A stretch of 64,000 nucleotides of DNA from Hydrogenophaga sp. Lineage in GTDB: Bacteria; Pseudomonadota; Gammaproteobacteria; Burkholderiales; Burkholderiaceae_C. Each line of letters starts with the position of its first letter. The first letter of the stretch is position 1. The DNA lies in the NCBI GenBank assembly GCA_018993155.1, contig JAGKSX010000041.1, forward strand, positions 1-64,000. Reading direction: 5' to 3'. Both the position numbers and the translations under genes were made by a program. This document shows positions 1-64,000 of the stretch, piece by piece. A model generated the notes under the pieces. It made no database searches. It saw only the letters and a list, made by a program, of their open reading frames with translations, and was not told the origin of the DNA.

Positions 1-105
1 CGCGCTAAGCGACCGAGGTGTCGAAATCTCTTCGTTGCCCATCACTCCGGAAGCTGTGTGGCGGGCGATGGAACGGGCCAAGTCCCAACAGCCAGGAGTG
101 AATGC

Positions 106-768
106 ATGAATCCATCTGTGCGCGGACGTTACGCGGACCCCAGCTTCACGCAGCTTGAGTTGGAGGCCACCAGATGGCTAGACGGCTTTTATCAACTCGA
201 GCACTTGTTCAATACACGCTATTGGGTGATTGAGCTCACCAATGGCGCTGCTTCGGAAGCGCTGAAGTTGGCGGCCATTACTCACGATGCGGAGCGCTTT
301 TTCCCGGGCGGGCCTTCCGGGACGCCGGACGCGGGATTTGACGACCCTGACTATCTGTTCGCTCACTCCATCCGTTCTGCGGACTTCATCGAGAAGTGGT
401 TGAGAGAGCAGGGCCCCGAGGGCGGCGAGCCTTTCATTCGTCAGGTCAGGCGATTGGTGTTGCGCCATGAAATTGGCGGTGGTGACGAGGCTGACATCCT
501 TTCAGCGGCGGATGGGCTCTCGTTCCTGGACATTTTCGACTGGCTGGCAGTCGACTGGGTCCGCAAAGGCATCTTCACGCCCGACGGCGCGAGGGAAAAG
601 TTGCGTTGGAGCATCGAGCGAATTCGCCCGCCGCGCGCTGTTCAGCTCGCGCTGCCTCTGTACGAGCGCGCTATTGCCACCCTCGCGTCGTGGGAAACTG
701 TGGACATCGACCTTGAGTGGCGTCGCAAAGTGGCCAGCGACCGCAGCTATCAACTAGGCTCCAACTGA
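106..768 (+). CDS. HD-domain-like protein of unknown function
   Basis: A 220-residue protein I cannot name. It shows a spaced His/Asp pattern like that of HD-superfamily metal-dependent phosphohydrolases: THDAERF near residue 60, a later AHS, LRHE near 120 and ADGLSFLD near 136. The substrate cannot be read from this. I chose the ATG at 106 because an AGGAG sits 7 bases upstream; an in-frame GTG at 58 lacks such a site. Its 3' end overlaps the converging GntR gene by 19 bases. No signal peptide or membrane segment is visible. The HD assignment is a resemblance only. Confidence 0.55.
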   Translation: MNPSVRGRYADPSFTQLELEATRWLDGFYQLEHLFNTRYWVIELTNGAASEALKLAAITHDAERFFPGGPSGTPDAGFDDPDYLFAHSIRSADFIEKWLREQGPEGGEPFIRQVRRLVLRHEIGGGDEADILSAADGLSFLDIFDWLAVDWVRKGIFTPDGAREKLRWSIERIRPPRAVQLALPLYERAIATLASWETVDIDLEWRRKVASDRSYQLGSN

Positions 769-1559
769 ACGCGGGGCTTTCGCGTCCTGGTTTTTGGAAT
801 GTTGACCTCAGAGGCCAGCGGGTCTGCATCCGAGAGATGCATGGACGCCAGCGAGCTCGATTTGTCGACGTGCTGAGTCATGAGCCACTTTGCTAGCGCG
901 TAGTCGCCCTTGTTGATGGCAGAGTAAATGGACTCGTGTTGAATCTGCGCCTCTTGCAGTTGCTCCGGGGTGTATGCGTACCGCGAGCGATGCGTGATGG
1001 TAACGGCCAGCACCTGGCGAGTAATCGTGTAGAGCAGCTGACTACCGGCCGCATCCAAGATGGACTCGTGAAACTCCAAGTCAGCCTGCGCCTGCTCGAT
1101 GGGCGTGGACTGTTCATTCAACTTCAAATAGCGCCGCAACGAATGTTCCACCTTGGGCACGTTTGAGCGGTCCGGATTGCTGGCCGCACATTCTGCAGAG
1201 AACCCCTCCAGCAGCCCGCGGAGAGAGTACACCCGACGCAAGTCGTCCTGAGAAAAGTGCGCCACCAAAGCAGTACGGTTGTGTCGCAGATGGACCAGGC
1301 CTTCGCCTTGAAGAACGAACAAGGCCTCGCGGACTGGGGTCCTGCTGACATTGAGTTCCTGAGCCAAGACGCGCTCCGGGATGCTACTGCCAGGCTTGAG
1401 CACGCCCGACAAAATTGCCTTACGAATCACGTAGGCAACGGGGTCGCTGAGGCGCCCCGTTGGAAGGTCCCGCTGAGAGCCCTTGACGGATTCGAATTCT
1501 GAGTAGAGCTGTTGGAAGTACTGGAAAGGCATTGAGCGACTCGAGCAAAAGTCAGCCAC
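750..1559 (-). CDS. GntR-family transcriptional regulator, FCD subfamily
   Basis: A 269-residue DNA-binding regulator. An N-terminal winged helix-turn-helix lies at about residues 35-105 and contains the typical ERVLAQELNVSRTPVREAL stretch. An all-helical FCD ligand domain follows, with the conserved FHE and HRS..Y elements that place metal-binding residues. FCD regulators usually control organic-acid or sugar-acid catabolism. The nearest possible target is the broken operon upstream (1732-2326), so the regulator may be an orphan. A second in-frame Met nine codons in (MPFQYF) could be the true start. The family call is firm; the target is not known. Confidence 0.85.
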   Translation of the reverse strand: MADFCSSRSMPFQYFQQLYSEFESVKGSQRDLPTGRLSDPVAYVIRKAILSGVLKPGSSIPERVLAQELNVSRTPVREALFVLQGEGLVHLRHNRTALVAHFSQDDLRRVYSLRGLLEGFSAECAASNPDRSNVPKVEHSLRRYLKLNEQSTPIEQAQADLEFHESILDAAGSQLLYTITRQVLAVTITHRSRYAYTPEQLQEAQIQHESIYSAINKGDYALAKWLMTQHVDKSSSLASMHLSDADPLASEVNIPKTRTRKPRVQLEPS

Positions 1560-1731
1560 TGTGTACCCCTAGCAGCGCGGCAATGCCGTGCCCGTCTAGG
1601 CTGCGAAACGCATGGCGAGTACCAAAATGATGATTCTACGTAGACACCCCTCACATTGGGGCCGAATCGTGAAAACCCTTAGCGTTCCGTACCGGCGCGG
1701 CCACGCGCCTGTAGTTTTTTATCGTGCTGCG
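1560..1731. other. Intergenic stretch without a recognisable gene
   Basis: Sequence between the GntR start and the 2-hydroxyacid dehydrogenase remnant. I see no convincing coding frame, RNA gene or repeat. It probably holds the GntR promoter and decayed sequence of the remnant's missing 3' part. Confidence 0.4.
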
Positions 1732-1914
1732 TCACAGAGGTGGCTCGATGTGGTCAACCGCGTTTTTGTCGTGAAAGCTGGCGGTGACCTGGTCATCGGA
1801 CGCCTTCACCGCATCCCGCCATCGCGCAGGAGTTATCTGATAAGCGTCTCCGCGCTCTCTCTGATTCTGGACGTAGACACGAACTGGCTTGAAGCCGACC
1901 TCAGTGGCGCGCAC
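1732..1914 (-). pseudogene. 5' remnant of a D-isomer-specific 2-hydroxyacid dehydrogenase-like gene
   Basis: A 60-codon frame begins at a GTG that overlaps the end of the ABC ATPase remnant. Its peptide (VYVQNQ..., AYQITPARW, VTASFHD) resembles the N-terminus of D-2-hydroxyacid dehydrogenases that lie beside amino-acid ABC transporters. The frame ends after about 60 residues, before any Rossmann motif, so the gene would be broken. The resemblance is from memory and could be wrong. The overlap with the ATPase remnant supports a former operon. Confidence 0.35.
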
Positions 1915-2326
1915 TCACGTGCCCCAGGAAGTTAATCAAGCGAGGCGTCTTGGGCGCACCGAAGATTGCGTCAGGCGTACCTTCTTCCACTATCTCGCCT
2001 TGGTCCATGAAGATGACACGGTCTGCGACGTTCTTCGCGAACCCCATTTCGTGTGTCACACACATCATGGTCATCCCTGTCTTCGCGAGCTCTGTCATCG
2101 TGTCGAGCACTTCCTGAACCATCTCGGGGTCGAGCGCAGACGTTGGCTCGTCGAACAGGAGGATTTCGGGCTGCATGCAAAGAGCGCGCGCAATCGCGAC
2201 TCGTTGCTGCTGGCCGCCGGAGAGTTGCGTAGGGTACTTGTGCGCCTGGTCCCCAATGTGCACCCGAGAAAGGTACGACTTTGCTCTGTCTTCAGCCTCC
2301 TTGCGGGAGAGCCCCAGGCTGGCTAA
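1901..2326 (-). pseudogene. 3' half of a polar-amino-acid ABC transporter ATPase (GlnQ/HisP type)
   Basis: The frame encodes the C-terminal half of an ABC ATPase: signature [15 protein letters not shown], Walker [14 protein letters not shown], the switch His in VTHEMGF, and the GlnQ/HisP-typical tail [13 protein letters not shown]. The upstream peptide [19 protein letters not shown] continues the family alignment, but the Walker A half is missing. Similarity stops at about position 2326, exactly where the neighbouring unknown gene ends. The gene is therefore truncated by a rearrangement and cannot make a working transporter ATPase alone. Confidence 0.85.
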
Positions 2327-3216
2327 CGCAATCCTTCAACGAGAGCCTCGGCCTCTTCTAGGCAAGGTATTTCTTCCATCTCGATGACGACAGCCAGATG
2401 CACCTCAATAGGTTCCGTTAGATTTGCGGCTTGCACCGTGGCTCTTATAAGACCTGAGTGATTTCCGGGCTTTGAGGGACAGAGGACGTCGACGACAAAG
2501 TCCTCGGGCGAGCCTGCGTGGCGCCACTGCTTGCATTCGTAAGAGATTACCTCCGCCGGACTCCCGCGCATTCCCTGCTTGAAATAGAAAGCGTTCGGGT
2601 CCTGGGGCTCGGGAAAATGCGACAGGCGGGTATGCATCGGGTCGTAGTTTAGGAGCCCCTTGCGTTGCAGGTCGAGGGCTTCTCTGATTGCACGGCCGCC
2701 AAAACTATCGAAGGGGTCGACGCGATGCCACGTGCCTCGCGGCGCGTTGGGGGGTCTGGGCAGCGCGAGTGGCCCTGTTTGGTTGCCCTCGTCGTCGTCT
2801 TCCTCTCGGCGGGGGGGCATAAGGAGAAGTTTGCCGGCTGCAGTAAGTGTCAGCAGCGCATCATTGGCGGGCCTCGTCCCGGAGTTCCTCGCCCGTACGG
2901 TCAGGCGAGGCCAATTTGCGCGCTTATTCAGAGTGATATGAAGGTCAGTGAGCATAGCTCGGCAGCTCTCCACCCACCTTTCGTACTTTGCCCTGTATGC
3001 GGAGATGACCTTGTCGCTAGCAGGCTCAAACCGCTCCTTTTGATGTCCGAGTAGTGCCCTCAAGTCCGCTGGGTCGAGAAGCCGTTCCTGCGGCTCCCTG
3101 GAGCCGAAGTCAGACGCCATAGGAAAGCGGGTTGCGAGTCTCGCCATCAGTTCGTCGCACTCACCTGGAGAAATGGGCGTGTACCGCTGCAGCTTTGCGT
3201 GCAAGCGCTTCGACAT
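2323..3216 (-). CDS. Hypothetical protein, possibly N-terminally truncated
   Basis: A 297-residue protein of unknown function. It is hydrophilic, with an acidic EEDDDEGN loop near the middle and no membrane segment or signal peptide. The central part (YERWVESCR, then a WPRLTV...[11 protein letters not shown] stretch) reminds me of C-terminal regions of larger PIN-like or stress-associated proteins, but I cannot name a family. An in-frame stop lies 24 bases upstream of the ATG, so if an N-terminal domain was lost it is not simply in frame. The stop codon lies at the junction with the ABC ATPase remnant, suggesting the gene arrived with the rearrangement. Confidence 0.5.
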
Positions 3217-3390
3217 GTGCTCGTGTCTCTCGCGTACTCAGTCTTGTCGTTCGCCAGCGCGGGTGCAGCGGCGTGACATCGACAGATGGACATCTGCTCG
3301 CGCAGTGCCCAGTGTGTTATGACTCTCAGTGTCGCCACTTGGCTCCGAAGAGGGAGGCATCTGGTCCCGCCCTTGGGCTCGCGCCAGCCC
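3217..3390. other. Intergenic region between the unknown protein and the CocE hydrolase gene
   Basis: A spacer in which I see no supported gene, hairpin terminator or repeat. It should contain the promoter of the gene ending at 2323 and the transcript end of the hydrolase. Confidence 0.3.
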
Positions 3391-5091
3391 TTACGTCTTT
3401 CTGGTTGCCGCGATGCGGGGCAGCATCAAGTGCGAGTCAAACCTTCCGCCGGTAAGGATTGTGTTGCGTCCTCGAAATCTCTCCAGAGGCCGATCTGTCG
3501 GGTCCGTGTGGAGGAACGGTCCGGAGCCCTTGCGAGGACCAGTAGCGCCTTCACGTTCAAAGTCCTGCGCGTCGATCCTCACCGAGATGCGGTAACCCGC
3601 GGGCAGCACGATGCAGGTGGGCCAGATCTCGACTTCCACGCGGAAGGGCTCATTCGAGGGTACTGGCTCGATCATCCGATGCTCGTGGTGCGGACGGCCG
3701 GCAGAGGACAGCTCGGGGATTGTCTTGCGGTGCGATGCTCTAAGCCATCCTTGCGCGATGGGAACAGCCGGGTCGGTCGCGCCACGGAAGAGCACCTCTT
3801 TGCCTTGCGGATCGTAGGCGCGGATGGTGACGAACAGGTCCATGTCCTGGGCGTCCGTCTGGACCCATAAAGCCGCGCTCAATGGCCCCGTGAACTCCGT
3901 CTCCATGCTGAACGGCTCACTGACGAACTCAACGCCAGCGCCGGGGGCCTCGTAGCTCGACCCTGCCTCTTGCGGCCTGGGCGAATCCGACAGGCCTTTG
4001 CTGCTCGCGTCAAGATACATCGCAGTCCACTCGGTTCGAGCCAGCGGCCACTCGTGTTCGTAACGGGTCACGAATTTCTCGCCTGGATGGCGCACCTCCA
4101 GGATGAGAGGCGGTTGCTCTTCCCAGCCGTTCTCCTGACCTTTGAGGAACCGGTCGAAGAACCGCTTCTGCAGCTCAACGTACTGCGGCAGATAGAAGGA
4201 TTCCCAGTGGGTGCCTCCATGCATCTGCAGCCACTTTTGCTGCGACCCGGTGCCCAGGAACCCGTAGATGTTGCCGCGCAGATGCAGGCCCATTCCGCCC
4301 CAGTTGCCGGCGGACAGCACGGGGACTTCGATCTGCGACAACTTGGACGTGCGGGCTTCGTACCAATCGTCGACGAACGGGTGCTGCCGAAACTGATCGA
4401 TGATGTCGACACGGTTGACCGTCAGCTCGTCGGGCGTCAGCGGTCTGCCCGTCATCATCTTGCCCGTGTCGCGATCGATGTAGTTGCTTTGCCCATTGCC
4501 GTTCTGCACCGACAGGATCTGCTTGGGATACCAGATCTGGAGGAAGTGGTTGCCGAAAATGCCGCCATGGTGGCTGACGTCGCGGTAGAAGTCTGCGGCG
4601 CCCTCCCAGGGACAGATCGCGGCCAGATGGCTTGGTCGCGTCGCGGCCACCTGCCACTGGTTCATCGCGTAGTAGGAGATGCCCAGCAGGCCCACTTTCC
4701 CGCTGCACCAGCTTTGGGTGCCAGCCCATTCGATGCAGTCATGGTAGTCATCCACTTCCTGCGGCGACCACACCTGCAACTTGCCCGGCGACTCGCCGGC
4801 ACCACGGCTGTCGACCACGACGATCGCGTAGCCCAAGGGGATCCAGCGCTCGGGATCGGCCACTTCCCATCGCAGATAGTGGCCCGATGAGCCATCGGTG
4901 TCGATGCCGGGATAGAGGCGCTTGAGCTCATCCCATTGGGGCTTGAATGCGTCCTCAAAGTGCGCGTCTTTTCCGTATGGGCCATGGGTCATGAGGACCG
5001 GCACGGGTGCGTCGCCTTCGGGGCGGAACACGTTTGCCCTGAGAACAGCGCCATCGCGCACCTTGATCTCAACGTTCTTCTCGAAGATCAC
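3391..5091 (-). CDS. CocE/NonD family alpha/beta hydrolase (X-Pro dipeptidyl-peptidase-like)
   Basis: A 566-residue hydrolase of the cocaine esterase/glutaryl-7-ACA acylase family, cleaving an ester or amide. The N-terminal alpha/beta domain shows the oxyanion Tyr in HGPYGKD (about 39), VVDSRGAGES near 93 and the nucleophile Ser 139 in GLLGISYYA. The C-terminal jelly-roll domain characteristic of the family (ILPAGYRISVRI-like strand) is present, and total length is normal. No signal peptide, so probably cytoplasmic. The start is GTG, with AAAGGAGA six bases upstream. It lies downstream of tetR in the same direction, with an operator-like motif at 5187 in its promoter region. The substrate is unknown. 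Confidence 0.85.
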   Translation of the reverse strand: MIFEKNVEIKVRDGAVLRANVFRPEGDAPVPVLMTHGPYGKDAHFEDAFKPQWDELKRLYPGIDTDGSSGHYLRWEVADPERWIPLGYAIVVVDSRGAGESPGKLQVWSPQEVDDYHDCIEWAGTQSWCSGKVGLLGISYYAMNQWQVAATRPSHLAAICPWEGAADFYRDVSHHGGIFGNHFLQIWYPKQILSVQNGNGQSNYIDRDTGKMMTGRPLTPDELTVNRVDIIDQFRQHPFVDDWYEARTSKLSQIEVPVLSAGNWGGMGLHLRGNIYGFLGTGSQQKWLQMHGGTHWESFYLPQYVELQKRFFDRFLKGQENGWEEQPPLILEVRHPGEKFVTRYEHEWPLARTEWTAMYLDASSKGLSDSPRPQEAGSSYEAPGAGVEFVSEPFSMETEFTGPLSAALWVQTDAQDMDLFVTIRAYDPQGKEVLFRGATDPAVPIAQGWLRASHRKTIPELSSAGRPHHEHRMIEPVPSNEPFRVEVEIWPTCIVLPAGYRISVRIDAQDFEREGATGPRKGSGPFLHTDPTDRPLERFRGRNTILTGGRFDSHLMLPRIAATRKT

Positions 5092-5186
5092 AGTTGTCTC
5101 CTTTTGCCAAGCAGCATGCGGTATTTCCCGAGGCCCTCACAAGGGGGTGCAGCCATGCGGGATGGAGGTCGCAGTATAGCCGCGTC

Positions 5187-5206
5187 CAAACAGTTGTTTG
5201 AAACGA
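5187..5206. promoter_or_regulatory. Operator-like motif, copy 1 (candidate TetR site)
   Basis: The 20 bases read CAAACA-GTT-GTTTGAAACGA and match the site at 6007-6026 in 17 of 20 positions. The core holds a palindrome, CAAACA/TGTTTG around GT. It lies about 95 bases upstream of the CocE-family hydrolase start and just behind the tetR gene. Confidence 0.6.
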
Positions 5207-5260
5207 ATGAAAACCAAGCTGACGGGAGCGGTCCTGCAGAAGCAGGTGGAGGTGCCTAGG

Positions 5261-5941
5261 CTAGGGCGCCGAAGTAACGCGGTGCGGTGCGCGGATGCCA
5301 CCGATGACGAATTCGACCAGTGCGTCTCGCATGGCGTTGAGGTCGGCTCCATCCGCTTCGCCATTGGACAGGCGCTGCAGCCGGTTGGAGCCGCGACGGG
5401 CGCTCACGGAGAGCACGACGGTGCTCACGAGCAGCATGTAACGCCAGTACATCTGGCTCAACGGTACCGACGGAACGGCCTCGTGCAGCGCGGCCACAAA
5501 CTGCTTGGCCATCGGGTCGAAGTGTTTCTTGATCACCTGTTCCGTCATCGGGGAGGGCGACAGGCGGTGCTTCACGATCAGCTGGGCCAGCAGTTGCCCC
5601 TCGGTCGTGGCGTTGTCGTCCACATAGGGCTCTATGAAGGCCAGGACGATTTCGGTCACATTGGGCTTCCTGCGCTTGGCCTTCGCGCGGGCCAGGATTT
5701 CTTCGAGCTTGCTGGTTCGGGTCTTGTTGATGCGAGCCGAGAGCTCGTTGAACACCGCTTCCGCTACCGCCTCCATGCCGCCGAAGTGGTAGTGAATGGC
5801 CGCCACGTTCACGCCGGCATGGCTGGTGAGGGCCCGCACGGGAACGCCATCGATCCCGTACTCGGCAAAGAGCACGAGGGCTGCATCGATGATCTTCTGC
5901 TGGGTTGCGCCCTCGCTCGGGGTGTTTTGCCTTGATGCCAT
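5261..5941 (-). CDS. TetR/AcrR-family transcriptional regulator
   Basis: A 226-residue regulator when started at the ATG of MASRQNTP. Upstream in-frame codons exist to 6052, but that extension would run through the operator-like motif and reads as non-conserved. The N-terminal TetR helix-turn-helix spans roughly residues 10-56 (IIDAALVLFAEYGIDGVPVRALTSHAGVNVAAIHYHFGG region). The C-terminal ligand domain with LIVKHRLSP resembles TetR_C proteins of the CerR/YbiH type. The 20-bp motif flanking the gene on both sides suggests it represses the hydrolase downstream and the Bug receptor gene upstream. Confidence 0.85.
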   Translation of the reverse strand: MASRQNTPSEGATQQKIIDAALVLFAEYGIDGVPVRALTSHAGVNVAAIHYHFGGMEAVAEAVFNELSARINKTRTSKLEEILARAKAKRRKPNVTEIVLAFIEPYVDDNATTEGQLLAQLIVKHRLSPSPMTEQVIKKHFDPMAKQFVAALHEAVPSVPLSQMYWRYMLLVSTVVLSVSARRGSNRLQRLSNGEADGADLNAMRDALVEFVIGGIRAPHRVTSAP

Positions 5942-6006
5942 GGTTGGAAAGGAGTTGCGTGGGAGATTCTGCCAGACGGGGTTTACATCATTCGTTGCCA
6001 AAAAAA

Positions 6007-6026
6007 CAAACACACGTTTGAAACGA
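6007..6026. promoter_or_regulatory. Operator-like motif, copy 2 (candidate TetR site)
   Basis: The 20 bases read CAAACA-CAC-GTTTGAAACGA, including the perfect short palindrome CGTTTGAAACG. It lies in the divergent region between tetR (start 5941) and the Bug receptor (start 6152). It matches the site at 5187 except for three central bases. Confidence 0.6.
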
Positions 6027-6151
6027 TGGTTGCAATTCGGGCGGGCGCGCACTACGATGTCAAATTGCAGGGCCCGACATCACGGCCCGGCGACCGTCAT
6101 CAACCAGCCCGATTCAAGACAACAACTCGACGAGACAAGTCCCTCCACACC

Positions 6152-7117
6152 ATGAAAGACCTCAGCCTGCTCACGCGCCGTTCGATGTTGGCACTCGGCG
6201 CCGTCCCTTTCTTCGCCAAAGCGTCTACGTGGCCTGACAGGCCGATCAAGCTCGTCGTGGCAGCCACTGCGGGAACGCAGCCCGATATCTTTGCGCGCAT
6301 CTATGCCGACCAGCTCGCCGCTGCGCTGAAGGTTCCGGTGGTCGTGGACAACCGCAGCGGCGCAGCCGGCAACATCGGTGCAGACGCAGCAGCCAAGTCG
6401 GCTCCAGACGGTTACACGTTCCTCTACGCGATCGCGAACGTGACAACGATGAACCAGTTCCTGTACACCAGTATCACGTTCGATCCTCGAAAGGATCTTG
6501 TGCCGGTGGCTGAGGCCGTCAACACCACGACGATGCTGTTGGCGAGCAATAACGTAGGCGCCAACACGGTCGCAGAAGCGATCGACCTTGCACGCTCGCG
6601 CAAAGGCGAACTGGTGTATGGCTCCTACGGCGTGGGGGGGTATCCCCACCTGGTGTTCGTGCAGCTCTTGCAGAAAGCCGGCGTCGACATGTTGCATGTG
6701 CCATATCGCACTGGCGCGATGAATGACCTCATCACGGGTCGGATTCAGTTTCTGCTAGAGCCAACAGCGACTGCCATCCCGCAGATCCGGGCCGGCAAGG
6801 TAAAAGCCCTGGCTCACTCCGGGTCGCGTCGTCACCCTGAATTTCCGAATCTGCCGACGATCACCGAGACCGTGCCCGGCGTCGTTCTTGAGGGCTGGCA
6901 CGGCTTTTACGCACCTGCGGGCACGCCTGCCGCGATCATCGAAAAGGTGAGTGCCGAGATCAATCGGATCAATGAGCTCCCCGAGGTCAAAGAACGCCTC
7001 GTGGGCCGATCGGGTACACCGGTCGCCAGCAGCCCCAAGCAGATGGCCGCCCGGATCGAGAAGGAATCCAAGGACTGGGAGGCGCTGATCCGTGCCAACA
7101 ATATCAAGGTGGAATGA
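6152..7117 (+). CDS. Bug/TctC-family periplasmic solute-binding protein
   Basis: A 321-residue receptor of the tripartite tricarboxylate transporter type, expected to bind a carboxylate in the periplasm. The N-terminus has an Arg-Arg pair and a hydrophobic run (LLTRRSMLALGAVPFFAKA), a plausible Tat- or Sec-type signal. The mature start WPDRPIKLVV is the family hallmark, followed by VVDNRSGAAGNIG and APDGYTFLY. No TctA/TctB membrane subunits occur nearby, as is usual for orphan Bug proteins. It is divergent from tetR and 116 bases upstream of the cyclase gene, so it probably imports the substrate of this small cluster. Confidence 0.9.
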   Translation: MKDLSLLTRRSMLALGAVPFFAKASTWPDRPIKLVVAATAGTQPDIFARIYADQLAAALKVPVVVDNRSGAAGNIGADAAAKSAPDGYTFLYAIANVTTMNQFLYTSITFDPRKDLVPVAEAVNTTTMLLASNNVGANTVAEAIDLARSRKGELVYGSYGVGGYPHLVFVQLLQKAGVDMLHVPYRTGAMNDLITGRIQFLLEPTATAIPQIRAGKVKALAHSGSRRHPEFPNLPTITETVPGVVLEGWHGFYAPAGTPAAIIEKVSAEINRINELPEVKERLVGRSGTPVASSPKQMAARIEKESKDWEALIRANNIKVE

Positions 7118-7233
7118 GGCCCAGCGATGATGTCGAGTTTCACGCATGACCCAAGCTCGGGTCCTGTCTGGTATACAGGTACTGCACGTGCGAGGTGGGT
7201 TGAAGCGCGCGATCAAACTGGAATGGTGATTGC

Positions 7234-8019
7234 ATGAAGAAGATCTTCATTGACATCTCCATGCCGTTGGAGAACGGCGTGCGCAGCGATCCTGACATTG
7301 CACGGCCGAAGATTGACTACCTGGGGCACACGGAGTCGATCCCGCGCCTGCAGTCCTTCTTTCCCGACCTCAAGCCGGAGGACCTTCCGGATGCTGCCGG
7401 GTGGGCGGTGGAGAAAGTGCAATTGACCACGCACAACGGCACCCATCTGGATGCGCCGTACCATTTCCACCCGACGATGAATCATGCTTTGGGAGAGCCT
7501 CAGCGCGCGTGGACCATCGACGAAGTGCCACTCGAATGGTGCTTTGCGCCAGGGGTCAAGCTGGATTTCAGACACCTACCCGATGGCCACGTGGTGACGA
7601 AGCAAGAGGTGCACGACGAGCTTGCCCGCATCGAGCATCAGATTGCGCCAGGCGACATCGTCGTGGTCAACACACGAGCGGGATCGCGCTATGGCCATGA
7701 CGATTACGTCGAGGCAGGCTGTGGCATGGGCCGCGAGGCCACCTTGTACCTGCTCGAGCAAGGCGTGCGCTTGACCGGGACTGACGCGTGGAGCTGGGAT
7801 GCTCCATTCGTGTACACGCAGCGCAAGGTGCAGGAGACGAAGGACACCTCGCTCATTTGGGAGGGGCACAAGGCGGGCAGAGACATTGGCTACTGCCATC
7901 TGGAGAAGCTGCACAACCTTGAAGCTCTGCCTGCGCACGGATTCACCGTCTGCTGCTTCCCTGTCAAGATCAAGGCTGCTTCTGCGGGCTGGACGCGAGC
8001 GGTTGCCATCCTCGATTGA
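7234..8019 (+). CDS. Cyclase-family metal-dependent hydrolase (kynurenine formamidase-like)
   Basis: A 261-residue member of the cyclase/KynB family, metal-dependent enzymes that hydrolyse formamides, lactones or similar bonds. The metal-binding motif HNGTHLDAPYHF gives His67, His71, Asp73 and His77. Later conserved elements include GDIVVVNTRAG and a GTDAWSWD segment. It follows the Bug gene on the same strand with a 116-base gap. Together with the CocE hydrolase this suggests uptake and hydrolysis of one organic acid ester or amide. The family call is firm; kynurenine itself is unlikely because no tryptophan-pathway genes are nearby. Confidence 0.82.
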   Translation: MKKIFIDISMPLENGVRSDPDIARPKIDYLGHTESIPRLQSFFPDLKPEDLPDAAGWAVEKVQLTTHNGTHLDAPYHFHPTMNHALGEPQRAWTIDEVPLEWCFAPGVKLDFRHLPDGHVVTKQEVHDELARIEHQIAPGDIVVVNTRAGSRYGHDDYVEAGCGMGREATLYLLEQGVRLTGTDAWSWDAPFVYTQRKVQETKDTSLIWEGHKAGRDIGYCHLEKLHNLEALPAHGFTVCCFPVKIKAASAGWTRAVAILD

Positions 8020-8048
8020 GCCTTATGTCGACTTCGCACTTGTGTGAA

Positions 8049-8145
8049 GTTTTCGACTTTGCTCGGTGCCGCCCGTCAAGTGCTGCTTCTGGATCCCGCG
8101 TGGATCCTTAGGGGCTGTTTTCGACTTTATTGGGTCAGAACAGCC
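8049..8145. repeat. Intergenic direct and inverted repeats, possible IS remnant
   Basis: The 12-mer GTTTTCGACTTT occurs at 8049-8060 and again at 8117-8128. The second copy overlaps an inverted repeat, GGCTGTT (8113-8119) with AACAGCC (8139-8145). No transposase frame is present. The stretch separates two converging operons and could be an old insertion-sequence end or a weak bidirectional terminator. Confidence 0.3.
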
Positions 8146-8204
8146 TGTGATCTTGCTATTGAACTCCAGTTATCTTCGACCCGAGAGGGGCACCTCTGTC
8201 AAGT

Positions 8205-8957
8205 TCAAAGAACGATCTCATGAGCGTGGCCGCGCACGTCCATTTCGTACTCAAGGCCGACGACTGGCGGACGGGCGTAGTTCCAGACCAAACCACCAGA
8301 GCCTGCGCCGCGTTTGGCCAATTCCTCGCCGACCAGGTGGCCGATGTTTTGCACGGTGTAAAGCTGTGTCGAGACGGCATCCGACCAGCTCACGCCCAGC
8401 GCCTTTAGGCGCAACTCCATTTCGTCAACGACAAAGCGTACCTTGGTGCGCAGGCCTTCGGGAGAGGTGTCTTGCCAGGCGATGCTGCGCTCATGCGCGG
8501 GCTCGTTGCCTGTGCGCGCGTCGGCGCTTCCCGAGAGCTGAAAGCTGGGCAGCGAACGCTGGGCGGGCACCGTGTAGCAAAACCCGAACACGCGCGATTC
8601 TGTCGGCTTGTCGTACATCGGGCAGACGTTGGTGCGCGCGACAGGATTCACGCCGTCCTTGTACAGGCCCCAGCGTTCCAGGGTCTGCACGTAGTGGCTG
8701 TTGAACTCCTTGAAGCCGGAATCGCTGAACGGATCGGGTGAGCGCAGTTCGAACTGGGCAATGGCTGTGGTGGGGCGGCCCACGCTGGCCAGGTGTGCCT
8801 CGACGGCCGCGAAAGCTTCCTTCATGGGAAGCTGGCGCATAAAGCGCACGCGCTGCAGGGCAAATCCGGGTTCAGCTGCCACCCCGCCCGAGTACTGAAA
8901 GACCGAAGGAATGTAGCGGTAGCCGCCAGGTGCAAAGATGGTAACGGGAAGGGTCAT
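8205..8957 (-). CDS. RidA-like deaminase, possibly 2-aminomuconate deaminase (CnbZ-like)
   Basis: A 250-residue protein whose layout (strand-rich N-terminus, AIAQFELRSPDPFS, then LKALGVSWSDAVSTQLYTV and a C-terminal VRGHAHEIVL) recalls an enlarged RidA/YjgF fold, in which enamine or imine intermediates are hydrolysed. Proteins of this size and pattern are sometimes annotated as 2-amino-5-chloromuconate deaminase (CnbZ), which would fit the ring-cleavage dioxygenase in the same operon. This is recalled, not tested. The start at 8957 is supported by GAGGAG seven bases upstream. Last gene of the minus-strand operon 8205-15968. Confidence 0.5.
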   Translation of the reverse strand: MTLPVTIFAPGGYRYIPSVFQYSGGVAAEPGFALQRVRFMRQLPMKEAFAAVEAHLASVGRPTTAIAQFELRSPDPFSDSGFKEFNSHYVQTLERWGLYKDGVNPVARTNVCPMYDKPTESRVFGFCYTVPAQRSLPSFQLSGSADARTGNEPAHERSIAWQDTSPEGLRTKVRFVVDEMELRLKALGVSWSDAVSTQLYTVQNIGHLVGEELAKRGAGSGGLVWNYARPPVVGLEYEMDVRGHAHEIVL

Positions 8958-8993
8958 CGAATCACTCCTCGAAGATGGATACAAAGGGAAAAC

Positions 8994-9857
8994 TCAGGGT
9001 TCAGGTCGTACGGGGTTGCTCAGCAGGCCAACGCCTTCGATGTCGACTTCGACGTGGTCGCCCGCCTGCAGCCACACGGGCGGCTGGCGCGACTGGCCCA
9101 CGCCGGCAGGTGTGCCCATGGCAATGACATCGCCAGGTTCCAGCGTCATGGCGGTGCTCAGCAACGCCAAGGTTTCGGCCACGCCCCAGATCATGTCGGC
9201 GGTGTTTGCGTCTTGCATCACGGCGCCGTTCAGGCGGCTCTGGATGCGCAGGTTTGTGGCGCCCGGAGGAAGCGCGTTGGCGGTCACCACGTTGGGGCCG
9301 AGTGCACCGGAAGCATCGAAGTTCTTGCCGATGGTCCACTGCGGCGTCTTCTTTTGGTAGTCGCGCACCGAGACGTCGTTGAAACAGCTGTAGCCGAACA
9401 CGTAGGGAAGCGCATGCTCGGCAGCGATGTGGCGGGGCACGCGTTGACCAATGACGACCGCCAGCTCCGCTTCGTAGTCCAGCTGTGCTGAGACGCGCGG
9501 CAGCCACAGATCCTGGCCGTGGCCCACCAGGGACGAAGCTGTGCGCAGGAAAAACCAGGGGTACGCGGGTTTGTCCCGGCCGCCTTCCTTGGCATGGTCG
9601 AAGTAGTTCAGGCCGAGGCAGATGATCTTGCCGGGCGCTGGAATGACCGGCGCGTATTGCTGCGCGTCAGGCTGCAATCGCGGGGCAGAAGAATGGATGG
9701 CACGCTCGGCCGCATCGGACAGGTTCACGTTCTGGCGGAGGGCCGTGAGCAGGTCGCTGGGCACTTCAGGGCAGGCCGAGGCCAAGTCGATCAATCCGTC
9801 GTCGGTGACCAGTCCCAGGCGGGGGCCGGTGGGGCTGAGGTAAGTGGTGAATCGCAT
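8994..9857 (-). CDS. Fumarylacetoacetate hydrolase (FAH) family protein
   Basis: A 287-residue FAH-superfamily enzyme that would hydrolyse, decarboxylate or hydrate a ring-cleavage product. The N-terminal extension precedes the catalytic domain beginning at KIICLGLNYFDHAKE. Divalent-metal ligands are seen in DYEAELAVVIG, and the family also shows FNDVSVRDYQ, WTIGKNFDASGALGPNVV and GDVIAMGTPAGVG. The start at 9857 begins MRFTTYL, where family similarity starts; upstream codons run antisense over the next gene. Within the operon it fits the step after deamination, for example an oxalocrotonate-type compound, but the exact reaction is inferred. Confidence 0.85.
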   Translation of the reverse strand: MRFTTYLSPTGPRLGLVTDDGLIDLASACPEVPSDLLTALRQNVNLSDAAERAIHSSAPRLQPDAQQYAPVIPAPGKIICLGLNYFDHAKEGGRDKPAYPWFFLRTASSLVGHGQDLWLPRVSAQLDYEAELAVVIGQRVPRHIAAEHALPYVFGYSCFNDVSVRDYQKKTPQWTIGKNFDASGALGPNVVTANALPPGATNLRIQSRLNGAVMQDANTADMIWGVAETLALLSTAMTLEPGDVIAMGTPAGVGQSRQPPVWLQAGDHVEVDIEGVGLLSNPVRPEP

Positions 9858-9912
9858 ACGAGATGAACAATTGATTGAGAAGGTGGAGTGCCGGGTGTCT
9901 GTCCCTGACTCT

Positions 9913-11466
9913 TCAGAACCCGAGCGCCACCGCCTGACGCCGCGCATCGGCCGCGGCTTCAAGGTTGCCCGAAGCGTTGCGACGCACCGCCTTGACCGAG
10001 CCGAAATAGAACTCGTGTTGAGAGTCGGTTTCGACGGAGTGGCCGCGTTCGCGCAGGAGATGGGCGACGGCTTGTGGAAGACCGGGCTCCAGCAGGATGG
10101 TGCCGTCGCGCGCCAGGCTCCAGCGCGGCCGTGCGACCAGCTCGCCCAGTGTGACCATGCCGCCCAGCGCACCGGTGGCGATCTGGAAGCCCGTGGTGGT
10201 CTGGCTGACGCCGCCCGGTGACACTGCGGCCATCGTGGCCCGTCCGTCGCGCAGCAGCAGCCACGGGTTCAGGGTGTGCGAGGGCCTGCGATGCGGGGCG
10301 ACGCAGTTGACGCTGCCTGGTTCTGTGTCGAAATCAAACATGCGGTTGTTCAGGAGGATGCCGGTGCCAGGGTCCACTGCGCCGCTGCCGAAGGGCTGGA
10401 ACACGCTTTGCAGCATGGCCAAGGCATTGCCCTGCGCATCCATGGCGACGAAACCCGTGGTGTCGCCGACGCCCGCCCGGCTGTTGGCAAATGCGGCGCG
10501 CCACTCTGCTGAGGCGCGAACGGTATCCACGCCGAAGGACCGGGCGTCCAGGGCCGCAACGCTCACCTGTGCCGGATCGCCGATGCGGGTACGGCCCTTG
10601 GCGATCACGGCCAGGGCATGCTCGATGTCTTGGGCCATGCCTTCGGCACCGAGCTGGCAGCCATGGCGGTCCCAGCGCTGCAGTTGTTGCAGCATGAGCA
10701 CGCCGACCGAGTTGGGCGGCATGACATGCACCGCGTGTCCGGCCGTTGGCGAGGTCCAGGACTGAACCCAGTCCGCCTGCGCGTGAGCGAAGTCGATTGC
10801 ATCCAGCAGCCCGTTGGTTCCCTGCGAGAAGCGCGTCAGGCTTCGCATGGAGGCGCCTTCGTAAAAGCCGCGTTCTCCCTCATGTGCAATGGCGTTCAGA
10901 GCTTCCGCCAGTGCGGGCTGCCGAATGCGTTGACCCGCTTCCAGCAGCGCGCCACCGGGCATGAAGAGCGTGTCGAAGCCGGGCTGGCTTCGCACAAGTG
11001 GTCCACTCAGGCGGAGGTTGCGTGCCAGTTCCTCGGCCACGTTGCAGCCATCGCGCGCCAAGGCAATGGCCGGAGCCAGAAGCTCGCGCAGCGTGATGCG
11101 GCCAAAGCGCTCATGGGCGCGAGCCCACAGGCGCACCAGTGTGGGTACCACCGCCGAGCTTGTGCCACGTTGCGGCATGCCGTTGGTGAACCGTTCAACC
11201 TTTGCCGACCCCGGCGCGCGCCCGCTGGCGTTGAGCGCATGCACCTCGCCCGTGGCCGCGTCGTAGTACATCATCATGCCGCAGCCACCCAGCGAGCCGG
11301 CATGCGGTAGCACCACGGCCAGTGTTGCCGAGGCGCTGACCATGGCGTCGACCAATGAGCCGCCGTCCGCCAGGCAACGGAGGGCGTGCTGCGAGGCCAG
11401 ATGATGACCGCTGGCCAGCGCCACCTGCGTCCCAAAAACGCTTTTGGGTCTTGCGTTGCAGATCAT
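9913..11466 (-). CDS. Gamma-glutamyltransferase-family enzyme
   Basis: A 517-residue Ntn-hydrolase precursor of the gamma-glutamyltranspeptidase family. The autoprocessing and nucleophile Thr is expected in VGDTTGFVAMDAQGNA, matching TTHxSVVD of the family. PFGSG and LNNRMFDF follow in the presumed small subunit. No clear signal peptide is present, so it may act in the cytoplasm, unlike the periplasmic GGT. The start overlaps the stop of coxG as ATGA. Placement in an aromatic operon suggests an amide or gamma-glutamyl-conjugate substrate (as in gamma-glutamylanilide routes), which is inference. Confidence 0.82.
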   Translation of the reverse strand: MICNARPKSVFGTQVALASGHHLASQHALRCLADGGSLVDAMVSASATLAVVLPHAGSLGGCGMMMYYDAATGEVHALNASGRAPGSAKVERFTNGMPQRGTSSAVVPTLVRLWARAHERFGRITLRELLAPAIALARDGCNVAEELARNLRLSGPLVRSQPGFDTLFMPGGALLEAGQRIRQPALAEALNAIAHEGERGFYEGASMRSLTRFSQGTNGLLDAIDFAHAQADWVQSWTSPTAGHAVHVMPPNSVGVLMLQQLQRWDRHGCQLGAEGMAQDIEHALAVIAKGRTRIGDPAQVSVAALDARSFGVDTVRASAEWRAAFANSRAGVGDTTGFVAMDAQGNALAMLQSVFQPFGSGAVDPGTGILLNNRMFDFDTEPGSVNCVAPHRRPSHTLNPWLLLRDGRATMAAVSPGGVSQTTTGFQIATGALGGMVTLGELVARPRWSLARDGTILLEPGLPQAVAHLLRERGHSVETDSQHEFYFGSVKAVRRNASGNLEAAADARRQAVALGF

Positions 11467-12101
11467 GCGACGCGCGAGGCGAGGATGGCCACCAGCGTGC
11501 CCATGAACGAACCGGCCGCGCAACCCACGGCCATGCGCCAGGCCAGACCATCGAGCGCCAGGCGCCAGGCCATGACGTCTGGCACGGTGGCCGTCGCGGC
11601 AGGCACGCCCTGGGGCGCAGCGGGGGCCGCCGCAGGTCCTGTCGTGGCCTGGGCTGGGGCGGGCTGCGCCAGCTCGCGCGCCACATTGGCGAAAAACTCC
11701 TCCGAAAATTTGCGGGCTGCGCTGTCAATCAGGCGCGAACCCAGCTGTGCCATGCGGCCGGTGATTTCGGTGTCGGCGCTGTAGGCCAGCTGAGTACCGC
11801 CTTCCACGCGCGTCAATTGCACTTTCACGCGGCCGCTGGCCGCACCGGCCGGGCCCGCGGAGCCGCGCCCTGACAAGGCGAAGGAGGTGGGGGGCACCAC
11901 GTCCTCGCGCTGCGCCTCCGCACTGAAGCTGACCTTGATGGGGCCCACGGCCGCGCTCAGAACGAGGGCGAGCTGGTTGGGTGCCGGCTCGCTCACCTTG
12001 CTGCAGCCAGGGATCACCCTGGCCAGGAAGTCGGTGTTGTTCAGGGCTTGCCACACCTCGTCCAAGGGGCGGGCCAGAATTTTGGTGCCTTCGATCAACA
12101 T
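11463..12101 (-). CDS. coxG: CoxG-like SRPBCC protein (carbon monoxide dehydrogenase subunit G family)
   Basis: A 212-residue protein: an N-terminal SRPBCC domain (residues 1-150; MLIEGTKILARPLDEVW, VIPGCSKV, SADTEITGRMAQLG) then an Ala/Pro-rich linker and a C-terminal hydrophobic helix that could anchor it to the membrane. CoxG proteins accompany xanthine-dehydrogenase-type molybdenum hydroxylases and help recruit or mature them at the membrane. Here the partner CoxM and CoxS are in the same operon but the large subunit is truncated. Four bases separate it from the monooxygenase gene upstream, and ATGA overlap links it to the downstream GGT gene. Confidence 0.85.
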   Translation of the reverse strand: MLIEGTKILARPLDEVWQALNNTDFLARVIPGCSKVSEPAPNQLALVLSAAVGPIKVSFSAEAQREDVVPPTSFALSGRGSAGPAGAASGRVKVQLTRVEGGTQLAYSADTEITGRMAQLGSRLIDSAARKFSEEFFANVARELAQPAPAQATTGPAAAPAAPQGVPAATATVPDVMAWRLALDGLAWRMAVGCAAGSFMGTLVAILASRVA

Positions 12102-12105
12102 GTGC

Positions 12106-13263
12106 TTACCGTGTCATGTCGATGCCGGCCAGACGCAGGCCTTGATCGGCGATGCGCATGCGGTCGTTGAGGTAGCGAAAACGCCCGAAGGCCCAGGTGA
12201 TCAGCGGCCGCGCCACGTCCAGGCTGGTGGGCCATTGCCTCGAGAACCAGTCGTAGCGGCAGGCCCAGGTCTGGGTCTGGTCGCTGATAAAGCGGACGTT
12301 GTGCTCCCATTGGCGGATGGCGCGCGCCACGTCGGCTTCCTGTCGCAGGTGATGCGCGAGGGCATAGGCGTTGATCAGTGTGAGGCCCGCGCCTTGGCCG
12401 AGCGTGGGAGGGAGACCGTGCGCCGCGTCGCCCAGGATGGCGACGTTCTTCATGGCCCAGTGCGGGCAGTTGACCACACCGTAGTTGTATTGAGTGGCCG
12501 GCGCCTGGCTCAACGCCTGCATGAGGCCCGCAAGCTCGGGAAAGCGCGCGGACCAGTCGGCTGCGTCCAGCGGCAGCTTCTTGGCTGTGGCATCGCGCTC
12601 AGGGGCCACCATGTACACGTAGGTGGAATCAGGACCTGCCGGGGTCACGCCAATGCGCCGGTTGCCTGACCAGTGCTCCACGGTCTTGTTCTCGGGCGTG
12701 AACTCGCGCCCCTGGATCAGGAAGCGGTCGATGATGGTGGGCAGCACGCGAAAGCCGCTGCGCATGGGCAGGGAGTTGCGGACCGCCGAGTTCACGCCAT
12801 CGGCGCCCACAACCAGGTCGGCCGTCGAAGCCGCACCCTTCTGGGTGCGCAGCGCGTAGCGCCCGCCCTGCTCGGTCACGCCCGTCACGGTGGAATCCGT
12901 CACGATTTCTGCACCCTCGGCAAGGGCAACGTCGCGCAGAGCCTCAATCACGGCCTGGCGTGAGAACACATGTACGCGCGACAGACCTGCCAGCGAACGT
13001 TGCTGGCGCAAAGAGCCATCCGGGAAGCGGATCTCCGCACGTTGCAGTTGCAGGCCAAGTGGAGCCATGGCGTCGAAGACGCCCAATTGCTCCAACACCT
13101 CGATGCTGTTGTTCTTGATGTAAATGCCGGCACCGATTTCGCGGATCTGGTCACCGCGTTCGTGCACACGCACCTTCCATCCATCGCGGGCCAGCAAGGC
13201 GGCGGTTGCGAGGCCGCCAATGCCGCCGCCGGCGATCTCGGCCATGCGTTGTGGCGCGCTCAT
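12106..13263 (-). CDS. FAD-dependent aromatic hydroxylase (salicylate/6-hydroxynicotinate monooxygenase-like)
   Basis: A 385-residue group A flavoprotein monooxygenase. The ADP-binding fold appears at the N-terminus (AGGGIGGLATAALLARDGW), followed by VFSRQAVIEAL, DLVVGADGVNSAVR and the FAD ribityl motif GDAAHGLPPTLGQGAGL. Such enzymes use NAD(P)H and oxygen to ortho-hydroxylate a phenolic or hydroxypyridine ring. The start at 13263 has AGGAGG seven bases upstream; the first glycine motif begins close to it. It stands between the fused dioxygenase and coxG and probably makes the substrate for ring cleavage. The first Gly of GxGxxG is preceded by Ala-Gly rather than the usual Ile-Val-Gly. Confidence 0.85.
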   Translation of the reverse strand: MSAPQRMAEIAGGGIGGLATAALLARDGWKVRVHERGDQIREIGAGIYIKNNSIEVLEQLGVFDAMAPLGLQLQRAEIRFPDGSLRQQRSLAGLSRVHVFSRQAVIEALRDVALAEGAEIVTDSTVTGVTEQGGRYALRTQKGAASTADLVVGADGVNSAVRNSLPMRSGFRVLPTIIDRFLIQGREFTPENKTVEHWSGNRRIGVTPAGPDSTYVYMVAPERDATAKKLPLDAADWSARFPELAGLMQALSQAPATQYNYGVVNCPHWAMKNVAILGDAAHGLPPTLGQGAGLTLINAYALAHHLRQEADVARAIRQWEHNVRFISDQTQTWACRYDWFSRQWPTSLDVARPLITWAFGRFRYLNDRMRIADQGLRLAGIDMTR

Positions 13264-13367
13264 GCCTGCACCTCCTTGCGCGGGTTGGTCGCCGGCGTGG
13301 TGGTGGGACAAGTGAGGTCAAAGTTAATGTGAGGCATAGAGTGACTCTTGGTGAAGATTTCGTCGGC

Positions 13368-14467
13368 TCAGGCGCTTTTCTTGCGCTGTAGGTTGACCTG
13401 GGTGGCTGCACCCGCCGTGAGCAGTGCATGGATGTGGAACTCATCGCGCAGGCGTTCAGTGTCGAAGGCGACCAACGCCTGGCGCTCGTCTTCGGCCAGC
13501 GCATAGTTCTCGGCCCAGGCCAGCGGGTCGGCGATGAAGCGACGAGCCTCCTCGGGCAAGGTGCGCAAATGCAGCAGGGCCTGCACCAGCGGCACGCGCC
13601 CGTTGGGCAGCGCGGGATAGATCAAGGCATGGTCTTCGGTGATCGGGTTGGGGGTTTCCAGATCCCAAGCCAGCGTGGCGTAGGTGTGGTGCCACGATGG
13701 TTCAAAATGCGCCGCAAACGGTTTGCGGTCGCCCATGGCGCCCGCGAGCATGAGTGTGGATCGCAGCTCGATGTTGCCGCTGCGGTCCAGCGATTGCTCG
13801 CTCAGACCCAGCAGTTGCTGCAGGTCTCCTTCGCACAGCCGGTCGTAGAGTCCGCGGTCGGTTTCCACGTCGGGGTTCGGGTAGTGGCGCGTGCCGGGGT
13901 AGTGCGACAACCCGCCGCTGGCGATCAGGATGGCACGCTTGCCCAGCTTGCACAGCGCGCGTTCCAGCGCCTGGCCGAAGGCGAAACAGCGTGTGGGCGC
14001 GGGCTGGGGCGGCATGTAGGCATTGACGAACAAGGCCAGCATCGGCATGTCGCGTGTGAAGCCCATCTGTTCGTAGGGAATGGTGAAGGCCGTCTGCAGT
14101 TTTGCGTCGAGGGTAAAGGCCAGATCGAAACCCAGGGCGCCCATCTCTGGCACGAGCGCGTAGCCCAGGTCGCCATCCAATGCCCAGTCGCCCCGGTGCT
14201 TGTGCATACCGTCGGCGCGCCGGGCCGCGTGCACGCAGAAGGGAGGCACGCTGTGGGTCACGAAATGGTCACCATGGTCGTTGGAGATCACGATCACGCA
14301 GTCCGCCTTCTTGGCCAGGAATACTTGGCCAATGGCCCGCAATTGCAAGTGAACCCGATCGACCTGGGCCAGGTCTTCAGTGTCGGGGCGTGACAGCAAT
14401 TGCGGTGCGTGAGGAACGGCGGCTGCTGCGACGACACCCGCGCGCTTGTGGTGGATGGAGACGGTGT

Positions 14468-14471
<4 letters not shown>
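13368..14471 (-). CDS. Fused class III extradiol dioxygenase (LigB domain plus LigA-like C-terminus)
   Basis: A 367-residue ring-cleaving dioxygenase of the LigAB superfamily. Residues 1-275 form the Fe(II)-binding LigB domain: VPHAPQLL, ISNDHGDHF and SGGLSHYPGTRHYP carry the conserved His residues. The last 80 residues (LAWAENYALAEDERQALV, FHIHALL) look like the small LigA subunit, which is separate in protocatechuate 4,5-dioxygenase and fused in gallate dioxygenases. The start is a TTG overlapping the coxS stop as TTGA; no ATG exists in the supported region. The neighbouring deaminase-like and FAH genes suggest an aminated or heteroaromatic diol or aminophenol substrate. Confidence 0.82.
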
Positions 14472-14961
<490 letters not shown>

Positions 14962-14965
<4 letters not shown>

Positions 14966-15804
14966 GATTGCGGGGCGAGGGCTTGTTGCAGTGCATCGAT
15001 GGCGTTGACGGCGTGGCGATGCGCATCGAGAAGGCCCAACTCCGGCCACGCGGCGGCGATGTCCTGACGCGCCAGGTCCATCCACCGTTCGCGCGGCATC
15101 CGGGTTGAGGTTTGCAGGCTTTCGGCAAGGGTGGGCAGCGCCACTGGACGCTCGCCGTGCGCGCCCACCCAGCAGCGCCAACCATCGGCGCGTTGCACGA
15201 CGATGGCCGAACACATGGCGTACTCACCCGCCCGGTGCATGAGCTTGGCGCGACCCCACCGGTGCAGCTGGATGTCGACCGTGTCCAGCGTCAGGGCCAC
15301 AGCCAGCTCGTCCACGGCGCGCGCTGTGTGGAGTGGGCCCAGGATGAAGTCGTGGACCGCCATGCGCCGCATGCCGCGTTTGCTGACCAGCTCAATTTGT
15401 GCGCCCAATGCGCAAAAGAGCAATGGCCAGTCGCCTTTGGGGTCGGCCTGCACGATGCTGCCAACTGCCGTGCCTCGGTTGCGCACGGCGGGAAAGGCAA
15501 TCTGCCGGGCATGCGCGGCCAGCAGCGCCGCCGCTGCGGGATGCTGCGCGGAGTGGACGGCGGCGAGCTGCGAGTGGCGCACCAATGCGCCGATGCGAAG
15601 GCCCTGGTGCCATTCCATCTGTCCCAGCGCTTCGATGCGGTTGATGTCCAGCAGCGCGTGAGGCGATGCCATGCGATACCGCAGCAGTGGCAGCAGGCTC
15701 TGGCCACCGGCCAGCACCTGGGCATCACTGCCCAGTGCTGCAAGCAGGTCCAGCGCTTCGTCAAGTGTTGTCGGGCGGCGCAGTTCAAACGGTGCCGGTT
15801 TCAT
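14962..15804 (-). CDS. FAD-binding medium subunit of a xanthine-dehydrogenase-type hydroxylase (CoxM-like)
   Basis: A 280-residue FAD subunit. The FAD-binding motif LAGGQSLLPLLRYRMA is near residue 32 and the second, RNRGTAVGSIVQADPKGDWPLL, near 110; both are typical of CoxM/NdhF. The C-terminal CO_deh_flav_C domain is present. ATGA overlap with the coxL stub upstream and coxS downstream shows the ancestral L-M-S operon order. The family call is firm. Whether a working hydroxylase forms is doubtful because the large subunit gene is truncated. Confidence 0.9.
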
Positions 15805-15968
15805 GATTCGAGTTCCAGATGGGCGAGCGGGCGCTGGGTGACGGCGTGCTCTCCGCCGCCAAGCAGTTGGGCCAGCAGGTAGTCGGGCGTGATGGGTGTG
15901 CGGTCGACGGCCACACCACGCTCGAGCAGGGCATTGCGCACGGCATTGCCGATGGCTGCGGGGCCAAG
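15801..15968 (-). pseudogene. 3' stub of the molybdopterin-binding large subunit gene (coxL-type)
   Basis: Reading the minus strand in frame into the stop that overlaps coxM gives GPAAIGNAVRNAL, then TPITPDYLLAQLLGGGEH to the end. This is the conserved C-terminal end of xanthine-dehydrogenase large subunits. Only about 53 codons survive. A TAA comes two codons before the similarity begins and nothing further upstream on this strand resembles the family. The roughly 700 missing residues hold the molybdenum cofactor site, so the gene is dead. Truncation also removed the operon's original promoter side. Confidence 0.88.
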
Positions 15969-16028
15969 TTACATAGGGGTGTCATGGGAGCCAACCTTTC
16001 ATCAAGTTCAAGGAGTCTTCTTGCCAGA

Positions 16029-16050
16029 TATCAAGTATCAAGTATACGTA
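16029..16050. promoter_or_regulatory. Tandem TATCAAG repeat upstream of the GntR gene
   Basis: The heptamer TATCAAG occurs twice in tandem (16029-16042) and is followed by TATACGTA. It sits in a short AT-rich region about 75 bases upstream of the GntR start and next to the coxL break. It could be an autoregulatory GntR site. Confidence 0.35.
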
Positions 16051-16124
16051 ATAATTTTGCGAAGTTCATGCCAAAATTCGCTCAACACACTGGGGTTTTC
16101 CCATGGGAGTTCCATTTTTTGCCT

Positions 16125-16868
16125 ATGAACAAAGTGTTGGACAGTCTTTCGGGCCTTCCCACCGCGCCGCGGGCGTCGAACTTGCCCTCACAGGTCCAGT
16201 CGATATTGCTGGAGGGCATCCTTGTCGGCACGCTGCGTCCGGGTGAGCGGTTGTGGGTGGATGAGGTGGCCGAGCACTTTGGCGTGAGCAAGATTCCGGT
16301 GCGCGAAGCGCTCAAGGCGCTGGAGGTGGACGGGTGGGTGACCTCACAGCCGCGCAAGGGCACCTATGTGCGTGAACTGTCGTTGGATGAACTGCGGGAA
16401 ACCTTTGAAATGCGGCGGCTGCTGGAGCCTTACAGCGCAGGTCAGGCGGCCCTGCGCCGCACCGACGCCCAACTGATGGAGCTGGAGCGTTTGCTGGACG
16501 AAAGCAACAAGGCGTTGGAGGCAATCGACGTGGTTGCCGTGACCCAGGCCAACCGGCGCATTCATTCCGTGATGGCCGATGCGGCGGGCAACAGCCTCTT
16601 GCGTGAAAGCATTGCCAAGCTGGAGCAACTCGTGCAGCGGTACTTCGTGGCCGTCGATTGGCAGCACCGGCGCGAATCTATGGAGCAGCACCGTGCCATC
16701 TACGAGGCGATCCGCGATCGCAATGTCGACCTCGCAGCGCGCCTGACGGTCGCGCACATCGACCATACAGAATCATTGGCCGAGGCCTCTCTGTTGCGCT
16801 TGCCATTTGCAGCCAAATGGGACTGGGGCGATCGCATGAAAGACTCGATTTCGGCGGAAATTCCCTAG
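16125..16868 (+). CDS. GntR-family transcriptional regulator, FCD subfamily
   Basis: A 247-residue regulator. The winged helix-turn-helix spans about residues 20-90 (GERLWVDEVAEHFGVSKIPVREALKALE, then the wing RKGTYVRELS). An FCD domain follows with NRRIHSVM and the HRAIYEAI helix. The start at 16125 gives a normal length; the frame stays open upstream but runs over the tandem repeats and the coxL stub. It is convergent with the isomerase-receptor fusion gene and adjacent to the truncated aromatic operon. Either could be its target. Confidence 0.85.
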   Translation: MNKVLDSLSGLPTAPRASNLPSQVQSILLEGILVGTLRPGERLWVDEVAEHFGVSKIPVREALKALEVDGWVTSQPRKGTYVRELSLDELRETFEMRRLLEPYSAGQAALRRTDAQLMELERLLDESNKALEAIDVVAVTQANRRIHSVMADAAGNSLLRESIAKLEQLVQRYFVAVDWQHRRESMEQHRAIYEAIRDRNVDLAARLTVAHIDHTESLAEASLLRLPFAAKWDWGDRMKDSISAEIP

Positions 16869-16986
16869 GCTTTGAAACCTGAGGCATGCGCACCCGGTGG
16901 GGGGCGGATGAAATCATGGACGACCAGGACCCGTGGAGTGCGCCGACGCTGGTGCACGAATGTGCGCACTGTGAGTACAAAGAACG

Positions 16987-19002
16987 CTAGTCAAGGAAAG
17001 ACAGAGGTCGGGCATCCGTCAGGCCCAACGCACCCTGGGCCACAAGCGTTCTCCACCGGCAGAGGTCGTTGTCGACCTTGGTGCGCAACGCATCGGGCGT
17101 GCCAGGCTCCACCCTGGCGCCATGGTTCTCGAATTGAGCGACCACTGCCGCGTCGGTCAAAGCGTCGTTCAGTGCCTGGTTCAACTTGGCGAGCGTTGCA
17201 GACGGCGTGTGAGCCGGCGCGAACAGGCCATACCACTGCGTGACGTCCACGCCGTCGATCCCGCCTTCTGCCAGCGTGGGCAACGCGGGCAGGCTGGGCA
17301 AGCGACTGGTGCCAGCCACCCCCATGGCGCGCAGCTGGCCGCTGTGAACGAACGGATGGGCGGTGAACAGGCTGGGGAACATGACCTGCGTGCGTCCGCT
17401 CACCACGTCGGCAATGGCCGGCGCCGCGCCGTCGAACTTCACACTGGCCATGCCCGCGCCGCTGCCCAGCAGGAACAGCGCCGCCGCAAAATGGGGCGGC
17501 GTGCCGTCACCCGCCGAGGCGTAGATCAGACTGCCGGGATTCGTCTTCAGTTGCGACACCAGGTCCTGAACGCGGGACGCGGAGACACTCGGGTGGACCA
17601 CCATCAAGGTCGGCGATGAGCCCACCAGGCCGATCGGTTCGAAGTCCTTGACGGGGTCGTAGCCCAGTTTCTGCAGCGCGGGGTTCATCGCGTGCGTGCC
17701 CACGTAGCCCAACATCAACGTGTGACCATCGGGCTCCGCTCGGGCGACAAATTCGCTGGCAATGGCGCCGTTCGCGCCCGCCCGGTTGTCCACCAGGACC
17801 TCCTGCCCGAGCAGCCGCCCCATCTTGCTGGCGATGATTCGGGCCATGGTGTCGTTCCCGCCGCCGGCGGCGGTCGGGACGATGATGGTGATCGGTTTGC
17901 GTGCCGGGGCTGCGGCTTCCTCGGGACGCGGGAACACATAGTCCGGCAGGTGCATCTCGCCCTGCATGATCTTGCGGGCCGTGCGGACCAGCGCGGCCCC
18001 CTTGACCTCGGCCGCGTCCCCCTGGCCGATGAGTTCCACCTCGACATCGATCTGTCCCGCGGGATGCAGCACCACCAGCTTGTGGCGGCCCGCTTCGCGC
18101 GCCATGCCGCTGGCAACCGTGCCGGGCAGCGCGAAGGCGCAGGCCACACCAATGGCTCCTGTGACGGCGTGCGACGCGTGGCAACGGTGTGGCGTGAAGT
18201 ACCTTGAGGTGACGCTGTTGGGTGAGTCGCCCTCGCTGACCAGCACGGGTTTCGGTATGACACTTTGGGCGACATCGCCCAGCCCCATCATGCGGCCGGC
18301 CTGCAGGCGCAGCGATTCGATGCGCGCCAGGAGCGCGGTGTTGGCATCCAGCGCCACCGGCTTTTCGCGGCCAGTGACGCCCAGATCGGCCGCGCGAACG
18401 ATCATGAGTGGCATCGCCGCATCGATGCAGGTCACGGCGATGCCGTCGATGTGGTCGATGCGCTGGCCGGTGGGAAACACGTGGCCCGTCACCGCGCCCC
18501 ACGCGTCCAGGAAGTCCAGCAGGACGGGGGCCGCCGTGCCGGCGACGCCGTCGATGCGCGCGTCGCCCTCGTACGTCACGCGGCCGTTCGGTGTGCGCAC
18601 GGTCACATCGATGCGCGAACGGGTGTTGACATTGAACACACGAACCTTGGTCACGCCATCCTGCGCCGTCACGAGGCCCTGCTCGATGCCGAACGGCGCC
18701 ACGCCCGAGAGCATGTTGCCGCAGTTGGGCCGGGTGTCGACGGAACGGTGGCCAACGCCGACCTGCGCGAACAGGTAGTCGAGATCGCAGTCGGGCTGGG
18801 TGGATCTCGAGACGATGGCCACCTTGCTGTTCAAAGTGCTGCCACCGCCCACGCCGTCGAGCTGCAACGGGTCGGAGGCCCCGATCGCACCGATCAGGGC
18901 CTGGTCGCGGGCTTCGTCACCTTCAGGCAGCCATTCGCGCAGAAAGAAGGGGCCGCGCGAGGTGCCGGCGCGCATGAGGACACAGGGAATGACTTTGTTC
19001 AT
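16987..19002 (-). CDS. GalD/PrpF-family isomerase fused to a Bug/TctC solute-binding domain
   Basis: A 671-residue single frame joining two normally separate proteins. Residues 1-358 are a full PrpF/GalD-type proline-racemase-fold isomerase (CVLMRAGTSRGPFF, GVGGGSTLNSKVA, catalytic-type RPNCGNMLSGV with Cys94, HRCHASHAVTGA). This family includes 4-oxalomesaconate tautomerase and aconitate delta-isomerase. After a short PEEAAAPA linker, residues 369-671 are a complete mature Bug receptor (KPITIIVPTAAGGGNDTMAR, VLVDNRAGANGAIASEF, EPDGHTLMLGY), close to the stand-alone receptor at 24578. The receptor part has no signal peptide, so the fusion should be cytoplasmic. The ATG at 19002 is used; an ATG three codons earlier is possible. 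A LysR-type box lies just upstream. Confidence 0.88.
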   Translation of the reverse strand: MNKVIPCVLMRAGTSRGPFFLREWLPEGDEARDQALIGAIGASDPLQLDGVGGGSTLNSKVAIVSRSTQPDCDLDYLFAQVGVGHRSVDTRPNCGNMLSGVAPFGIEQGLVTAQDGVTKVRVFNVNTRSRIDVTVRTPNGRVTYEGDARIDGVAGTAAPVLLDFLDAWGAVTGHVFPTGQRIDHIDGIAVTCIDAAMPLMIVRAADLGVTGREKPVALDANTALLARIESLRLQAGRMMGLGDVAQSVIPKPVLVSEGDSPNSVTSRYFTPHRCHASHAVTGAIGVACAFALPGTVASGMAREAGRHKLVVLHPAGQIDVEVELIGQGDAAEVKGAALVRTARKIMQGEMHLPDYVFPRPEEAAAPARKPITIIVPTAAGGGNDTMARIIASKMGRLLGQEVLVDNRAGANGAIASEFVARAEPDGHTLMLGYVGTHAMNPALQKLGYDPVKDFEPIGLVGSSPTLMVVHPSVSASRVQDLVSQLKTNPGSLIYASAGDGTPPHFAAALFLLGSGAGMASVKFDGAAPAIADVVSGRTQVMFPSLFTAHPFVHSGQLRAMGVAGTSRLPSLPALPTLAEGGIDGVDVTQWYGLFAPAHTPSATLAKLNQALNDALTDAAVVAQFENHGARVEPGTPDALRTKVDNDLCRWRTLVAQGALGLTDARPLSFLD

Positions 19003-19033
19003 GGGCCGCATTCTCAAGAGCCGCTGTGCTTCT

Positions 19034-19061
19034 GTGAATTGCATAGTTGAGAAGCATTGAT
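19034..19061 (-). promoter_or_regulatory. 28-bp LysR-type box, copy A (upstream of the isomerase-receptor fusion)
   Basis: Read on the minus strand it starts ATCAATG and ends ATGCAATTCAC with TTC and CAA between. It matches copy C at 24483 in 22 of 28 positions. It ends 32 bases before the fusion gene's ATG. Confidence 0.65.
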
Positions 19062-19108
19062 CCATGGTTTGCAATAAACGGCGGGCCGCTCATTGATGCA
19101 CCAAAAGC

Positions 19109-19136
19109 ATCACTTGTTCTCAACATTGCAATTTAC
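19109..19136 (+). promoter_or_regulatory. 28-bp LysR-type box, copy B (upstream of the hydratase operon)
   Basis: Starts ATCA and ends TTGCAATTTAC, with TTCTCAA between. It matches copy C in 21 of 28 positions and is 72 bases upstream of the hydratase start. An additional reverse-oriented GTGCATCAATG lies at 19091-19101, echoing the left end of copy C. Confidence 0.6.
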
Positions 19137-19207
19137 TTCGCCACCGGATGAACGGAAACTGCGCCCATCGCCCCGCCCCTCCAGCCCCGAGATCGAAGGA
19201 CATCCGC

Positions 19208-20068
19208 ATGACCCAGACCACCGACGACCTGCGAGCATGGATCGGCCGCAGCGAGACGGTGCACGACACCGTCAGCCCCACGCCCGTGGCTGCCCTGACC
19301 GCCACGCTCGACCACCCCGCTGCCGACACCGCGCCCGGCACGCTGCTGCCACCGCTCTGGCACTGGTTGTACTTCCTGCCCCTGCACCGGCAATCCGACA
19401 TCGGCGCAGACGGCCACGCCCGGCGCGGCGGCTTCCTTCCCCCGGTGCCGCTGCCGCGCCGCATGTGGGCCGGCAGCCAGTTCGAATTCATCTCCCCGAT
19501 CCGCGTGGGCGATCAGGTCGCCCGCACATCCACCATCGACGACGTGAGCAGCAAGGAAGGCCGGACCGGCAAGCTCGTGTTCGTGAAAGTGCGCCACGAG
19601 GTGCGGTGCAACGGCGAAGCCGCACCGGCCCTGGTGGAGTTCCACGACATCGTCTACCGCGACGCCCAGCAGCCTGGCGATGTGGCACCTCCCCCGCAAG
19701 CGGCTCCCGCGCAGGCGGCCTGGCGCCGCCAGATCGTGCCGGACGACGTGCTGCTGTTCCGCTACTCGGCGCTCACGTTCAACGGCCACCGAATCCACTA
19801 CGACCGGCGGTACGTGACCCAGGTCGAAGGCTACCCGGGCCTCATCGTCCATGGCCCGCTGATTGCCACGCTGCTGCTGGACCTGTTGCGCCGGGAGATG
19901 CCCACGGCCGACGTGGCCAGCTTCCGCTTCAAGGCGGTGCGCCCCACCTTCGACCTGCACGCCTTTCATGTGCAAGGTGAGCCCGCGGCCGACGGCAAGA
20001 CCGTGCGCCTGTGGGCGAGCGACCACGAAGGGTGGCTCACGATGGACGCCACCGTGGTGCTGCGCTGA
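19208..20068 (+). CDS. MaoC/FAS1-type dehydratase (itaconyl-/mesaconyl-CoA hydratase-like)
   Basis: A 286-residue double hot-dog hydratase. The N-terminal half has LLPPLWHWLYFLP and a GGFLPPVPLPRRMWAGSQ segment typical of mesaconyl-C4-CoA and itaconyl-CoA hydratases. The C-terminal half carries the MaoC hydratase motif FRYSALTFNGHRIHYDRRYV and LIVHGPLIATLLL. It would add water to an unsaturated C5 dicarboxyl-CoA to give citramalyl- or methylmalyl-CoA. The start at 19208 has GAAGGA seven bases upstream. First gene of a four-gene operon with CoA-transferase, CitE-like lyase and a fumarase-superfamily enzyme, preceded by a LysR box. Confidence 0.85.
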   Translation: MTQTTDDLRAWIGRSETVHDTVSPTPVAALTATLDHPAADTAPGTLLPPLWHWLYFLPLHRQSDIGADGHARRGGFLPPVPLPRRMWAGSQFEFISPIRVGDQVARTSTIDDVSSKEGRTGKLVFVKVRHEVRCNGEAAPALVEFHDIVYRDAQQPGDVAPPPQAAPAQAAWRRQIVPDDVLLFRYSALTFNGHRIHYDRRYVTQVEGYPGLIVHGPLIATLLLDLLRREMPTADVASFRFKAVRPTFDLHAFHVQGEPAADGKTVRLWASDHEGWLTMDATVVLR

Positions 20069-20098
20069 TTTCTTTGACCACGATCACCCGAGACCCTC

Positions 20099-21298
20099 AT
20101 GCAGCCACTTGCAGGCATCACCGTCGTCACCCTGGAGCACGCCATCGCCGCGCCCTTCGCCACGCGCCAGCTGGCCGACCTGGGTGCGCGCGTCATCAAG
20201 ATCGAGCGCCCCGGCACGGGCGATTTCGCGCGCGGCTACGACCAGCGGGTGCGTGGCCTGGCATCGCACTTCGTCTGGACCAACCGCTCCAAGGAGAGCC
20301 TCACGCTCGACGTCAAACACCCCGAGGCCGCCCGCATCCTGGAGCGGCTCGTGCTGGAGAAGGCCGACGTGGTGGTGCAGAACCTCGCGCCCGGTGCGGC
20401 GGCCCGGCTTGGCTTGGGCCACGAAGCGCTGTCGGCGGTCAAGCCCGGCCTGATCGTCTGCGACATCTCGGGATACGGCGATGACCGGGAGAACCCGGGC
20501 CCCTACCGCGACAAGAAGGCCTACGACCTGCTGATCCAGAGCGAAGCGGGGTTCGTCTCGGTGACCGGCACGGCGGACGAGCCCTGCAAGGCAGGCCCGT
20601 CGATCGCGGACATCGCCGCAGGCATGTACGCCTACAGCAACATCCTCGCGGCGCTGATGCAGCGCAGCCAGACCGGCCGGGGCCAGCGCATCGACATCTC
20701 CATGCTGGAGTCGCTCGCCGAGTGGACCAGCTACCCGCTCTACTACGCCTTCGAAGGCGCCGCACCGCCCCCGCGCACCGGCGCCAGCCACGCCACGATC
20801 TATCCGTATGGCCCGTTTCCGGTCGGGCCGGCGGAGCAAGGCGCCCACGTGATGCTGGGCCTGCAGAACGAGCGCGAATGGGTCAGCTTCTGTGAGAAGG
20901 TGCTGCACCAGCCGGCCCTGGCCACCGACCCGCGCTTCACCGCCAACTTCAAGCGCGTCGCCGAGCGCACCGCCTTGCGCCAGATCATCGTGGACACCTT
21001 CCGGCCCCTGACGGTGGCCGAGGTGGAGGCCCGGCTGGAGGTGGCGCAGATCGCCAACGCCCGGGTGAACACCATGGCCGACGTCTGGGCACACCCGCAA
21101 CTCCAGGCGCGCCAGCGCTGGACCGAGGTGGGCTCGCCCCAGGGGCCGCTGCCGGCCCTGCTGCCACCGGGCACCTGGAACGAAGGCCCGCGCATGGACC
21201 CGGTGCCCGCACTGGGCGAGCACACCGATGCGATCCTGGCCGAACTGGGTTACGGCGCGGACGGCATTGCCGCGCTGCGTGCGGCCAAGGCCATCTGA
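20099..21298 (+). CDS. Class III (CaiB/BaiF) CoA-transferase
   Basis: A 399-residue family III CoA-transferase. Visible elements are ATRQLADLGARVIKIERPGTGD at the N-terminus, NRSKESLTLDVKHPE, and the catalytic Asp in KKAYDLLIQSEAG. The family moves CoA from a donor such as succinyl-CoA onto a carboxylate through an Asp thioester. Between a C5 dicarboxyl-CoA hydratase and a citramalyl-CoA-lyase-like gene, itaconate or mesaconate activation is the best guess. Thirty bases separate it from the hydratase, and it is ten bases from the lyase gene. Confidence 0.9.
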   Translation: MQPLAGITVVTLEHAIAAPFATRQLADLGARVIKIERPGTGDFARGYDQRVRGLASHFVWTNRSKESLTLDVKHPEAARILERLVLEKADVVVQNLAPGAAARLGLGHEALSAVKPGLIVCDISGYGDDRENPGPYRDKKAYDLLIQSEAGFVSVTGTADEPCKAGPSIADIAAGMYAYSNILAALMQRSQTGRGQRIDISMLESLAEWTSYPLYYAFEGAAPPPRTGASHATIYPYGPFPVGPAEQGAHVMLGLQNEREWVSFCEKVLHQPALATDPRFTANFKRVAERTALRQIIVDTFRPLTVAEVEARLEVAQIANARVNTMADVWAHPQLQARQRWTEVGSPQGPLPALLPPGTWNEGPRMDPVPALGEHTDAILAELGYGADGIAALRAAKAI

Positions 21299-21308
21299 GG
21301 TCGTGGCC

Positions 21309-22139
21309 ATGTCGACGCCCCTCGCCTGCGCGCGCACCTACCTCTTCGTGCCCGGCACTCGGCCCGATCGCTTCGGCAAGGCCTTGGTCAGTGGCGCGGA
21401 TGCGGTGGTGCTGGACCTCGAGGACGCCGTGGCGCCCGAGCACAAGACCGCCGCGCGCGCCCACGTGGTCGGTTGGCTGCAGACCGCCGGGCCAGCCGAC
21501 CGCTCCCGCTGCGTGGTGCGCATCAACGATTCGACTTCGGACTGGTTTGCGGACGACCTGACCGCCCTGCTGGGCACCGGCGTGGCGCAGATCATGCTGC
21601 CCAAGACCGAACAGGCGCAGCAAGTCCGCTTCGTCGTGGAGGCCTTGCCGGGCGTTCAGGTGCTGGCCCTCATCGAAAGCGCCAGGGGCGTGGCCCAGGT
21701 GGACGAGATTGCGGGCGCCATCGGTGTGGCCAGGCTCGTGTTCGGCACCCTGGACTTCGCCCTGGACCTGGACCTGGACATCCGCCGCGACGCTGTCGGT
21801 CTGAGCCACGCGGCGGCGCGCATCGCACTGGCCTCGCGCCTGGCCGACCTCCCCGCGCCCGTGGCCGGCGTCACCCCGCAACTGGACGACGAGGCACGGC
21901 TCATGGCCGACCTGGCCTGGGCGCGTTGCCACGGCTTCGGCGCCAAGCTGTGCATTCACCCGAACCAGGTCCTGCCGATCCACCGCGCGCTGCAGCCCGC
22001 CGAGGCCGAACTCGCCTGGGCCCGGCGCGTGCTGGCGGCCGATGCGGCGTCGCCCGGCGCGGCCCGGCTCGACGGCCGCATGGTCGATGCGCCCGTGGTG
22101 CGCCAGGCGCGCCGAACGCTGCGGGCCGCGGGGCATTGA
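21309..22139 (+). CDS. CitE/HpcH-type lyase (citramalyl-/malyl-CoA lyase-like)
   Basis: A 276-residue TIM-barrel lyase of the citrate lyase beta-subunit family. It shows TYLFVPGTRPDRFGKALVSGADAVVLDLEDAVAPEHK, MLPKTEQAQQV, ALIESARGV with the metal-binding Glu, and GTLDFALDLDLD with the conserved Asp. Cofactor-free relatives cleave citramalyl-CoA or malyl-CoA into acetyl-CoA plus an oxoacid. The hydratase/CoA-transferase/lyase order matches the known itaconate degradation module (Ich, Ict, Ccl). The start is the ATG at 21309, ten bases after the CoA-transferase stop. Confidence 0.88.
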   Translation: MSTPLACARTYLFVPGTRPDRFGKALVSGADAVVLDLEDAVAPEHKTAARAHVVGWLQTAGPADRSRCVVRINDSTSDWFADDLTALLGTGVAQIMLPKTEQAQQVRFVVEALPGVQVLALIESARGVAQVDEIAGAIGVARLVFGTLDFALDLDLDIRRDAVGLSHAAARIALASRLADLPAPVAGVTPQLDDEARLMADLAWARCHGFGAKLCIHPNQVLPIHRALQPAEAELAWARRVLAADAASPGAARLDGRMVDAPVVRQARRTLRAAGH

Positions 22140-22183
22140 ACCCGGGCCTCATCCCCACCGATTACCACAGAGAAAGAAGCAAC

Positions 22184-23530
22184 ATGGCATCCACCATCAT
22201 CGATTCGCGCATCTTCGGCGACATGTTCAGCGATGCGCGCATGCGCGAGGTCTGGTCCGACGAGAACCGCACGGCCAAGTACCTCGACATCGAGCGCGCG
22301 CTGGCCAAGGTTCAGGGACAGCTCGGCATCATTCCTCAGGAAGCGGCCGACGAAATCGTCAGGAACTGCGAGCTGTCGCAGATCGACTGGGCCAAGCTCA
22401 AGGCCAAGACCGAACAGATCGGCTACCCGATCATCGCGGTCGTCAATCAGATCAATGCCAACTGCCGCGACAAGCTCGGTGAGTACTGCCACTGGGGTGC
22501 CACCACGCAGGACATCACCGACACCGCCGCCGTCCTTCAGATGCGAGAGGGCCTGGCGCTGGTGGAGCAGGACCTGAACGAGATCGGCGAAGCGCTGGCC
22601 GCGCTGGCCCGCAAGTACCGGGACACGCCCGTGATCGGCCGCTCCAACCTGCAGCAGGCCACGCCCATCACCTTCGGCTACAAGATGGCCAGCATCCTGG
22701 CCGGCATCGACCGGCACCGCGAGCGGCTGCAGCAGCTCAAACCGCGCGTGCTGATGGGCGAATTCGGTGGCGCCTCGGGCACCCTGTCGTCGCTGGAGAG
22801 CGGCGCCATGGAGACGCAGGCTGGATTGATGAAGGAGCTGGGCCTCGCCCAGCCACTGATCTCGTGGCACACCGTGCGCGACACCATCGCCGAGGTCGGC
22901 GCGTTCCTGGGGCTTGTCGGCGGCTCGCTCGGCAAGATCGCCATGGACGTCAAGCTCATGATGCAGACGGAAGTGGCCGAGGTGTTCGAGCCCTATGCGC
23001 CGGGGCGCGGCTCCTCCTCCACCATGCCGCAGAAGCGCAACCCGATTTCCTGCCTCTACATCCACGCCAACATCTCGGTGGCCCGCCAGCATGCCGCGGC
23101 CCTGATGGACGCCATGGTCGCCGACCACGAGCGCTCCACCGGTCCCTGGGAAATCGAATGGGTGTCGCTGCCCGAGATCTTCTGCCTGATGTCTGGGGCG
23201 CTGAAACAGACCAAGTTCGTGCTCAAGGGCCTCGAAGTGGACGCTTCCCGCATGCGCGCCAACATCGACATCACCAACGGGCTGGTGATGTCGGAAGCGG
23301 TGATGATGGGCCTGGGTCCCTACATCGGCCGCGAGTACGCACACGACCTGGTCTACGACCTGTGCCGTCAGGCATTGAAGGAAGACCGGCCGCTGATCGA
23401 AATCCTGGCCGTGCACCCGGAAATCACGCCCCATGTGACCCGTGCCCAGCTCGAAGCCATGTGCGAGCCGGCGAACCACCTGGGCCAGGCCGGCGTCATG
23501 GTCGATCGCGTGCTCGCGGCGCGGCGCTGA
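22184..23530 (+). CDS. Fumarase/aspartase-superfamily enzyme, CMLE-like (candidate trans-aconitate decarboxylase)
   Basis: A 448-residue member of the adenylosuccinate lyase/3-carboxymuconate cycloisomerase branch. The hallmarks are YCHWGATTQDITDTA, SNLQQATPITFGYK and the signature loop GRGSSSTMPQKRNPIS. After the loop Asn the usual Glu five residues on is Leu, as in CMLE-type enzymes that do not run the classical elimination. The fungal itaconate enzyme Tad1 (trans-aconitate decarboxylase) belongs to this superfamily. Next to an itaconate-type CoA module and a PrpF-like isomerase, that activity is an attractive but untested assignment. Alternatives are a C-N lyase for an aspartate derivative or a lactonizing enzyme. 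The 3' end overlaps lysR by 35 bases. Confidence 0.8.
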   Translation: MASTIIDSRIFGDMFSDARMREVWSDENRTAKYLDIERALAKVQGQLGIIPQEAADEIVRNCELSQIDWAKLKAKTEQIGYPIIAVVNQINANCRDKLGEYCHWGATTQDITDTAAVLQMREGLALVEQDLNEIGEALAALARKYRDTPVIGRSNLQQATPITFGYKMASILAGIDRHRERLQQLKPRVLMGEFGGASGTLSSLESGAMETQAGLMKELGLAQPLISWHTVRDTIAEVGAFLGLVGGSLGKIAMDVKLMMQTEVAEVFEPYAPGRGSSSTMPQKRNPISCLYIHANISVARQHAAALMDAMVADHERSTGPWEIEWVSLPEIFCLMSGALKQTKFVLKGLEVDASRMRANIDITNGLVMSEAVMMGLGPYIGREYAHDLVYDLCRQALKEDRPLIEILAVHPEITPHVTRAQLEAMCEPANHLGQAGVMVDRVLAARR

Positions 23531-24446
23531 CGCCTTCGGCGGCCTTGCCGCGTTTTGCTTTCATCTCCGCAAAGAACTCATACAACTGCAGCGCCGCCGG
23601 CGAGAGCGAGCGACCCTTGCGCCGAATCAACCCGACCTTGCGGGTGATGATCGGATCCACCAGCGGCACGCTCACCAGCAGCGGGTGACCGGGAGCGGGC
23701 ATGGCCATCGAAGGCACCGCTGCCACGCCCAGACCTGCTTCGACCAGGCCCAGCATGGTCGTCACATGCTGCGCTTCGTAGATGTTCTGCGGCAGACCGG
23801 GCTGGCCCGACAGCGCCTGGTCGATCAGCAGCCGGTTGCCCGAGGCCTTGCTCACGGAGATGTAGTCGTACCTGGCCAGATCGGCCCAGGACACGCGGCG
23901 TTTTCGGGCAATGGCGTGATCGCGGCGACAGGCCGCGACGAAGCGCTCCTCCAGAAGCGGCTTGAACTCGATGTCGGGCTCCTGGCTGCCCATGAAATTG
24001 AGCCCGAAATCCGCCTCGCCGCGCGACACGGCCGACAGCACCTCGTTCGCGCTGGCATCGAAGATCTTCACCCGGATCTTGGGGTACTGTTCCCGGTAGC
24101 GCGAGATCACGTGCGAGATGAAGTAATACACCGTGGACGGCACGCAGGCGATGGTGACCTCGCCCATGCGGGTGCTGCCCACCCCCCGGATGCCGAGCAG
24201 GGTGTTGTCCAGCTCGTCCAGCAATTGCTGCACTTTTCGGTCGAAGTCGCGGCCGACGGCTGTGAGTTCGACCTTGCGCGTCGTGCGCTCCAGCAACTTG
24301 ACCCCCAGGGCTTCTTCCAGTTTTTCGATGCGGCGGCTGAACGCGGGTTGAGACACGTGCAGCGCGTTGGCCGCCTTGCGAAAACTGCTGAGTTCGGCCA
24401 CGGTGCGGAATGCCTGCAGGTCGTTGAGGTTGAAGTTGATGGCCAT
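23496..24446 (-). CDS. LysR-family transcriptional regulator
   Basis: A 316-residue LysR regulator when started at MAINFNLNDLQAF. The N-terminal winged helix-turn-helix is clear (FRTVAELSSFRKAANALHVSQPAFSRRIEKLEEALG), followed by a periplasmic-binding-type effector domain of normal length. It is divergent from the stand-alone Bug gene, and a 28-bp box in the shared promoter recurs twice in the promoter region between the fusion gene and the hydratase. It is therefore the likely regulator of the whole 16.9-25.6 kb locus, probably as activator responding to a di- or tricarboxylate. Confidence 0.9.
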   Translation of the reverse strand: MAINFNLNDLQAFRTVAELSSFRKAANALHVSQPAFSRRIEKLEEALGVKLLERTTRKVELTAVGRDFDRKVQQLLDELDNTLLGIRGVGSTRMGEVTIACVPSTVYYFISHVISRYREQYPKIRVKIFDASANEVLSAVSRGEADFGLNFMGSQEPDIEFKPLLEERFVAACRRDHAIARKRRVSWADLARYDYISVSKASGNRLLIDQALSGQPGLPQNIYEAQHVTTMLGLVEAGLGVAAVPSMAMPAPGHPLLVSVPLVDPIITRKVGLIRRKGRSLSPAALQLYEFFAEMKAKRGKAAEGVSAAPRARDRP

Positions 24447-24482
24447 GGCAGCGGTGGGTTTTCTGGTTGATCCAAATTGTGC

Positions 24483-24510
24483 ATCAATGATTCGCAAACA
24501 TGCAATTTAC
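24483..24510 (+). promoter_or_regulatory. 28-bp LysR-type box, copy C (lysR/Bug divergent promoter)
   Basis: Starts ATCAATGATTC and ends ATGCAATTTAC. It is the reference copy for boxes A and B. It lies 68 bases upstream of the Bug start and 37 bases upstream of the lysR start, a spacing close to that of copy B to the hydratase. Confidence 0.65.
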
Positions 24511-24577
24511 TTGGCATAAGACAGCGGCGACGATACGTTCCGAGATTCAAGACCACCCCCACCCATCGGAGAGACAA

Positions 24578-25555
24578 ATGCAGATTCAAAAGAGACAAGT
24601 GCTGAGCGCTGTTGCCGTTGCGATCGCCGCCACCTGGGCGTTCGGTAGCGCTCAGGCGGCTTACCCCGAGAGGACCATCAGCATCGTCGTTCCGACGTCG
24701 GCGGGCGGTGCCAACGATGCCATGGCCCGGACCATCGGCCAGGCCCTGACGCTGCTTCTCAAGCAGTCCGTCATCGTGGACAACAAGGCCGGCGGCAATG
24801 GCGCGATCGCCAGCGAGTTCGTGGCGCGCGCGGCGCCCGACGGTTACACGCTGATGCTGGGCTACATCGCCACCCATGCGATGAACCCCTCGCTGCAGAA
24901 GCTGCGCTACGACCCCGTCAAGGACTTCGAGCCGGTGGGCATGGTGGGCTATTCCGCCACGCTCATGGTGGCCAACACCCAGGTAGCGGCCAACAACGCA
25001 AAGGAGTTGGTGACCTTCATGAAGGCCAACCCGGACAAGATCAACTACGCGTCGGCCGGCAACGGCACGGCCCCGCACTTCGCGGCGGAGATGTTCAAGC
25101 TGTCCACCGGCACCGCCATGACGCATGTCCCCTACAAGGGCTCTGCCCCCGCCGTGACCGACACGATCGCCGGCCAGACGCAGGTGATGTTCCCCAGCCT
25201 CTTTACCGCGATGCCGAACGTGAAGAACGGCAAGCTCAAGGCACTGGGCCTGGCCGGCTCCAAGCGGTCGCCGTTGATGCCCGATGTGCCCACGCTCAAG
25301 GAGCAGGGCATCAACAATGTGGACGTGTCGCAGTGGTACGCCATCTTCGCGCCCGCCAAGACGCCCAAGCCCGTGCTGGAGCAGCTGAACAAGGCGCTGA
25401 ATCAGGTGCTCGCCGACCCCGCCACCGTCAAACGCCTGGAAGAGCATGGCGCCGAAGTCGACACGATGAGCCTGGAGGAAATGCGCGGTTTCGTGCAGGC
25501 CGAACAGGTGAAGTGGAAGCAGGTGGTGCAAGCCGCGAAACTGAAGGCCGACTGA
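24578..25555 (+). CDS. Bug/TctC-family periplasmic solute-binding protein
   Basis: A 325-residue receptor with a clear Sec signal peptide (KRQVLSAVAVAIAATWAFGSAQA) and mature start YPERTISIVVPTSAGGANDAMAR. VIVDNKAGGNGAIASEF and APDGYTLMLGY follow. It is closely related to the receptor half of the fusion protein at 16987 (shared SEFVARA.PDG, THAMNP, YDPVKDFEP), so one is probably a duplicate of the other. GGAGA precedes the ATG at 24578. Expected role: capture of the locus substrate, possibly aconitate or itaconate. No TctA/TctB genes are in the window. Confidence 0.92.
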   Translation: MQIQKRQVLSAVAVAIAATWAFGSAQAAYPERTISIVVPTSAGGANDAMARTIGQALTLLLKQSVIVDNKAGGNGAIASEFVARAAPDGYTLMLGYIATHAMNPSLQKLRYDPVKDFEPVGMVGYSATLMVANTQVAANNAKELVTFMKANPDKINYASAGNGTAPHFAAEMFKLSTGTAMTHVPYKGSAPAVTDTIAGQTQVMFPSLFTAMPNVKNGKLKALGLAGSKRSPLMPDVPTLKEQGINNVDVSQWYAIFAPAKTPKPVLEQLNKALNQVLADPATVKRLEEHGAEVDTMSLEEMRGFVQAEQVKWKQVVQAAKLKAD

Positions 25556-25587
25556 AGTTCCAATCGACGCAGCGGCTCCCGGTCAGA

Positions 25588-26670
25588 TCACCTCCCGCCG
25601 GTCCGCTTGTGCCGCAAGGCCCCGGGCGGATGCCCGATGACCCTTTTGAACGCGCGGCTGAACGAGGCCTCCGAGTCGTAGCCCAGGCGGCTGGCGGCCA
25701 CGGCCACGCGCATGCCTTCGCGCTCGATCCAGCGGCGCGCCTGGAACATCCGCACGCGGGTCACGTACCGGGCCGGGCTCTCGCCCAAGGTGCGCGTGAA
25801 CAGCTCGGCGAAGCTGGAGCGCGAGGCACCCATCAGGTCCGCCAGCGCCGGCACCGTCCAATCGCGTTCGGGCTCGGTGTGGATCGCGGCGATCACCTTG
25901 CCGATGCGGGGGCATTGCACCGCCGCGATCCAGCCACTGGCGTCGCTGCAGGCGCACTCGACCCAGGCGCGGATGATGCAGGCGGCCAGCACATCGGCCA
26001 GGCGCGCGAGCATGCCGCAGGCACCGATGCGGTCCAGCGCGACCTCGCGCTCCATCGCTTCGAGCAACGCGGGCACGGAGGGGTCTCGCGTGGCCAGTTC
26101 GTTGGCGCGCATCGCCTCCGGCATCATCGCCAGCAGGGGGTGCAGGGGATCGAGGTTGAAGCGCATGGCGCCGCAGAAGACGATGTCGTTCGGCGCGCCC
26201 GCAGGCCCTTCGTCCGGCGTTGGGGGCGATGAGGCCGATGAGGCCGGGGAAGCGGGCTGCGGCGCGCCACCGATGAGGTAGATGTTGTCCGCCACCGGGG
26301 TGCGCGAGAGCGATTCGATGTCGACGCACGGCACGTCGGGCGCGCTGGCCAGGATGTGAAAGCTGCCCCGCGGCAGCAGCACCGCATCGCCAGCGTCCAG
26401 CCGCACCCAGTCGTGACCGGGCAGCCAGAGCCAGCAGCCGCCGCGCGCCACGAAATGGAAACGGGCCTCCGGGCGCGCGGGGTAGGCCACGGCCCAGGGC
26501 GGCTGCATCACGCAACGGCCGTATTCGACGCCGTCCAGCCGCAAGCCCAGCAGGATGCGGCTCAGCAGGTCGGCGGGGCGGGGCGGCGCGTCCACCGCGC
26601 CACGGGCGGCGCTGCCCTCTGGCAGGGCGACAGATTCGGAGGAATAGTCAAGCATTTCGGCTTTTCCCAC
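25588..26670 (-). CDS. AraC-family regulator with cupin sensor domain
   Basis: A 360-residue regulator. Residues 30-200 form a cupin-type sensor (PEARFHFVARGGCWLWLPG, LDAGDAVLLPRGSFHIL), interrupted by a Ser/Pro-rich low-complexity insert. The C-terminal 100 residues are a double helix-turn-helix AraC domain (VPALADLMGASRSSFAELFTRTLGESPARYV, VAVAASRLGYDSEASFSRAFKRVIGHPPG). This architecture is common for regulators adjacent to MFS exporters or oxidoreductases. It is divergent from the MFS gene with 62 bases between, so it likely controls it. The start is GTG at 26670 or ATG five codons later. Confidence 0.88.
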   Translation of the reverse strand: MGKAEMLDYSSESVALPEGSAARGAVDAPPRPADLLSRILLGLRLDGVEYGRCVMQPPWAVAYPARPEARFHFVARGGCWLWLPGHDWVRLDAGDAVLLPRGSFHILASAPDVPCVDIESLSRTPVADNIYLIGGAPQPASPASSASSPPTPDEGPAGAPNDIVFCGAMRFNLDPLHPLLAMMPEAMRANELATRDPSVPALLEAMEREVALDRIGACGMLARLADVLAACIIRAWVECACSDASGWIAAVQCPRIGKVIAAIHTEPERDWTVPALADLMGASRSSFAELFTRTLGESPARYVTRVRMFQARRWIEREGMRVAVAASRLGYDSEASFSRAFKRVIGHPPGALRHKRTGGR

Positions 26671-26732
26671 ATGGAAACGCCGGCATCTTATCCCTAAGCT
26701 GGCGGTCTTGCTGGCTTCCCCCCGTTCAATTC

Positions 26733-27989
26733 ATGTCCTCCTCCTGCTCCACCTGCATCGATCCCTCCCAAGCCGTGGCCGCACCGCCGCCGCCGGCGAA
26801 CGCGGATTCGCCCCACTGGGCCGCCGTCGGTTCGCTGGCGCTGGGCGTTTTCGGCCTGGTGACCGCCGAATTCCTGCCGGCCAGCCTGTTGACGGCCATG
26901 GCCGCGGACCTGGGCATCAGCAACGGCGCCGCGGGCCAGACGGTCACGGCGACGGCGCTGGTGGGCGCGGTCGCCGCTCCCGCCTTTCCGCTGCTGACGC
27001 GGCGGCTGGACCGCAAGTGGGTGATGCTGGCGCTGAGCCTGCTGCTGGTCGTCTCCAACCTGATGGCCGCGACGGCCACCTCGCTGCCCGTGCTGCTGGT
27101 GGCCCGCGTGCTGCTGGGCTTGGCGCTGGGCGGCTTCTGGGCCCTGGCGGGCGCGCTGGCCCTGCGGCTGGTGCCCGCGGACCGATTCGCCCGCGCCATG
27201 TCCCTGATCCTCACGGGGGTGTCGGTGGCCACGGTGTGCGCCGCCCCCATCGGCGCGTGGATGGGCGATCTGTGGGGGTGGCGCAGCGCCTTCGTTGCCG
27301 CAGGTGTGGTCAGCGTGGTGACGCTGGTCGCGCAGGCCATCACGCTGCCCGCGCTGCCGCCGCGCGACCACGCCAATCTGCGCGTGCTGGGCCAGTTGCT
27401 GCTGCGGCCGCAGGTGCGCATGGCCCTGCTGGCGGTGCTGCTGGTGATCTCGGGCCATTTCGCGGGCTTCACCTATATCCGGCCGCTGATGGAAAACGTC
27501 ACCCACCTGTCCGTCCAGGCGATCACGGTGGTGCTGCTGGGCTACGGCATCGGGGGCTTCTTCGGCAACCTGGCGGGTGGCTACCTGGCCGAGCGCAGTG
27601 AGCGCCGCGCCATCGTGGCGGGGGGCACGCTGGTCGTCCTCATGGCGGGCAGCCTGTTGCTGGCGGGTTCGTCAGGGCTGGTGACCGCCGTGGCGGTGGC
27701 GCTCTGGGGTTTTGCGTTCGGCGCTTTCCCGGTCGGTTTCCAGACCTGGGTGGTGCGGGCCGCGCCCGACCACGCCGAAGGCGCGGGCGGCCTGATGGTG
27801 GCGGCGTTCCAGATCGCCATTGCCAGCGGCGCGGTCGGCGGCGGGCTGCTGGTCGATCACGTGGGCGCGCTCGGTGCGCCGGCCTTCGCGCTGGTCGCCA
27901 TCGTGCTGGGCACCTTGCTCACCCTGCGCCACGGTCCCCGGCCGCAGGGCCAACGGGCCGCCGCCCAGCCGGCGCCGGTTCATCACTGA
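26733..27989 (+). CDS. MFS transporter, DHA1-type drug/metabolite exporter
   Basis: A 418-residue inner-membrane carrier with about 12 hydrophobic segments. The first helix includes GSLALGVFGLVTAEFLPASLL, a sequence characteristic of the arabinose-efflux/purine-nucleoside-efflux group (YdhP/NepI/AraJ-like). A short cytoplasmic motif, TRRLDRKW, lies between helices 2 and 3. The N-terminal 30 residues are hydrophilic with several Cys and Pro. It is divergent from the AraC regulator. The exported compound is unknown; the DHA1 assignment is firm. Confidence 0.88.
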   Translation: MSSSCSTCIDPSQAVAAPPPPANADSPHWAAVGSLALGVFGLVTAEFLPASLLTAMAADLGISNGAAGQTVTATALVGAVAAPAFPLLTRRLDRKWVMLALSLLLVVSNLMAATATSLPVLLVARVLLGLALGGFWALAGALALRLVPADRFARAMSLILTGVSVATVCAAPIGAWMGDLWGWRSAFVAAGVVSVVTLVAQAITLPALPPRDHANLRVLGQLLLRPQVRMALLAVLLVISGHFAGFTYIRPLMENVTHLSVQAITVVLLGYGIGGFFGNLAGGYLAERSERRAIVAGGTLVVLMAGSLLLAGSSGLVTAVAVALWGFAFGAFPVGFQTWVVRAAPDHAEGAGGLMVAAFQIAIASGAVGGGLLVDHVGALGAPAFALVAIVLGTLLTLRHGPRPQGQRAAAQPAPVHH

Positions 27990-27990
27990 A

Positions 27991-28950
27991 TCAGGGCGTC
28001 GTCGGGTCTGAAGCCGGGGCATTGCGCACGCGCCGCTGGCGCGCCTGCGGCAGCGACGCGTGCTGGTGCAAGGCGAGGCGCAGGGCCGTCGCGGCCACAC
28101 CGAGGGCGCGGTCGGTGCGGCGGGCCAGGTAGGTTTGCGTGTGCGCCACGCCCTGCGGACCGAGGGCCGTGGCGGCCAGGGGCACCAGTTGCTTCTCGGC
28201 CAGTTCGCGCTCGATCACCCACCTCGGCAGGCGGCCCCAACCCACCCCGCCCAGGATCAGGGCCCGCTTGGCGTCCTGCGTGCCCACGCGCAGCGTCTGG
28301 GGCGACAGCACACCGAAGTCGCGTCCCTCGGACAGCGGTGTGGGATCCTCCAGCACGATCTGCACGTGGTCGGCCAGCTCGACGCTGGTGAGCACCTTGC
28401 GGCGCCGGGCCAGCGCATGGCTGGCGGCGGCCACCGCCACGATGGGCACCCGCTGCAGCGCCTCGGTCTCGATGCGCGGATCGAGAAAGTCTTCGCCGGC
28501 CATGATGGCCAGGTCGCACTGCCGCTCGCGCAGCGCTTGCAGCGGACCACCCAGTGGCGCGACCGCCAGGCGCAGCCGAACCGACGGCCAGGTCTCGCGC
28601 ACCTCCTTGAGCGCGGCGGCCACCACGGGCAGCGGGTAGAGCGTGTCCACCATCAGCGACAGCTCGATCTCCACGCCCTCGCCCAGGCCGCGCGCGCGTG
28701 CCCGCATGAAGTCCACCTTGAGCAGCACGGCGTGCGCGTCTTCCAGCAAGGCCAGGCCGGCCGGCGTGAGTGTGGGCCGGTGGCCGCCGCGATCGAAGAG
28801 GCTCACGTCGAGCTGGTGTTCGAGGTTGGCGATCGCGTGGCTCACGGCCGACTGCGCGCGCCGCAGGCGCGTGGCACCGGCCCGAAAGCTGCCGGCCTCG
28901 GCCACGGTCACGAACATGCGAATCTGATCGAGGGTGAGCGCGTCCAGCAT
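27991..28950 (-). CDS. LysR-family transcriptional regulator
   Basis: A 319-residue LysR protein. The N-terminal helix-turn-helix reads [33 protein letters not shown], which is less canonical than usual in the recognition helix. The effector domain follows with normal length. It is convergent with the MFS gene (one base between stops) and divergent from wrbA, with two TTCCG(T/C)AGATCA direct repeats in the shared promoter. Probable role: control of wrbA and the MFS gene coupled to it. Confidence 0.88.
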
Positions 28951-28957
28951 TGATCGA

Positions 28958-29002
28958 TTCCGTAGATCAGGAAGCGCAGAATTTTAGGCCTTCCGCAGAT
29001 CA
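28958..29002. promoter_or_regulatory. Direct repeats TTCCG(T/C)AGATCA in the lysR/wrbA promoter
   Basis: The 12-mers TTCCGTAGATCA (28958-28969) and TTCCGCAGATCA (28991-29002) differ by one base and are 33 bases apart, about three helical turns. The first overlaps TGATC...GATCA, a LysR-type interrupted palindrome. Confidence 0.5.
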
Positions 29003-29051
29003 ATGTGGCTACCCATACTTCTCCCATTTCCACATGAGAGGTGTTCACGTC

Positions 29052-29678
29052 ATGACCCAAGTGCTGGTGCTCTATTACTCTTCCTATGGCCACATCGCGA
29101 CCATGGCCAGCGCCGTGGCCGAGGGCGCGCGCACGGCGGGCGCGCAGGCCGTGATCAAGCGCGTGCCCGAACTGGTACCGGACGCCGTGGCGCGCAAGGC
29201 CGGCTACCAGCTGGCGCACGACGTGCCGGTGGCCACCGTGGAGGAGCTCGCCGCGTACGACGCCATCGTGCTGGGCACGCCCACCCGCTTTGGCAACATG
29301 GCCGCGCAGATGAAGAACTTTCTCGATCAGGCCGGTGGCCTGTGGGCCCGGGACGCGCTGGTGGGCAAGGTGGGCAGCGTGTTCACCTCCACGGGCAGCC
29401 AGCACGGCGGGCAGGAGTCGACCATCCTCTCGACGCACATCGTGCTGATGCACCTGGGACTGGTGGTGGTGGGCCTGCCCTACAGCTTCAAGGGCCAGAT
29501 GCGCATGGACGAGGTCACCGGTGGCTCGCCTTATGGCGCGGCCACGTTGGCCGATGACGGGTTGGGCGGCGACCGCCAGCCCAGCCTGAATGAAATCGAA
29601 GCGGCCCGCTACCAGGGGGCCCATGTGGCGCGGGTGGCCCGGGCGCTGGCGCTGTCGCAGCCGATGGCGGTGGCGTGA
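29052..29678 (+). CDS. wrbA: NAD(P)H:quinone oxidoreductase, WrbA family
   Basis: A 208-residue flavodoxin-fold quinone reductase. The FMN phosphate loop [12 protein letters not shown] is at the N-terminus. [29 protein letters not shown] and [11 protein letters not shown] are WrbA hallmarks. It reduces quinones by two electrons and protects against quinone stress, in keeping with surrounding aromatic catabolism. The ATG at 29052 gives the family N-terminus; an ATG at 29034 would add six residues. Its stop overlaps the GTG of the following MFS gene. Confidence 0.92.
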
Positions 29679-30847
29679 GCGGGGCCTCTTCAAACCCGGC
29701 ACGCACCGACTGGCGGGCCGTGTGGGTGGTGGTGGCCGCCGGGGTGGTCTCGGCCTTTCACCTGGGCAAGGTCGCCATCGCGGCCCCCCAGCTGCAGGCC
29801 GATCTGGGCCTCAGCCTGGGCATGCTGGGCGCCCTCGGTGCCACCTTCGCCGTGCTGGGCGCACTGGGCGGCGTGGTGGCGGGCTCCGTGGTGGCCCGTG
29901 CCGGCGACCACCGCATGCTGGTCCTCGGGCTGTTGGCCACGGCACTGGGTGCGGCGATGGCGGTGCCGACCGACCGCTTCGGTGTGCTGCTGGCGTCGCG
30001 CGTGGTGGAGGGGCTGGGATTCCTGCTGATCACGGTGGCCGGGCCCACGGTGCTGGCGCGCCGGGTGCGTGCGGACGATCAGGGCACCGCCTTGGTCTTG
30101 TGGAGTTGCTTCATGCCAGCCGGCATGGCGCTGGCGATGCTCACCGGGCCGTGGTTCGGCGACTGGCGCAGCCTGTGGGGGGCCGCCGCGCTGGCGGCCG
30201 GTCTGCTCGTGGTCCTGGTGGTGGGTGTGGTGCCGCGTGGTCCACGGCCTGCCCGCGCGGGCGACCCGGCCCGACTCGCCGAGGTCTGGCGCTCCGAACC
30301 CCTGGCGATGGCCGCCACGTTCCTGCTCTACAGCCTGATGTTCTTCGCGCTCTTCAGCTTTCTGCCCGTGCTGCTGTACCAGCGCCTGCAGGTGGGCGCC
30401 GGTGCCGTCGGGCTGCTCGCTGCGGTGGCCTGCGCGGCCAACATCGTGGGCAACCTGTGCGCGGTCGTCCTGCTTCGCAAGGTGCGCCGTGAGGCGCTGG
30501 GCATCTGCGCGGCGATCACGATGGGCCTCTGTGGCCTGGGCATCTTTCTGCCGGTGCTGGGTCCGGGGATGGCGTTTGCCCTGTGCCTGGTGTTCTCGGC
30601 CGTGGGCGGCCTGATCCCGGCCAGCCTGCTGTCCGCGGTACCTCGGGTCACCTCCACGCCCGCGCAGGCGGCCCTCGCGGTGGGGCTGCTGATGCAGGGC
30701 AGCAACCTGGGCCAGGCGCTCGGGCCGGTGCTGGTCGGCAGCGCGGTGGACCGCCACGGCTGGCCGGCCGCCGCGGTCTGGGTGCTGGCCGCGGCACTGG
30801 CCATGGCCTGGACCGTCTGTCACAAAGCGGTGCCGAAGCCCGTCTAG
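29675..30847 (+). CDS. MFS transporter
   Basis: A 390-residue major facilitator with about 12 membrane segments, related to CynX/NarK-like carriers ([55 protein letters not shown]). The start is GTG overlapping the wrbA stop (GTGA), so the two are translationally coupled. It could import or export a small organic acid or quinone-related compound. Long Ala/Gly/Leu-rich helices make substrate prediction unreliable. Confidence 0.88.
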
Positions 30848-30884
30848 CAAGACAAGGATCCCCTTTTCAACCCAGGAGCTCACG

Positions 30885-31346
30885 ATGTCCTCTCCCCGAC
30901 TTGACTACTTCACGCTGGCACCCAAGGCCGCCAAGGCGCTCGCCCAGCTTTCACACGTGGCCGGCGCCACGCTGGACAAACGGCTGAAGGAGCTGGTGAA
31001 CCTTCGCATCAGCCAGATCAATGGCTGTGCGTTCTGCATCGACATGCACTGGGCCGACCTGGTGAAGCAGGGCATGGACCCACGGCACATCAACGCCGTG
31101 GCGGGTTGGCGCGAGGCGCCGCGCTTCTTCAGCGACGCCGAGCGCGCCGCGCTCCAGTGGGCCGAGGCGGTGAATGCCTTGCCACAACGGGCACCGAGCG
31201 ATGCCGACTTCGAAGACCTGCGGCGGCACTTCAGCGACGGCGCGGTGGCGGAGCTGACGTTCGCCGTCGGCGCCATCCGGGCGTGGAACATGCTCAACGC
31301 CAGCTTTCACACCCCGGTGCCCGAAACCCCTTATGCGGCCGGTTGA
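30885..31346 (+). CDS. AhpD-like carboxymuconolactone decarboxylase-family protein
   Basis: A 153-residue alkylhydroperoxidase-like protein. The redox motif is NGCAFCIDMHWADL (CxxC followed by His), near residue 45. The CMD domain elements KELVNLRISQ and LTFAVGAIRAWNMLN are present. Proteins with CxxC generally act in peroxide reduction rather than lactone decarboxylation. AGGAG precedes the ATG by eight bases. It follows wrbA and the MFS gene on the same strand, making a small oxidative-stress unit. Confidence 0.88.
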   Translation: MSSPRLDYFTLAPKAAKALAQLSHVAGATLDKRLKELVNLRISQINGCAFCIDMHWADLVKQGMDPRHINAVAGWREAPRFFSDAERAALQWAEAVNALPQRAPSDADFEDLRRHFSDGAVAELTFAVGAIRAWNMLNASFHTPVPETPYAAG

Positions 31347-31359
31347 GGGTCGGGAAGAC

Positions 31360-32139
31360 TCAGCCCGGCCCCTCCCGAAGCACGTTGCGCACGCGCACGA
31401 AGTCGGCCCTGAAGATGCCCGTGGACTCGTAGATCACCACCTGGTCCACGTCGAACACCGTGCGCGAGACCACCATCACGGGCGCGTGGATGGCCAGCTG
31501 CAGCAGCGTGGAGATCTCCGGGTCGGCGGTGGTCGCCGTGATCGTCTGCTCCGCCCGTCCGAGCCGGTCACCGGCGTGCTTCTGGAGCACGCGCATCGGC
31601 GCCGGCGTGTTGAAGGGCTTCTTGCCGGTCTTCTTGAAGAGGCCCTGCTCCAGGTAGGAGATGCCGAGGAAGTAGGGGATCTGGTTGTGACGCTGCAGCC
31701 GCCGGAAGTACTGGTAACCACCCGGGGCCAGCGTGCCACCCGGGTGGGACACCGGGATGGCGTCGTTCACCGTCGCGGTGGCGAGCCATTCGATGTCGAT
31801 CTGCGGTGTCTGGTCGACCAGGGTGTGCCAGTCGGTGGGGATGTCGTAGAACACCTCGCTGACCGGGCGCCGCAGCACGAAGGTGCCGCGGCCCCGGTAG
31901 CGGCCGATCAGACCTTCGCTCTCCAGGAAGCTCAGCGCGTGCCGCACCGTGGCGCGGGCCACCCCGGTCTCCTCAACCAAGGCTTCCAGCGAAGGGATCT
32001 GCCCGTCGACCGGCCATTCCCCGGACTCGATCCTTCGGCGAAAGCGCATGAGCAGCTTCACGTAGGTGGCCGTGCCGATGTCCAGGGCGCTCGTCAAGGG
32101 TCTTGAACTCACCTGGGGTGAGTCGTTCAGTGGCTTCAT
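31360..32139 (-). CDS. GntR-family regulator, UTRA (HutC) subfamily
   Basis: A 259-residue regulator: an N-terminal winged helix-turn-helix (FRRRIESGEWPVDGQIPSLEALVEETGVARATVRHALSFLESEGLI, wing GRGTFV) and a UTRA ligand domain (IPYFLGISYLEQGLF, VVIYESTGIFRADFVRV). It is a paralogue of the GntR at 45658. It lies downstream of the porin gene on the same strand and probably binds the conserved site present at 33547 and 38152. A frame open far upstream of 32139 is the antisense-side shadow of the porin and was not used. Confidence 0.88.
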   Translation of the reverse strand: MKPLNDSPQVSSRPLTSALDIGTATYVKLLMRFRRRIESGEWPVDGQIPSLEALVEETGVARATVRHALSFLESEGLIGRYRGRGTFVLRRPVSEVFYDIPTDWHTLVDQTPQIDIEWLATATVNDAIPVSHPGGTLAPGGYQYFRRLQRHNQIPYFLGISYLEQGLFKKTGKKPFNTPAPMRVLQKHAGDRLGRAEQTITATTADPEISTLLQLAIHAPVMVVSRTVFDVDQVVIYESTGIFRADFVRVRNVLREGPG

Positions 32140-32222
32140 CAGGGTCCTTCGCGGTTCTGCAGGGCTGCTCCTGCCAGGGGATCCCGGATGGTAACGGCAG
32201 AATGGTCTGGTCGGATGAACGA

Positions 32223-33440
32223 TCAGAAGTTGTGAATGATCCCCAGCGCGATGATGCGCGGGTCCGCGCCCGGACTGAGGTTGGGCACCGCGTTGAGCGC
32301 CATCCCCGTGTAGTCCAGCGTGCCGTTCGCGCGGTTCTTCACCTGGTTCAGTGAGGCGTACACGGCGGTGCGCTTGGAGAACAGGTACCGGGCCGCGACC
32401 ATGTACGAGGTGGCCCCCGTGTCCTTGCAGCCGCGGCCCGCCGCGCCCGCCACCACCGAGGTGCATCCCTTCGCGTCGCGCAGCACGCCCGCCGACGCCA
32501 GCAGCTGGATCTTGGGCGTGATCATGTGCTCCCACGCGAAGCCCCAGCCAAACTGGCTGAGGTCGTCGCCCCGCGCCGCGAAACCCGCCATCGGCACCGC
32601 GAGATCCTTGAGCGCGACGCGCACGCCGATGACCGAGATCTGTGCACCCGGCATGTAGCGCCAGCCCGCCATCACCTTCAGGCCTGTGCCACTCGGGCGC
32701 AGGCCGGCCACCGCGTCGGACGAGGTGCGCTTGTGCGCGACGTCCAGCTGCGCCGCGTAGGGCGCGCCCTGCCAGCGCACGGTCAGGCCATGCAGCCGCG
32801 CGTCGTGCGCCGCGCCGGGCGCGACGGTCTCGCTGTCGACGAAACCGGGGCCGGGGCTGGTGGTGGGCGACACCGAGAAGCTCGCGTTCGCGCCGCCCAG
32901 CGTGGGCGTGGTGTACATGATCGAGTTGTTCACGCGCGAGATCAGCAGCGGCAGGCGGCCGGTGCTCACGCCAGTGAAGAACGGCACATCTGCATTGATG
33001 TAGAAGTTGCTCGCGGGAATGATGGCGCCGTTCTGCCAGTAGACCGACTGCCGGCCGGCCGTGACGCGGCCCGCGGGCGTGTCCAGGCCCACGAAAGTGT
33101 CGCGCAGGAAAGCACCCACGTTGGTGTTGGCCGTGCCGTCCTGCGCGCGGTCGGTCCCGGTGTCGAAGTTCACGCCGGCCTCCATCTGGAACACGGCCTT
33201 GTAGCCGCCGCCCAGGTCTTCCGTGCCGCGAAAGCCCAGGCGCGAGATCGCGTCGTACAGGCGGGTGCGGTGGATCGCCGGGCCCGCGGTGGCGCCGGTG
33301 GCGTCGTAGCGGTCCAGGCCCACGTTGCCGCGGCCGTAGATCTGCACGCCGTCCTGCGCCCAGGCGCCGGAAACACCTGCGACGAGGGCGGCGCCAGCGG
33401 CGAGCCGCGGCAGTTCGCGCCAAAGATTTTTTCTGTGCAT
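32223..33440 (-). CDS. Gram-negative outer-membrane porin (Burkholderiales type)
   Basis: A 405-residue porin of the Omp32/OpcP-like family. It has a Sec signal peptide with cleavage after GVSGAWAQ. The first strand reads VQIYGRGNVGLDRY, and SRLGFRGTEDLGGGYKAVFQMEAGVNFDTG is diagnostic. The C-terminus ends in the outer-membrane signature with terminal Phe (IIALGIIHNF). An L3-type constriction region with FLRDTFVGLDTPAGRVTAGRQ is present. GGAG precedes the start. It is divergent from the Bug/meta-cleavage operon across one operator-like site, so it likely lets that substrate across the outer membrane. Confidence 0.92.
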   Translation of the reverse strand: MHRKNLWRELPRLAAGAALVAGVSGAWAQDGVQIYGRGNVGLDRYDATGATAGPAIHRTRLYDAISRLGFRGTEDLGGGYKAVFQMEAGVNFDTGTDRAQDGTANTNVGAFLRDTFVGLDTPAGRVTAGRQSVYWQNGAIIPASNFYINADVPFFTGVSTGRLPLLISRVNNSIMYTTPTLGGANASFSVSPTTSPGPGFVDSETVAPGAAHDARLHGLTVRWQGAPYAAQLDVAHKRTSSDAVAGLRPSGTGLKVMAGWRYMPGAQISVIGVRVALKDLAVPMAGFAARGDDLSQFGWGFAWEHMITPKIQLLASAGVLRDAKGCTSVVAGAAGRGCKDTGATSYMVAARYLFSKRTAVYASLNQVKNRANGTLDYTGMALNAVPNLSPGADPRIIALGIIHNF

Positions 33441-33546
33441 TCAAGTCTCCAATGGGGGCCACGGATGTTCCGGACCATATGTTGTGAAGCCGGCCGGGTG
33501 GCGGGCAACGAGAGTGTCTGCGTTTGCCTCATCAAACGTACATAGG

Positions 33547-33568
33547 GATAAACTACTAGACGTTTATG
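33547..33568. promoter_or_regulatory. Operator-like site, copy 1 (candidate UTRA GntR site)
   Basis: Contains GATAAACTACTAGACGTT, a near-palindrome of TAAAC and GTTTA arms. It matches the site at 38152 over GATAAACNNCTANACGTT. It lies between the divergent porin and Bug genes, 57 bases before the Bug ATG. Confidence 0.6.
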
Positions 33569-33624
33569 AATTCACCCATTAAGATGCGGCACACGATCAA
33601 AAACCCACAACAGGAGACAGACAG

Positions 33625-34602
33625 ATGGATCGCAGAACGGCGCTTGGCGCCATGGGCGCGGCATGCGCCACCGCCATGGTCCCCCTGGCTCGCGCGCAGG
33701 CCTTTCCCGAGCGCCCGGTGCGCATCATCGTTCCCTTCGCCAGTGGCAGCACCCCCGATGTGGTGGCGCGCATCCTGGCCTCGAAGCTGTCGCCCAAGTG
33801 GGGCCAGCAGGTCATCGTCGAGCCCCGGCCGGGCGGCAATGGCGTCATCGCGATCGCGGCCCTCAAGTCGTCGCCGCCCACCGGCCACGACCTGCTGCTG
33901 GCCAGCAGCTCGCACCTGGCGGTCAATCCGCATCTGCTGCGCAATGTGAACTACTCGGTGGAGAAGGACTTCGCTCCCATCTCCTTCGTCTTCCACACGC
34001 CGTTCTTCATCGTCACCTCCGCCACCGGGCCCCTGCAGTCCATGAAGAGCCTGATCGCGGCGGCGCAGGCGGCACCGGGCAAGCTGAACGTGGGCGTGCC
34101 CTACCTCGGCAGCCCGCCGCACCTGGCCGTGTCCATGCTGGAGAAAGCCACGGGCATCAAGATGACCGTGATTCCTTTCCGCGACGGCCAGCAGATCTAC
34201 ACGGCCATCGCCGGGGGCGATGTGGACCTCTCGCTGGCGACGATCGGCTCGACGCTGCCGCTGGTGCAGGCGGGCAAGCTCAAGCTGATCGCCATCGCGG
34301 CTCCGAAACGGCTGGCGCGGCAACCCGATGTGCCCACGGTCGGCGAAGCCGGCGGGCCCATGGGCTACGACGTGAACACCTGGGTCGGCCTGGTGGCGCG
34401 CAGCGGTTCTCCGCAGCACGCCATCCAGAAGATGGCCGACGACGTGGCCGAGGTGCTGCGCGACCCCGAGGTGGTGGAGCAGTTCGCGCGGCTCGGCATC
34501 GAGCCCGAGTCGTCTTCGCCGGCGGCCATGCGCGCGCGCACGGCCAGTGACAACGCCACCTACGCCGAGGTGGTCAAGCGGCTCGGCATCTCCATCGAAT
34601 GA
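33625..34602 (+). CDS. Bug/TctC-family periplasmic solute-binding protein
   Basis: A 325-residue receptor. The N-terminus MDRRTALGAMGAACATAMV with an Arg pair and AxA site at ARAQA suggests Tat-type export. The mature start is FPERPVRIIVPFASGSTPDVVAR, and VIVEPRPGGNGVIA follows; the usual DNR is changed to EPR. AGGAG precedes the ATG. Its stop overlaps the next gene as ATGA. It is first in the meta-cleavage operon and should deliver its aromatic or aliphatic acid substrate. Confidence 0.9.
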   Translation: MDRRTALGAMGAACATAMVPLARAQAFPERPVRIIVPFASGSTPDVVARILASKLSPKWGQQVIVEPRPGGNGVIAIAALKSSPPTGHDLLLASSSHLAVNPHLLRNVNYSVEKDFAPISFVFHTPFFIVTSATGPLQSMKSLIAAAQAAPGKLNVGVPYLGSPPHLAVSMLEKATGIKMTVIPFRDGQQIYTAIAGGDVDLSLATIGSTLPLVQAGKLKLIAIAAPKRLARQPDVPTVGEAGGPMGYDVNTWVGLVARSGSPQHAIQKMADDVAEVLRDPEVVEQFARLGIEPESSSPAAMRARTASDNATYAEVVKRLGISIE

Positions 34603-35309
34603 CGGCGCTTGCACGGGACGAGCTCGCGCAGGCGAACCGCATCCTGGCGCACCTGGGCATCCTCGATGCCTACGGCCACGTCAGTGCGCGCCTGCCGGAC
34701 CGGGCGGACCGCTTCCTGATCTCCCGCTCGCTGGCGCCCGCGCTGGTGACGGAGGCCGACCTGATGGAGCTCGATCTGGAGGGTGAGCCGGTGGGGGGCG
34801 ATGTGCGCAAGCCCTACCTGGAGCGCTTCATCCACGGCGCGATCTACCGCGCCCGGCCCGATGTGCAGGCGATCGTGCACAGCCACTCGCCCTCGGTGAT
34901 TCCCTTCTCGGTCTCCAGCGTGCGGCTGCGCCCGGTATGTCACATGGGCGGCTTCCTCGGTGGCGGCGCGCCGGTGTTCGACATTGGGCACCGCTTCGGC
35001 TGCACCGACATGCTGGTGCGCGATGCCGAGCAGGGCGCAGAGTTGGCGCGTTCGCTCGGCAGCCACGCCGCCGCGCTGATGCGGGGCCACGGCTTCGTGG
35101 TGGTGGGCGGTACCGTGCAGGCCGCCGTGTACCGCGCGGTCTACACGGAATGGAACGCACGCCTGCAGCGTGACGCGATCTCGCTGGGCGGGGACGTCAC
35201 CTACCTCACCGAAGCCGAGGCCGCGCTGGCGGACGAGGCGAATGCCGGCACCGTCGAGCGGCCATGGCAACTCTGGCTGCGTGAATGCGGCCTCAACGAA
35301 CAGGCTTGA
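34599..35309 (+). CDS. Class II aldolase/adducin-family protein, probable decarboxylase or aldolase
   Basis: A 236-residue zinc-dependent class II aldolase fold. AYGHVSARLPD is at the N-terminus, and the zinc site uses HSHSPSVIPF and a later RGHGFVVVGG. Relatives include fuculose aldolase and decarboxylases acting on dihydroxyphthalate or carboxy-muconic semialdehydes. Lying between a Bug receptor and MhpD/F/E, a decarboxylase preparing a 2-oxo-4-pentenoate-type intermediate is plausible. Coupled by ATGA to the Bug gene; ten bases precede mhpD. Confidence 0.82.
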   Translation: MTALARDELAQANRILAHLGILDAYGHVSARLPDRADRFLISRSLAPALVTEADLMELDLEGEPVGGDVRKPYLERFIHGAIYRARPDVQAIVHSHSPSVIPFSVSSVRLRPVCHMGGFLGGGAPVFDIGHRFGCTDMLVRDAEQGAELARSLGSHAAALMRGHGFVVVGGTVQAAVYRAVYTEWNARLQRDAISLGGDVTYLTEAEAALADEANAGTVERPWQLWLRECGLNEQA

Positions 35310-35319
35310 AAGCAACACC

Positions 35320-36117
35320 ATGACAACACAGAACATCCTTGCCGCAGCCGAAGCGCTGCACCGGGCACGCACCGAGCGCGCGCCCATCGCCCCGATCTCG
35401 ACGACGTTCGGCGTGGTCAGTGCCGAAGACGCTTATGCCGTCGCGTCACTGAACACGCAGCGCTGCCTGGCGGCGGGCGCGCGCGTGGTCGGCCTGAAGG
35501 TTGGCCTCACTTCGAAGGCTGTGCAGCAGCAACTGGGCGTGAGCCAGCCGGACTTCGGCGTGCTGCTGGACGACATGGCCTACCTGAACGGCGACACCCT
35601 GCCGGCGGGCCGGTTAATGCAGCCCAAGGTGGAGGCCGAAGTGGCCTTCGTGGTGGGGCGGGAGCTGCGCGGCGAGCGCCCTTCCTGGGGCGAATTCCTG
35701 GCGTCCCTGGCCTACGCGCTGCCGGCGCTGGAGGTCGTCGACAGCGCGATCGCCGACTGGAAGATTTCCCTGGTGGACACGGTGGCGGACAACGCCTCGT
35801 GCGGGGTGTTCGTGCTCGGGGACCAACCCGTGGCCTTGGGTGGCATCTCCCTGCGCGACATCGGCATGCAACTGTCGAAGAACGGCCAGGTCGCGTCCAT
35901 CGGCACGGGCGCGGCCTGCCTGGGGCATCCGCTGCGCGCGGCCTACTGGCTCGCCTGCACCATGGCCGAACGGGGCGAGACGCTGGCCGAAGGTTCCATC
36001 ATCCTGTCCGGCGCCTTGGGTCCCATGGTGCCGGTCGGCTCGGGCGATCTGGTGCATGCGGACCTGGGCGCCCTGGGGTCGGTGTCCTGCCAGTTTGCAG
36101 CGGAGGCCCGGCGATGA
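35320..36117 (+). CDS. mhpD: 2-keto-4-pentenoate hydratase family protein (MhpD-like)
   Basis: A 265-residue hydratase of the FAH-like MhpD/HpcG family. It converts 2-hydroxypenta-2,4-dienoate to 4-hydroxy-2-oxovalerate. Features: [29 protein letters not shown], the metal-ligand region [30 protein letters not shown] and SNGQ-like [20 protein letters not shown]. It is followed by MhpF and MhpE in the order known from meta-cleavage operons, and its stop overlaps mhpF as ATGA. Confidence 0.9.
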
Positions 36118-37043
36118 CGCGCAAGATGAAGGCGGCCATCATCGGCAGCGGCAACATCGGCACCGACCTGATGATCAAGATCCTGCGCCACGGCGAGGCG
36201 ATCGAGATGGGCGCCATGGTCGGCATCGATCCTGCCTCCGACGGTCTGTCGCGTGCCGCCCGCATGGGCGTGGCGACCACGCACGACGGCGTCGAAGGCC
36301 TGACCCGCATGCCCGAGTTCGCCGACATCGACGTCGTCTTCGACGCCACCAGCGCCTCGGCCCATGTGAAGAACGATGCCTTCCTGCGCGGGATCAAGCC
36401 GGGCATTCGCGTGATCGACCTTACGCCTGCGGCCATCGGCCCGTATTGCATTCCGGTCGTCAACGGTGACGCCCACCTCGATGCGCTCAATGTCAACATG
36501 GTCACCTGTGGCGGCCAGGCCACCATTCCGATGGTGGCGGCCGTCGCGCGCGTGGCCCGGGTGCACTACGCCGAGATCGTTGCCAGCATCTCCAGCAAGA
36601 GCGCCGGCCCCGGCACGCGCGCCAACATCGACGAGTTCACCGAGACCACCTCCAAGGCGATCGAGGTGGTCGGTGGCGCGGCCAAGGGCAAGGCCATCAT
36701 CGTGCTCAACCCGGCCGAGCCACCGCTGATCATGCGCGACACGGTCTACACGCTCAGCGAACAGGCCGACGAGGCGGCCATCACCGAGTCCGTCGAGCGC
36801 ATGGCCGCGGCCGTGCAGGCCTACGTGCCGGGCTACCGCCTGAAGCAGAAGGTGCAGTTCGACCGCGTGAAGGGCCTGCGCATTCCCGGCGTGGGCGAGG
36901 GGCTCGAAGGCCTGAAGACCTCCATCTTCCTGGAGGTGGAGGGCGCCGCGCACTACCTGCCGGCCTACGCCGGCAACCTCGACATCATGACCAGCGCCGC
37001 GCTGCGCACCGCCGAAACCCTGGCCCGCAAGGTGCTCGCATGA
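36114..37043 (+). CDS. mhpF: Acetaldehyde dehydrogenase (acylating), MhpF/DmpF family
   Basis: A 309-residue CoA-acylating acetaldehyde dehydrogenase. The Rossmann motif [12 protein letters not shown] is at residue 9 and the catalytic Cys132 lies in [33 protein letters not shown] is strongly conserved. It forms a channelling complex with the aldolase MhpE, oxidising acetaldehyde to acetyl-CoA with NAD+. ATGA overlaps join it to mhpD and mhpE. The length is normal. Confidence 0.95.
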
Positions 37044-38071
37044 ACCCCAGCCAAAAGATCTACATCTCCGACGTGACGCTGCGCGACGGCAGCCACGCCA
37101 TCCGCCACCAATACAGCGTGGCGCAGGCCCGGCAAATCGCCCAGGCGCTGGACGAGGCCCAAGTGGATTCGATCGAAGTCGCGCACGGCGACGGCCTGCA
37201 GGGCGGCAGCTTCAACTACGGCTTCGGCGCGCACACCGACCTGGAGTGGATCGAGGCCGTGGCCAGTGTGGTCAAGCACGCGAAGATCGCCACCTTGCTG
37301 CTGCCCGGCATCGGCACCGTGCACGACCTGAAGGCGGCCTACGACGCGGGCGCGCGCATCGTGCGAGTGGCCACGCACTGCACCGAGGCCGACGTCAGCA
37401 GGCAGCACATCGAATATGCCCGCCACCTCGGTATGGAAGCGGTCGGCTTTCTGATGATGAGCCACATGCAGACGCCGCAGGGCTTGGCGCAGCAGGCCAG
37501 GCTGATGGAGAGCTACGGCGCGACCTGCTGCTACGTGGTGGACTCCGGTGGCGCCTTGGGCATGAACGACGTGCGCGACCGCTTCCGCGCGTTCAAGGAC
37601 ACCTTGAAGCCCGAAACCCAGACCGGCATGCACGCGCACCACAACCTGAGCCTGGGCGTGGCCAACAGCATCGTGGCGGTGGAGGAGGGCTGCGACCGTG
37701 TCGATGCCAGCCTGGCCGGCATGGGGGCGGGCGCGGGCAACGCGCCGCTGGAGGTGTTCGTCGCCGCCGCAGAGCGCCTGGGCTGGCACCACGGCACCGA
37801 CCTGTACAAGCTGATGGACGCGGCCGACGACATCGTGCGCCCGCTGCAGGACCGCCCGGTGCGGGTGGACCGCGAAACGCTCGCGCTGGGCTACGCCGGC
37901 GTGTACAGCAGCTTCCTGCGGCACTCGGAAACGGCGGCCGCGAAGTACGGCCTGAAGACGGTGGACATCCTGGTCGAGCTCGGCCGTCGCCGCATGGTCG
38001 GGGGGCAGGAAGACATGATCGTCGACGTGGCGCTGGACCTGCTGAAACAAGGGCAGGCGGCAGCCGCCTGA
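37040..38071 (+). CDS. mhpE: 4-hydroxy-2-oxovalerate aldolase, MhpE/DmpG family
   Basis: A 343-residue DRE-TIM aldolase. [13 protein letters not shown] is the N-terminal metal-binding motif, [41 protein letters not shown] is diagnostic, and the communication domain is at the C-terminus. It splits 4-hydroxy-2-oxovalerate into pyruvate and acetaldehyde, which is passed to MhpF. It ends the operon and is followed by a strong intrinsic terminator at 38093. Confidence 0.95.
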
Positions 38072-38092
38072 TCCCAGAGGGGCGCGCATCGA

Positions 38093-38117
38093 GGGGGCCG
38101 TCAGGCCCCCTTTTTTT
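38093..38117 (+). terminator. Rho-independent terminator after mhpE
   Basis: A perfect 7-bp stem GGGGGCC / GGCCCCC with loop GTCA is followed by seven T residues. It separates the Mhp operon from the HyuAB operon. Confidence 0.9.
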
Positions 38118-38151
38118 CGCCCACGCCCAAGGCCTCGGGAAAACCCTGACA

Positions 38152-38173
38152 GATAAACATCTAAACGTTCTAT
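38152..38173. promoter_or_regulatory. Operator-like site, copy 2 (candidate UTRA GntR site)
   Basis: Contains GATAAACATCTAAACGTT. It matches the site at 33547 in 15 of 18 core positions. It lies 94 bases upstream of the hyuA-like start, so the two operons are probably co-regulated. Confidence 0.6.
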
Positions 38174-38266
38174 TGTCTATCCTTTTGATCTGTTCAAATA
38201 CGCATCGCGAATTCATTCACTGACCCCTGCCGCGCCACCCCGCGGCCCATCTGGAGAAACCATTCC

Positions 38267-40360
38267 GTGAACTACATCGGGACCGACATCGGCGGCACCT
38301 TCACCGACCTTGTCTACCTTTCTGACGAAGGCGACGTGCGCATCTTCAAGGCGCTGACCACCCCGGACGACCGCACGCAAGGCGTCATCGACGCCATGCG
38401 GCTCGCGGCCGAGGCCGACGGCATCAGCCTGGACCAGCTGATCGAGCAGCTCGGCTACTTCGCCCATGGGACGACGGCCGCGACCAACGCCTTCATCGAG
38501 CGCAAGGGCGCGCGCACCGGCCTGCTGGCCACCCGGGGCTTCGAGGACACCCTGCGCATCCAGCGCGCGATGGGCGGCTGGATCGGCCTGCCTTCGCACG
38601 AGATCTCCCACTTCTCCAAGCGCCACGTCCCCACGCCCATCATCCCGAGCGACCTCATCGAGGGCATCGTGGAGCGCGTCGACTACAAGGGCGGCGTGAT
38701 CGTGGCGCTCGACGAGGCGGCGGCCCGCCAGTCGATCCGCGCGCTGATCGCCAAGGGCGTGGAGGCGATCGCGATCAGCTTGCTCTGGTCCTTCCGCAAT
38801 CCCGCGCACGAGCAGCGCCTGGTGGCCCTGGTGGAAGAAGAGGCCCCGGGCATGTTCGTCACCGCGTCCTCCAGCCTGGTGCCCATCATCGGCGAGTACG
38901 AGCGCACCTCGACGACGGCGATCAACGCCTACCTGGGCCCGGTGATCCACCGCTACATCAACGGCCTCGAAGCCTCGATCCGCAAGTTCGGCTTCAACGG
39001 CCCGATCTCCATCATGGAGTCCGGCGGCGGCGTGCTGCCCGCCTCGGAGGCCGCGTTCCAAGCCGCCAACCTCATGACCTCGGGCCCGGCCGGTGGCGTG
39101 CTCGCGTCGCAGAAGCTCGGCGAACTGCTGGGCTACCCCAACGTGCTGACGGCCGACATGGGCGGCACCAGCTTCGACGTGGGCCTGATCGTGAACGGGC
39201 AGCCGCTGCTGGAAACCGTGCGCGAGGTCGGGCGCTTCCACGTGGCGCTGCCTTCGATCAAGGTCACGGCCATCGGCGCTGGCGGCGGCTCGATCGCGCG
39301 GGTGGTCGACGGCCACCTGCATGTCGGCCCCGAGAGCGCGGGCTCGACCCCGGGGCCGGCCTGCTACGGCCGCGGCGGCGTGGAGCCCACCATCACCGAC
39401 GCGGACGTGGTGCTGGGCATCATCGACGCGAAGTACTTCCTGGGTGGCCGCATGAAGCTGGACGTGGCTGCCGCGCATGAGGCGGTGCGCAAGCACGTCG
39501 CCGAGCCGCTGGGGCTGACGGTGGCGCAGGCCGCGGCCGGCATCCGCGAAGTGGCCAACAACCAGATGGCCGACCTGCTGCGCCGCGTGACCCTGCGCGC
39601 CGGCTACGACCCGCGCGATTTCGTGCTCATGGCCTATGGCGGCGCGGGCGCCACGCACGCGCACCAGTACGCCGAGGTCGCCGGTATCGGCACGGTGGTG
39701 GTTCCGAGCACGGGCCCGGCGCACTCCGCCTTCGGCACTGTCACGGGCGACCGCCACCGCTCCTTCTCCCTGGCCATCGGGCAACACGCGCCGGCGCGCT
39801 TCAAGAAGGCCTCAGACCACGTGGACCCTGCCGTGCTCAACCGGGGCTTCGACCAGATCGAAACCCGCGCGAGAGACGCGCTCGGCGAAGGTGTGTCCAT
39901 CCACCGCTACATCGGCATGCGCTTTCGCCAGCAGGTGCACGAGATCGGCATCCCGGCCCCGGCCGGCGTGCTGCAGGCCAAGGACGTCGACGCGCTGGTC
40001 GACACCTTCGAGGCCGAGTACGAGCGCATCTACGGCAAGAACACCGCGCTGCGCATCTCGGGCGTGGAATTCACCGTGGTGCGCGTCGAAGCCACCTCGC
40101 CGGTCATCCGCCCGACGCCGCGCCACGTGGACGGGACGGGCCGCTCCAACAAGCCCTGTGGCCGGCGCCAGGTGTACTTCTTCGGCACCGACTTCGTGGA
40201 CGCCGACATCTACCGCAGCGAGGACGTGGGCCCCGGCCACGCGATCGCTGGCCCCGCCATCGTCGAGCGGCCGGACACCACCATCGTCGTCGGCCCGGGC
40301 CAGGTCGCCGAGATGGAGCCCTACGGCAATTTCCTGATCCGCATTCAACCCAGCCACTGA
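38267..40360 (+). CDS. Hydantoinase/oxoprolinase family protein, subunit A (HyuA-like)
   Basis: A 697-residue ATP-dependent enzyme subunit. The N-terminus DIGGTFTDLVYLSDEGDV is the phosphate-binding site of this family. The central part has GTTAATNAFIERKGARTGLLATRGF and STTAINAYLGPVI, and the second ATP-site region reads ADMGGTSFDVGLI. Relatives include N-methylhydantoinase A, oxoprolinase and the beta subunits of acetone/acetophenone carboxylases. The start is GTG, with CTGGAGA ten bases upstream. It pairs with the B subunit 13 bases downstream. Whether it opens a ring or carboxylates a ketone cannot be decided here, though the zinc-ribbon on its partner favours the carboxylase group. Confidence 0.88.
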   Translation: MNYIGTDIGGTFTDLVYLSDEGDVRIFKALTTPDDRTQGVIDAMRLAAEADGISLDQLIEQLGYFAHGTTAATNAFIERKGARTGLLATRGFEDTLRIQRAMGGWIGLPSHEISHFSKRHVPTPIIPSDLIEGIVERVDYKGGVIVALDEAAARQSIRALIAKGVEAIAISLLWSFRNPAHEQRLVALVEEEAPGMFVTASSSLVPIIGEYERTSTTAINAYLGPVIHRYINGLEASIRKFGFNGPISIMESGGGVLPASEAAFQAANLMTSGPAGGVLASQKLGELLGYPNVLTADMGGTSFDVGLIVNGQPLLETVREVGRFHVALPSIKVTAIGAGGGSIARVVDGHLHVGPESAGSTPGPACYGRGGVEPTITDADVVLGIIDAKYFLGGRMKLDVAAAHEAVRKHVAEPLGLTVAQAAAGIREVANNQMADLLRRVTLRAGYDPRDFVLMAYGGAGATHAHQYAEVAGIGTVVVPSTGPAHSAFGTVTGDRHRSFSLAIGQHAPARFKKASDHVDPAVLNRGFDQIETRARDALGEGVSIHRYIGMRFRQQVHEIGIPAPAGVLQAKDVDALVDTFEAEYERIYGKNTALRISGVEFTVVRVEATSPVIRPTPRHVDGTGRSNKPCGRRQVYFFGTDFVDADIYRSEDVGPGHAIAGPAIVERPDTTIVVGPGQVAEMEPYGNFLIRIQPSH

Positions 40361-40373
40361 AGCGAGAGGCACC

Positions 40374-42563
40374 ATGAGCAACGTATTCGAGTACCAAAAG
40401 AAAGACGTCGACGCCGTCACCTTCGAGGTGATCCGCCACCGACTCCTGTCGATCACCGACGAACAGGCGAGCACGCTGGCCTCCGTGTCGGGCTCAGCCC
40501 TCGTGAACGAGGCAACCGACTTCAACACCGGCCTCTACCGCGCGTTTGGCGAGGTCGTCACCATGGGCAAGACGGTGACCTTCCACGCCGCCTCGCTCTC
40601 GCTGATGGTCAAGCACGTCATCGAAGACTGCGAACAGACCGTGGGCATCCACGAGGGCGACATGTTCATCGTGAACCACCCGCACAAGGGCGCGCTGCAC
40701 TGCCCGGACATCGGGATCCTGGCCCCGATCTTCGTGGAGGGCCGCCGCATCGGCTGGACCGGGGCTTGCGCCCACCAGCTGGACGTGGGCGGCATGGTGC
40801 CCGGCAGCTTCGCCTCCATGGCCAAGGACATTCGCCAGGAAGGCATGCTGATCCCGCCGGTGAAACTGGTGGACCGGGGCGAGCTGCGCAGCGATGTGCT
40901 GAACTTCATCACCGGCATGTCGCGCCTGCCGACCAACATCAGCCTGGACCTCAAAGGCCTGATGGCAGCCAACCACATCGGCATCAAGAGCCTGCTCGAC
41001 ACCGTGCGCAAGTACGGCGTGGAAACCGTGCTTACCGTGATGGACGGCATGATGGACCTCTCCGAATCGAAGATGCGCAAGCGCCTGCTCGAGTTGCCCG
41101 ATGGGGTCTTCCGCGCGCAGGCCTTCCTGGACCACGACGGCTTCGAGAACAAGATCTACAAGATCCACGTCGAACTGCGCAAGCAGGGCGAGAAGATCGT
41201 CTTCGACTACACCGGCTCGGACGCCCAGGCGCCCGGTTTCGTGAACGCCACGCGCACCGGCCTGCTGGCCGGCATCTACGCGGGCATCCTGCCCATCATC
41301 GCCTACGACCTGCCCTGGAACGACGGCCTGCTGCGCCCGCTGGAGGTGCTGTCCACCGAGGGCTCCATCGTCTCCTGCAAGTTCCCGGCGCCCTGCAGCC
41401 AGGGCCCGCTGGGCGCGATGTGGCTGATCGAGGTCACGACCACTGAAGTGATGTCCAAGCTGATGGCCAGCCACCCGGATTACCTTCGCGAAGCCCAGGC
41501 CGCACCGGCCAGCGGCCCGGACCTGTTCCACATCCACGGGCAGAACCAGTACGGCGAGCCCGCGACGGCGCCCATCCTCGAAGTGATGCTCTCCGGCGGC
41601 GGCGCCTATGCGCACCGCGACGGCATCAGCGTCTCGGGGCAACGCAACATCACGGCCGGCAAGGCCCCCAACGTGGAGGCCACCGAGCTGAAGCTGCCGG
41701 TGCTCTACCTGTACCGCCGCATCATCACCGACAGTTCCGGCGCGGGCGCCTCGGTCGGCGGCCAGGCGGCCGGCGCGGCCTTCGTGCTGCACGGGGTCGA
41801 CGAGGTCGAGTCGCTGGTGGCCTGCCATGGCTACGAGTCGCCCACCTCGCGCGGCCTCTTCGGTGGTTATCCCAGCGGCTGCAACCACCGCCGGCTGCTG
41901 CGGCATTCGAACATCCGCGCGCTGATGCAGGACGGCATCTTCCCGGACCGCCTGGACGGCATCGAGGGCGACGAGACCGTGTTCACCGCCAAGCCACCGG
42001 AGTTCCCTTTCGAGCGCAACGACGTCTACGAGTGCAACCCCACCGCTGGTGGAGGCTGGGGCGACCCGCTGCGCCGCGAGCCGGCGCGGGTGGCCGACGA
42101 TGTGGCCCAGGGCGTGTTCTCCGAGGCGGTGGCCAAGACCATCTTCGGCGTGGTGGTGACGGACGGGCGCCTCGACGCGGCGGCGACCGAAGAGCGACGT
42201 CGCCACATCCGCGCGTCGCGTCTGCAGTGGACGGCGGCGCGCGCGCTGCCCGGCAAACTCCGCTTCGACAAGCGCGACGGCGTCAAAGCCATCGTCGGCG
42301 ACGTGGCCCGTTTGCAGCGCGGGGCCGACGGTGCCTACTTCGTCTGCGAAGCCTGCGACACGGCGGTCGCGCCGGCGGGCGAGAACTGGAAGGACTACGC
42401 GCGCCAGCACGTGGCGCAGCCCGCCGACCTGGGCCCGCGCGTGAAGGTGCACCAGGACCTCGAAGTGGTGGAGCACGCCTGCCCGCATTGCGCGCAACTG
42501 CTCGACGTGGAAGTGCGCCGCAAAGGGGAAGCCTGCCTGTTCGACATCGAGGTGGCCGCATGA
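40374..42563 (+). CDS. Hydantoinase B/oxoprolinase family protein with C-terminal zinc-ribbon extension
   Basis: A 729-residue B subunit, longer than the usual 550-600. Residues 1-600 are HyuB (FEVIRHRLLSITDEQASTL, MFIVNHPHKGALHCPDIGIL, DYTGSDAQAPGFVNAT, GGGWGDPLRREP near the end). The last 130 residues add a small domain with two Cys pairs, FVCEACDTAV and EHACPHCAQLLDVEV, a rubredoxin-like zinc ribbon resembling the gamma subunit of acetone carboxylase. Such a fusion suggests a two-gene version of a three-subunit carboxylase. ATGA overlap leads into the dienelactone hydrolase gene. Confidence 0.85.
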   Translation: MSNVFEYQKKDVDAVTFEVIRHRLLSITDEQASTLASVSGSALVNEATDFNTGLYRAFGEVVTMGKTVTFHAASLSLMVKHVIEDCEQTVGIHEGDMFIVNHPHKGALHCPDIGILAPIFVEGRRIGWTGACAHQLDVGGMVPGSFASMAKDIRQEGMLIPPVKLVDRGELRSDVLNFITGMSRLPTNISLDLKGLMAANHIGIKSLLDTVRKYGVETVLTVMDGMMDLSESKMRKRLLELPDGVFRAQAFLDHDGFENKIYKIHVELRKQGEKIVFDYTGSDAQAPGFVNATRTGLLAGIYAGILPIIAYDLPWNDGLLRPLEVLSTEGSIVSCKFPAPCSQGPLGAMWLIEVTTTEVMSKLMASHPDYLREAQAAPASGPDLFHIHGQNQYGEPATAPILEVMLSGGGAYAHRDGISVSGQRNITAGKAPNVEATELKLPVLYLYRRIITDSSGAGASVGGQAAGAAFVLHGVDEVESLVACHGYESPTSRGLFGGYPSGCNHRRLLRHSNIRALMQDGIFPDRLDGIEGDETVFTAKPPEFPFERNDVYECNPTAGGGWGDPLRREPARVADDVAQGVFSEAVAKTIFGVVVTDGRLDAAATEERRRHIRASRLQWTAARALPGKLRFDKRDGVKAIVGDVARLQRGADGAYFVCEACDTAVAPAGENWKDYARQHVAQPADLGPRVKVHQDLEVVEHACPHCAQLLDVEVRRKGEACLFDIEVAA

Positions 42564-43309
42564 ACGCGCGCTGGATCACGTTCCCGAGCGGCGCGGACCA
42601 GGTCCGCGCCTACCTCGCCGAGCCCCCGGGCACCGAGGTCGTGGGGGCCATCGTCTGCGCGCCCGAAAACCTGGGCGTGACCGAGCACCGGCAGGCCGAG
42701 ACGCGGCGCCTGGCCGCCGAGGGCTTCATCGTGCTGACGGTGGACCCGTACAGCCGCATCGGCGGCCGCCCGCCGCAGGACCACACCACAGCGGAAGAGC
42801 GCCGCAGCAAGGCCTTCATCGCGGCCAGGGACGAGACGGTGGTGCCCGATTGCCAGGCCGCGCTCGCGTGGCTGCGAACCCAGCCCCGGGTGGACCCGAA
42901 GGCGATCGGTGCCGTCGGCTACTGCCTGGGCGGGGGCACGGTGCTCGCCTGGGCGGCCCAGACCCGGGACCTGGCCTGTTCGGTCGTGCTCTACGCGCTG
43001 CCGGTCATCCCGGCCGCGTACACGCCGGATGGCCAGGCCCGTTCGCGCATCGGGCTGGCACCCAAGATCGCCGCGCCCATGCAGCTGCACTTCGGCGAGG
43101 CGGACGAGGCGATCCCGCTGGACCAGGCGCAGGCCTTGAAGGCCGCGCTGGAAGCCCAGGCCCCGGTGCCTGTTGACTTCCACCTGTACCCGGGCGCGCG
43201 CCACGCCTACATGGACGACACGCTGGACCGTTACTCACCCGAAGCGGCGAAGCTGACCTACGGGCGCATGGTCGCCTTCTTCCGGGGACATCTGGAGGCA
43301 CCGAAATGA
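42560..43309 (+). CDS. Dienelactone hydrolase family protein
   Basis: A 249-residue alpha/beta hydrolase with the dienelactone-hydrolase Cys-His-Asp triad: nucleophile Cys122 in VGYCLGGGT, Asp in GEADEAIP (about 171) and His in GARHAYMDD (about 201). It would hydrolyse a lactone or enol-ester intermediate. ATGA overlaps couple it to the HyuB gene and to LigB. Its place in a ring-cleavage operon without an obvious lactone-forming enzyme means the substrate is uncertain. Confidence 0.87.
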   Translation: MNARWITFPSGADQVRAYLAEPPGTEVVGAIVCAPENLGVTEHRQAETRRLAAEGFIVLTVDPYSRIGGRPPQDHTTAEERRSKAFIAARDETVVPDCQAALAWLRTQPRVDPKAIGAVGYCLGGGTVLAWAAQTRDLACSVVLYALPVIPAAYTPDGQARSRIGLAPKIAAPMQLHFGEADEAIPLDQAQALKAALEAQAPVPVDFHLYPGARHAYMDDTLDRYSPEAAKLTYGRMVAFFRGHLEAPK

Positions 43310-44133
43310 CCGCCTCCATCGTGTGGGGCGGCGTCTGCTCGCACACCGGGGCGATGATGCGCGCGCCCAAGGCGGGCGATGGCGAGGGCGAGCGCGTCGG
43401 ACGCGTGTTCGCGGCCTTCGACGAACTGGCCGAGTCGCTGCACCGCTCCGGCGCCCAGGTGCTGGTGACGGTCGCGACCGACCACTTCCTCACCTTCGAC
43501 TACGCCAACCTGCCGGTGTTCTCCCTCGGCACCGGCACGAAGTTCCGCGGCCACGGGGAGTTCGGTGTGCCGCAGCGGGACTTCGATGGCATCGACGGGC
43601 TGGGCGAGGCCGTTCACGCCTCGCTGGTGCAGGGCGGCTTCGATGTGGCCAGCGCCCGGGGCATGCCGCTGGACCACGCCTTCGCCTGCCCCCTGCAGCT
43701 GATGTTCAAGCGCCTTTCGATGCCGGTGCTCCCCCTCTACGTGAACTGCACCGTGTCACCGCTGCCCACCCACCAGCGATGCCTTGAACTGGGCAAGGCG
43801 CTTGGCCAGGCCCTGCGCGCGCAGCGCGTGGTGGAGCGCGTCGCGATCGTGGGCACGGGCGGCATCAGCCACTGGGTGGGCACGCCGCAGACCGGCACGA
43901 TCAACGAGGCCTTCGACCGGCAGTTCCTCGACGACTTCACGCAGGGGCGTTTCGAGGCCATCGCGCGCTGGGACTCGGACGAGGTCATCCGCACGGCCGG
44001 CAACGGCGCGGCGGAGATCCGCAACTGGCTGGTCGCGGCCGGGGCCTTCGGCGCGCGCGCGGCAAGGTCCTTGGCCTACGAACCGGTCCGGGCCTGGAGC
44101 ACGGGCATCGGCGTGCTGGAGATGCAGGCATGA
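43306..44133 (+). CDS. Class III extradiol dioxygenase, catalytic subunit (LigB family)
   Basis: A 275-residue LigB-type Fe(II) dioxygenase. Metal-ligand regions: VCSHTGAMM at the N-terminus, TVATDHFLTFDYANLP, and GTGGISHWVGTPQ. It cleaves a catechol- or aminophenol-like ring next to the hydroxyl groups. ATGA overlap with the downstream LigA-like gene shows a split two-subunit enzyme, unlike the fused version at 13368. The product would go to the alpha/beta hydrolase and then to MhpD/F/E. Confidence 0.87.
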   Translation: MTASIVWGGVCSHTGAMMRAPKAGDGEGERVGRVFAAFDELAESLHRSGAQVLVTVATDHFLTFDYANLPVFSLGTGTKFRGHGEFGVPQRDFDGIDGLGEAVHASLVQGGFDVASARGMPLDHAFACPLQLMFKRLSMPVLPLYVNCTVSPLPTHQRCLELGKALGQALRAQRVVERVAIVGTGGISHWVGTPQTGTINEAFDRQFLDDFTQGRFEAIARWDSDEVIRTAGNGAAEIRNWLVAAGAFGARAARSLAYEPVRAWSTGIGVLEMQA

Positions 44134-44384
44134 ACCGGCACGCGCTCGAACGCTTCCTGTTCGATTTCGACAAGAGCGCCGCGCTGCAGAGCGCGCTGCG
44201 CGACAACCCCGAAGCCACGTTCCAGGGCTACGAACTCACGGCGGAAGAAAAGGCCGCGATCTTCGCCAAGGACGTCGCCACCCTCTACCAGTGGGGCGTC
44301 CACCCACTGCTGGTCCGCAACTTCGCTGGCACCGTGGGCGTGCGCTACGTGGCCGAGTACGCCAGGCGTGGGCTGAAACCGTAA
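44130..44384 (+). CDS. LigA-like small subunit of extradiol dioxygenase
   Basis: An 84-residue protein of the protocatechuate 4,5-dioxygenase alpha-subunit fold. It contains LERFLFDFDKSAALQSALRDNP, the motif ELTAEEKAAIFAKDVATLYQWGVHPLL and VRYVAEYARRG. The small subunit caps the active site of LigB. Coupled by ATGA to ligB, 22 bases before the hydrolase gene. Confidence 0.87.
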   Translation: MNRHALERFLFDFDKSAALQSALRDNPEATFQGYELTAEEKAAIFAKDVATLYQWGVHPLLVRNFAGTVGVRYVAEYARRGLKP

Positions 44385-44406
44385 ACCCATAGAAAGGAAT
44401 CCCTTC

Positions 44407-45270
44407 ATGAACTCCAACCCAGTGCGTTCCCGTTGGGTCGTCGCCCAGGGCGTGCGAACCCATTACGCCGAAGCCGGCGACGGCGAGCACAAGGTGCTCG
44501 CCCTGCACGGCGGCGGAGCCGGCTCTTCCGGCGCCTCCGGCATGGGCCCGGTGCTGCCCCTGCTTGGCAACGATTTCCATGTGCTGGCGCCCGACTCGAT
44601 CGGCGGCTTCGGCCTGACCGACGTGCACGCGCCCACGCCCTATGGCCTGATCAGCCGGGCCCGGCACACCGCCGACTTCATCGACGCGCTGGCGATCGAC
44701 CGCTGCAGCCTCATCGGCAATTCGCAGGGGGCCTGGGCCGGGGTCTATTACGCGATGCTGCACCCCGACCGCGTGAAGAAACTGGTCATCGTCTCCTCAC
44801 TCACCATCGCCGGGTCCATGGGCATCAAGCAGGCGCCCAACGCCGCGATGAAAGCCCTCATGGGCTACGACGGCACGCGCGAAGGCATGAAGGCGCTGCT
44901 GGAGGCGCTCATCATCGACACGTCGCGCATCACGGACAAGCTGATCGATGACCGCCAGGCCGCCGCCACCCGGCCGGGCGCGCTGGACGCCTTCCGTCGC
45001 ATGGCCGCGGGCATCGAGCACGTGCGCAACGACCCGGTGCTGTCGCTGCAGACCCAATGGCAGCGCGCCCTGCCCATCCTCACCGAGCGCATCCCGACCC
45101 TGATCCTCTGGGGCAAGGCCGACACCTTCGCGCTGCCCGAGACGGGCCAGGCCCTGGCGGACCTGCTGCCCGCCGCGCGCATCGAATGGGTGGAGGGCGC
45201 CGGCCACCAGGTGCAGACCGACGCGCCCGATGCCTCGGCCCGGCTCATCAGGGACTTTCTGCATGGATAG
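44407..45270 (+). CDS. Alpha/beta hydrolase, meta-cleavage product hydrolase-like (MhpC/BphD family)
   Basis: A 287-residue serine hydrolase. LHGGGAGSSGASGMGPVLPLL is the oxyanion region of the C-C hydrolases, Ser106 lies in GNSQGAW, the Asp in WGKADTFALPE and the His in GAGHQVQTDAP. These enzymes cleave the C-C bond of a 2-hydroxy-6-oxo-dienoate produced by extradiol cleavage, giving 2-hydroxypentadienoate for MhpD. This links the HyuAB/LigAB operon with the Mhp operon. AAAGGA precedes the ATG. Confidence 0.88.
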   Translation: MNSNPVRSRWVVAQGVRTHYAEAGDGEHKVLALHGGGAGSSGASGMGPVLPLLGNDFHVLAPDSIGGFGLTDVHAPTPYGLISRARHTADFIDALAIDRCSLIGNSQGAWAGVYYAMLHPDRVKKLVIVSSLTIAGSMGIKQAPNAAMKALMGYDGTREGMKALLEALIIDTSRITDKLIDDRQAAATRPGALDAFRRMAAGIEHVRNDPVLSLQTQWQRALPILTERIPTLILWGKADTFALPETGQALADLLPAARIEWVEGAGHQVQTDAPDASARLIRDFLHG

Positions 45271-45277
45271 GACCACC

Positions 45278-45658
45278 ATGCCCCAATCCGATGCCGCGCC
45301 CGAGCGCATGGCGGGCATGGTGCCCGGCGTGCGCGCCGGCGGTTTCCTGTTCCTGTCGGTGGTCCGGGGCCGGGAACCCGGCACGGGCCGGTTTCCCGCC
45401 GATCCTCTGGAGCAGGCGCGCCTGGCGCTGAAAAACCTGTCGGAGGTGCTCAAGGCCTCGGGCGGCACGCTGGCCGACGTGGTGAAGGTCACGCTTTACC
45501 TGGGCGACCTGCGCCACCGCGACGCCTTCCACCAGGCCTGGGTGGAGGCCTTCCCGGCCGACCCCCCGGCGCGCACCGCCGTGGGCGTGGCCGACCCGAA
45601 TGCCTCGCCCGGCGGCGGCGCGCTGTTCGCGCTGGACGTGATCGCCCTGGCGCGCTGA
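45278..45658 (+). CDS. RidA/YjgF family protein (enamine/imine deaminase)
   Basis: A 126-residue RidA-family protein (GFLFLSVVRGREPGTG, ALKNLSEVLKASGGTLADVVKVTLYLGDL, PPARTAVGV). RidA proteins release ammonia from enamines; the catabolic members deaminate 2-aminomuconate. The Arg in ARTAVGV, needed for substrate carboxylate binding, is present. The ATG at 45278 is preceded by AGGA; an ATG at 45263 overlapping the hydrolase gene is the alternative. Presence in the operon hints that the pathway substrate contains nitrogen, or that it protects PLP enzymes. Confidence 0.82.
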   Translation: MPQSDAAPERMAGMVPGVRAGGFLFLSVVRGREPGTGRFPADPLEQARLALKNLSEVLKASGGTLADVVKVTLYLGDLRHRDAFHQAWVEAFPADPPARTAVGVADPNASPGGGALFALDVIALAR

Positions 45659-46404
45659 TGCTCGATCTGCGGTCCTTCGCGCCCCGCACCGGCGGCCCGC
45701 CGATGTACGCGCAGCTGTACGCGCTGTTCCGCCAACGCATCGAAAGCGGCGAGTGGACCGTGCACGAGCGCATTCCCGCGCTCGAGGAACTCATGGCGGA
45801 GTTCCACGTGGCGCGCGTGACCCTGCGGCACGCGCTGGGCCTGCTGGAGGCCGAGGGCCTCATCCAGCGGCAGCAGGGCCGGGGCACCTTCGTGGTGGAG
45901 AAGCCAGCCTCCAAGGTGTTCTACCGGGTGCCGCCTACCTGGGACGAGCTGCTGTCCACCGTGCCCGACATCGAATTCGACGTGCTCGAGGACGGCATGG
46001 CCGACCGCCCCCCTTCACCGGCCCACCCCATCGGCGCCGTGGCACCCGCCTACCGCTTCCTGCGCCGCCGCATGCTGCGGCACAAGGTGCCATACGGCAT
46101 CGGAACGACCTACATCGAAGCCCGAGCCTATGAATCCATCGGGCACCTGCGGTTCGCCAAACCCCTGCCCATGGTCGTGCTGAACGAGCACCTGGCCGGC
46201 GGGATCGCCTCGGCGCAGCAGACCGTGCGCGCGGCGGTCGCGGACCTGCGGACCGCGGAGTGCCTGGTGCTGGAGCCGGGGGCGCCGGTGCTGACGGTGG
46301 CCCGGTCCGCGACCGACATCGATGGTGTGCTGGTCTACGAATCGCTGGGCATCTTCCGGGGCGATTTCGTCGAGGTGCACATGCCCCTTGTCATGAACCG
46401 CTAG
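45658..46404 (+). CDS. GntR-family regulator, UTRA (HutC) subfamily
   Basis: A 248-residue paralogue of the GntR at 31360: the helix-turn-helix FRQRIESGEWTVHERIPALEELMAEFHVARVTLRHAL, the wing GRGTFVVEKP, and a UTRA domain ending VYESLGIFRGDFVEVHMPLVMNR. The start overlaps the RidA stop by one base (TGATG), so it is cotranscribed as the last gene of the operon, a position suited to feedback control. The two paralogues may compete for the sites at 33547 and 38152. Confidence 0.9.
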   Translation: MLDLRSFAPRTGGPPMYAQLYALFRQRIESGEWTVHERIPALEELMAEFHVARVTLRHALGLLEAEGLIQRQQGRGTFVVEKPASKVFYRVPPTWDELLSTVPDIEFDVLEDGMADRPPSPAHPIGAVAPAYRFLRRRMLRHKVPYGIGTTYIEARAYESIGHLRFAKPLPMVVLNEHLAGGIASAQQTVRAAVADLRTAECLVLEPGAPVLTVARSATDIDGVLVYESLGIFRGDFVEVHMPLVMNR

Positions 46405-46413
46405 GCCGCACCC

Positions 46414-46899
46414 ATGCCCCCACCCGCCGCTTTCTACCGGCCCGATGCGCTTCCCGCGGACCAGAACGTGGGCTATCTGATGAAGCGCATCGTCAACGGC
46501 CTCGGTCACGACATCGATGCCTTGCTGGCGTCCCAGGGCCTGACGCACGCGCAGTGGATGCCGATCTACAAGCTGCACCTGGGCCAGGGTCGCACCGTGG
46601 CCGAACTGGCGGCCGCGTGCCTGATGGATGCGGGCGCCATGACCCGCACGCTGGACCGGCTCGAACGCAAAGGGCTGGTGCGCCGCACCCGCTCCGCCCA
46701 GGACCGGCGGGTGGTCGATCTGGCGCTCACGCCACAAGGCCGCGCCGCGGCGGCCGGGATCCCGTTCGTCCTGTGCGAGGTGCTCAATGCGCGCTTGGCA
46801 GGTTTCTCCAGGGAAGAGTGGCAGCAGCTCCAGTCCTTCCTCAGCCGCATGCTCGACAACGCGGCCGGATCGGGCGCGGGGCCTCTCACGCCCCGGTGA
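46414..46899 (+). CDS. MarR-family transcriptional regulator
   Basis: A 161-residue MarR protein. The winged helix-turn-helix is seen in GRTVAELAAACLMDAGAMTRTLDRLERKGLVRRTRSAQDRRVVDLALTPQGR. The dimerisation helices are at both ends. It is nine bases after the UTRA GntR gene and its 3' end overlaps the converging crotonase gene by 14 bases. It could belong to the HyuAB operon transcript. The target is unknown; MarR proteins in such settings often sense aromatic acids or CoA thioesters. Confidence 0.88.
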   Translation: MPPPAAFYRPDALPADQNVGYLMKRIVNGLGHDIDALLASQGLTHAQWMPIYKLHLGQGRTVAELAAACLMDAGAMTRTLDRLERKGLVRRTRSAQDRRVVDLALTPQGRAAAAGIPFVLCEVLNARLAGFSREEWQQLQSFLSRMLDNAAGSGAGPLTPR

Positions 46900-47632
46900 A
46901 GCGCGGCGCGCGCCGCGCGCGCCGCGCGGCCACCCCTTCCGCCGCGTCCGCGCTGTCGGCCACCAGACGGGCCTGGTACTGGGTCATGACCATCGCTTCC
47001 ACTGGTGCCTTGGCCAGCGCCTCGCGCGCGGTCTGCTTGAGAAAGCGCAACACGCTCGGCGAGGCATCGGCCAGGTGGTGCGCCATCTCCATTGCCACCA
47101 TGGTCTCTTCGCCGGGGGCGCACAGGCGGTTGACCAGGCCGACCTCGTGCGCGCGCAGCGCGCCCACGGGTCGGCCCAGCAGCATCAGCTCCATCGCCAC
47201 CTTGTGCGGCAGGCGCGGCAGCAGCGAGGTGATCAGGCCCGCCGCCGTGCCCAGTTGCGCTTCGGGGTAGATGAAGCTGGCCTCGCTGGACGCCACGCAC
47301 AGGTCGCAGAACGCCACCATCGACACGCCCGCCGCGATCACCGGTCCCTGGACCGCGGCGATCACGGGTTTGCCCAGTGGAAAGGGCAGGTCGGGGATCG
47401 CGCGCCAGAAGTCCGCCGGGGCGTCCGAGGTGTCGAGGCCGGCGGTGAACACCGGCCCCTCGGCGCGCAGCACCGCGACGCGGTCACGCGAGGCCGAGAA
47501 GGCCTTCCACGCGGCGTGCAGCTGGTCCACCATGGCCGCGTTCATCGCGTTGCGCTTGTGGGACCGATTCAAGGTGATGACCCGGACCCGGCCCACGGAG
47601 CGCACGTCGATCAGCGCGTCGGGTGGCGTCAT
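46886..47632 (-). CDS. Crotonase-superfamily enzyme (enoyl-CoA hydratase/isomerase-like)
   Basis: A 248-residue crotonase-fold protein (VRVITLNRSHKRNAMNAAM, FTAGLDTSDAP, KPVIAAVQGPVIAAGVSMVAFCDLCVAS). The Glu equivalent to rat hydratase Glu144 is absent (AAGVSMV instead of GGGCEL), whereas the Glu164 equivalent remains in YPEAQLG. This suggests a reaction other than simple hydration, such as isomerisation or hydrolysis of a CoA thioester. Last gene of a minus-strand operon 46886-52997; coupled by ATGA to the next crotonase. Confidence 0.85.
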   Translation of the reverse strand: MTPPDALIDVRSVGRVRVITLNRSHKRNAMNAAMVDQLHAAWKAFSASRDRVAVLRAEGPVFTAGLDTSDAPADFWRAIPDLPFPLGKPVIAAVQGPVIAAGVSMVAFCDLCVASSEASFIYPEAQLGTAAGLITSLLPRLPHKVAMELMLLGRPVGALRAHEVGLVNRLCAPGEETMVAMEMAHHLADASPSVLRFLKQTAREALAKAPVEAMVMTQYQARLVADSADAAEGVAARRARRAPRFTGA

Positions 47633-48366
47633 CGGGTCTTCTCGAGAAAAGCCTTGAAGATGCGCTGCGTGTCTTCCGTGTTGAGCAGGTCGGCGAACGC
47701 GCGGACCTCGGCATCGAGCGCGCCCATCAATTCGGCCTCGTGGCTTCGGCGCAGCAGCGCCTTGCCGGTGCGCAGCGAGGCCCTGGGCAGCTGGGCCAGG
47801 TCCGCTGCGGTGGCCCGGGCGGTGGCCAGCACCTGGCCGGGTTCGGCCAGCGCGGTGACGAAGCCTGCGGCATGCGCTTCCTGCCCGGTGAAGGGCTTGC
47901 ACTGCAACAGCCATTCGCGCGCCCGCCGCGCGCCCACGAGCCGTTCGAGCAGAAGGCTGGAGCCGGCTTCCGGGCACAGGCCCAGGGCCACGAACGGCAT
48001 GCGAAAGCGCGTCTGCGGCGTGGCGTAGACAAAGTCCACGTGCTGCAGCAAGGTGGCCCCGATGCCGATGGCGAAACCTTCGACGGCGGCGATCACCGGC
48101 ACGTCGGTGCGGGCGAGCTTGCGCAGAAAGCGCACGGCGGGCGAGTCTTCGTGGCCGCGCCGGGTCTGGAAGTCCTGGATGTCCGCGCCCGCCGTGAACA
48201 TGCCGCCCGCGCCGTGCAGGATGACGACCGCGCACGCGCCATCGGCACTGGCCTGCTCGATCAGCTCACCCAGCCGGTCGTACATCGCGTGGCTGAGGGC
48301 GTTGCGCTTGTCCGGCCGGTCCAGGCAGATCTCCAGCACGCCCTGGTGGTTGTGCGAGCGGATCAT
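47629..48366 (-). CDS. Crotonase-superfamily enzyme, delta3-delta2-enoyl-CoA isomerase-like
   Basis: A 245-residue crotonase-fold protein. It lacks both classical hydratase Glu residues (GIGATLL, RMPFVALG) but carries GLCPEAGSS, where the Glu matches the catalytic residue of ECI2-type enoyl-CoA isomerases. FTAGADIQDF forms the oxyanion region. It probably shifts a double bond in an unsaturated acyl-CoA. ATGA overlaps on both sides join it to the hydratase-like gene and the CoA-transferase. Confidence 0.85.
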   Translation of the reverse strand: MIRSHNHQGVLEICLDRPDKRNALSHAMYDRLGELIEQASADGACAVVILHGAGGMFTAGADIQDFQTRRGHEDSPAVRFLRKLARTDVPVIAAVEGFAIGIGATLLQHVDFVYATPQTRFRMPFVALGLCPEAGSSLLLERLVGARRAREWLLQCKPFTGQEAHAAGFVTALAEPGQVLATARATAADLAQLPRASLRTGKALLRRSHEAELMGALDAEVRAFADLLNTEDTQRIFKAFLEKTR

Positions 48367-49655
48367 GGCGCCCCCACCGGGTCGGCTTCGTGGCAGGTGA
48401 CGATGCCACGCTGCCGCAGGCCGTCGATCGCTGCCGCGTCCAGGCCCATGACGTCCGTGAGCACCTCGGCCGTGTGGCGACCCAGCGCGCTCGGGGCGCG
48501 CGGGTACCGGATGGGCGTGGCGCTGAACTTGATGGGGTTGGCGATGCCGCGCACGAAACCTTCGCCGTCGTCGCTGCCCACCTCCACGGCCATCTGGCGG
48601 TGGACGATCTGGGGATGCTGGAAGGTCTCGCGGTAGCTGTTGATGCGCCCATGCGGAATGTCGCAGCGCGCGAACGCCTCCAGCCAGTGCGCGCACGGTT
48701 GCCGTCCGATCAGCGCCTGCAGCTCGGGCAGCAGGGTCTCGCGGTGCCGGATGCGGCCGGACATGCGGGCGAACCTCGGGTCGGCCGCCAGGGTGGTGCT
48801 GTCCACGGCCTGGCAGAACCGGCCCCATTGGGCGTCGTTGCCCACCGCCACGACGATCTGGCCGTCGGCCGTGTCGAACACCTGGTAGGGCACCAGCGCC
48901 GGGTGCGCGTTGCCCCAGCGGCGCGGGTCCAGGTCGTTGACCAGGTGGAACGCACCCTGGTTGGAGGCCAGCGCGGTCACGCAGTCCAGCAGGGCGAGGT
49001 CGATGTACTGCCCTTCGCCGGTCGCGTGGCGGTGGTTGAGCGCGGCCAGCACCGCGATGGACGCGTACAGCCCGGTGGTGAGGTCGGCCATCGCGATGCC
49101 CACCTTCTGCGGCCCGCCGCCGGGCAGGTCGTCGCGCTCGCCGGTGATGCTCATCAGCCCGCCTTCGGCCTGGAAGACGAAGTCGTAGCCAGGGCGGTCG
49201 GCGTAGGGGCCGGTCTGGCCGTAGCCCGTGATGGAGCAGTAGACGATGCCGGGGTTGACGCGGCGGATGCTCTCGTAGTCCAGGCCGTACCGGGCCAGGT
49301 CACCCACCTTGAAGTTCTCGATGAACACGTCGCACCGCGCCGCCATCGAGCGCACGAGCTCGGCGCCCTCGGGCGACGCGATGTCGATGCCCACCGAGCG
49401 CTTGTTGCGGTTGGTCGAGGCGAAGTAGGTGGCGTCGTGCGCCTCGCGGCCGTCGGTGGTGCGGAAGTAGGGCGGGCCCCATTGGCGCGTGTCGTCGCCG
49501 CGCGTGGGGTGCTCGATCTTGATGACGTCGGCCCCCATGTCCGCCAGGGTCTGCGTGCACCAGGGCCCGGCGAGGATGCGGGTGAGGTCGAGCACGCGCA
49601 CGTTGCCCAGGGCTTGCGCGTTCACTGGCGTGCCTTCGGCCTGTGTGGCGCTCAT
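48363..49655 (-). CDS. Class III (CaiB/BaiF) CoA-transferase
   Basis: A 430-residue family III CoA-transferase: LDLTRILAGPWCTQTLADMGADVIKIEHPTRGDDTRQWGPPY, TNRNKRSVGIDI, and the catalytic Asp in RPGYDFVFQAEGG. It activates a carboxylic acid, probably the product of the aldehyde dehydrogenase just upstream, for the two crotonase-fold enzymes downstream. The true start is the ATG at 49655 overlapping the dehydrogenase stop; a frame open further upstream is a shadow. Confidence 0.92.
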   Translation of the reverse strand: MSATQAEGTPVNAQALGNVRVLDLTRILAGPWCTQTLADMGADVIKIEHPTRGDDTRQWGPPYFRTTDGREAHDATYFASTNRNKRSVGIDIASPEGAELVRSMAARCDVFIENFKVGDLARYGLDYESIRRVNPGIVYCSITGYGQTGPYADRPGYDFVFQAEGGLMSITGERDDLPGGGPQKVGIAMADLTTGLYASIAVLAALNHRHATGEGQYIDLALLDCVTALASNQGAFHLVNDLDPRRWGNAHPALVPYQVFDTADGQIVVAVGNDAQWGRFCQAVDSTTLAADPRFARMSGRIRHRETLLPELQALIGRQPCAHWLEAFARCDIPHGRINSYRETFQHPQIVHRQMAVEVGSDDGEGFVRGIANPIKFSATPIRYPRAPSALGRHTAEVLTDVMGLDAAAIDGLRQRGIVTCHEADPVGAP

Positions 49656-51088
49656 GCCGCCCCCTGCGCCACGGGCGGGTTCATCTGAATGGACTTGATC
49701 TGCATGAATTCCTCCAGGCCGAACAGGCCCGCCTCGCGGCCCACGCCGCTTTGTTTGTAGCCACCGAAGGGCGCGAGCGGGTTGAAGCGCGCGCCGTTGA
49801 TGTCGACCTGTCCGGCGCGGATGCGGCCGGCCACTTCGCGGGCCGCAGCCGGCTCGCCCCAGACGGCGGCGGCCAGGCCGTACACCGTGTCGTTGGCCAG
49901 CCGCACGGCCTCGGCTTCGTCCCCGTAGGTGCTCACGCTGAGCACCGGGCCGAACACCTCCTGGCGGAACAGCGGGTTGGCCGGCGTGACCCAGTAGGCC
50001 TGCGGTGCCACGAAAAAGCCGTCCGACGGCAGGGTCGCGGGCGTGTGGATGGCCTGTGCGCCCTGGGCCACCCCCTCGTCCACCAGCGCGTTCACGCCCT
50101 GCATCTGCCGCCGCGAAATCAGCGGTCCGATGCGCGAAGCCGCGTCCATGCTCGCGCCCACGGTCAGCCTGGCGAGCTCCTGCTGGATCAGCGCCTGCAC
50201 CTCGTCGCGCTGGGCCTGGGGCACCAGCAAGCGGGTCAGGGCGCTGCAGGTCTGGCCGTTGTTCAACATGCACGAGGCCACCGAGGCCTTGATGGCACGC
50301 GGCAGGTCGGCGCCGGGCAGCACCACCGTGGGCGATTTCCCGCCCAGCTCGGTCGCCACCTTCTTGATGGTCTGGGCCGCCAGTGCGGTGACCGCGCGGC
50401 CGGCCGCGGTGGAGCCGGTGAAGCTGACCATGTCCACGAACGCACTGGCGGCCAGGGGCGCGCCCACCACCGTGCCCAGGCCGTTCACCACGTTGACCAC
50501 GCCGTCGGGCAGGCCGGCGTCGTGCAGGGCCTCGCAGACCAGCTGCGTGGTCTGGGGCGTGAGTTCGCTGGGCTTGAGCACCACCGTGTTGCCCGCGAGC
50601 AGGGCGGGCACGAGCTTGAGCACGATCTGGTGCAGCGGGAAGTTCCACGGCGTGATGCAGGCCACCACGCCGTACGGTTCGCGCACCAGTTCGGAGTGCG
50701 CCAGCGGCGAGGACCAGCGCAAGGCCAGGGCGCAGTCGATGAAGTTCGTGATGTTGCGGATCGGCGCGTCCACCTGCACGATCTGCGAGATCTTGAGCGG
50801 CGTGCCCACCTCCTGCGCGATGGCCTGGGCCAGCGCGCTTTGGCGCTCGGTCAGCGCGGCCTGCCAGCGCTGCAGCCCCTGCACCCGCTGCGCCAGCGGC
50901 CGTTCGCTCCAGCCGTCGAAGGCGCGCCGGGCCGCCTGGACGGCGCGCTCCACGTCACCTTCGTGGCCGCCGTTCACGCGCGCGGCCAGCTGCCCCGAGT
51001 TCGGTGCATGCACGTCGATGAAGTCCGTGCCCTGGCTCGCGCTCCAGGCGCCGTCGATGTACTGGCGGTCGTAGACGTGCGTCGTCAT
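49652..51088 (-). CDS. NAD(P)+-dependent aldehyde dehydrogenase
   Basis: A 478-residue aldehyde dehydrogenase. Catalytic residues are Asn148 (CITPWNFPLHQ), Glu247 (TELGGKSPTVV) and nucleophile Cys281 (NNGQTCSAL). GSTAAGR is the cofactor loop, and QEVFGPVLSV and GGYKQSGVGRE are conserved near the C-terminus. It oxidises an aldehyde to the acid used by the CoA-transferase. ATGA overlaps with the CoA-transferase and with the VOC gene. Confidence 0.94.
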   Translation of the reverse strand: MTTHVYDRQYIDGAWSASQGTDFIDVHAPNSGQLAARVNGGHEGDVERAVQAARRAFDGWSERPLAQRVQGLQRWQAALTERQSALAQAIAQEVGTPLKISQIVQVDAPIRNITNFIDCALALRWSSPLAHSELVREPYGVVACITPWNFPLHQIVLKLVPALLAGNTVVLKPSELTPQTTQLVCEALHDAGLPDGVVNVVNGLGTVVGAPLAASAFVDMVSFTGSTAAGRAVTALAAQTIKKVATELGGKSPTVVLPGADLPRAIKASVASCMLNNGQTCSALTRLLVPQAQRDEVQALIQQELARLTVGASMDAASRIGPLISRRQMQGVNALVDEGVAQGAQAIHTPATLPSDGFFVAPQAYWVTPANPLFRQEVFGPVLSVSTYGDEAEAVRLANDTVYGLAAAVWGEPAAAREVAGRIRAGQVDINGARFNPLAPFGGYKQSGVGREAGLFGLEEFMQIKSIQMNPPVAQGAA

Positions 51089-51957
51089 GCCGACACCTCC
51101 GCCAGCGGCTGCACCCGCTCGGGTCGGCCCGACCACTGCCAGGCCAGCGAGTGCCGGGACACGCCCATCAGCACGCCGTTGAGCGCGCTGGGGTGGATCC
51201 ACAGGCCATCGCGTTCCTGCGGCGTCTGGGTGCGCCGCGTCCAGCGGCAGCCGCGCCGATCCAGGCGGTCGATCACGGCCTGAAGGTCGTCGGTCTGCAC
51301 GTAGCACATGTACAGGTCGTCTCCGCGCTTGGCCGAGAACCGGCCCATGGCGAAAGCGGGGTCGTGCGCCTCGGAGAGTTCGATGCGATCCAGCCGGTCG
51401 GGATCGAACAGCATCAGCGTGCCGTCGTAGCCGAAGCGCGGAAAGCTGATGCCCACCATGCGATCGGCCTGCAGCCCCAGCGCGGCGGTGTAGCGCGCCG
51501 CCACGGCCTGCCACGGCGAGCGCAGCACCATGGTGAGTTCGTACAGGAACTCGATCGGCCCGGGCGCGCGCGGCCGGGCGGGCTGGGCGTGGGCGGACAC
51601 CGTCAGCGGCAGTCCGTGCAGGTCGGCGCTGTCGAGGTACAGGCGGTCGTCGGCGCGCGTGAAGCGCACCGCGTTCGCCTTCAGATGCTGTTCGCAGGCG
51701 GCGAGGTCGACGGCCGTCACCCCGCCCCGCAGCAGGCCCTCGCCGAAACGGTCGAGGTGCGTCCGCACGGGCCCATCGCCCCGGGGTTCGCACAGCTCCA
51801 CCTCGGAGCCGCCGATCGCCATGCGGCGGACCCGCGCGTTGAGGAAGTCGCTCTCGAACGCCCCGGCCACGCAGGCGCCGAGCACATCGGTGTAGTTCTG
51901 TTCGGCCTCGTCGAGCGAGCGGACCGCCACCAGGATTCTGTCTACGGTATGGAACAT
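51085..51957 (-). CDS. Two-domain VOC-superfamily protein (glyoxalase/extradiol-dioxygenase fold)
   Basis: A 290-residue protein of two VOC modules. The first begins FHTVDRILVAVRSLDEAEQNYTDVLGA and the second near FLYELTMVLRSPWQAVAARYTAALGL. Metal ligands are not well conserved to the eye: HTVD at residue 3 and Glu in SEVELCEP are candidates in the first module. It may be an isomerase, epimerase or CoA-thioester-binding protein. It is five bases from the Bug stop and coupled to the aldehyde dehydrogenase by ATGA. Confidence 0.78.
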   Translation of the reverse strand: MFHTVDRILVAVRSLDEAEQNYTDVLGACVAGAFESDFLNARVRRMAIGGSEVELCEPRGDGPVRTHLDRFGEGLLRGGVTAVDLAACEQHLKANAVRFTRADDRLYLDSADLHGLPLTVSAHAQPARPRAPGPIEFLYELTMVLRSPWQAVAARYTAALGLQADRMVGISFPRFGYDGTLMLFDPDRLDRIELSEAHDPAFAMGRFSAKRGDDLYMCYVQTDDLQAVIDRLDRRGCRWTRRTQTPQERDGLWIHPSALNGVLMGVSRHSLAWQWSGRPERVQPLAEVSA

Positions 51958-51962
51958 GGCGC

Positions 51963-52997
51963 TCAGTCGATCTGGATGCCCAGTTCCTTGATCAGGCCGC
52001 CCCAGCGGCGGTCCTCGGCGGCGACGAAGTCGCCGTACTCCTTGGGCGTGCTCGGCGTGATGTCGATGTTCTGCTGCCTGAAGTGCTCGATGAAGTCCGG
52101 CTTGGCCTGCACCGTGCGGATGGCGGCGTTCAGCTTGTTCACGATCTCCGGCGGCGTGCCCTTGGGCACGTGCACGCCGAACCACGAGGCCACGGTGACG
52201 TCGGGCAGGCCGCTCTCCACCAGGGTCGGGACCTTGGGCAGCGCGATGGAGCGCTCGGCTTTGGTCACCGCCAGCGGAATGATCTTGCCGGCCTTGATGT
52301 GCGGCAGGGCGGTGTTGATGCTGTCGAACATGAAGTCCAGGTTGCCGGCCAGCAGATCGATCATGGCCGGCGCGCTGCCTTTGTAAGGCACGTGCGTCAC
52401 CTTGATGCCGGCCGCCTTGGCGAACAGCTCGGCCGACAGGTGCGAGGACGAGCCCGGGCCGAAAGACCCGTAGTTGAGCCGGCCGGGGCGCAGCTTGGCC
52501 TCTTCCACCAGGCGCGCCACGTTGGGATAGGCCTTGACCTTCTCCGCGTTGATCACCAGCACGTTGGCGCCATCGGCCACTTTGGCCACGGGAATCAGGT
52601 CACCCGGCGCGTAGGGCATTTTCTTCAACAGGAAGGGGTTGACGCTGACCTGGCCGATGGCCCCGAACATCACCGTGTAGCCATCGGCGCGTGACCGCGC
52701 CACCTGGCCGGCGGCGATCGAGCCGTTGGCGCCGGCGCGGTTCTCGACGACCACCGGCACGCCCAGCACCGGCGAGAGCTCGGCCGCGAGCTTGCGGGCG
52801 ATCACGTCGTTGATGCCGCCCGCGGCATAACCCAGCACGAAGGTGACCGGCCGCTCGGGCCAGGCCGTGGCGGCCGCATCGGCGCCTTGCGCCAGGGCGC
52901 CCAGCGGCCAGGCCAGCGCGCCTGCGGCGCAGGTGGCCACTGCGGCCTGAAGCACGCGCCGCCGAGGGCCGCCGGAGGAGGTCAATGTCTCGTTCAT
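51963..52997 (-). CDS. Bug/TctC-family periplasmic solute-binding protein
   Basis: A 344-residue receptor. A twin-arginine-like signal (GGPRRRVLQAAVATCAAGALAWPLGALAQG) precedes the mature start WPERPVTFVLGYAAGGINDVIARKL. VVVENRAGANGSIA and RADGYTVMFG follow. It is the first gene of the minus-strand CoA-thioester operon and divergent from the IclR gene with 93 bases between. It should collect the operon's substrate acid or aldehyde precursor from the periplasm. Confidence 0.92.
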   Translation of the reverse strand: MNETLTSSGGPRRRVLQAAVATCAAGALAWPLGALAQGADAAATAWPERPVTFVLGYAAGGINDVIARKLAAELSPVLGVPVVVENRAGANGSIAAGQVARSRADGYTVMFGAIGQVSVNPFLLKKMPYAPGDLIPVAKVADGANVLVINAEKVKAYPNVARLVEEAKLRPGRLNYGSFGPGSSSHLSAELFAKAAGIKVTHVPYKGSAPAMIDLLAGNLDFMFDSINTALPHIKAGKIIPLAVTKAERSIALPKVPTLVESGLPDVTVASWFGVHVPKGTPPEIVNKLNAAIRTVQAKPDFIEHFRQQNIDITPSTPKEYGDFVAAEDRRWGGLIKELGIQID

Positions 52998-53090
52998 GTC
53001 TCGTTCCTTTGTTGTGGAGGCCCGATTCTTCTGCGCGTCCCGGGCGCGTGGCCGACCGCTGGTTCAGCTTTTGTGCGAATATCGCCCGCC

Positions 53091-53909
53091 ATGCCCACCC
53101 GCCCCAGCGACCCCGGAACCACAGCCCTCGGCCGCGTGCAGCAGGCCGCCGAGCTGTGCAAGGGCGACCCCGATTTCATGCTCTCGCTGGCGCGTGGCAT
53201 GCAGGTGCTTCTGGCGTTCTCCGAGCGACATGCGCCATTGTCCGTGTCGGACATCGCGGCCAAGACCGCGCTGGACCGCGCGGTGGTGCGGCGCTGCATC
53301 TTCACCCTGGAGCAGATGGGCATGGTCCGGGGGGAGAGCCGGCGCTACGTGCTGGACGCCGACGTGCTGAGCCTGGGGCACGCCTTCTTCTCGTCCAGCG
53401 ACCTGGTCCACCGGGCGCAGCCCCTGATGGATGCCTTGAGCGACACAGTGCACACCAACGCGGCCCTGGCGATCCTGAACAACCACGACGTCGTGTACCT
53501 CGTGCGCTCGCAAAGCCGGCGCCTGACGCAGCGCTCGCTTGGCATGGGCAGCCGGCTGCCCGCCTATTGCACGTCGCTGGGCCGTGTGCTGCTGGCCGGC
53601 CTGCCCGCTGCCGATCTGGACGCCTACTTCCGATCCACCAAACGCCGCCCGCTGACCTCGTACACCGTGACCGACGAAAGGAAGCTGCGCGAGATCCTCA
53701 AGGCCGTGCGCAAGGACGGTTTCGCCGCCGTCAACCAGGAGGTCGAGCTGGACCTGGTGGGAATCGCCATTCCGGTGAGCGTACCCGGCTTCCACCAGCC
53801 GCTGGCCCTGAGCGTCACGGTCAATCCGCGTTTCACGACGGTGCGGGAGATGAAGGACCGGTACCTGGTCCACATGCGGGACACCGCGAAGCGCCTGGAA
53901 GCGCTTTGA
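53091..53909 (+). CDS. IclR-family transcriptional regulator (PcaR/PobR-like)
   Basis: A 272-residue regulator. The N-terminal helix-turn-helix is SLARGMQVLLAFSERHAPLSVSDIAAKTALDRAVVRRCIFTLEQMGMV; the C-terminal effector domain has GSRLPAYCTSLGRVLLAGLP and GFAAVNQEVELDLVGIAIPV. This order, with the LARGMQVL opening, is that of the PcaR/PobR/CatR aromatic regulators. Divergent orientation to the Bug gene points to control of the operon 46886-52997. Confidence 0.92.
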   Translation: MPTRPSDPGTTALGRVQQAAELCKGDPDFMLSLARGMQVLLAFSERHAPLSVSDIAAKTALDRAVVRRCIFTLEQMGMVRGESRRYVLDADVLSLGHAFFSSSDLVHRAQPLMDALSDTVHTNAALAILNNHDVVYLVRSQSRRLTQRSLGMGSRLPAYCTSLGRVLLAGLPAADLDAYFRSTKRRPLTSYTVTDERKLREILKAVRKDGFAAVNQEVELDLVGIAIPVSVPGFHQPLALSVTVNPRFTTVREMKDRYLVHMRDTAKRLEAL

Positions 53910-53951
53910 GCGAACACCCTGCGTCGGCCCGATGCCGCCGCCGGGCCTTGC

Positions 53952-55178
53952 TCAGGCGTGCTTCCGATCGACCAGCACCGGGGCATCGGTGGCCAGATCG
54001 TCGACGCCCAGCCATTCGACGGTGTCCAGCCGGAGGCGCGTGCGCTGCTTGAAGACCTCCCGCAACTGCATTTCGACCGCAGGCGCCGCAACGCCCGGGT
54101 GCAGCACGCCGCGCAGGGTGATCGTTTCGCGGTGCGCTTGCGCCGTGACCACCAACTGTGCACGCTGGATCTGTGGCACCTGCATCAGCACCTCGTCCAC
54201 GTTGCGCGGATAGACGAAGATCTCCCGCATCTTCACCGCCTGCCCGACCCGGCCTTGGAGAAGGCCGATGCGGCCCACGAAGCCATCGGCGGTGGTGCTC
54301 AAGCCACTCGCCACATCGCCCGTGCCAAAGCGCACAAGGGGCCAACCGCGGTCCAGGGTGGTGACCACGATCTCACCGGTCTCGCCCAAGGGCAATGGGA
54401 CGCCCGTTTGCGGGTCGCAGATCTGGACCAGCCTGTGCGGTTGCACGGTGTAGCCTTCCAGCCCGGCTTCTTCGTGGCCGATGAGGCCGAAGTCGCCGGT
54501 GGCGTACGCCGAGAAGGTCTTGATGCCGTAGCGGCTCTCGAGCGCGCGCCGCTTGCCCATCCAGTCACCCATTTCCCCACCGAGCAGTGCCGACTTGAGT
54601 TTCCAGGCCGCCGGCAGCGCGTGGCCCAGCTGCTCCAGTGTGTGGACCAGTGTGACGAAGAAGGCGGTGGAGGCGCAGATGCAGGTGATGCCCAGTTCCA
54701 GGATCAGTTGGGCCTGTTGCTCGGCGCCGCCCGGGCCACAGGGGATCACGGTGGCGCCTGTGGCCGCGATGCCCTGGTCGAGCAGGATGCCCGCAGGCAC
54801 CAGGTGGTACGACCAGGTGTTCAGTACCCGGTCCTGGGGACCGATGCCTGCCTGCCGGAAACAATGGGCAAACCCGTGACCGTCCTGGTCGTCGTTCAGC
54901 TGCGGTTCGTAGATGGGGCCTGGTGACACGAAGATGCGCCGGATCGCTGCTTCGTCGGCGGCCAGGAAGCCGCCAAAGGGCGGCGCCTTGCGTTGACGCT
55001 CCAGCAGCGCATCCTTGCTCGTGACGGGCAGGCGCGCCAGGTCGGCCGCGCTGCGGATGTCCTGGGGCGTCATGCGCGCACGCTCGTAGATGTCGCGGAT
55101 GGCGGGTGCGCGGTCGTGGGCGTGCTGCTGCGCCGCGCGCAGTGCAGCGAGCCGATCCCGTGGCATGGGGTGTTCCAT
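53952..55178 (-). CDS. Phenylacetate-CoA ligase-like (PaaK family) protein with atypical P-loop
   Basis: A 408-residue adenylate-forming-like protein. The N-terminal helical part (IRDIYERARMTPQDIRSAADLARLPVTSKDALLERQR) and the motifs ALLGGEMGDWMGKRRALESRYGIKTFSAYATGDFGLIGHE and VRFGTGDVA match the PaaK family. The usual phosphate loop SSGTTGxPT is replaced by VSPGPIYEPQ, which raises doubt that ATP is handled in the normal way. The start ATG at 55178 lies 13 bases after the crotonase stop. It may activate the side-chain acid of the neighbouring beta-oxidation locus. Confidence 0.78.
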   Translation of the reverse strand: MEHPMPRDRLAALRAAQQHAHDRAPAIRDIYERARMTPQDIRSAADLARLPVTSKDALLERQRKAPPFGGFLAADEAAIRRIFVSPGPIYEPQLNDDQDGHGFAHCFRQAGIGPQDRVLNTWSYHLVPAGILLDQGIAATGATVIPCGPGGAEQQAQLILELGITCICASTAFFVTLVHTLEQLGHALPAAWKLKSALLGGEMGDWMGKRRALESRYGIKTFSAYATGDFGLIGHEEAGLEGYTVQPHRLVQICDPQTGVPLPLGETGEIVVTTLDRGWPLVRFGTGDVASGLSTTADGFVGRIGLLQGRVGQAVKMREIFVYPRNVDEVLMQVPQIQRAQLVVTAQAHRETITLRGVLHPGVAAPAVEMQLREVFKQRTRLRLDTVEWLGVDDLATDAPVLVDRKHA

Positions 55179-55191
55179 GGCTGGCCTGTGC

Positions 55192-55974
55192 CTACTGGCC
55201 GGTGAATCGGGGAGGGCGCTTCTCTTCGAATGCCAGCAGCCCTTCGCGCTGATCGGCGCTGTGCGAGTGCACTTCCGAGGTGAGCAGCTCCAGGCGCAAG
55301 GCCGTCTCGATGGGCTGTTGAAGGCCATCATCGACCAGCGCCTTCATGCGCCTCAAGCCCAGCGGGCTCTTGGTCGCGATCTTGTCCACCAGGACCTGGG
55401 TCGCAGCCTCCAGGTCGCCGGCTTCCACCACCTGGTTCACCAGACCGGCCTCCACCAGCTCTTCGGCCGTGAGAAAGTCACCGGTGAAAAGCAGGTACTT
55501 GGCGCGCGTGGGCCCGATGACCCGAGGCAGGCGGACCGAGCCTCCGCCGCCCGGCAGCAAACCGTAGTTGGCGTGGGCGTCGCCGATCTTGGCGCCGCGA
55601 GCGGCCAGCACCAGGTCACAGCACAGGACCAGCTCCAGGCCGCCCGCCAAGGCCAGCCCATTGAGCGCGGCGATCACCGGCTTGGGAAAGCGGTCCAGCC
55701 GATTCATCGTGGTCAGGACACAGTCGAGAAACCGACGCGGGCCGTCCGGGTCCGATTGTGCGCGAACGTACTTGAGATCGGCCCCGGCGCAGAAGGCCCG
55801 GCCCGCGCCGGTGAGAACGACCGCCCGCACCTCGGGGGTTTTCTCGGCCTCGTTCAAGGCCTGATCAATGCCGCTGAGCAGTTCCGGTGTGAGGGCGTTC
55901 ATGGCCTCCGGCCGATTCAGGCGGATCCACATCGCCCCTTGGCGGACTTCCACGACAACGGCGGGGGGTGGCAT
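55192..55974 (-). CDS. Enoyl-CoA hydratase/isomerase family protein
   Basis: A 260-residue crotonase-fold protein (AMWIRLNRPEAMNALTPELLSGIDQAL, FCAGADLKYVRAQS, KPVIAALNGLALAGGLELVLCCDLVLA). The first catalytic Glu (GGLELVL) is present; the second position reads DAHANYG, so the second Glu is absent. The chosen start has GGAGAGAG upstream; in-frame ATGs at 55989 and 56004 are alternatives. It is divergent from the racemase gene across the palindrome at 56071 and upstream of the PaaK-like gene. Confidence 0.86.
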   Translation of the reverse strand: MPPPAVVVEVRQGAMWIRLNRPEAMNALTPELLSGIDQALNEAEKTPEVRAVVLTGAGRAFCAGADLKYVRAQSDPDGPRRFLDCVLTTMNRLDRFPKPVIAALNGLALAGGLELVLCCDLVLAARGAKIGDAHANYGLLPGGGGSVRLPRVIGPTRAKYLLFTGDFLTAEELVEAGLVNQVVEAGDLEAATQVLVDKIATKSPLGLRRMKALVDDGLQQPIETALRLELLTSEVHSHSADQREGLLAFEEKRPPRFTGQ

Positions 55975-56070
55975 TGTTTCTCTCTCCATGGCTTGTTTTT
56001 TCATGATCGGATTCTGCGATTCAACCGGCATTCCGGCCCTTGGTGATTTCCATTACTGCAGGGTTGTTAA

Positions 56071-56088
56071 TTTTACTTTACAGTAAAA
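56071..56088. promoter_or_regulatory. Palindromic operator TTTTACT-TTAC-AGTAAAA, copy 1
   Basis: A perfect seven-base inverted repeat with a four-base spacer, in the 136-base region between the divergent crotonase and racemase genes. Identical in core to the site at 57215. The cognate regulator is not in the window. Confidence 0.7.
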
Positions 56089-56110
56089 ATCACACAACCG
56101 AAAGAGCAGA

Positions 56111-57178
56111 ATGAACCAGCAGGCGGCATTGCAGGGGTCTCCGTTGAAGGGGATTAAAGTAGTGGAGTTCGAGGGCATCGGACCGGGGCCTCTGGCCGGC
56201 TTGCTGCTCATGCAACTCGGGGCGGAGGTCACGCTGGTGGCGCGCCCGGGACCGGGCGCATTGCCCAAGGACATGACGCCGCGTGAGGATGGTTTGTTGT
56301 CTCGCGGCAAGCGCCGCGTGGTCTTGAACCTGAAAGAGGACCACGGCCGCGCCCACGCGCTGGAGATCGTTGCGGCGAGTGACGGGCTGATCGAGGGCAA
56401 CCGGCCCGGCGTCATGGAGCGCCTGGGTCTTGGGCCGGACGCCTGTGCGCCGCTGAACCCGCGCCTGGTGTACGGGCGCATGACCGGTTGGGGCCAGGAC
56501 GGGCCACTGGCGCAGGCCGCCGGCCACGACATGAACTATGTGGCGCTCACCGGCCTCATGGCGTTGACGCAGCGCCCTGGTCACCCGCCCATGCTGCCCC
56601 CCACGGTGCTGGGCGATGCGGCGGGCGCGCTGGGTTTCGCGTTGGGCATGGTCTCCGGCTTGCTGGCGGCCAGGTCGAGCGGGCAGGGCTGTGTGGTGGA
56701 TGGCGCCATCGTGGATGTGTTGGCCATGCTGTCTCCGCTGGTGCAGATCATCAGCGCCGCAGGTGGTTTTGATCCGGGGGTGCCCAGTGTGTTCCACGAC
56801 TCGCCCTTTTACGACCGGTACCTCTGCTCGGATGGCCGCTACATCACCGTGGGGGCCATCGAGCCACCGTTCTACGCACTGCTGCTGCAGCGGCTCGGGC
56901 TGACTGATGTGGTGTTGTCCGATCAGATGAACCGATCGGCGTGGCCGGCGCTGAAGGCGCGGATGACGGCGCTGTTCGCATCGCTGCCCAGTGCCCACTG
57001 GACACAGCTTCTGGAGGGGACGGACGCCTGCTACGCACCGGTGCTGAACATGACCGAGGCGGCCAAACACCCTCACAACGTGGCGCGTGGCCTGTACCGC
57101 GTCACGCCGGAAGGCGATGTCGAGACCGTGAGGGGATTGCGCTTTCTGGCGCTGACGGATCGGGCCACCGCCGCCTGA
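56111..57178 (+). CDS. Alpha-methylacyl-CoA racemase-like protein (CaiB/BaiF family)
   Basis: A 355-residue member of the family III CoA-transferase fold. GRMTGWGQDGPLAQAAGHDMNYVALTG carries the His and Asn-Tyr pattern of alpha-methylacyl-CoA racemases rather than the YDxxxQ pattern of transferases, and FYDRYLCSDGRYITVGAIEPPFYA is also racemase-like. It would epimerise a 2-methylacyl-CoA before beta-oxidation. It has its own palindromic site and starts the plus-strand side of the divergent pair; the next gene has a second site of its own. Confidence 0.88.
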   Translation: MNQQAALQGSPLKGIKVVEFEGIGPGPLAGLLLMQLGAEVTLVARPGPGALPKDMTPREDGLLSRGKRRVVLNLKEDHGRAHALEIVAASDGLIEGNRPGVMERLGLGPDACAPLNPRLVYGRMTGWGQDGPLAQAAGHDMNYVALTGLMALTQRPGHPPMLPPTVLGDAAGALGFALGMVSGLLAARSSGQGCVVDGAIVDVLAMLSPLVQIISAAGGFDPGVPSVFHDSPFYDRYLCSDGRYITVGAIEPPFYALLLQRLGLTDVVLSDQMNRSAWPALKARMTALFASLPSAHWTQLLEGTDACYAPVLNMTEAAKHPHNVARGLYRVTPEGDVETVRGLRFLALTDRATAA

Positions 57179-57214
57179 TCAGGCATCGGGATTTCCCTAG
57201 TCCTTTCGTCAAAA

Positions 57215-57232
57215 TTCTACTTTACAGTAAAA
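57215..57232. promoter_or_regulatory. Palindromic operator TTCTACT-TTAC-AGTAAAA, copy 2
   Basis: Differs from copy 1 by one base in the left arm. Located 66 bases before the thiolase start. The shared 14-base core is TACTTTACAGTAAA. Confidence 0.7.
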
Positions 57233-57297
57233 CAACTTTATAAACAGTAGATCGGCGTCGAAGCGGCGCCTCCATTCGACCCGCTTAAAGGAGAAAT

Positions 57298-58539
57298 GTG
57301 TTGGAAGACATCTATGTCGTTGGTGTGGGGATGACCCCGTTTGGCCGACATCTGGACAAAGACATCAAGCAGCTGACGCGCGAGGCGACCGAGGCGGCAC
57401 TGGTGGATGCGGGGATGCGGCAGGAGGACCTGCAAGCCGCCTTCTTTAGCAACACCTCCCAAGGTCATATGGAAGGCCAGCACATGATCCGCGGGCAGAT
57501 CGCCTTGCGCGCCATGGGAATCGGGCGCATCCCGGTGGTGAACATCGAGAACGCCTGCGCCAGCGGATCTTCCGCGTTTGTGCTGGCGTGCAACCACGTC
57601 CGGTCAGGTGCAAGTGATGTGGCGCTGGCCATTGGCGCGGAGAAGATGTTCACCACGGACAAGCAGAAGATGTTCTCGGTCTTTGACAGCGCCTGGGATC
57701 TCTCGCGGGCGGCCGAGATTCGCGACGACCTGATGAAGCTCGGGCGCGATGTGGTGGTGCCCGAGGGGTCCACTTCACCCCGGCCCTACAGCGTGTTCAT
57801 GGACGTGTACGCGGCGTTCGCGCGTTCCCACATGCGCACGTTCGGCACCACGCAGCGGCAGCTGGCGGCCGTCTCTGCCAAGAACCACGTGCACTCGGTG
57901 CACAACCCGCTGTCGCAGTACCAGGTGGCTTACAGCATCGACGACGTGCTGGCCGCGCCGCCCATCACCTACCCACTGACCTTGCCGATGTGTTCGCCGG
58001 TGTCGGACGGTGCGGCTGCGGTCATCGTGTGCAACCGGTCCGCGCTCCAGCGGCTGGGCCTCGACGCGCGCCGGGCGATCCGGGTGCTGGCCACCCTCGT
58101 GCAAAGCGGCTCGCCCCGCAGCGAGGACGACCACGCCAACCATTGCACGGCGCTGGCCGCGCGCCGGGCCTACGAGCTGGCCGGTGTGGGGCCTGACGAC
58201 ATCTCCGTGGCCGAAGTCCACGACGCCACCGCCATGGGCGAAATCATCCAGTCCGAAAACCTGGGCTTCTGCGAGTTCGGCCAGGGTGGCGTGATCGCCG
58301 AACGGGGCGACACCCGCATCGGTGGGCGCATTCCCATCAACCCATCGGGTGGGCTGGAGTCGAAGGGGCACCCGGTGGGTGCGACAGGCCTGGCGCAGGT
58401 GCATGAGCTGGTGACCCAGCTGCGCGCCGAAGCCGGCGCGCGGCAAGTGGAAGGCGCGCGCATCGCATTGGCCGAAAACGGCGGTGGTCTCGAAGGCATC
58501 GAGGAAGCCGTGGCCTGCATCACCATCCTGGCGCGCTGA
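57298..58539 (+). CDS. Thiolase-family protein (SCP2-type acetyl-CoA acetyltransferase)
   Basis: A 413-residue thiolase. The nucleophile Cys87 is in NIENACASGSSAF; the C-terminal active site GHPVGATGLAQVHELV is present, along with VAEVHDATAMGEI and NPSGGLESKGHP, typical of SCP-x-type thiolases. It cleaves a 3-oxoacyl-CoA. The start is GTG at 57298, with AAGGAG four bases before it; TTG at 57301 is also possible. An ATG two bases earlier is out of frame. Confidence 0.9.
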   Translation: MLEDIYVVGVGMTPFGRHLDKDIKQLTREATEAALVDAGMRQEDLQAAFFSNTSQGHMEGQHMIRGQIALRAMGIGRIPVVNIENACASGSSAFVLACNHVRSGASDVALAIGAEKMFTTDKQKMFSVFDSAWDLSRAAEIRDDLMKLGRDVVVPEGSTSPRPYSVFMDVYAAFARSHMRTFGTTQRQLAAVSAKNHVHSVHNPLSQYQVAYSIDDVLAAPPITYPLTLPMCSPVSDGAAAVIVCNRSALQRLGLDARRAIRVLATLVQSGSPRSEDDHANHCTALAARRAYELAGVGPDDISVAEVHDATAMGEIIQSENLGFCEFGQGGVIAERGDTRIGGRIPINPSGGLESKGHPVGATGLAQVHELVTQLRAEAGARQVEGARIALAENGGGLEGIEEAVACITILAR

Positions 58540-58565
58540 GCGCCCTACCGAAAGAAGCAAGCAAC

Positions 58566-59327
58566 ATGGACATCAAGAACACGGTGGCGCTGGTGACTGG
58601 CGCGGGTTCGGGCCTGGGTCTGGCGACCTGCAAGGCCCTGGTCGATGCGGGGGCCAAGGTGGTGGCGGTCGACCTGGACGAAGACCGCCTGGTGCGCGAG
58701 ATGGCGCCTTTGGGCGACAACGTGCGCGCACTGAAAGTGGATGTGGCCGACGACGCCAGTGTGGAGGCTGCCGTGGCGTTCGCGGTCCGCACGTTCGGGT
58801 CCTTGCAGGTGGCCGTGAACTGCGCGGGCATTCTGGGCCCGTGCAAGACCTTGTCCAAGGGCGAGCTGTTTCCGCTGGATCTCTGGAACCGCGTGATCGG
58901 TGTCAACCTCACCGGCACCTTCAACGTCATCCGGCACGCTGCCCGGGCCATGGCTCAAAACGAACCCAATGTGGACGGCGAGCGCGGCGTGATCGTCAAC
59001 ACATCGTCGGGGGCGGCCTGGCAAGGGCAGATGGGGCAGGCCGCCTACAGCGCCAGCAAGGCGGCCGTCATGGGCCTGACCCTGCCCGTGGCGCGAGACC
59101 TGGCGCAGCACGGAGTGCGGGTCGTCGCGCTCGCGCCGGGGCTGTTCGAGACAGGCATGTCGGCCGGCATGCCGACCAAGGTGGCGCAAAACATCATCGA
59201 GAAAGTCATCCTGTTCCCGAACCGCATGGGGCAGGCGCCGGAGTTCTCTGCCCTGGTCCGCCATGTGGTGGAGAACGCCTACCTGAACGCCACCACGCTG
59301 AGCATCGATGGTGGCGCCCGGCTCTGA
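58566..59327 (+). CDS. Short-chain dehydrogenase, 3-hydroxyacyl-CoA dehydrogenase type II-like
   Basis: A 253-residue SDR. The cofactor motif TGAGSGLG is at residue 11, acidic VDLDED indicates NAD preference, NCAG follows, and the catalytic Ser/Tyr/Lys are in NTSSGAAWQ and YSASKAAV. The C-terminal ALAPGLFETGM and ILFPNRMGQAPEFSALV closely follow the HSD17B10 pattern, an NAD-dependent 3-hydroxy-2-methylacyl-CoA dehydrogenase. It lies between the thiolase and the transporter genes, completing a beta-oxidation set with the crotonase at 55192. Confidence 0.9.
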   Translation: MDIKNTVALVTGAGSGLGLATCKALVDAGAKVVAVDLDEDRLVREMAPLGDNVRALKVDVADDASVEAAVAFAVRTFGSLQVAVNCAGILGPCKTLSKGELFPLDLWNRVIGVNLTGTFNVIRHAARAMAQNEPNVDGERGVIVNTSSGAAWQGQMGQAAYSASKAAVMGLTLPVARDLAQHGVRVVALAPGLFETGMSAGMPTKVAQNIIEKVILFPNRMGQAPEFSALVRHVVENAYLNATTLSIDGGARL

Positions 59328-59433
59328 CCGGGGCGGATGCGCCAGCCCGAAAAGAACCCCACCGCAAGACCCCCCAATGGTCTGAACAAGGAGACTCGAT
59401 GGACATGATCCCACCCGGCAAGAGGCGGCCCTC

Positions 59434-60231
59434 ATGACGGCCACCACCAGTGCCCATTCGCACGATGTGGTGCTCTCGGCCCGGAACCTGTTGCTGCAGT
59501 TCGGTGGCATCGTCGCGCTCAACGATGTGTCCATCGATGTGCGCAAGGACGAGCTGCTGGCCATCATCGGTCCGAACGGCGCGGGGAAGTCCTCGCTCAT
59601 GAATTGCTTGAGTGGCTTCTACCGCCCCAGGAAGGGCGATATCACGCTCGGGGGCCGAAGCGTGCGCCACATGGCGGTGCACGAGGTCGCGGGCCAGGGC
59701 CTGGCCAGGACCTTTCAGGGCACGCACATCTTCTCGGGCATGACGGTGGTCGAGAACCTGATGGTGGGGCGCCACATGCACATGCGCACGAACCTGGCGC
59801 AGTCGTTCCTCTACTTTGGCGCGGCCCGGCGCGAAGAGGTGATCCACCGGGAGGTGGTGGAGGAAATCATCGAGTTCCTGGAGATCGAGGCGATTCGCCA
59901 CGCCCCGGTGGGCAGCCTGGGCTACGGCCTTCGCAAGCGCGTGGACCTGGGGCGGGCGCTGGCCCAGGACCCTCGCATCCTGTTGATGGACGAGCCCATG
60001 GCCGGCATGAACGCCGAAGAGAAGGAAGACCTGGCGCGCTTCATCCTGGACGTGCGCGAGGCCAAGCGGATTCCGGTCGTGCTGGTGGAGCACGACATGG
60101 GCGTGGTGATGGATCTCGCAGACCGCATCGCGGTGCTCGACTTCGGTCGCAAGATCGCCGAGGGCACCCCTCGCGAAATTCAGGCCGATCCCGCTGTCAT
60201 GAAAGCCTATCTCGGGGAGGGCGGGCCATGA
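59434..60231 (+). CDS. Branched-chain/aromatic acid ABC transporter ATPase (LivG-like)
   Basis: A 265-residue ABC ATPase. Walker A is GPNGAGKSS near residue 49, Walker B is ILLMDEPMAGM, and the switch His is in VLVEHDMGVVMDL. The signature motif is unusual, LGYGLRKRVDLGRAL in place of LSGGQ, as in some LivG proteins of aromatic-acid clusters. BCA_ABC_TP_C tail (IAEGTPREIQADPAVMKAYLG) is present. It is coupled to the ligase gene by ATGA; the membrane subunits follow that gene. Confidence 0.92.
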   Translation: MTATTSAHSHDVVLSARNLLLQFGGIVALNDVSIDVRKDELLAIIGPNGAGKSSLMNCLSGFYRPRKGDITLGGRSVRHMAVHEVAGQGLARTFQGTHIFSGMTVVENLMVGRHMHMRTNLAQSFLYFGAARREEVIHREVVEEIIEFLEIEAIRHAPVGSLGYGLRKRVDLGRALAQDPRILLMDEPMAGMNAEEKEDLARFILDVREAKRIPVVLVEHDMGVVMDLADRIAVLDFGRKIAEGTPREIQADPAVMKAYLGEGGP

Positions 60232-62195
60232 TGCTCAAGATCGAAACCCTGCCACAGCTGTTGCAGCGCCATGCGCAGGCCACACCCGAGCGGTTGTCCC
60301 AGCGCCACAAGCAACGTGGCATCTGGCGCGAATACAGCTTTGCGGCGGTGGAACGCCAGGTGCTGGAGCTGGCCCTGGGGCTGCACCACATGGGCGTGCA
60401 GCGCGGTGCCACGGTGGCCATCATGGGGGAGAACGAGCCGCAGCACTACTGGGCCGAATTTGCAGCGCACGCGCTGGGCTGCAAAGTGGTCTCGCTGTAC
60501 CCGGATCTGACGGCGGACGAAGTCCAGTACCTGCTGGAGGACAGCGAGACGGTCTGCCTTTTCGCCCAGGACCAGGAGCAGGTGGACAAGGGCCTGGAGG
60601 TCAAGGACAAGCTGAGGCTGCTTCGCCACATCGTGTACTGGGACGACACCGGCATGTGGTCCTACAACGACCCGATCCTCGGCACCTTCAGCTCGGTGCA
60701 GCAGCAGGGGCGGGCGCTGGAGGCGCAGGACCCCGGGCTGTACCGTTCGCTGCTGGCAAAAGGCTCGCCCGACGACGTGGCCGTGTTGTCCTACACCTCG
60801 GGGACCACCGGCAAACCCAAGGGGGTGGTGCTCACGCACCGTTTCCTGATCGACAACGCGCAGCGCCTGATCCAGGCCACCGACGCCCAGCCGGGCATGG
60901 AGTACCTGAGCTACATCGCGCCGGCCTGGGCGACCGAGCAGATCAACGGCATCTCGGTGGGCCTGGGGCTGCCCATGGTGGTCAACTTCCCGGAAAACCC
61001 CGAGCAGGTGCTGGCCAACATCCGCGAGCTGGCCGTCGAGGCCATGACCTTTGCCCCGCGCCAATGGGAGAGCATGGCCTCCTCGGTGCAGGCCCACATG
61101 CTGGACGCCGGGCCCGTGCGGCGCGCCGTCTACGAGTGGGGCTTGAAGGTGGGGCGCGCCTTCAACGTGGGCCGCCTGGATGGTCAACCGATCGGCTTGC
61201 TGGACCGCCTGCAGTTCCCTCTGGCCGAAGCCTTGGTCCTGCGGCCTTTGCGGGACCAGCTCGGGCTGACCCGGTTGCGCATTGCCAGCTGTGGCGGGGC
61301 CACCATGGCGCCCGACGTGTTCCGCATGTTCCATGCCATGGGCGTACCCCTGCGCAACATCTACGGCTCCACCGAAACCGGCCTGCTCACCTGCCACCAG
61401 AGTGACCGCTTCGACCTGGAAACCGTGGGCCACTGGATGCGGGCACACCCGGAGGCCGGCCCTCCCCTCGAATGGCGGGTGAGCCCGGACGGCGAACTTC
61501 AGATCCGGGGTGGCAGTCCTTTCCTGGGCTACTACCGGCGGGAGGGGTCGGTCGAGTCCAAGGTCAAGGACGGCTGGTTCCACACCGGCGATGCCGTGAC
61601 CCGGACCGACCGCGGAGAGCTGGTCTTTCTGGAGCGGCTGTCCGACTTGAAACGGCTGCGCAGCGGCGACACCTTTCCGCCCCAGTTCGTCGAGACGCGT
61701 TTGCGGTTCAGCCCGTTCATCAAGGACATCATGACCGTGGGCGATGAAGGACGTGACTTCGTGGCCGCTCTCATCAACATCGACATGGCGGTGCTGTCGC
61801 GCTGGGCCGAAGACAAGCGCATCGGTTTCTCGACCTTCACCGATCTTTCGCAGCGCCCCGAGATCGCGGTCCTGATCGGCCAGGAAATCGCGCGCGTCAA
61901 CCAGTTTCTGCCGGTGCATGCGCGGGTAAAGCGGTTCGCCAACTTTCCCAAGGAACTCGATCCCGATGAGGGGGAGCTGACGCGTTCGCGCAAGCTGCGG
62001 CGCGAGTTCCTGGAGGAGCGCTACAGCGCCCTGATTCAGGGCCTCTACGACGGCTCCCGTGAGGTGCGGATCGACATCCCCGTGACCTACCAGGACGGAC
62101 GCCGAAGCAACTTCAACGCGAAGGTGTTCGTTCACGATGCCGACGGATCCGGTTCGAACACCTTGACCGAACCCCAGCGAAGGAGGCCCGCATGA
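60228..62195 (+). CDS. AMP-dependent acyl-/aryl-CoA synthetase embedded in the Liv transporter operon
   Basis: A 655-residue adenylate-forming ligase of the long-chain acyl-CoA synthetase group. The P-loop is SYTSGTTGKPKG, the second motif IYGSTETG, and the hinge DGWFHTGDAVTRTDRGELVFLERLSDLKRLRSG includes the A8 region. The C-terminus has an extra segment SREVRIDIPVTYQDGRRSNFNAKV. It forms acyl-AMP then acyl-CoA. ATGA overlap with livG and livH means substrate activation is translationally tied to uptake. The substrate is likely a branched or ring-bearing carboxylic acid. Confidence 0.92.
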   Translation: MMLKIETLPQLLQRHAQATPERLSQRHKQRGIWREYSFAAVERQVLELALGLHHMGVQRGATVAIMGENEPQHYWAEFAAHALGCKVVSLYPDLTADEVQYLLEDSETVCLFAQDQEQVDKGLEVKDKLRLLRHIVYWDDTGMWSYNDPILGTFSSVQQQGRALEAQDPGLYRSLLAKGSPDDVAVLSYTSGTTGKPKGVVLTHRFLIDNAQRLIQATDAQPGMEYLSYIAPAWATEQINGISVGLGLPMVVNFPENPEQVLANIRELAVEAMTFAPRQWESMASSVQAHMLDAGPVRRAVYEWGLKVGRAFNVGRLDGQPIGLLDRLQFPLAEALVLRPLRDQLGLTRLRIASCGGATMAPDVFRMFHAMGVPLRNIYGSTETGLLTCHQSDRFDLETVGHWMRAHPEAGPPLEWRVSPDGELQIRGGSPFLGYYRREGSVESKVKDGWFHTGDAVTRTDRGELVFLERLSDLKRLRSGDTFPPQFVETRLRFSPFIKDIMTVGDEGRDFVAALINIDMAVLSRWAEDKRIGFSTFTDLSQRPEIAVLIGQEIARVNQFLPVHARVKRFANFPKELDPDEGELTRSRKLRREFLEERYSALIQGLYDGSREVRIDIPVTYQDGRRSNFNAKVFVHDADGSGSNTLTEPQRRRPA

Positions 62196-63076
62196 GCGAT
62201 TTTCTGAACTACCTCGTCAACGGGGCATTGACCGGTCTGCTCTACGCCCTCATGGCGATGGGCTTCGTGGTGATCTACCGCGCGTCCAAAGTGTTCAACT
62301 TTGCACAGGGGGAGCTGGTCGTCTTCGGCGGCTACATGGTGTGGTGGACCATCATCCAGATGGGCATGCCGGTGTGGCTGGGCTTGCCCGTGGCCTTCGC
62401 CAGCGCGGCGATCTTCGGCCTGATGATCGAGCGCATCTTTTTCGCGCGCCTCGTGGGCGAATCCGTGTTCTCGATGGTGATGGTGACGATCGGACTGCTG
62501 ATCCTGATCCGCGGGATTGTGCTGGTGTTCTTTGGTCCCCAGGTGCGCGCCTTCCCGATCATCTTTCCGATCGAACCCATCATCCTGGGTGATGTGGTGA
62601 TCTCCCGCTCGCTCCTCTACGGCGGCATCCTGACCGTGGCCATCGGCTTTGGCCTTTCTTGGTTCTTCAATCGGACCCGCATGGGTCTGACGATGACGGC
62701 CGTGGCCGAAGACCACCAGGTCGCGATGTCGATGGGCATCTCGGTGCAACGCTCGATCGCGTTTGCCTGGATGCTGGGTGCCGTGCTTTCGACGCTGGGC
62801 GCGATGGTCCACCTGAGTGGCCGGTCCATCAACATGATGAGTTCCGACATCGGCCTGGCCGCGCTGCCCGTGGCGCTGCTCGCGGGCCTGGAGTCGCTGG
62901 CCGGGCTGCTGCTGGCCGGCATTCTGGTCGGGGTCATCCAGGGGCTGGCGTCGGCCTACCTCGATCCCCTGGTGGGCGGGGCGCTCGGCTCGGTCTTCCC
63001 TTTCATCATCATGTTGTTGATGTTGTTGATCCGTCCCACCGGCATGTTCGGCTGGAAAACCATTGAGAGGGTATGA
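62192..63076 (+). CDS. Branched-chain amino-acid-type ABC transporter permease (LivH-like)
   Basis: A 294-residue permease with about eight hydrophobic segments. The N-terminal NGALTGLLYALMAMGFVVIYRASKVFNFAQGEL is the LivH hallmark, followed by FFNRTRMGLTMTAVAEDHQVAMSMGI, the ATPase-contacting loop. Both ends overlap neighbours by ATGA. In this operon it probably carries the acid activated by the CoA ligase rather than an amino acid. Confidence 0.94.
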   Translation: MSDFLNYLVNGALTGLLYALMAMGFVVIYRASKVFNFAQGELVVFGGYMVWWTIIQMGMPVWLGLPVAFASAAIFGLMIERIFFARLVGESVFSMVMVTIGLLILIRGIVLVFFGPQVRAFPIIFPIEPIILGDVVISRSLLYGGILTVAIGFGLSWFFNRTRMGLTMTAVAEDHQVAMSMGISVQRSIAFAWMLGAVLSTLGAMVHLSGRSINMMSSDIGLAALPVALLAGLESLAGLLLAGILVGVIQGLASAYLDPLVGGALGSVFPFIIMLLMLLIRPTGMFGWKTIERV

Positions 63077-64000
63077 GCATGGATCCCGCAGGTGTTTTCG
63101 CGACCTCGTTTGCCCAGGACCAGGCGCTGGTGCGCACGCGCAGCCAGGCCGTGACGCTGGCCTTGTTCGTCTTGGCCATGTTTGCGCTGCCCTTGATCGC
63201 CGACGCCCGCTCGGTGGCGGTGATGACCTCGATGCTGATCACCGCCGTGGTGGTGATCGGTTTGCAGATCAACACCGGCTTGGCCGGGCAGATCAACATG
63301 GGGCAGGCAGCCTTCATGGGCGTGGGCGCCTACGCCACCGCGCTGCTCGCGACCAAGGGCGGCCTGCCGTTCTGGATCGCGTTGCCGGTCGGTGGCGTGT
63401 GCGCGGCCCTGTTCGGCCTGGTGTTTGGCCTGGCCGCTGTCCGCATCAAGGGCTTTTACCTGGCCCTCACCACGATCGCGGCGCAGATCCTGTTCCATTT
63501 CATGGTGCTGAACCTGCCCGCTGCCTGGCTGGGTGGGTCCAACGGCATCACGGTCGATGCGGCACGGCTGTTCGGCGTGGTGCTCGACACCGATGCCGGC
63601 GTCTACTACCTGTGTCTGGTGGTGGCCTGCATCATGATCGCGGGCGCCTATGGCGTGGCCCGCAGCCGGCATGGCCGGATCTTCGCCGCCGTGCGCGATG
63701 ACGACGTCGCCTCCGGCATGATGGGCATCAACGTGGTGCGCACCAAGGCACTGGCCTTCCTGCTGGGCGCCTTCTATGCGGGCATCGGAGGCGGGCTGTG
63801 GGCGTACTACGTGCGCTTCGTCTCGATCGATCAGTTCACCCTGATCCACTCCATCTGGTTCATCGCCATGATCATCGTGGGTGGCATGGGCTCGGTGACA
63901 GGCGCACTGATTGGTGTGTTCGTCATCCGCCTTGCGCAGGAGTCCTTCACCAGCATGGGCCCTTCCCTGGTCGAGAGCTTCTCGTTCCTGAGCGGCGACG
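63073..64000 (+). CDS. Branched-chain amino-acid-type ABC transporter permease (LivM-like), cut by window end
   Basis: The first 309 residues of a LivM permease; the frame is still open at the last base. TGLAGQINMGQAAFMGVGAYATALLA, the IKGFYLALTTIAAQILFHFM segment and ARSRHGRIFAAVRDDDVASGMMGINV are typical. The ATG overlaps the livH stop. A periplasmic binding protein and second ATPase are expected beyond 64000. Confidence 0.92.
   Translation, partial: MSMDPAGVFATSFAQDQALVRTRSQAVTLALFVLAMFALPLIADARSVAVMTSMLITAVVVIGLQINTGLAGQINMGQAAFMGVGAYATALLATKGGLPFWIALPVGGVCAALFGLVFGLAAVRIKGFYLALTTIAAQILFHFMVLNLPAAWLGGSNGITVDAARLFGVVLDTDAGVYYLCLVVACIMIAGAYGVARSRHGRIFAAVRDDDVASGMMGINVVRTKALAFLLGAFYAGIGGGLWAYYVRFVSIDQFTLIHSIWFIAMIIVGGMGSVTGALIGVFVIRLAQESFTSMGPSLVESFSFLSGD

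Follow-up and report, generated by a model that had tools for sequence, protein, structure and literature searches.

What is broken down by the products of the genes at 16987–25555 of a 64,000-nucleotide stretch of Hydrogenophaga sp. DNA (the window)? The initial annotation had read this locus as one for the import of a tricarboxylate, its conversion to itaconate and the cleavage of the latter, and our analysis supports that overall reading. We propose that the locus very probably specifies a catabolic route from trans-aconitate through itaconate to pyruvate and acetyl-CoA. This is the best reading because the lyase belongs to the clade of the fungal enzyme Tad1, the adjoining genes form an Ich/Ict/Ccl-like module, and the neighbourhood is conserved. 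Pfam and profile matches place all genes where they had been annotated:

16987–19002, minus strand: PrpF-Bug fusion gene, 671 amino acids from the ATG at 19002 (reading frame open to 19074)
17944–18993, minus strand: PrpF domain of the fusion (PF04303, E 1.5e-109)
17041–17844, minus strand: Bug/TctC domain of the fusion (PF03401, E 1.9e-54)
19208–20068, plus strand: Ich-like MaoC protein, proposed itaconyl-CoA hydratase (matches to solved structures)
20099–21298, plus strand: Ict-like CaiB/BaiF class III CoA-transferase (PF02515, E 4.8e-101)
21309–22139, plus strand: HpcH/HpaI (CitE) protein, Ccl-like, proposed (S)-citramalyl-CoA lyase (matches to solved structures)
22184–23530, plus strand: lyase of the fumarase/ADSL superfamily, proposed trans-aconitate decarboxylase or Tad (Tad1 match and clade)
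23496–24443, minus strand: LysR-type regulator (PF00126 and PF03466)
24578–25555, plus strand: stand-alone Bug receptor (PF03401, E 2.4e-70; reading frame open from 24500)

The four central genes lie on the same strand, with gaps of 30, 10 and 44 bp from MaoC through CoA-transferase and CitE to the lyase. With the starts chosen, the MaoC, CitE and lyase genes have the lengths (861, 831 and 1347 nt) of the annotated copies in Variovorax sp. SRS16; the starts of the PrpF-Bug, LysR and Bug genes are our own choice.

The isomerase and the first Bug receptor had been taken for two genes. They form a single continuous reading frame of 695 codons, in which Pfam locates PrpF at residues 28–377 and TctC at 411–678. 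The best solved match of the PrpF half is YbhH (6otv, E 1.7e-118), followed by a (4E)-oxalomesaconate isomerase (6p3j). Lys60 and Cys94 are invariant in 21 aligned fusions and, read without an alignment, putatively correspond to the Lys66 and Cys100 named in the titles of the LigU entries. Against the NCBIfam model for 4-oxalomesaconate tautomerase (NF033377) this half scores 488.8 bits, the cut-off being 440; an aconitate isomerase activity is therefore suggested by the neighbourhood and not by the family.

Could the isomerase instead belong to gallate breakdown, as a 4-oxalomesaconate tautomerase (GalD) that happens to adjoin itaconate genes? Besides the NF033377 score, this would agree with the tannase gene that comes after the isomerase in Variovorax SRS16 and with a LigB-type dioxygenase at 13368–14561 of the window. 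However, a relative of the SRS16 tannase occurs in none of 80 genome loci, the LigB protein of the window reaches 36 bits where a gallate dioxygenase needs 412, and no LigB domain was present in the ten proteins scanned at 16987–28950. Nor does NF033377 separate the two activities, since the PrpF protein of the Tad operon in Azospirillum also scores 484 and Adi1, the aconitate delta-isomerase of Ustilago maydis, is itself most like the oxalomesaconate tautomerase of Pseudomonas putida among known proteins, according to Table 1 of PMC4720413. In Ramlibacter monticola, moreover, the fusion gene ends just before the MaoC gene on the same strand. We regard the tautomerase as unlikely, and take the PrpF half to be a probable aconitate isomerase.

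The lyase is, by its sequence, a bacterial relative of Tad1 from Ustilago maydis. Its best solved match is Tad1 itself (9h3i, E 1.3e-161, 542 bits; 3-carboxy-cis,cis-muconate cycloisomerase [CMLE] 1re5, 382 bits), and it shows 56% identity to Tad1, 42% to 1re5 and 48% to 3c8t. In a tree of 85 rows, a group of 33 lyases that includes the window's (at least 70% identity, most from loci with the module) has as its sister Tad1 together with a Komagataeibacter lyase, and the resulting branch of 35 rows has support of 100/100. The CMLE references form a 100/100 clade of their own, apart from the window lyase, and lyases of 47–54% identity fall outside the clade of Tad1 and the module lyases. The grouping with Tad1 persisted (SH-aLRT 100) when three long branches and the Komagataeibacter row were removed. 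A set of 22 positions, including one insertion, holds residues common to Tad1 and at least 32 of these 33 lyases but rare elsewhere, each with a frequency of no more than 10% both among 26 other lyases and among 14 CMLE rows; the Komagataeibacter lyase, which stands outside both comparison sets, carries 14 of the 22. Among them are Ser277, Asn155 and Glu323 (window lyase numbering), Ser277 corresponding to Tad1 Ser320, which is Ala in the deposited chain 9h4h. The lyase groups with Tad1 and not with the C-N lyases, in keeping with the initial annotation.

Both Tad1 and the Komagataeibacter lyase sit on long branches. A topology in which Tad1 lies outside the 33 lyases and the other bacterial lyases was rejected, not strongly (p-AU 0.048, or 0.023 without two basal rows). 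No module genes lie beside the Komagataeibacter lyase.

That the lyase is a CMLE (PcaB), or another fumarate-releasing C-N lyase beside an ordinary itaconate cluster, is very improbable. It passes the CMLE model TIGR02426 by 0.75 bits (356.5, cut-off 355.75), and public records label its relatives pcaB or adenylosuccinate lyase family, the Azospirillum relative being annotated pcaB. TIGR02426 does not discriminate, however, because L143, a lyase without the module, passes too. A second CMLE model (NF006554) gives 508 of the 595 bits needed. Against such an identity also stand the tree, the absence of any named protocatechuate gene, the pcaB label aside, from three annotated module loci, and the lack of the module beside less similar lyases, some of which adjoin class II fumarase genes.

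The MaoC, CoA-transferase and CitE proteins resemble the itaconate-pathway proteins Ich, Ict and Ccl of P. aeruginosa, the names that the initial annotation had given them. The MaoC protein has only two solved matches, 8khg (E 1.4e-71), which bears the name itaconyl-CoA hydratase, and 8huc; we take both to be P. aeruginosa PA0878. It is 51–66% identical to the MaoC proteins of four ich-mcd-ict-ccl clusters and shares with all four of these canonical clusters the stretch FNGHRIHYD. The CoA-transferase is 66–71% identical to those of the same clusters; it reached no NCBIfam equivalog cut-off, and no chain among its structure matches is named itaconate transferase. For the CitE protein the best solved matches are 9nzb and 8khl (E 4e-61 and 6e-61), named acyl-CoA lyase beta chain, the latter presumably PA0883; it scores 173 bits against NF038242 (RipC_Ccl, cut-off 375) and is 39–50% identical to CitE of the four clusters. 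The four clusters, which have no Tad-type lyase, carry relatives of all three genes in the same relative order. A pathway for another C5 or C6 acid, such as mesaconate, citramalate or a methylated aconitate, in which a substituted trans-aconitate would be the substrate of the lyase, would fit the naming of other PrpF enzymes among the structure matches as methylaconitate or methylitaconate isomerases and the acceptance of methylsuccinate and citramalate by P. aeruginosa Ict (PMC12290011), but is very improbable given a MaoC protein that fits itaconyl-CoA hydratase and the absence here of the acyl-CoA dehydrogenase that the four clusters carry between their MaoC and CoA-transferase genes.

The locus is not a chance assembly, because its genes recur around close relatives of the lyase, and MaoC, CitE and PrpF were not found (0/29) around 29 less similar ones. 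Among 80 close lyase loci, 66 have 4.5 kb of upstream DNA; in these MaoC was found in 62, CoA-transferase in 59, CitE in 52 and all three in 50, counted without a coverage limit (at locus L036 the CoA-transferase match spans one fifth of the protein). A module gene is missing from the remaining 16 (CitE in 14, CoA-transferase in 7, MaoC in 4). Distant CoA-transferases (29–30%) lie near two of the 29 less similar lyases. A search of nine distinct genomes, one being a control whose module is in place (77%), found a CoA-transferase elsewhere at 67–71% in seven, two with an in-frame TGA, and at only 44% in one; CitE was found elsewhere in eight of nine CitE-lacking genomes at 43–52% and in others at 38–50%, and was not found in two small Hylemonella genomes. 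Identity at these levels does not establish function. PrpF genes are present in 41 of the 80 loci, in two separate lineages plus a third in Azospirillum, and a LysR gene of at least 40% identity in 57 of the 66 upstream-complete relatives. At E 1e-110 the lyase was not found in the 11 same-genus and same-family genomes listed in a sample of 399, so that the locus may have been acquired in the lineage of the window.

Of the 80 loci, 38 have a close PrpF; in every one of these it is fused, and the fused proteins form one clade. The Bug half is preceded by a hydrophilic linker of 15 residues, with no signal peptide; two Ramlibacter fusions retain a signal-peptide-like segment in the join. An AlphaFold model built with the 21-sequence alignment was good for the Bug half (target-normalised TM of 0.70–0.93 to Bug/TctC structures among the first 17 ranked chains). 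The first half of PrpF was modelled poorly, and we therefore claim no domain arrangement; without an alignment the mean pLDDT was 35. Three genomes have the fusion without a Tad-type lyase, two of them with MmgE/PrpD genes close by.

Import by both Bug receptors, as first envisaged, holds in part. The stand-alone Bug has a hydrophobic, signal-peptide-like N-terminal segment (Kyte-Doolittle 2.65 over 11 residues). The fused Bug is unlikely to serve import, since it is joined to the isomerase and has no signal peptide. The cluster showed no TctA/TctB or other carrier permease; five TctA genes lie on other contigs of the genome, and a DctA-type carrier occurs at 16 of the 80 related loci. The LysR protein likely acts as a local activator. 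A LysR-style inverted-repeat pattern gave five sites in the window, where nine are expected by chance, and none in the cluster.

We envisage the following route. The 22184 lyase would decarboxylate trans-aconitate to itaconate, as does Tad1 in Ustilago maydis. The Ict-like CoA-transferase would convert itaconate and succinyl-CoA to itaconyl-CoA, the Ich-like MaoC protein would isomerise and hydrate this to (S)-citramalyl-CoA, and the Ccl-like CitE protein would cleave the product to acetyl-CoA and pyruvate. The PrpF half would interconvert the cis and trans forms of aconitate and so connect the route with the TCA cycle; cis-aconitate could thereby also serve as a substrate. Flux would presumably run towards degradation. 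The LysR protein and the stand-alone Bug may take part in sensing or uptake. The Bug half may be a former periplasmic receptor that has lost its signal peptide and is now cytosolic, where it probably binds the same acid. As one joint scenario we advance, tentatively and with some doubt, that readthrough joined an aconitate isomerase to the bug gene downstream of it, with later loss of the signal peptide, that the receptor domain now captures the tricarboxylate as substrate or senses it inside the cell, and that this took place within a bacterial trans-aconitate-to-itaconate pathway whose lineage also gave rise to smut-fungal tad1.

In U. maydis, Tad1 acts together with the PrpF-family Adi1 (PMC4720413). 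The adi1/tad1 cluster and the window share a PrpF-family isomerase and a Tad1-type lyase, the lyases in one clade; the fungus produces itaconate and exports it, whereas in the window both steps would supply a degradation module and the isomerase carries a fused Bug domain. With the P. aeruginosa-type ich-mcd-ict-ccl cluster for itaconate and methylsuccinate (PA0878–PA0883) the window shares its ordered, homologous module, but it lacks the MmgE/PrpD isomerase as well as the dehydrogenase, and adds the Tad-type lyase and the PrpF isomerase. The tarR-tarAB genes of Bacillus velezensis likewise comprise a PrpF-family isomerase and a regulator, with trans-aconitate as food; that route isomerises to cis-aconitate, and the word itaconate is absent from the main text of the paper (PMC11495376). 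The modelled C-terminal half of the fusion has the predicted fold of the TctC/Bug proteins BugD, MatC and TBP, which are described as periplasmic or exported, whereas here the domain is part of an enzyme. Searches of open-licence PMC papers yielded no PrpF-Bug fusion and no bacterial Tad, and paper listings for Variovorax, Comamonadaceae and Azospirillum no usable growth data.

Plants such as sugarcane and sorghum build up trans-aconitate (PMC8871043), an inhibitor of aconitase and fumarase (PMC4720413); its bacterial use, in the papers found (PMC11495376 among them), proceeds by isomerisation to cis-aconitate. If our reading is true, the locus would represent a second, decarboxylative bacterial route and, as far as our searches of open-licence PMC papers show, the first bacterial trans-aconitate decarboxylase. 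Its enzymes would be available for producing itaconate, and the fungal pathway would have a possible origin in bacteria; some genes that public records label pcaB or adenylosuccinate lyase family could be given new names. The fusion of isomerase and receptor would allow a direct test of whether a binding protein once exported has become a domain of a cytosolic enzyme.

The genes named in the initial annotation were all located in the window as open reading frames with family matches. The PrpF isomerase and the Bug (TctC-type solute-binding) receptor, listed there as two genes, are however a single reading frame of 695 residues.

Features of the fusion and lyase genes
16987–19002, minus strand: PrpF-Bug fusion (Pfam PrpF at residues 28–377 and TctC at 411–678 of the 695-residue frame, which is open to 19074)
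22184–23530, plus strand: lyase, candidate trans-aconitate decarboxylase (Tad)

The MaoC, CoA-transferase, CitE and lyase genes all lie on the plus strand with successive gaps of 30, 10 and 44 bp. The PrpF gene runs opposite to that for MaoC, their starts being 205 bp apart. The minus-strand LysR gene shares 35 bp with the end of the lyase gene; next comes a plus-strand Bug receptor gene. Upstream (8994–15804) is what appears to be a separate ring-degradation cluster, specifying a FAH-family hydrolase, a gamma-glutamyltranspeptidase family protein, CoxG, an FAD monooxygenase, a LigB-type dioxygenase and two molybdenum-hydroxylase subunits. A further orphan Bug/TctC receptor gene (6026–7117) adjoins a putative cyclase gene.

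The top solved match of the lyase was trans-aconitate decarboxylase 1 (Tad1) of Ustilago maydis (9h3i; E 1.3e-161, 542 bits), followed by 3c8t (467 bits), the CMLEs 1re5 (382 bits) and 1q5n (348 bits), CreD (264 bits) and adenylosuccinate lyases (at most 181 bits). Pairwise identities were 56% to Tad1, 48% to 3c8t and 42% to 1re5. A maximum-likelihood tree of 85 rows, thinned from 141, included 33 bacterial lyases picked by identity (at least 70%), most but not all from loci with the CoA module. The kinship with Tad1 proposed earlier was borne out here: Tad1 and a Komagataeibacter plasmid lyase were sister to the 33, the resulting 35-row clade had a support of 100/100, and the CMLE references, 3c8t and lyases of 47–54% identity fell outside it. 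The tree program flagged the Tad1 and Komagataeibacter rows as long branches; upon removal of the latter and three other long rows, Tad1 still grouped with the 33 (SH-aLRT 100). Placement of Tad1 outside the 33, the other lyases and 3c8t was weakly rejected (p-AU 0.048 with 25 other lyases, 0.023 with 23). At 22 positions, one of them an insertion column, Tad1 shares its residue with at least 32 of the 33 close lyases, this residue being rare (10% or less) both among 26 other lyases and among 14 CMLE rows; the Komagataeibacter row, in neither comparison set, is Tad1-type at 14 of the 22. These positions include window residues Ser277 in the signature loop, equivalent to Tad1 Ser320 (Ala in 9h4h) in the printed alignment, Asn155 (His or Trp in the others) and Glu323 (His in the others). 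By sequence, the window lyase is a Tad1 relative. The discoverers of Tad1 demonstrated that it converts trans-aconitate, not cis-aconitate, to itaconate (PMC4720413). The Komagataeibacter gene (L137, 8001–9422) is on a conjugative plasmid of K. oboediens, among transposase and toxin-antitoxin genes and without the CoA module.

The only solved matches of the MaoC protein were 8khg, named itaconyl-CoA hydratase, and 8huc, both of which we take to be P. aeruginosa PA0878. The list for CitE was headed by two chains named acyl-CoA lyase beta chain, 9nzb and 8khl, the latter presumably P. aeruginosa PA0883. The class III CoA-transferase stays below the cut-offs of all specific family models. MaoC and CoA-transferase also have many relatives outside Tad loci, on annotated plasmids (178 and 120 records in all). 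Four annotated non-Tad clusters were fetched, from Burkholderia stagnalis, a Comamonadaceae bacterium, Eleftheria terrae and Phaeobacter inhibens. All four have the order MaoC, acyl-CoA dehydrogenase, CoA-transferase, CitE, although in Eleftheria a single hydrolase gene is inserted ahead of CitE, and the window proteins are 51–66% (MaoC), 66–71% (CoA-transferase) and 39–50% (CitE) identical to theirs. They match the ich-mcd-ict-ccl make-up of soil bacteria described in PMC12290011; the window module has no acyl-CoA dehydrogenase and includes the lyase in its stead. Judged from these homologies, the module resembles that of the P. aeruginosa itaconate pathway. According to PMC9875883, P. putida carrying P. 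aeruginosa genes needed ich, ict and ccl for efficient growth on itaconate, and grew more slowly on it without ict.

A genome scan revealed 320 relatives of the lyase, and the best 80 (85–96% identity) were kept; by record title these are mostly from Comamonadaceae and other Burkholderiales. Of the loci of the best 80 of 320, 66 extend 4.5 kb or more upstream; 62 of these 66 have MaoC, 59 CoA-transferase, 52 CitE, 50 all three and 57 LysR, and at least one module gene is missing in 16. Thresholds were 55%, 60% and 40% identity for MaoC, CoA-transferase and CitE, respectively, with no coverage limit, and the CoA-transferase match in locus L036 spans only a fifth of the protein. Plasmid loci of Azospirillum and Bradyrhizobium (lyase 74–75%) likewise contain MaoC and CoA-transferase, along with a carrier of the DctA type; a CitE gene could be identified in the Bradyrhizobium locus and in neither of two Azospirillum loci. 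In contrast, MaoC, CitE and PrpF were found in none of the surroundings of 29 lyases of 43–55% identity (a few close to contig ends; the Komagataeibacter lyase included), and a distant CoA-transferase lay near two. Several of these 29 neighbour class II fumarase or dicarboxylate carrier genes. Two lyases of about 51% identity, on plasmids beside class II fumarase genes (L139, 7980–12277, between IS91 and integrase genes; L143, 6493–9338, annotated pcaB), may be fumarate-releasing lyases that are as yet unassigned.

Three loci (L154, 4923–9380; L144, 6097–9898; L065, 5963–10352) hold MaoC, lyase and a LysR, and neither CoA-transferase nor CitE; their genomes carry a CoA-transferase on another contig. 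A genome-wide search of nine distinct genomes revealed a CoA-transferase at 77% identity in the one control, which has the module in place, and elsewhere in the others at 67–71% (seven) and 44% (one). Two of the seven, the second loci of genomes G902 and G866 (L198 and L199), have one in-frame TGA each. CitE homologues, at 38–52% identity too low to prove function, occur in most genomes searched for them; three genomes, two of them from Hylemonella, yielded none genome-wide.

PrpF-type genes were present in 41 of the best 80 of 320 loci: 38 close ones, all fused to Bug (one truncated by a contig end), and three distant ones (about 35%), unfused. The Azospirillum PrpF, from another lineage, is unfused within the same gene run. 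The fused forms constitute one clade (24 rows in a tree of 55; 100/100). The join is hydrophilic, with a length of 15 residues in the window protein and of 16 to 27 in 41 of the 43 distinct fused relatives. Two Ramlibacter proteins (L026, 2568–5033; L030, 3633–5834), which branch as sister to the remaining 22 fused rows of the tree, have joins of 38 residues with a methionine and a signal-peptide-like hydrophobic stretch. These genes are a possible intermediate, whose receptor could still start independently; the fusion likely arose by read-through into a downstream bug gene, then loss of the signal peptide. Since no export signal was seen ahead of it, the fusion is predicted to be cytosolic. 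Purifying selection acts on the Bug half (dN/dS 0.06–0.27, against 0.06–0.14 for PrpF; 11 chosen pairs, dS above 1 in several). A model of this half from a 21-sequence alignment resembles solved Bug/TctC chains (target-normalised TM 0.70–0.93 for the 17 top-ranked chains); the beginning of the PrpF half was poorly modelled. Of 399 sampled genomes, three have the fusion but gave no match to the lyase at E 1e-110, and an MmgE/PrpD gene lies within 2.5 kb of it in two of these (L185, 5126–9334; L187, 4354–10310); the fusion is therefore not bound to this decarboxylase alone. The MmgE/PrpD family takes in cis-aconitate decarboxylase and methylsuccinate isomerase. Such a gene also lies near a stand-alone PrpF (L191).

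From these data we propose that trans-aconitate, brought in by a carrier, would be decarboxylated by Tad to itaconate, which would receive CoA from succinyl-CoA and be hydrated to (S)-citramalyl-CoA, and finally cleaved to acetyl-CoA and pyruvate. Through the isomerase, cis-aconitate would be able to join the route, or trans-aconitate to drain into the TCA cycle. This pathway, whose substrates are inferred throughout, is very probable; any role of the fused Bug half is less certain. Bacterial use of trans-aconitate is described, in PMC11495376 and a review (PMC8871043), as isomerisation to cis-aconitate, and PMC8307300 discusses a hypothetical reversal of an itaconate path for purple bacteria. 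The term trans-aconitate decarboxylase appeared in fungal and applied itaconate work, a review of itaconate derivatives and a horse study; neither a bacterial Tad nor a PrpF-Bug fusion was found in searches of the open-licence literature. It is well supported that the cluster is a new combination of known kinds of enzyme, joining a bacterial Tad to a conserved and unusual isomerase-receptor fusion.
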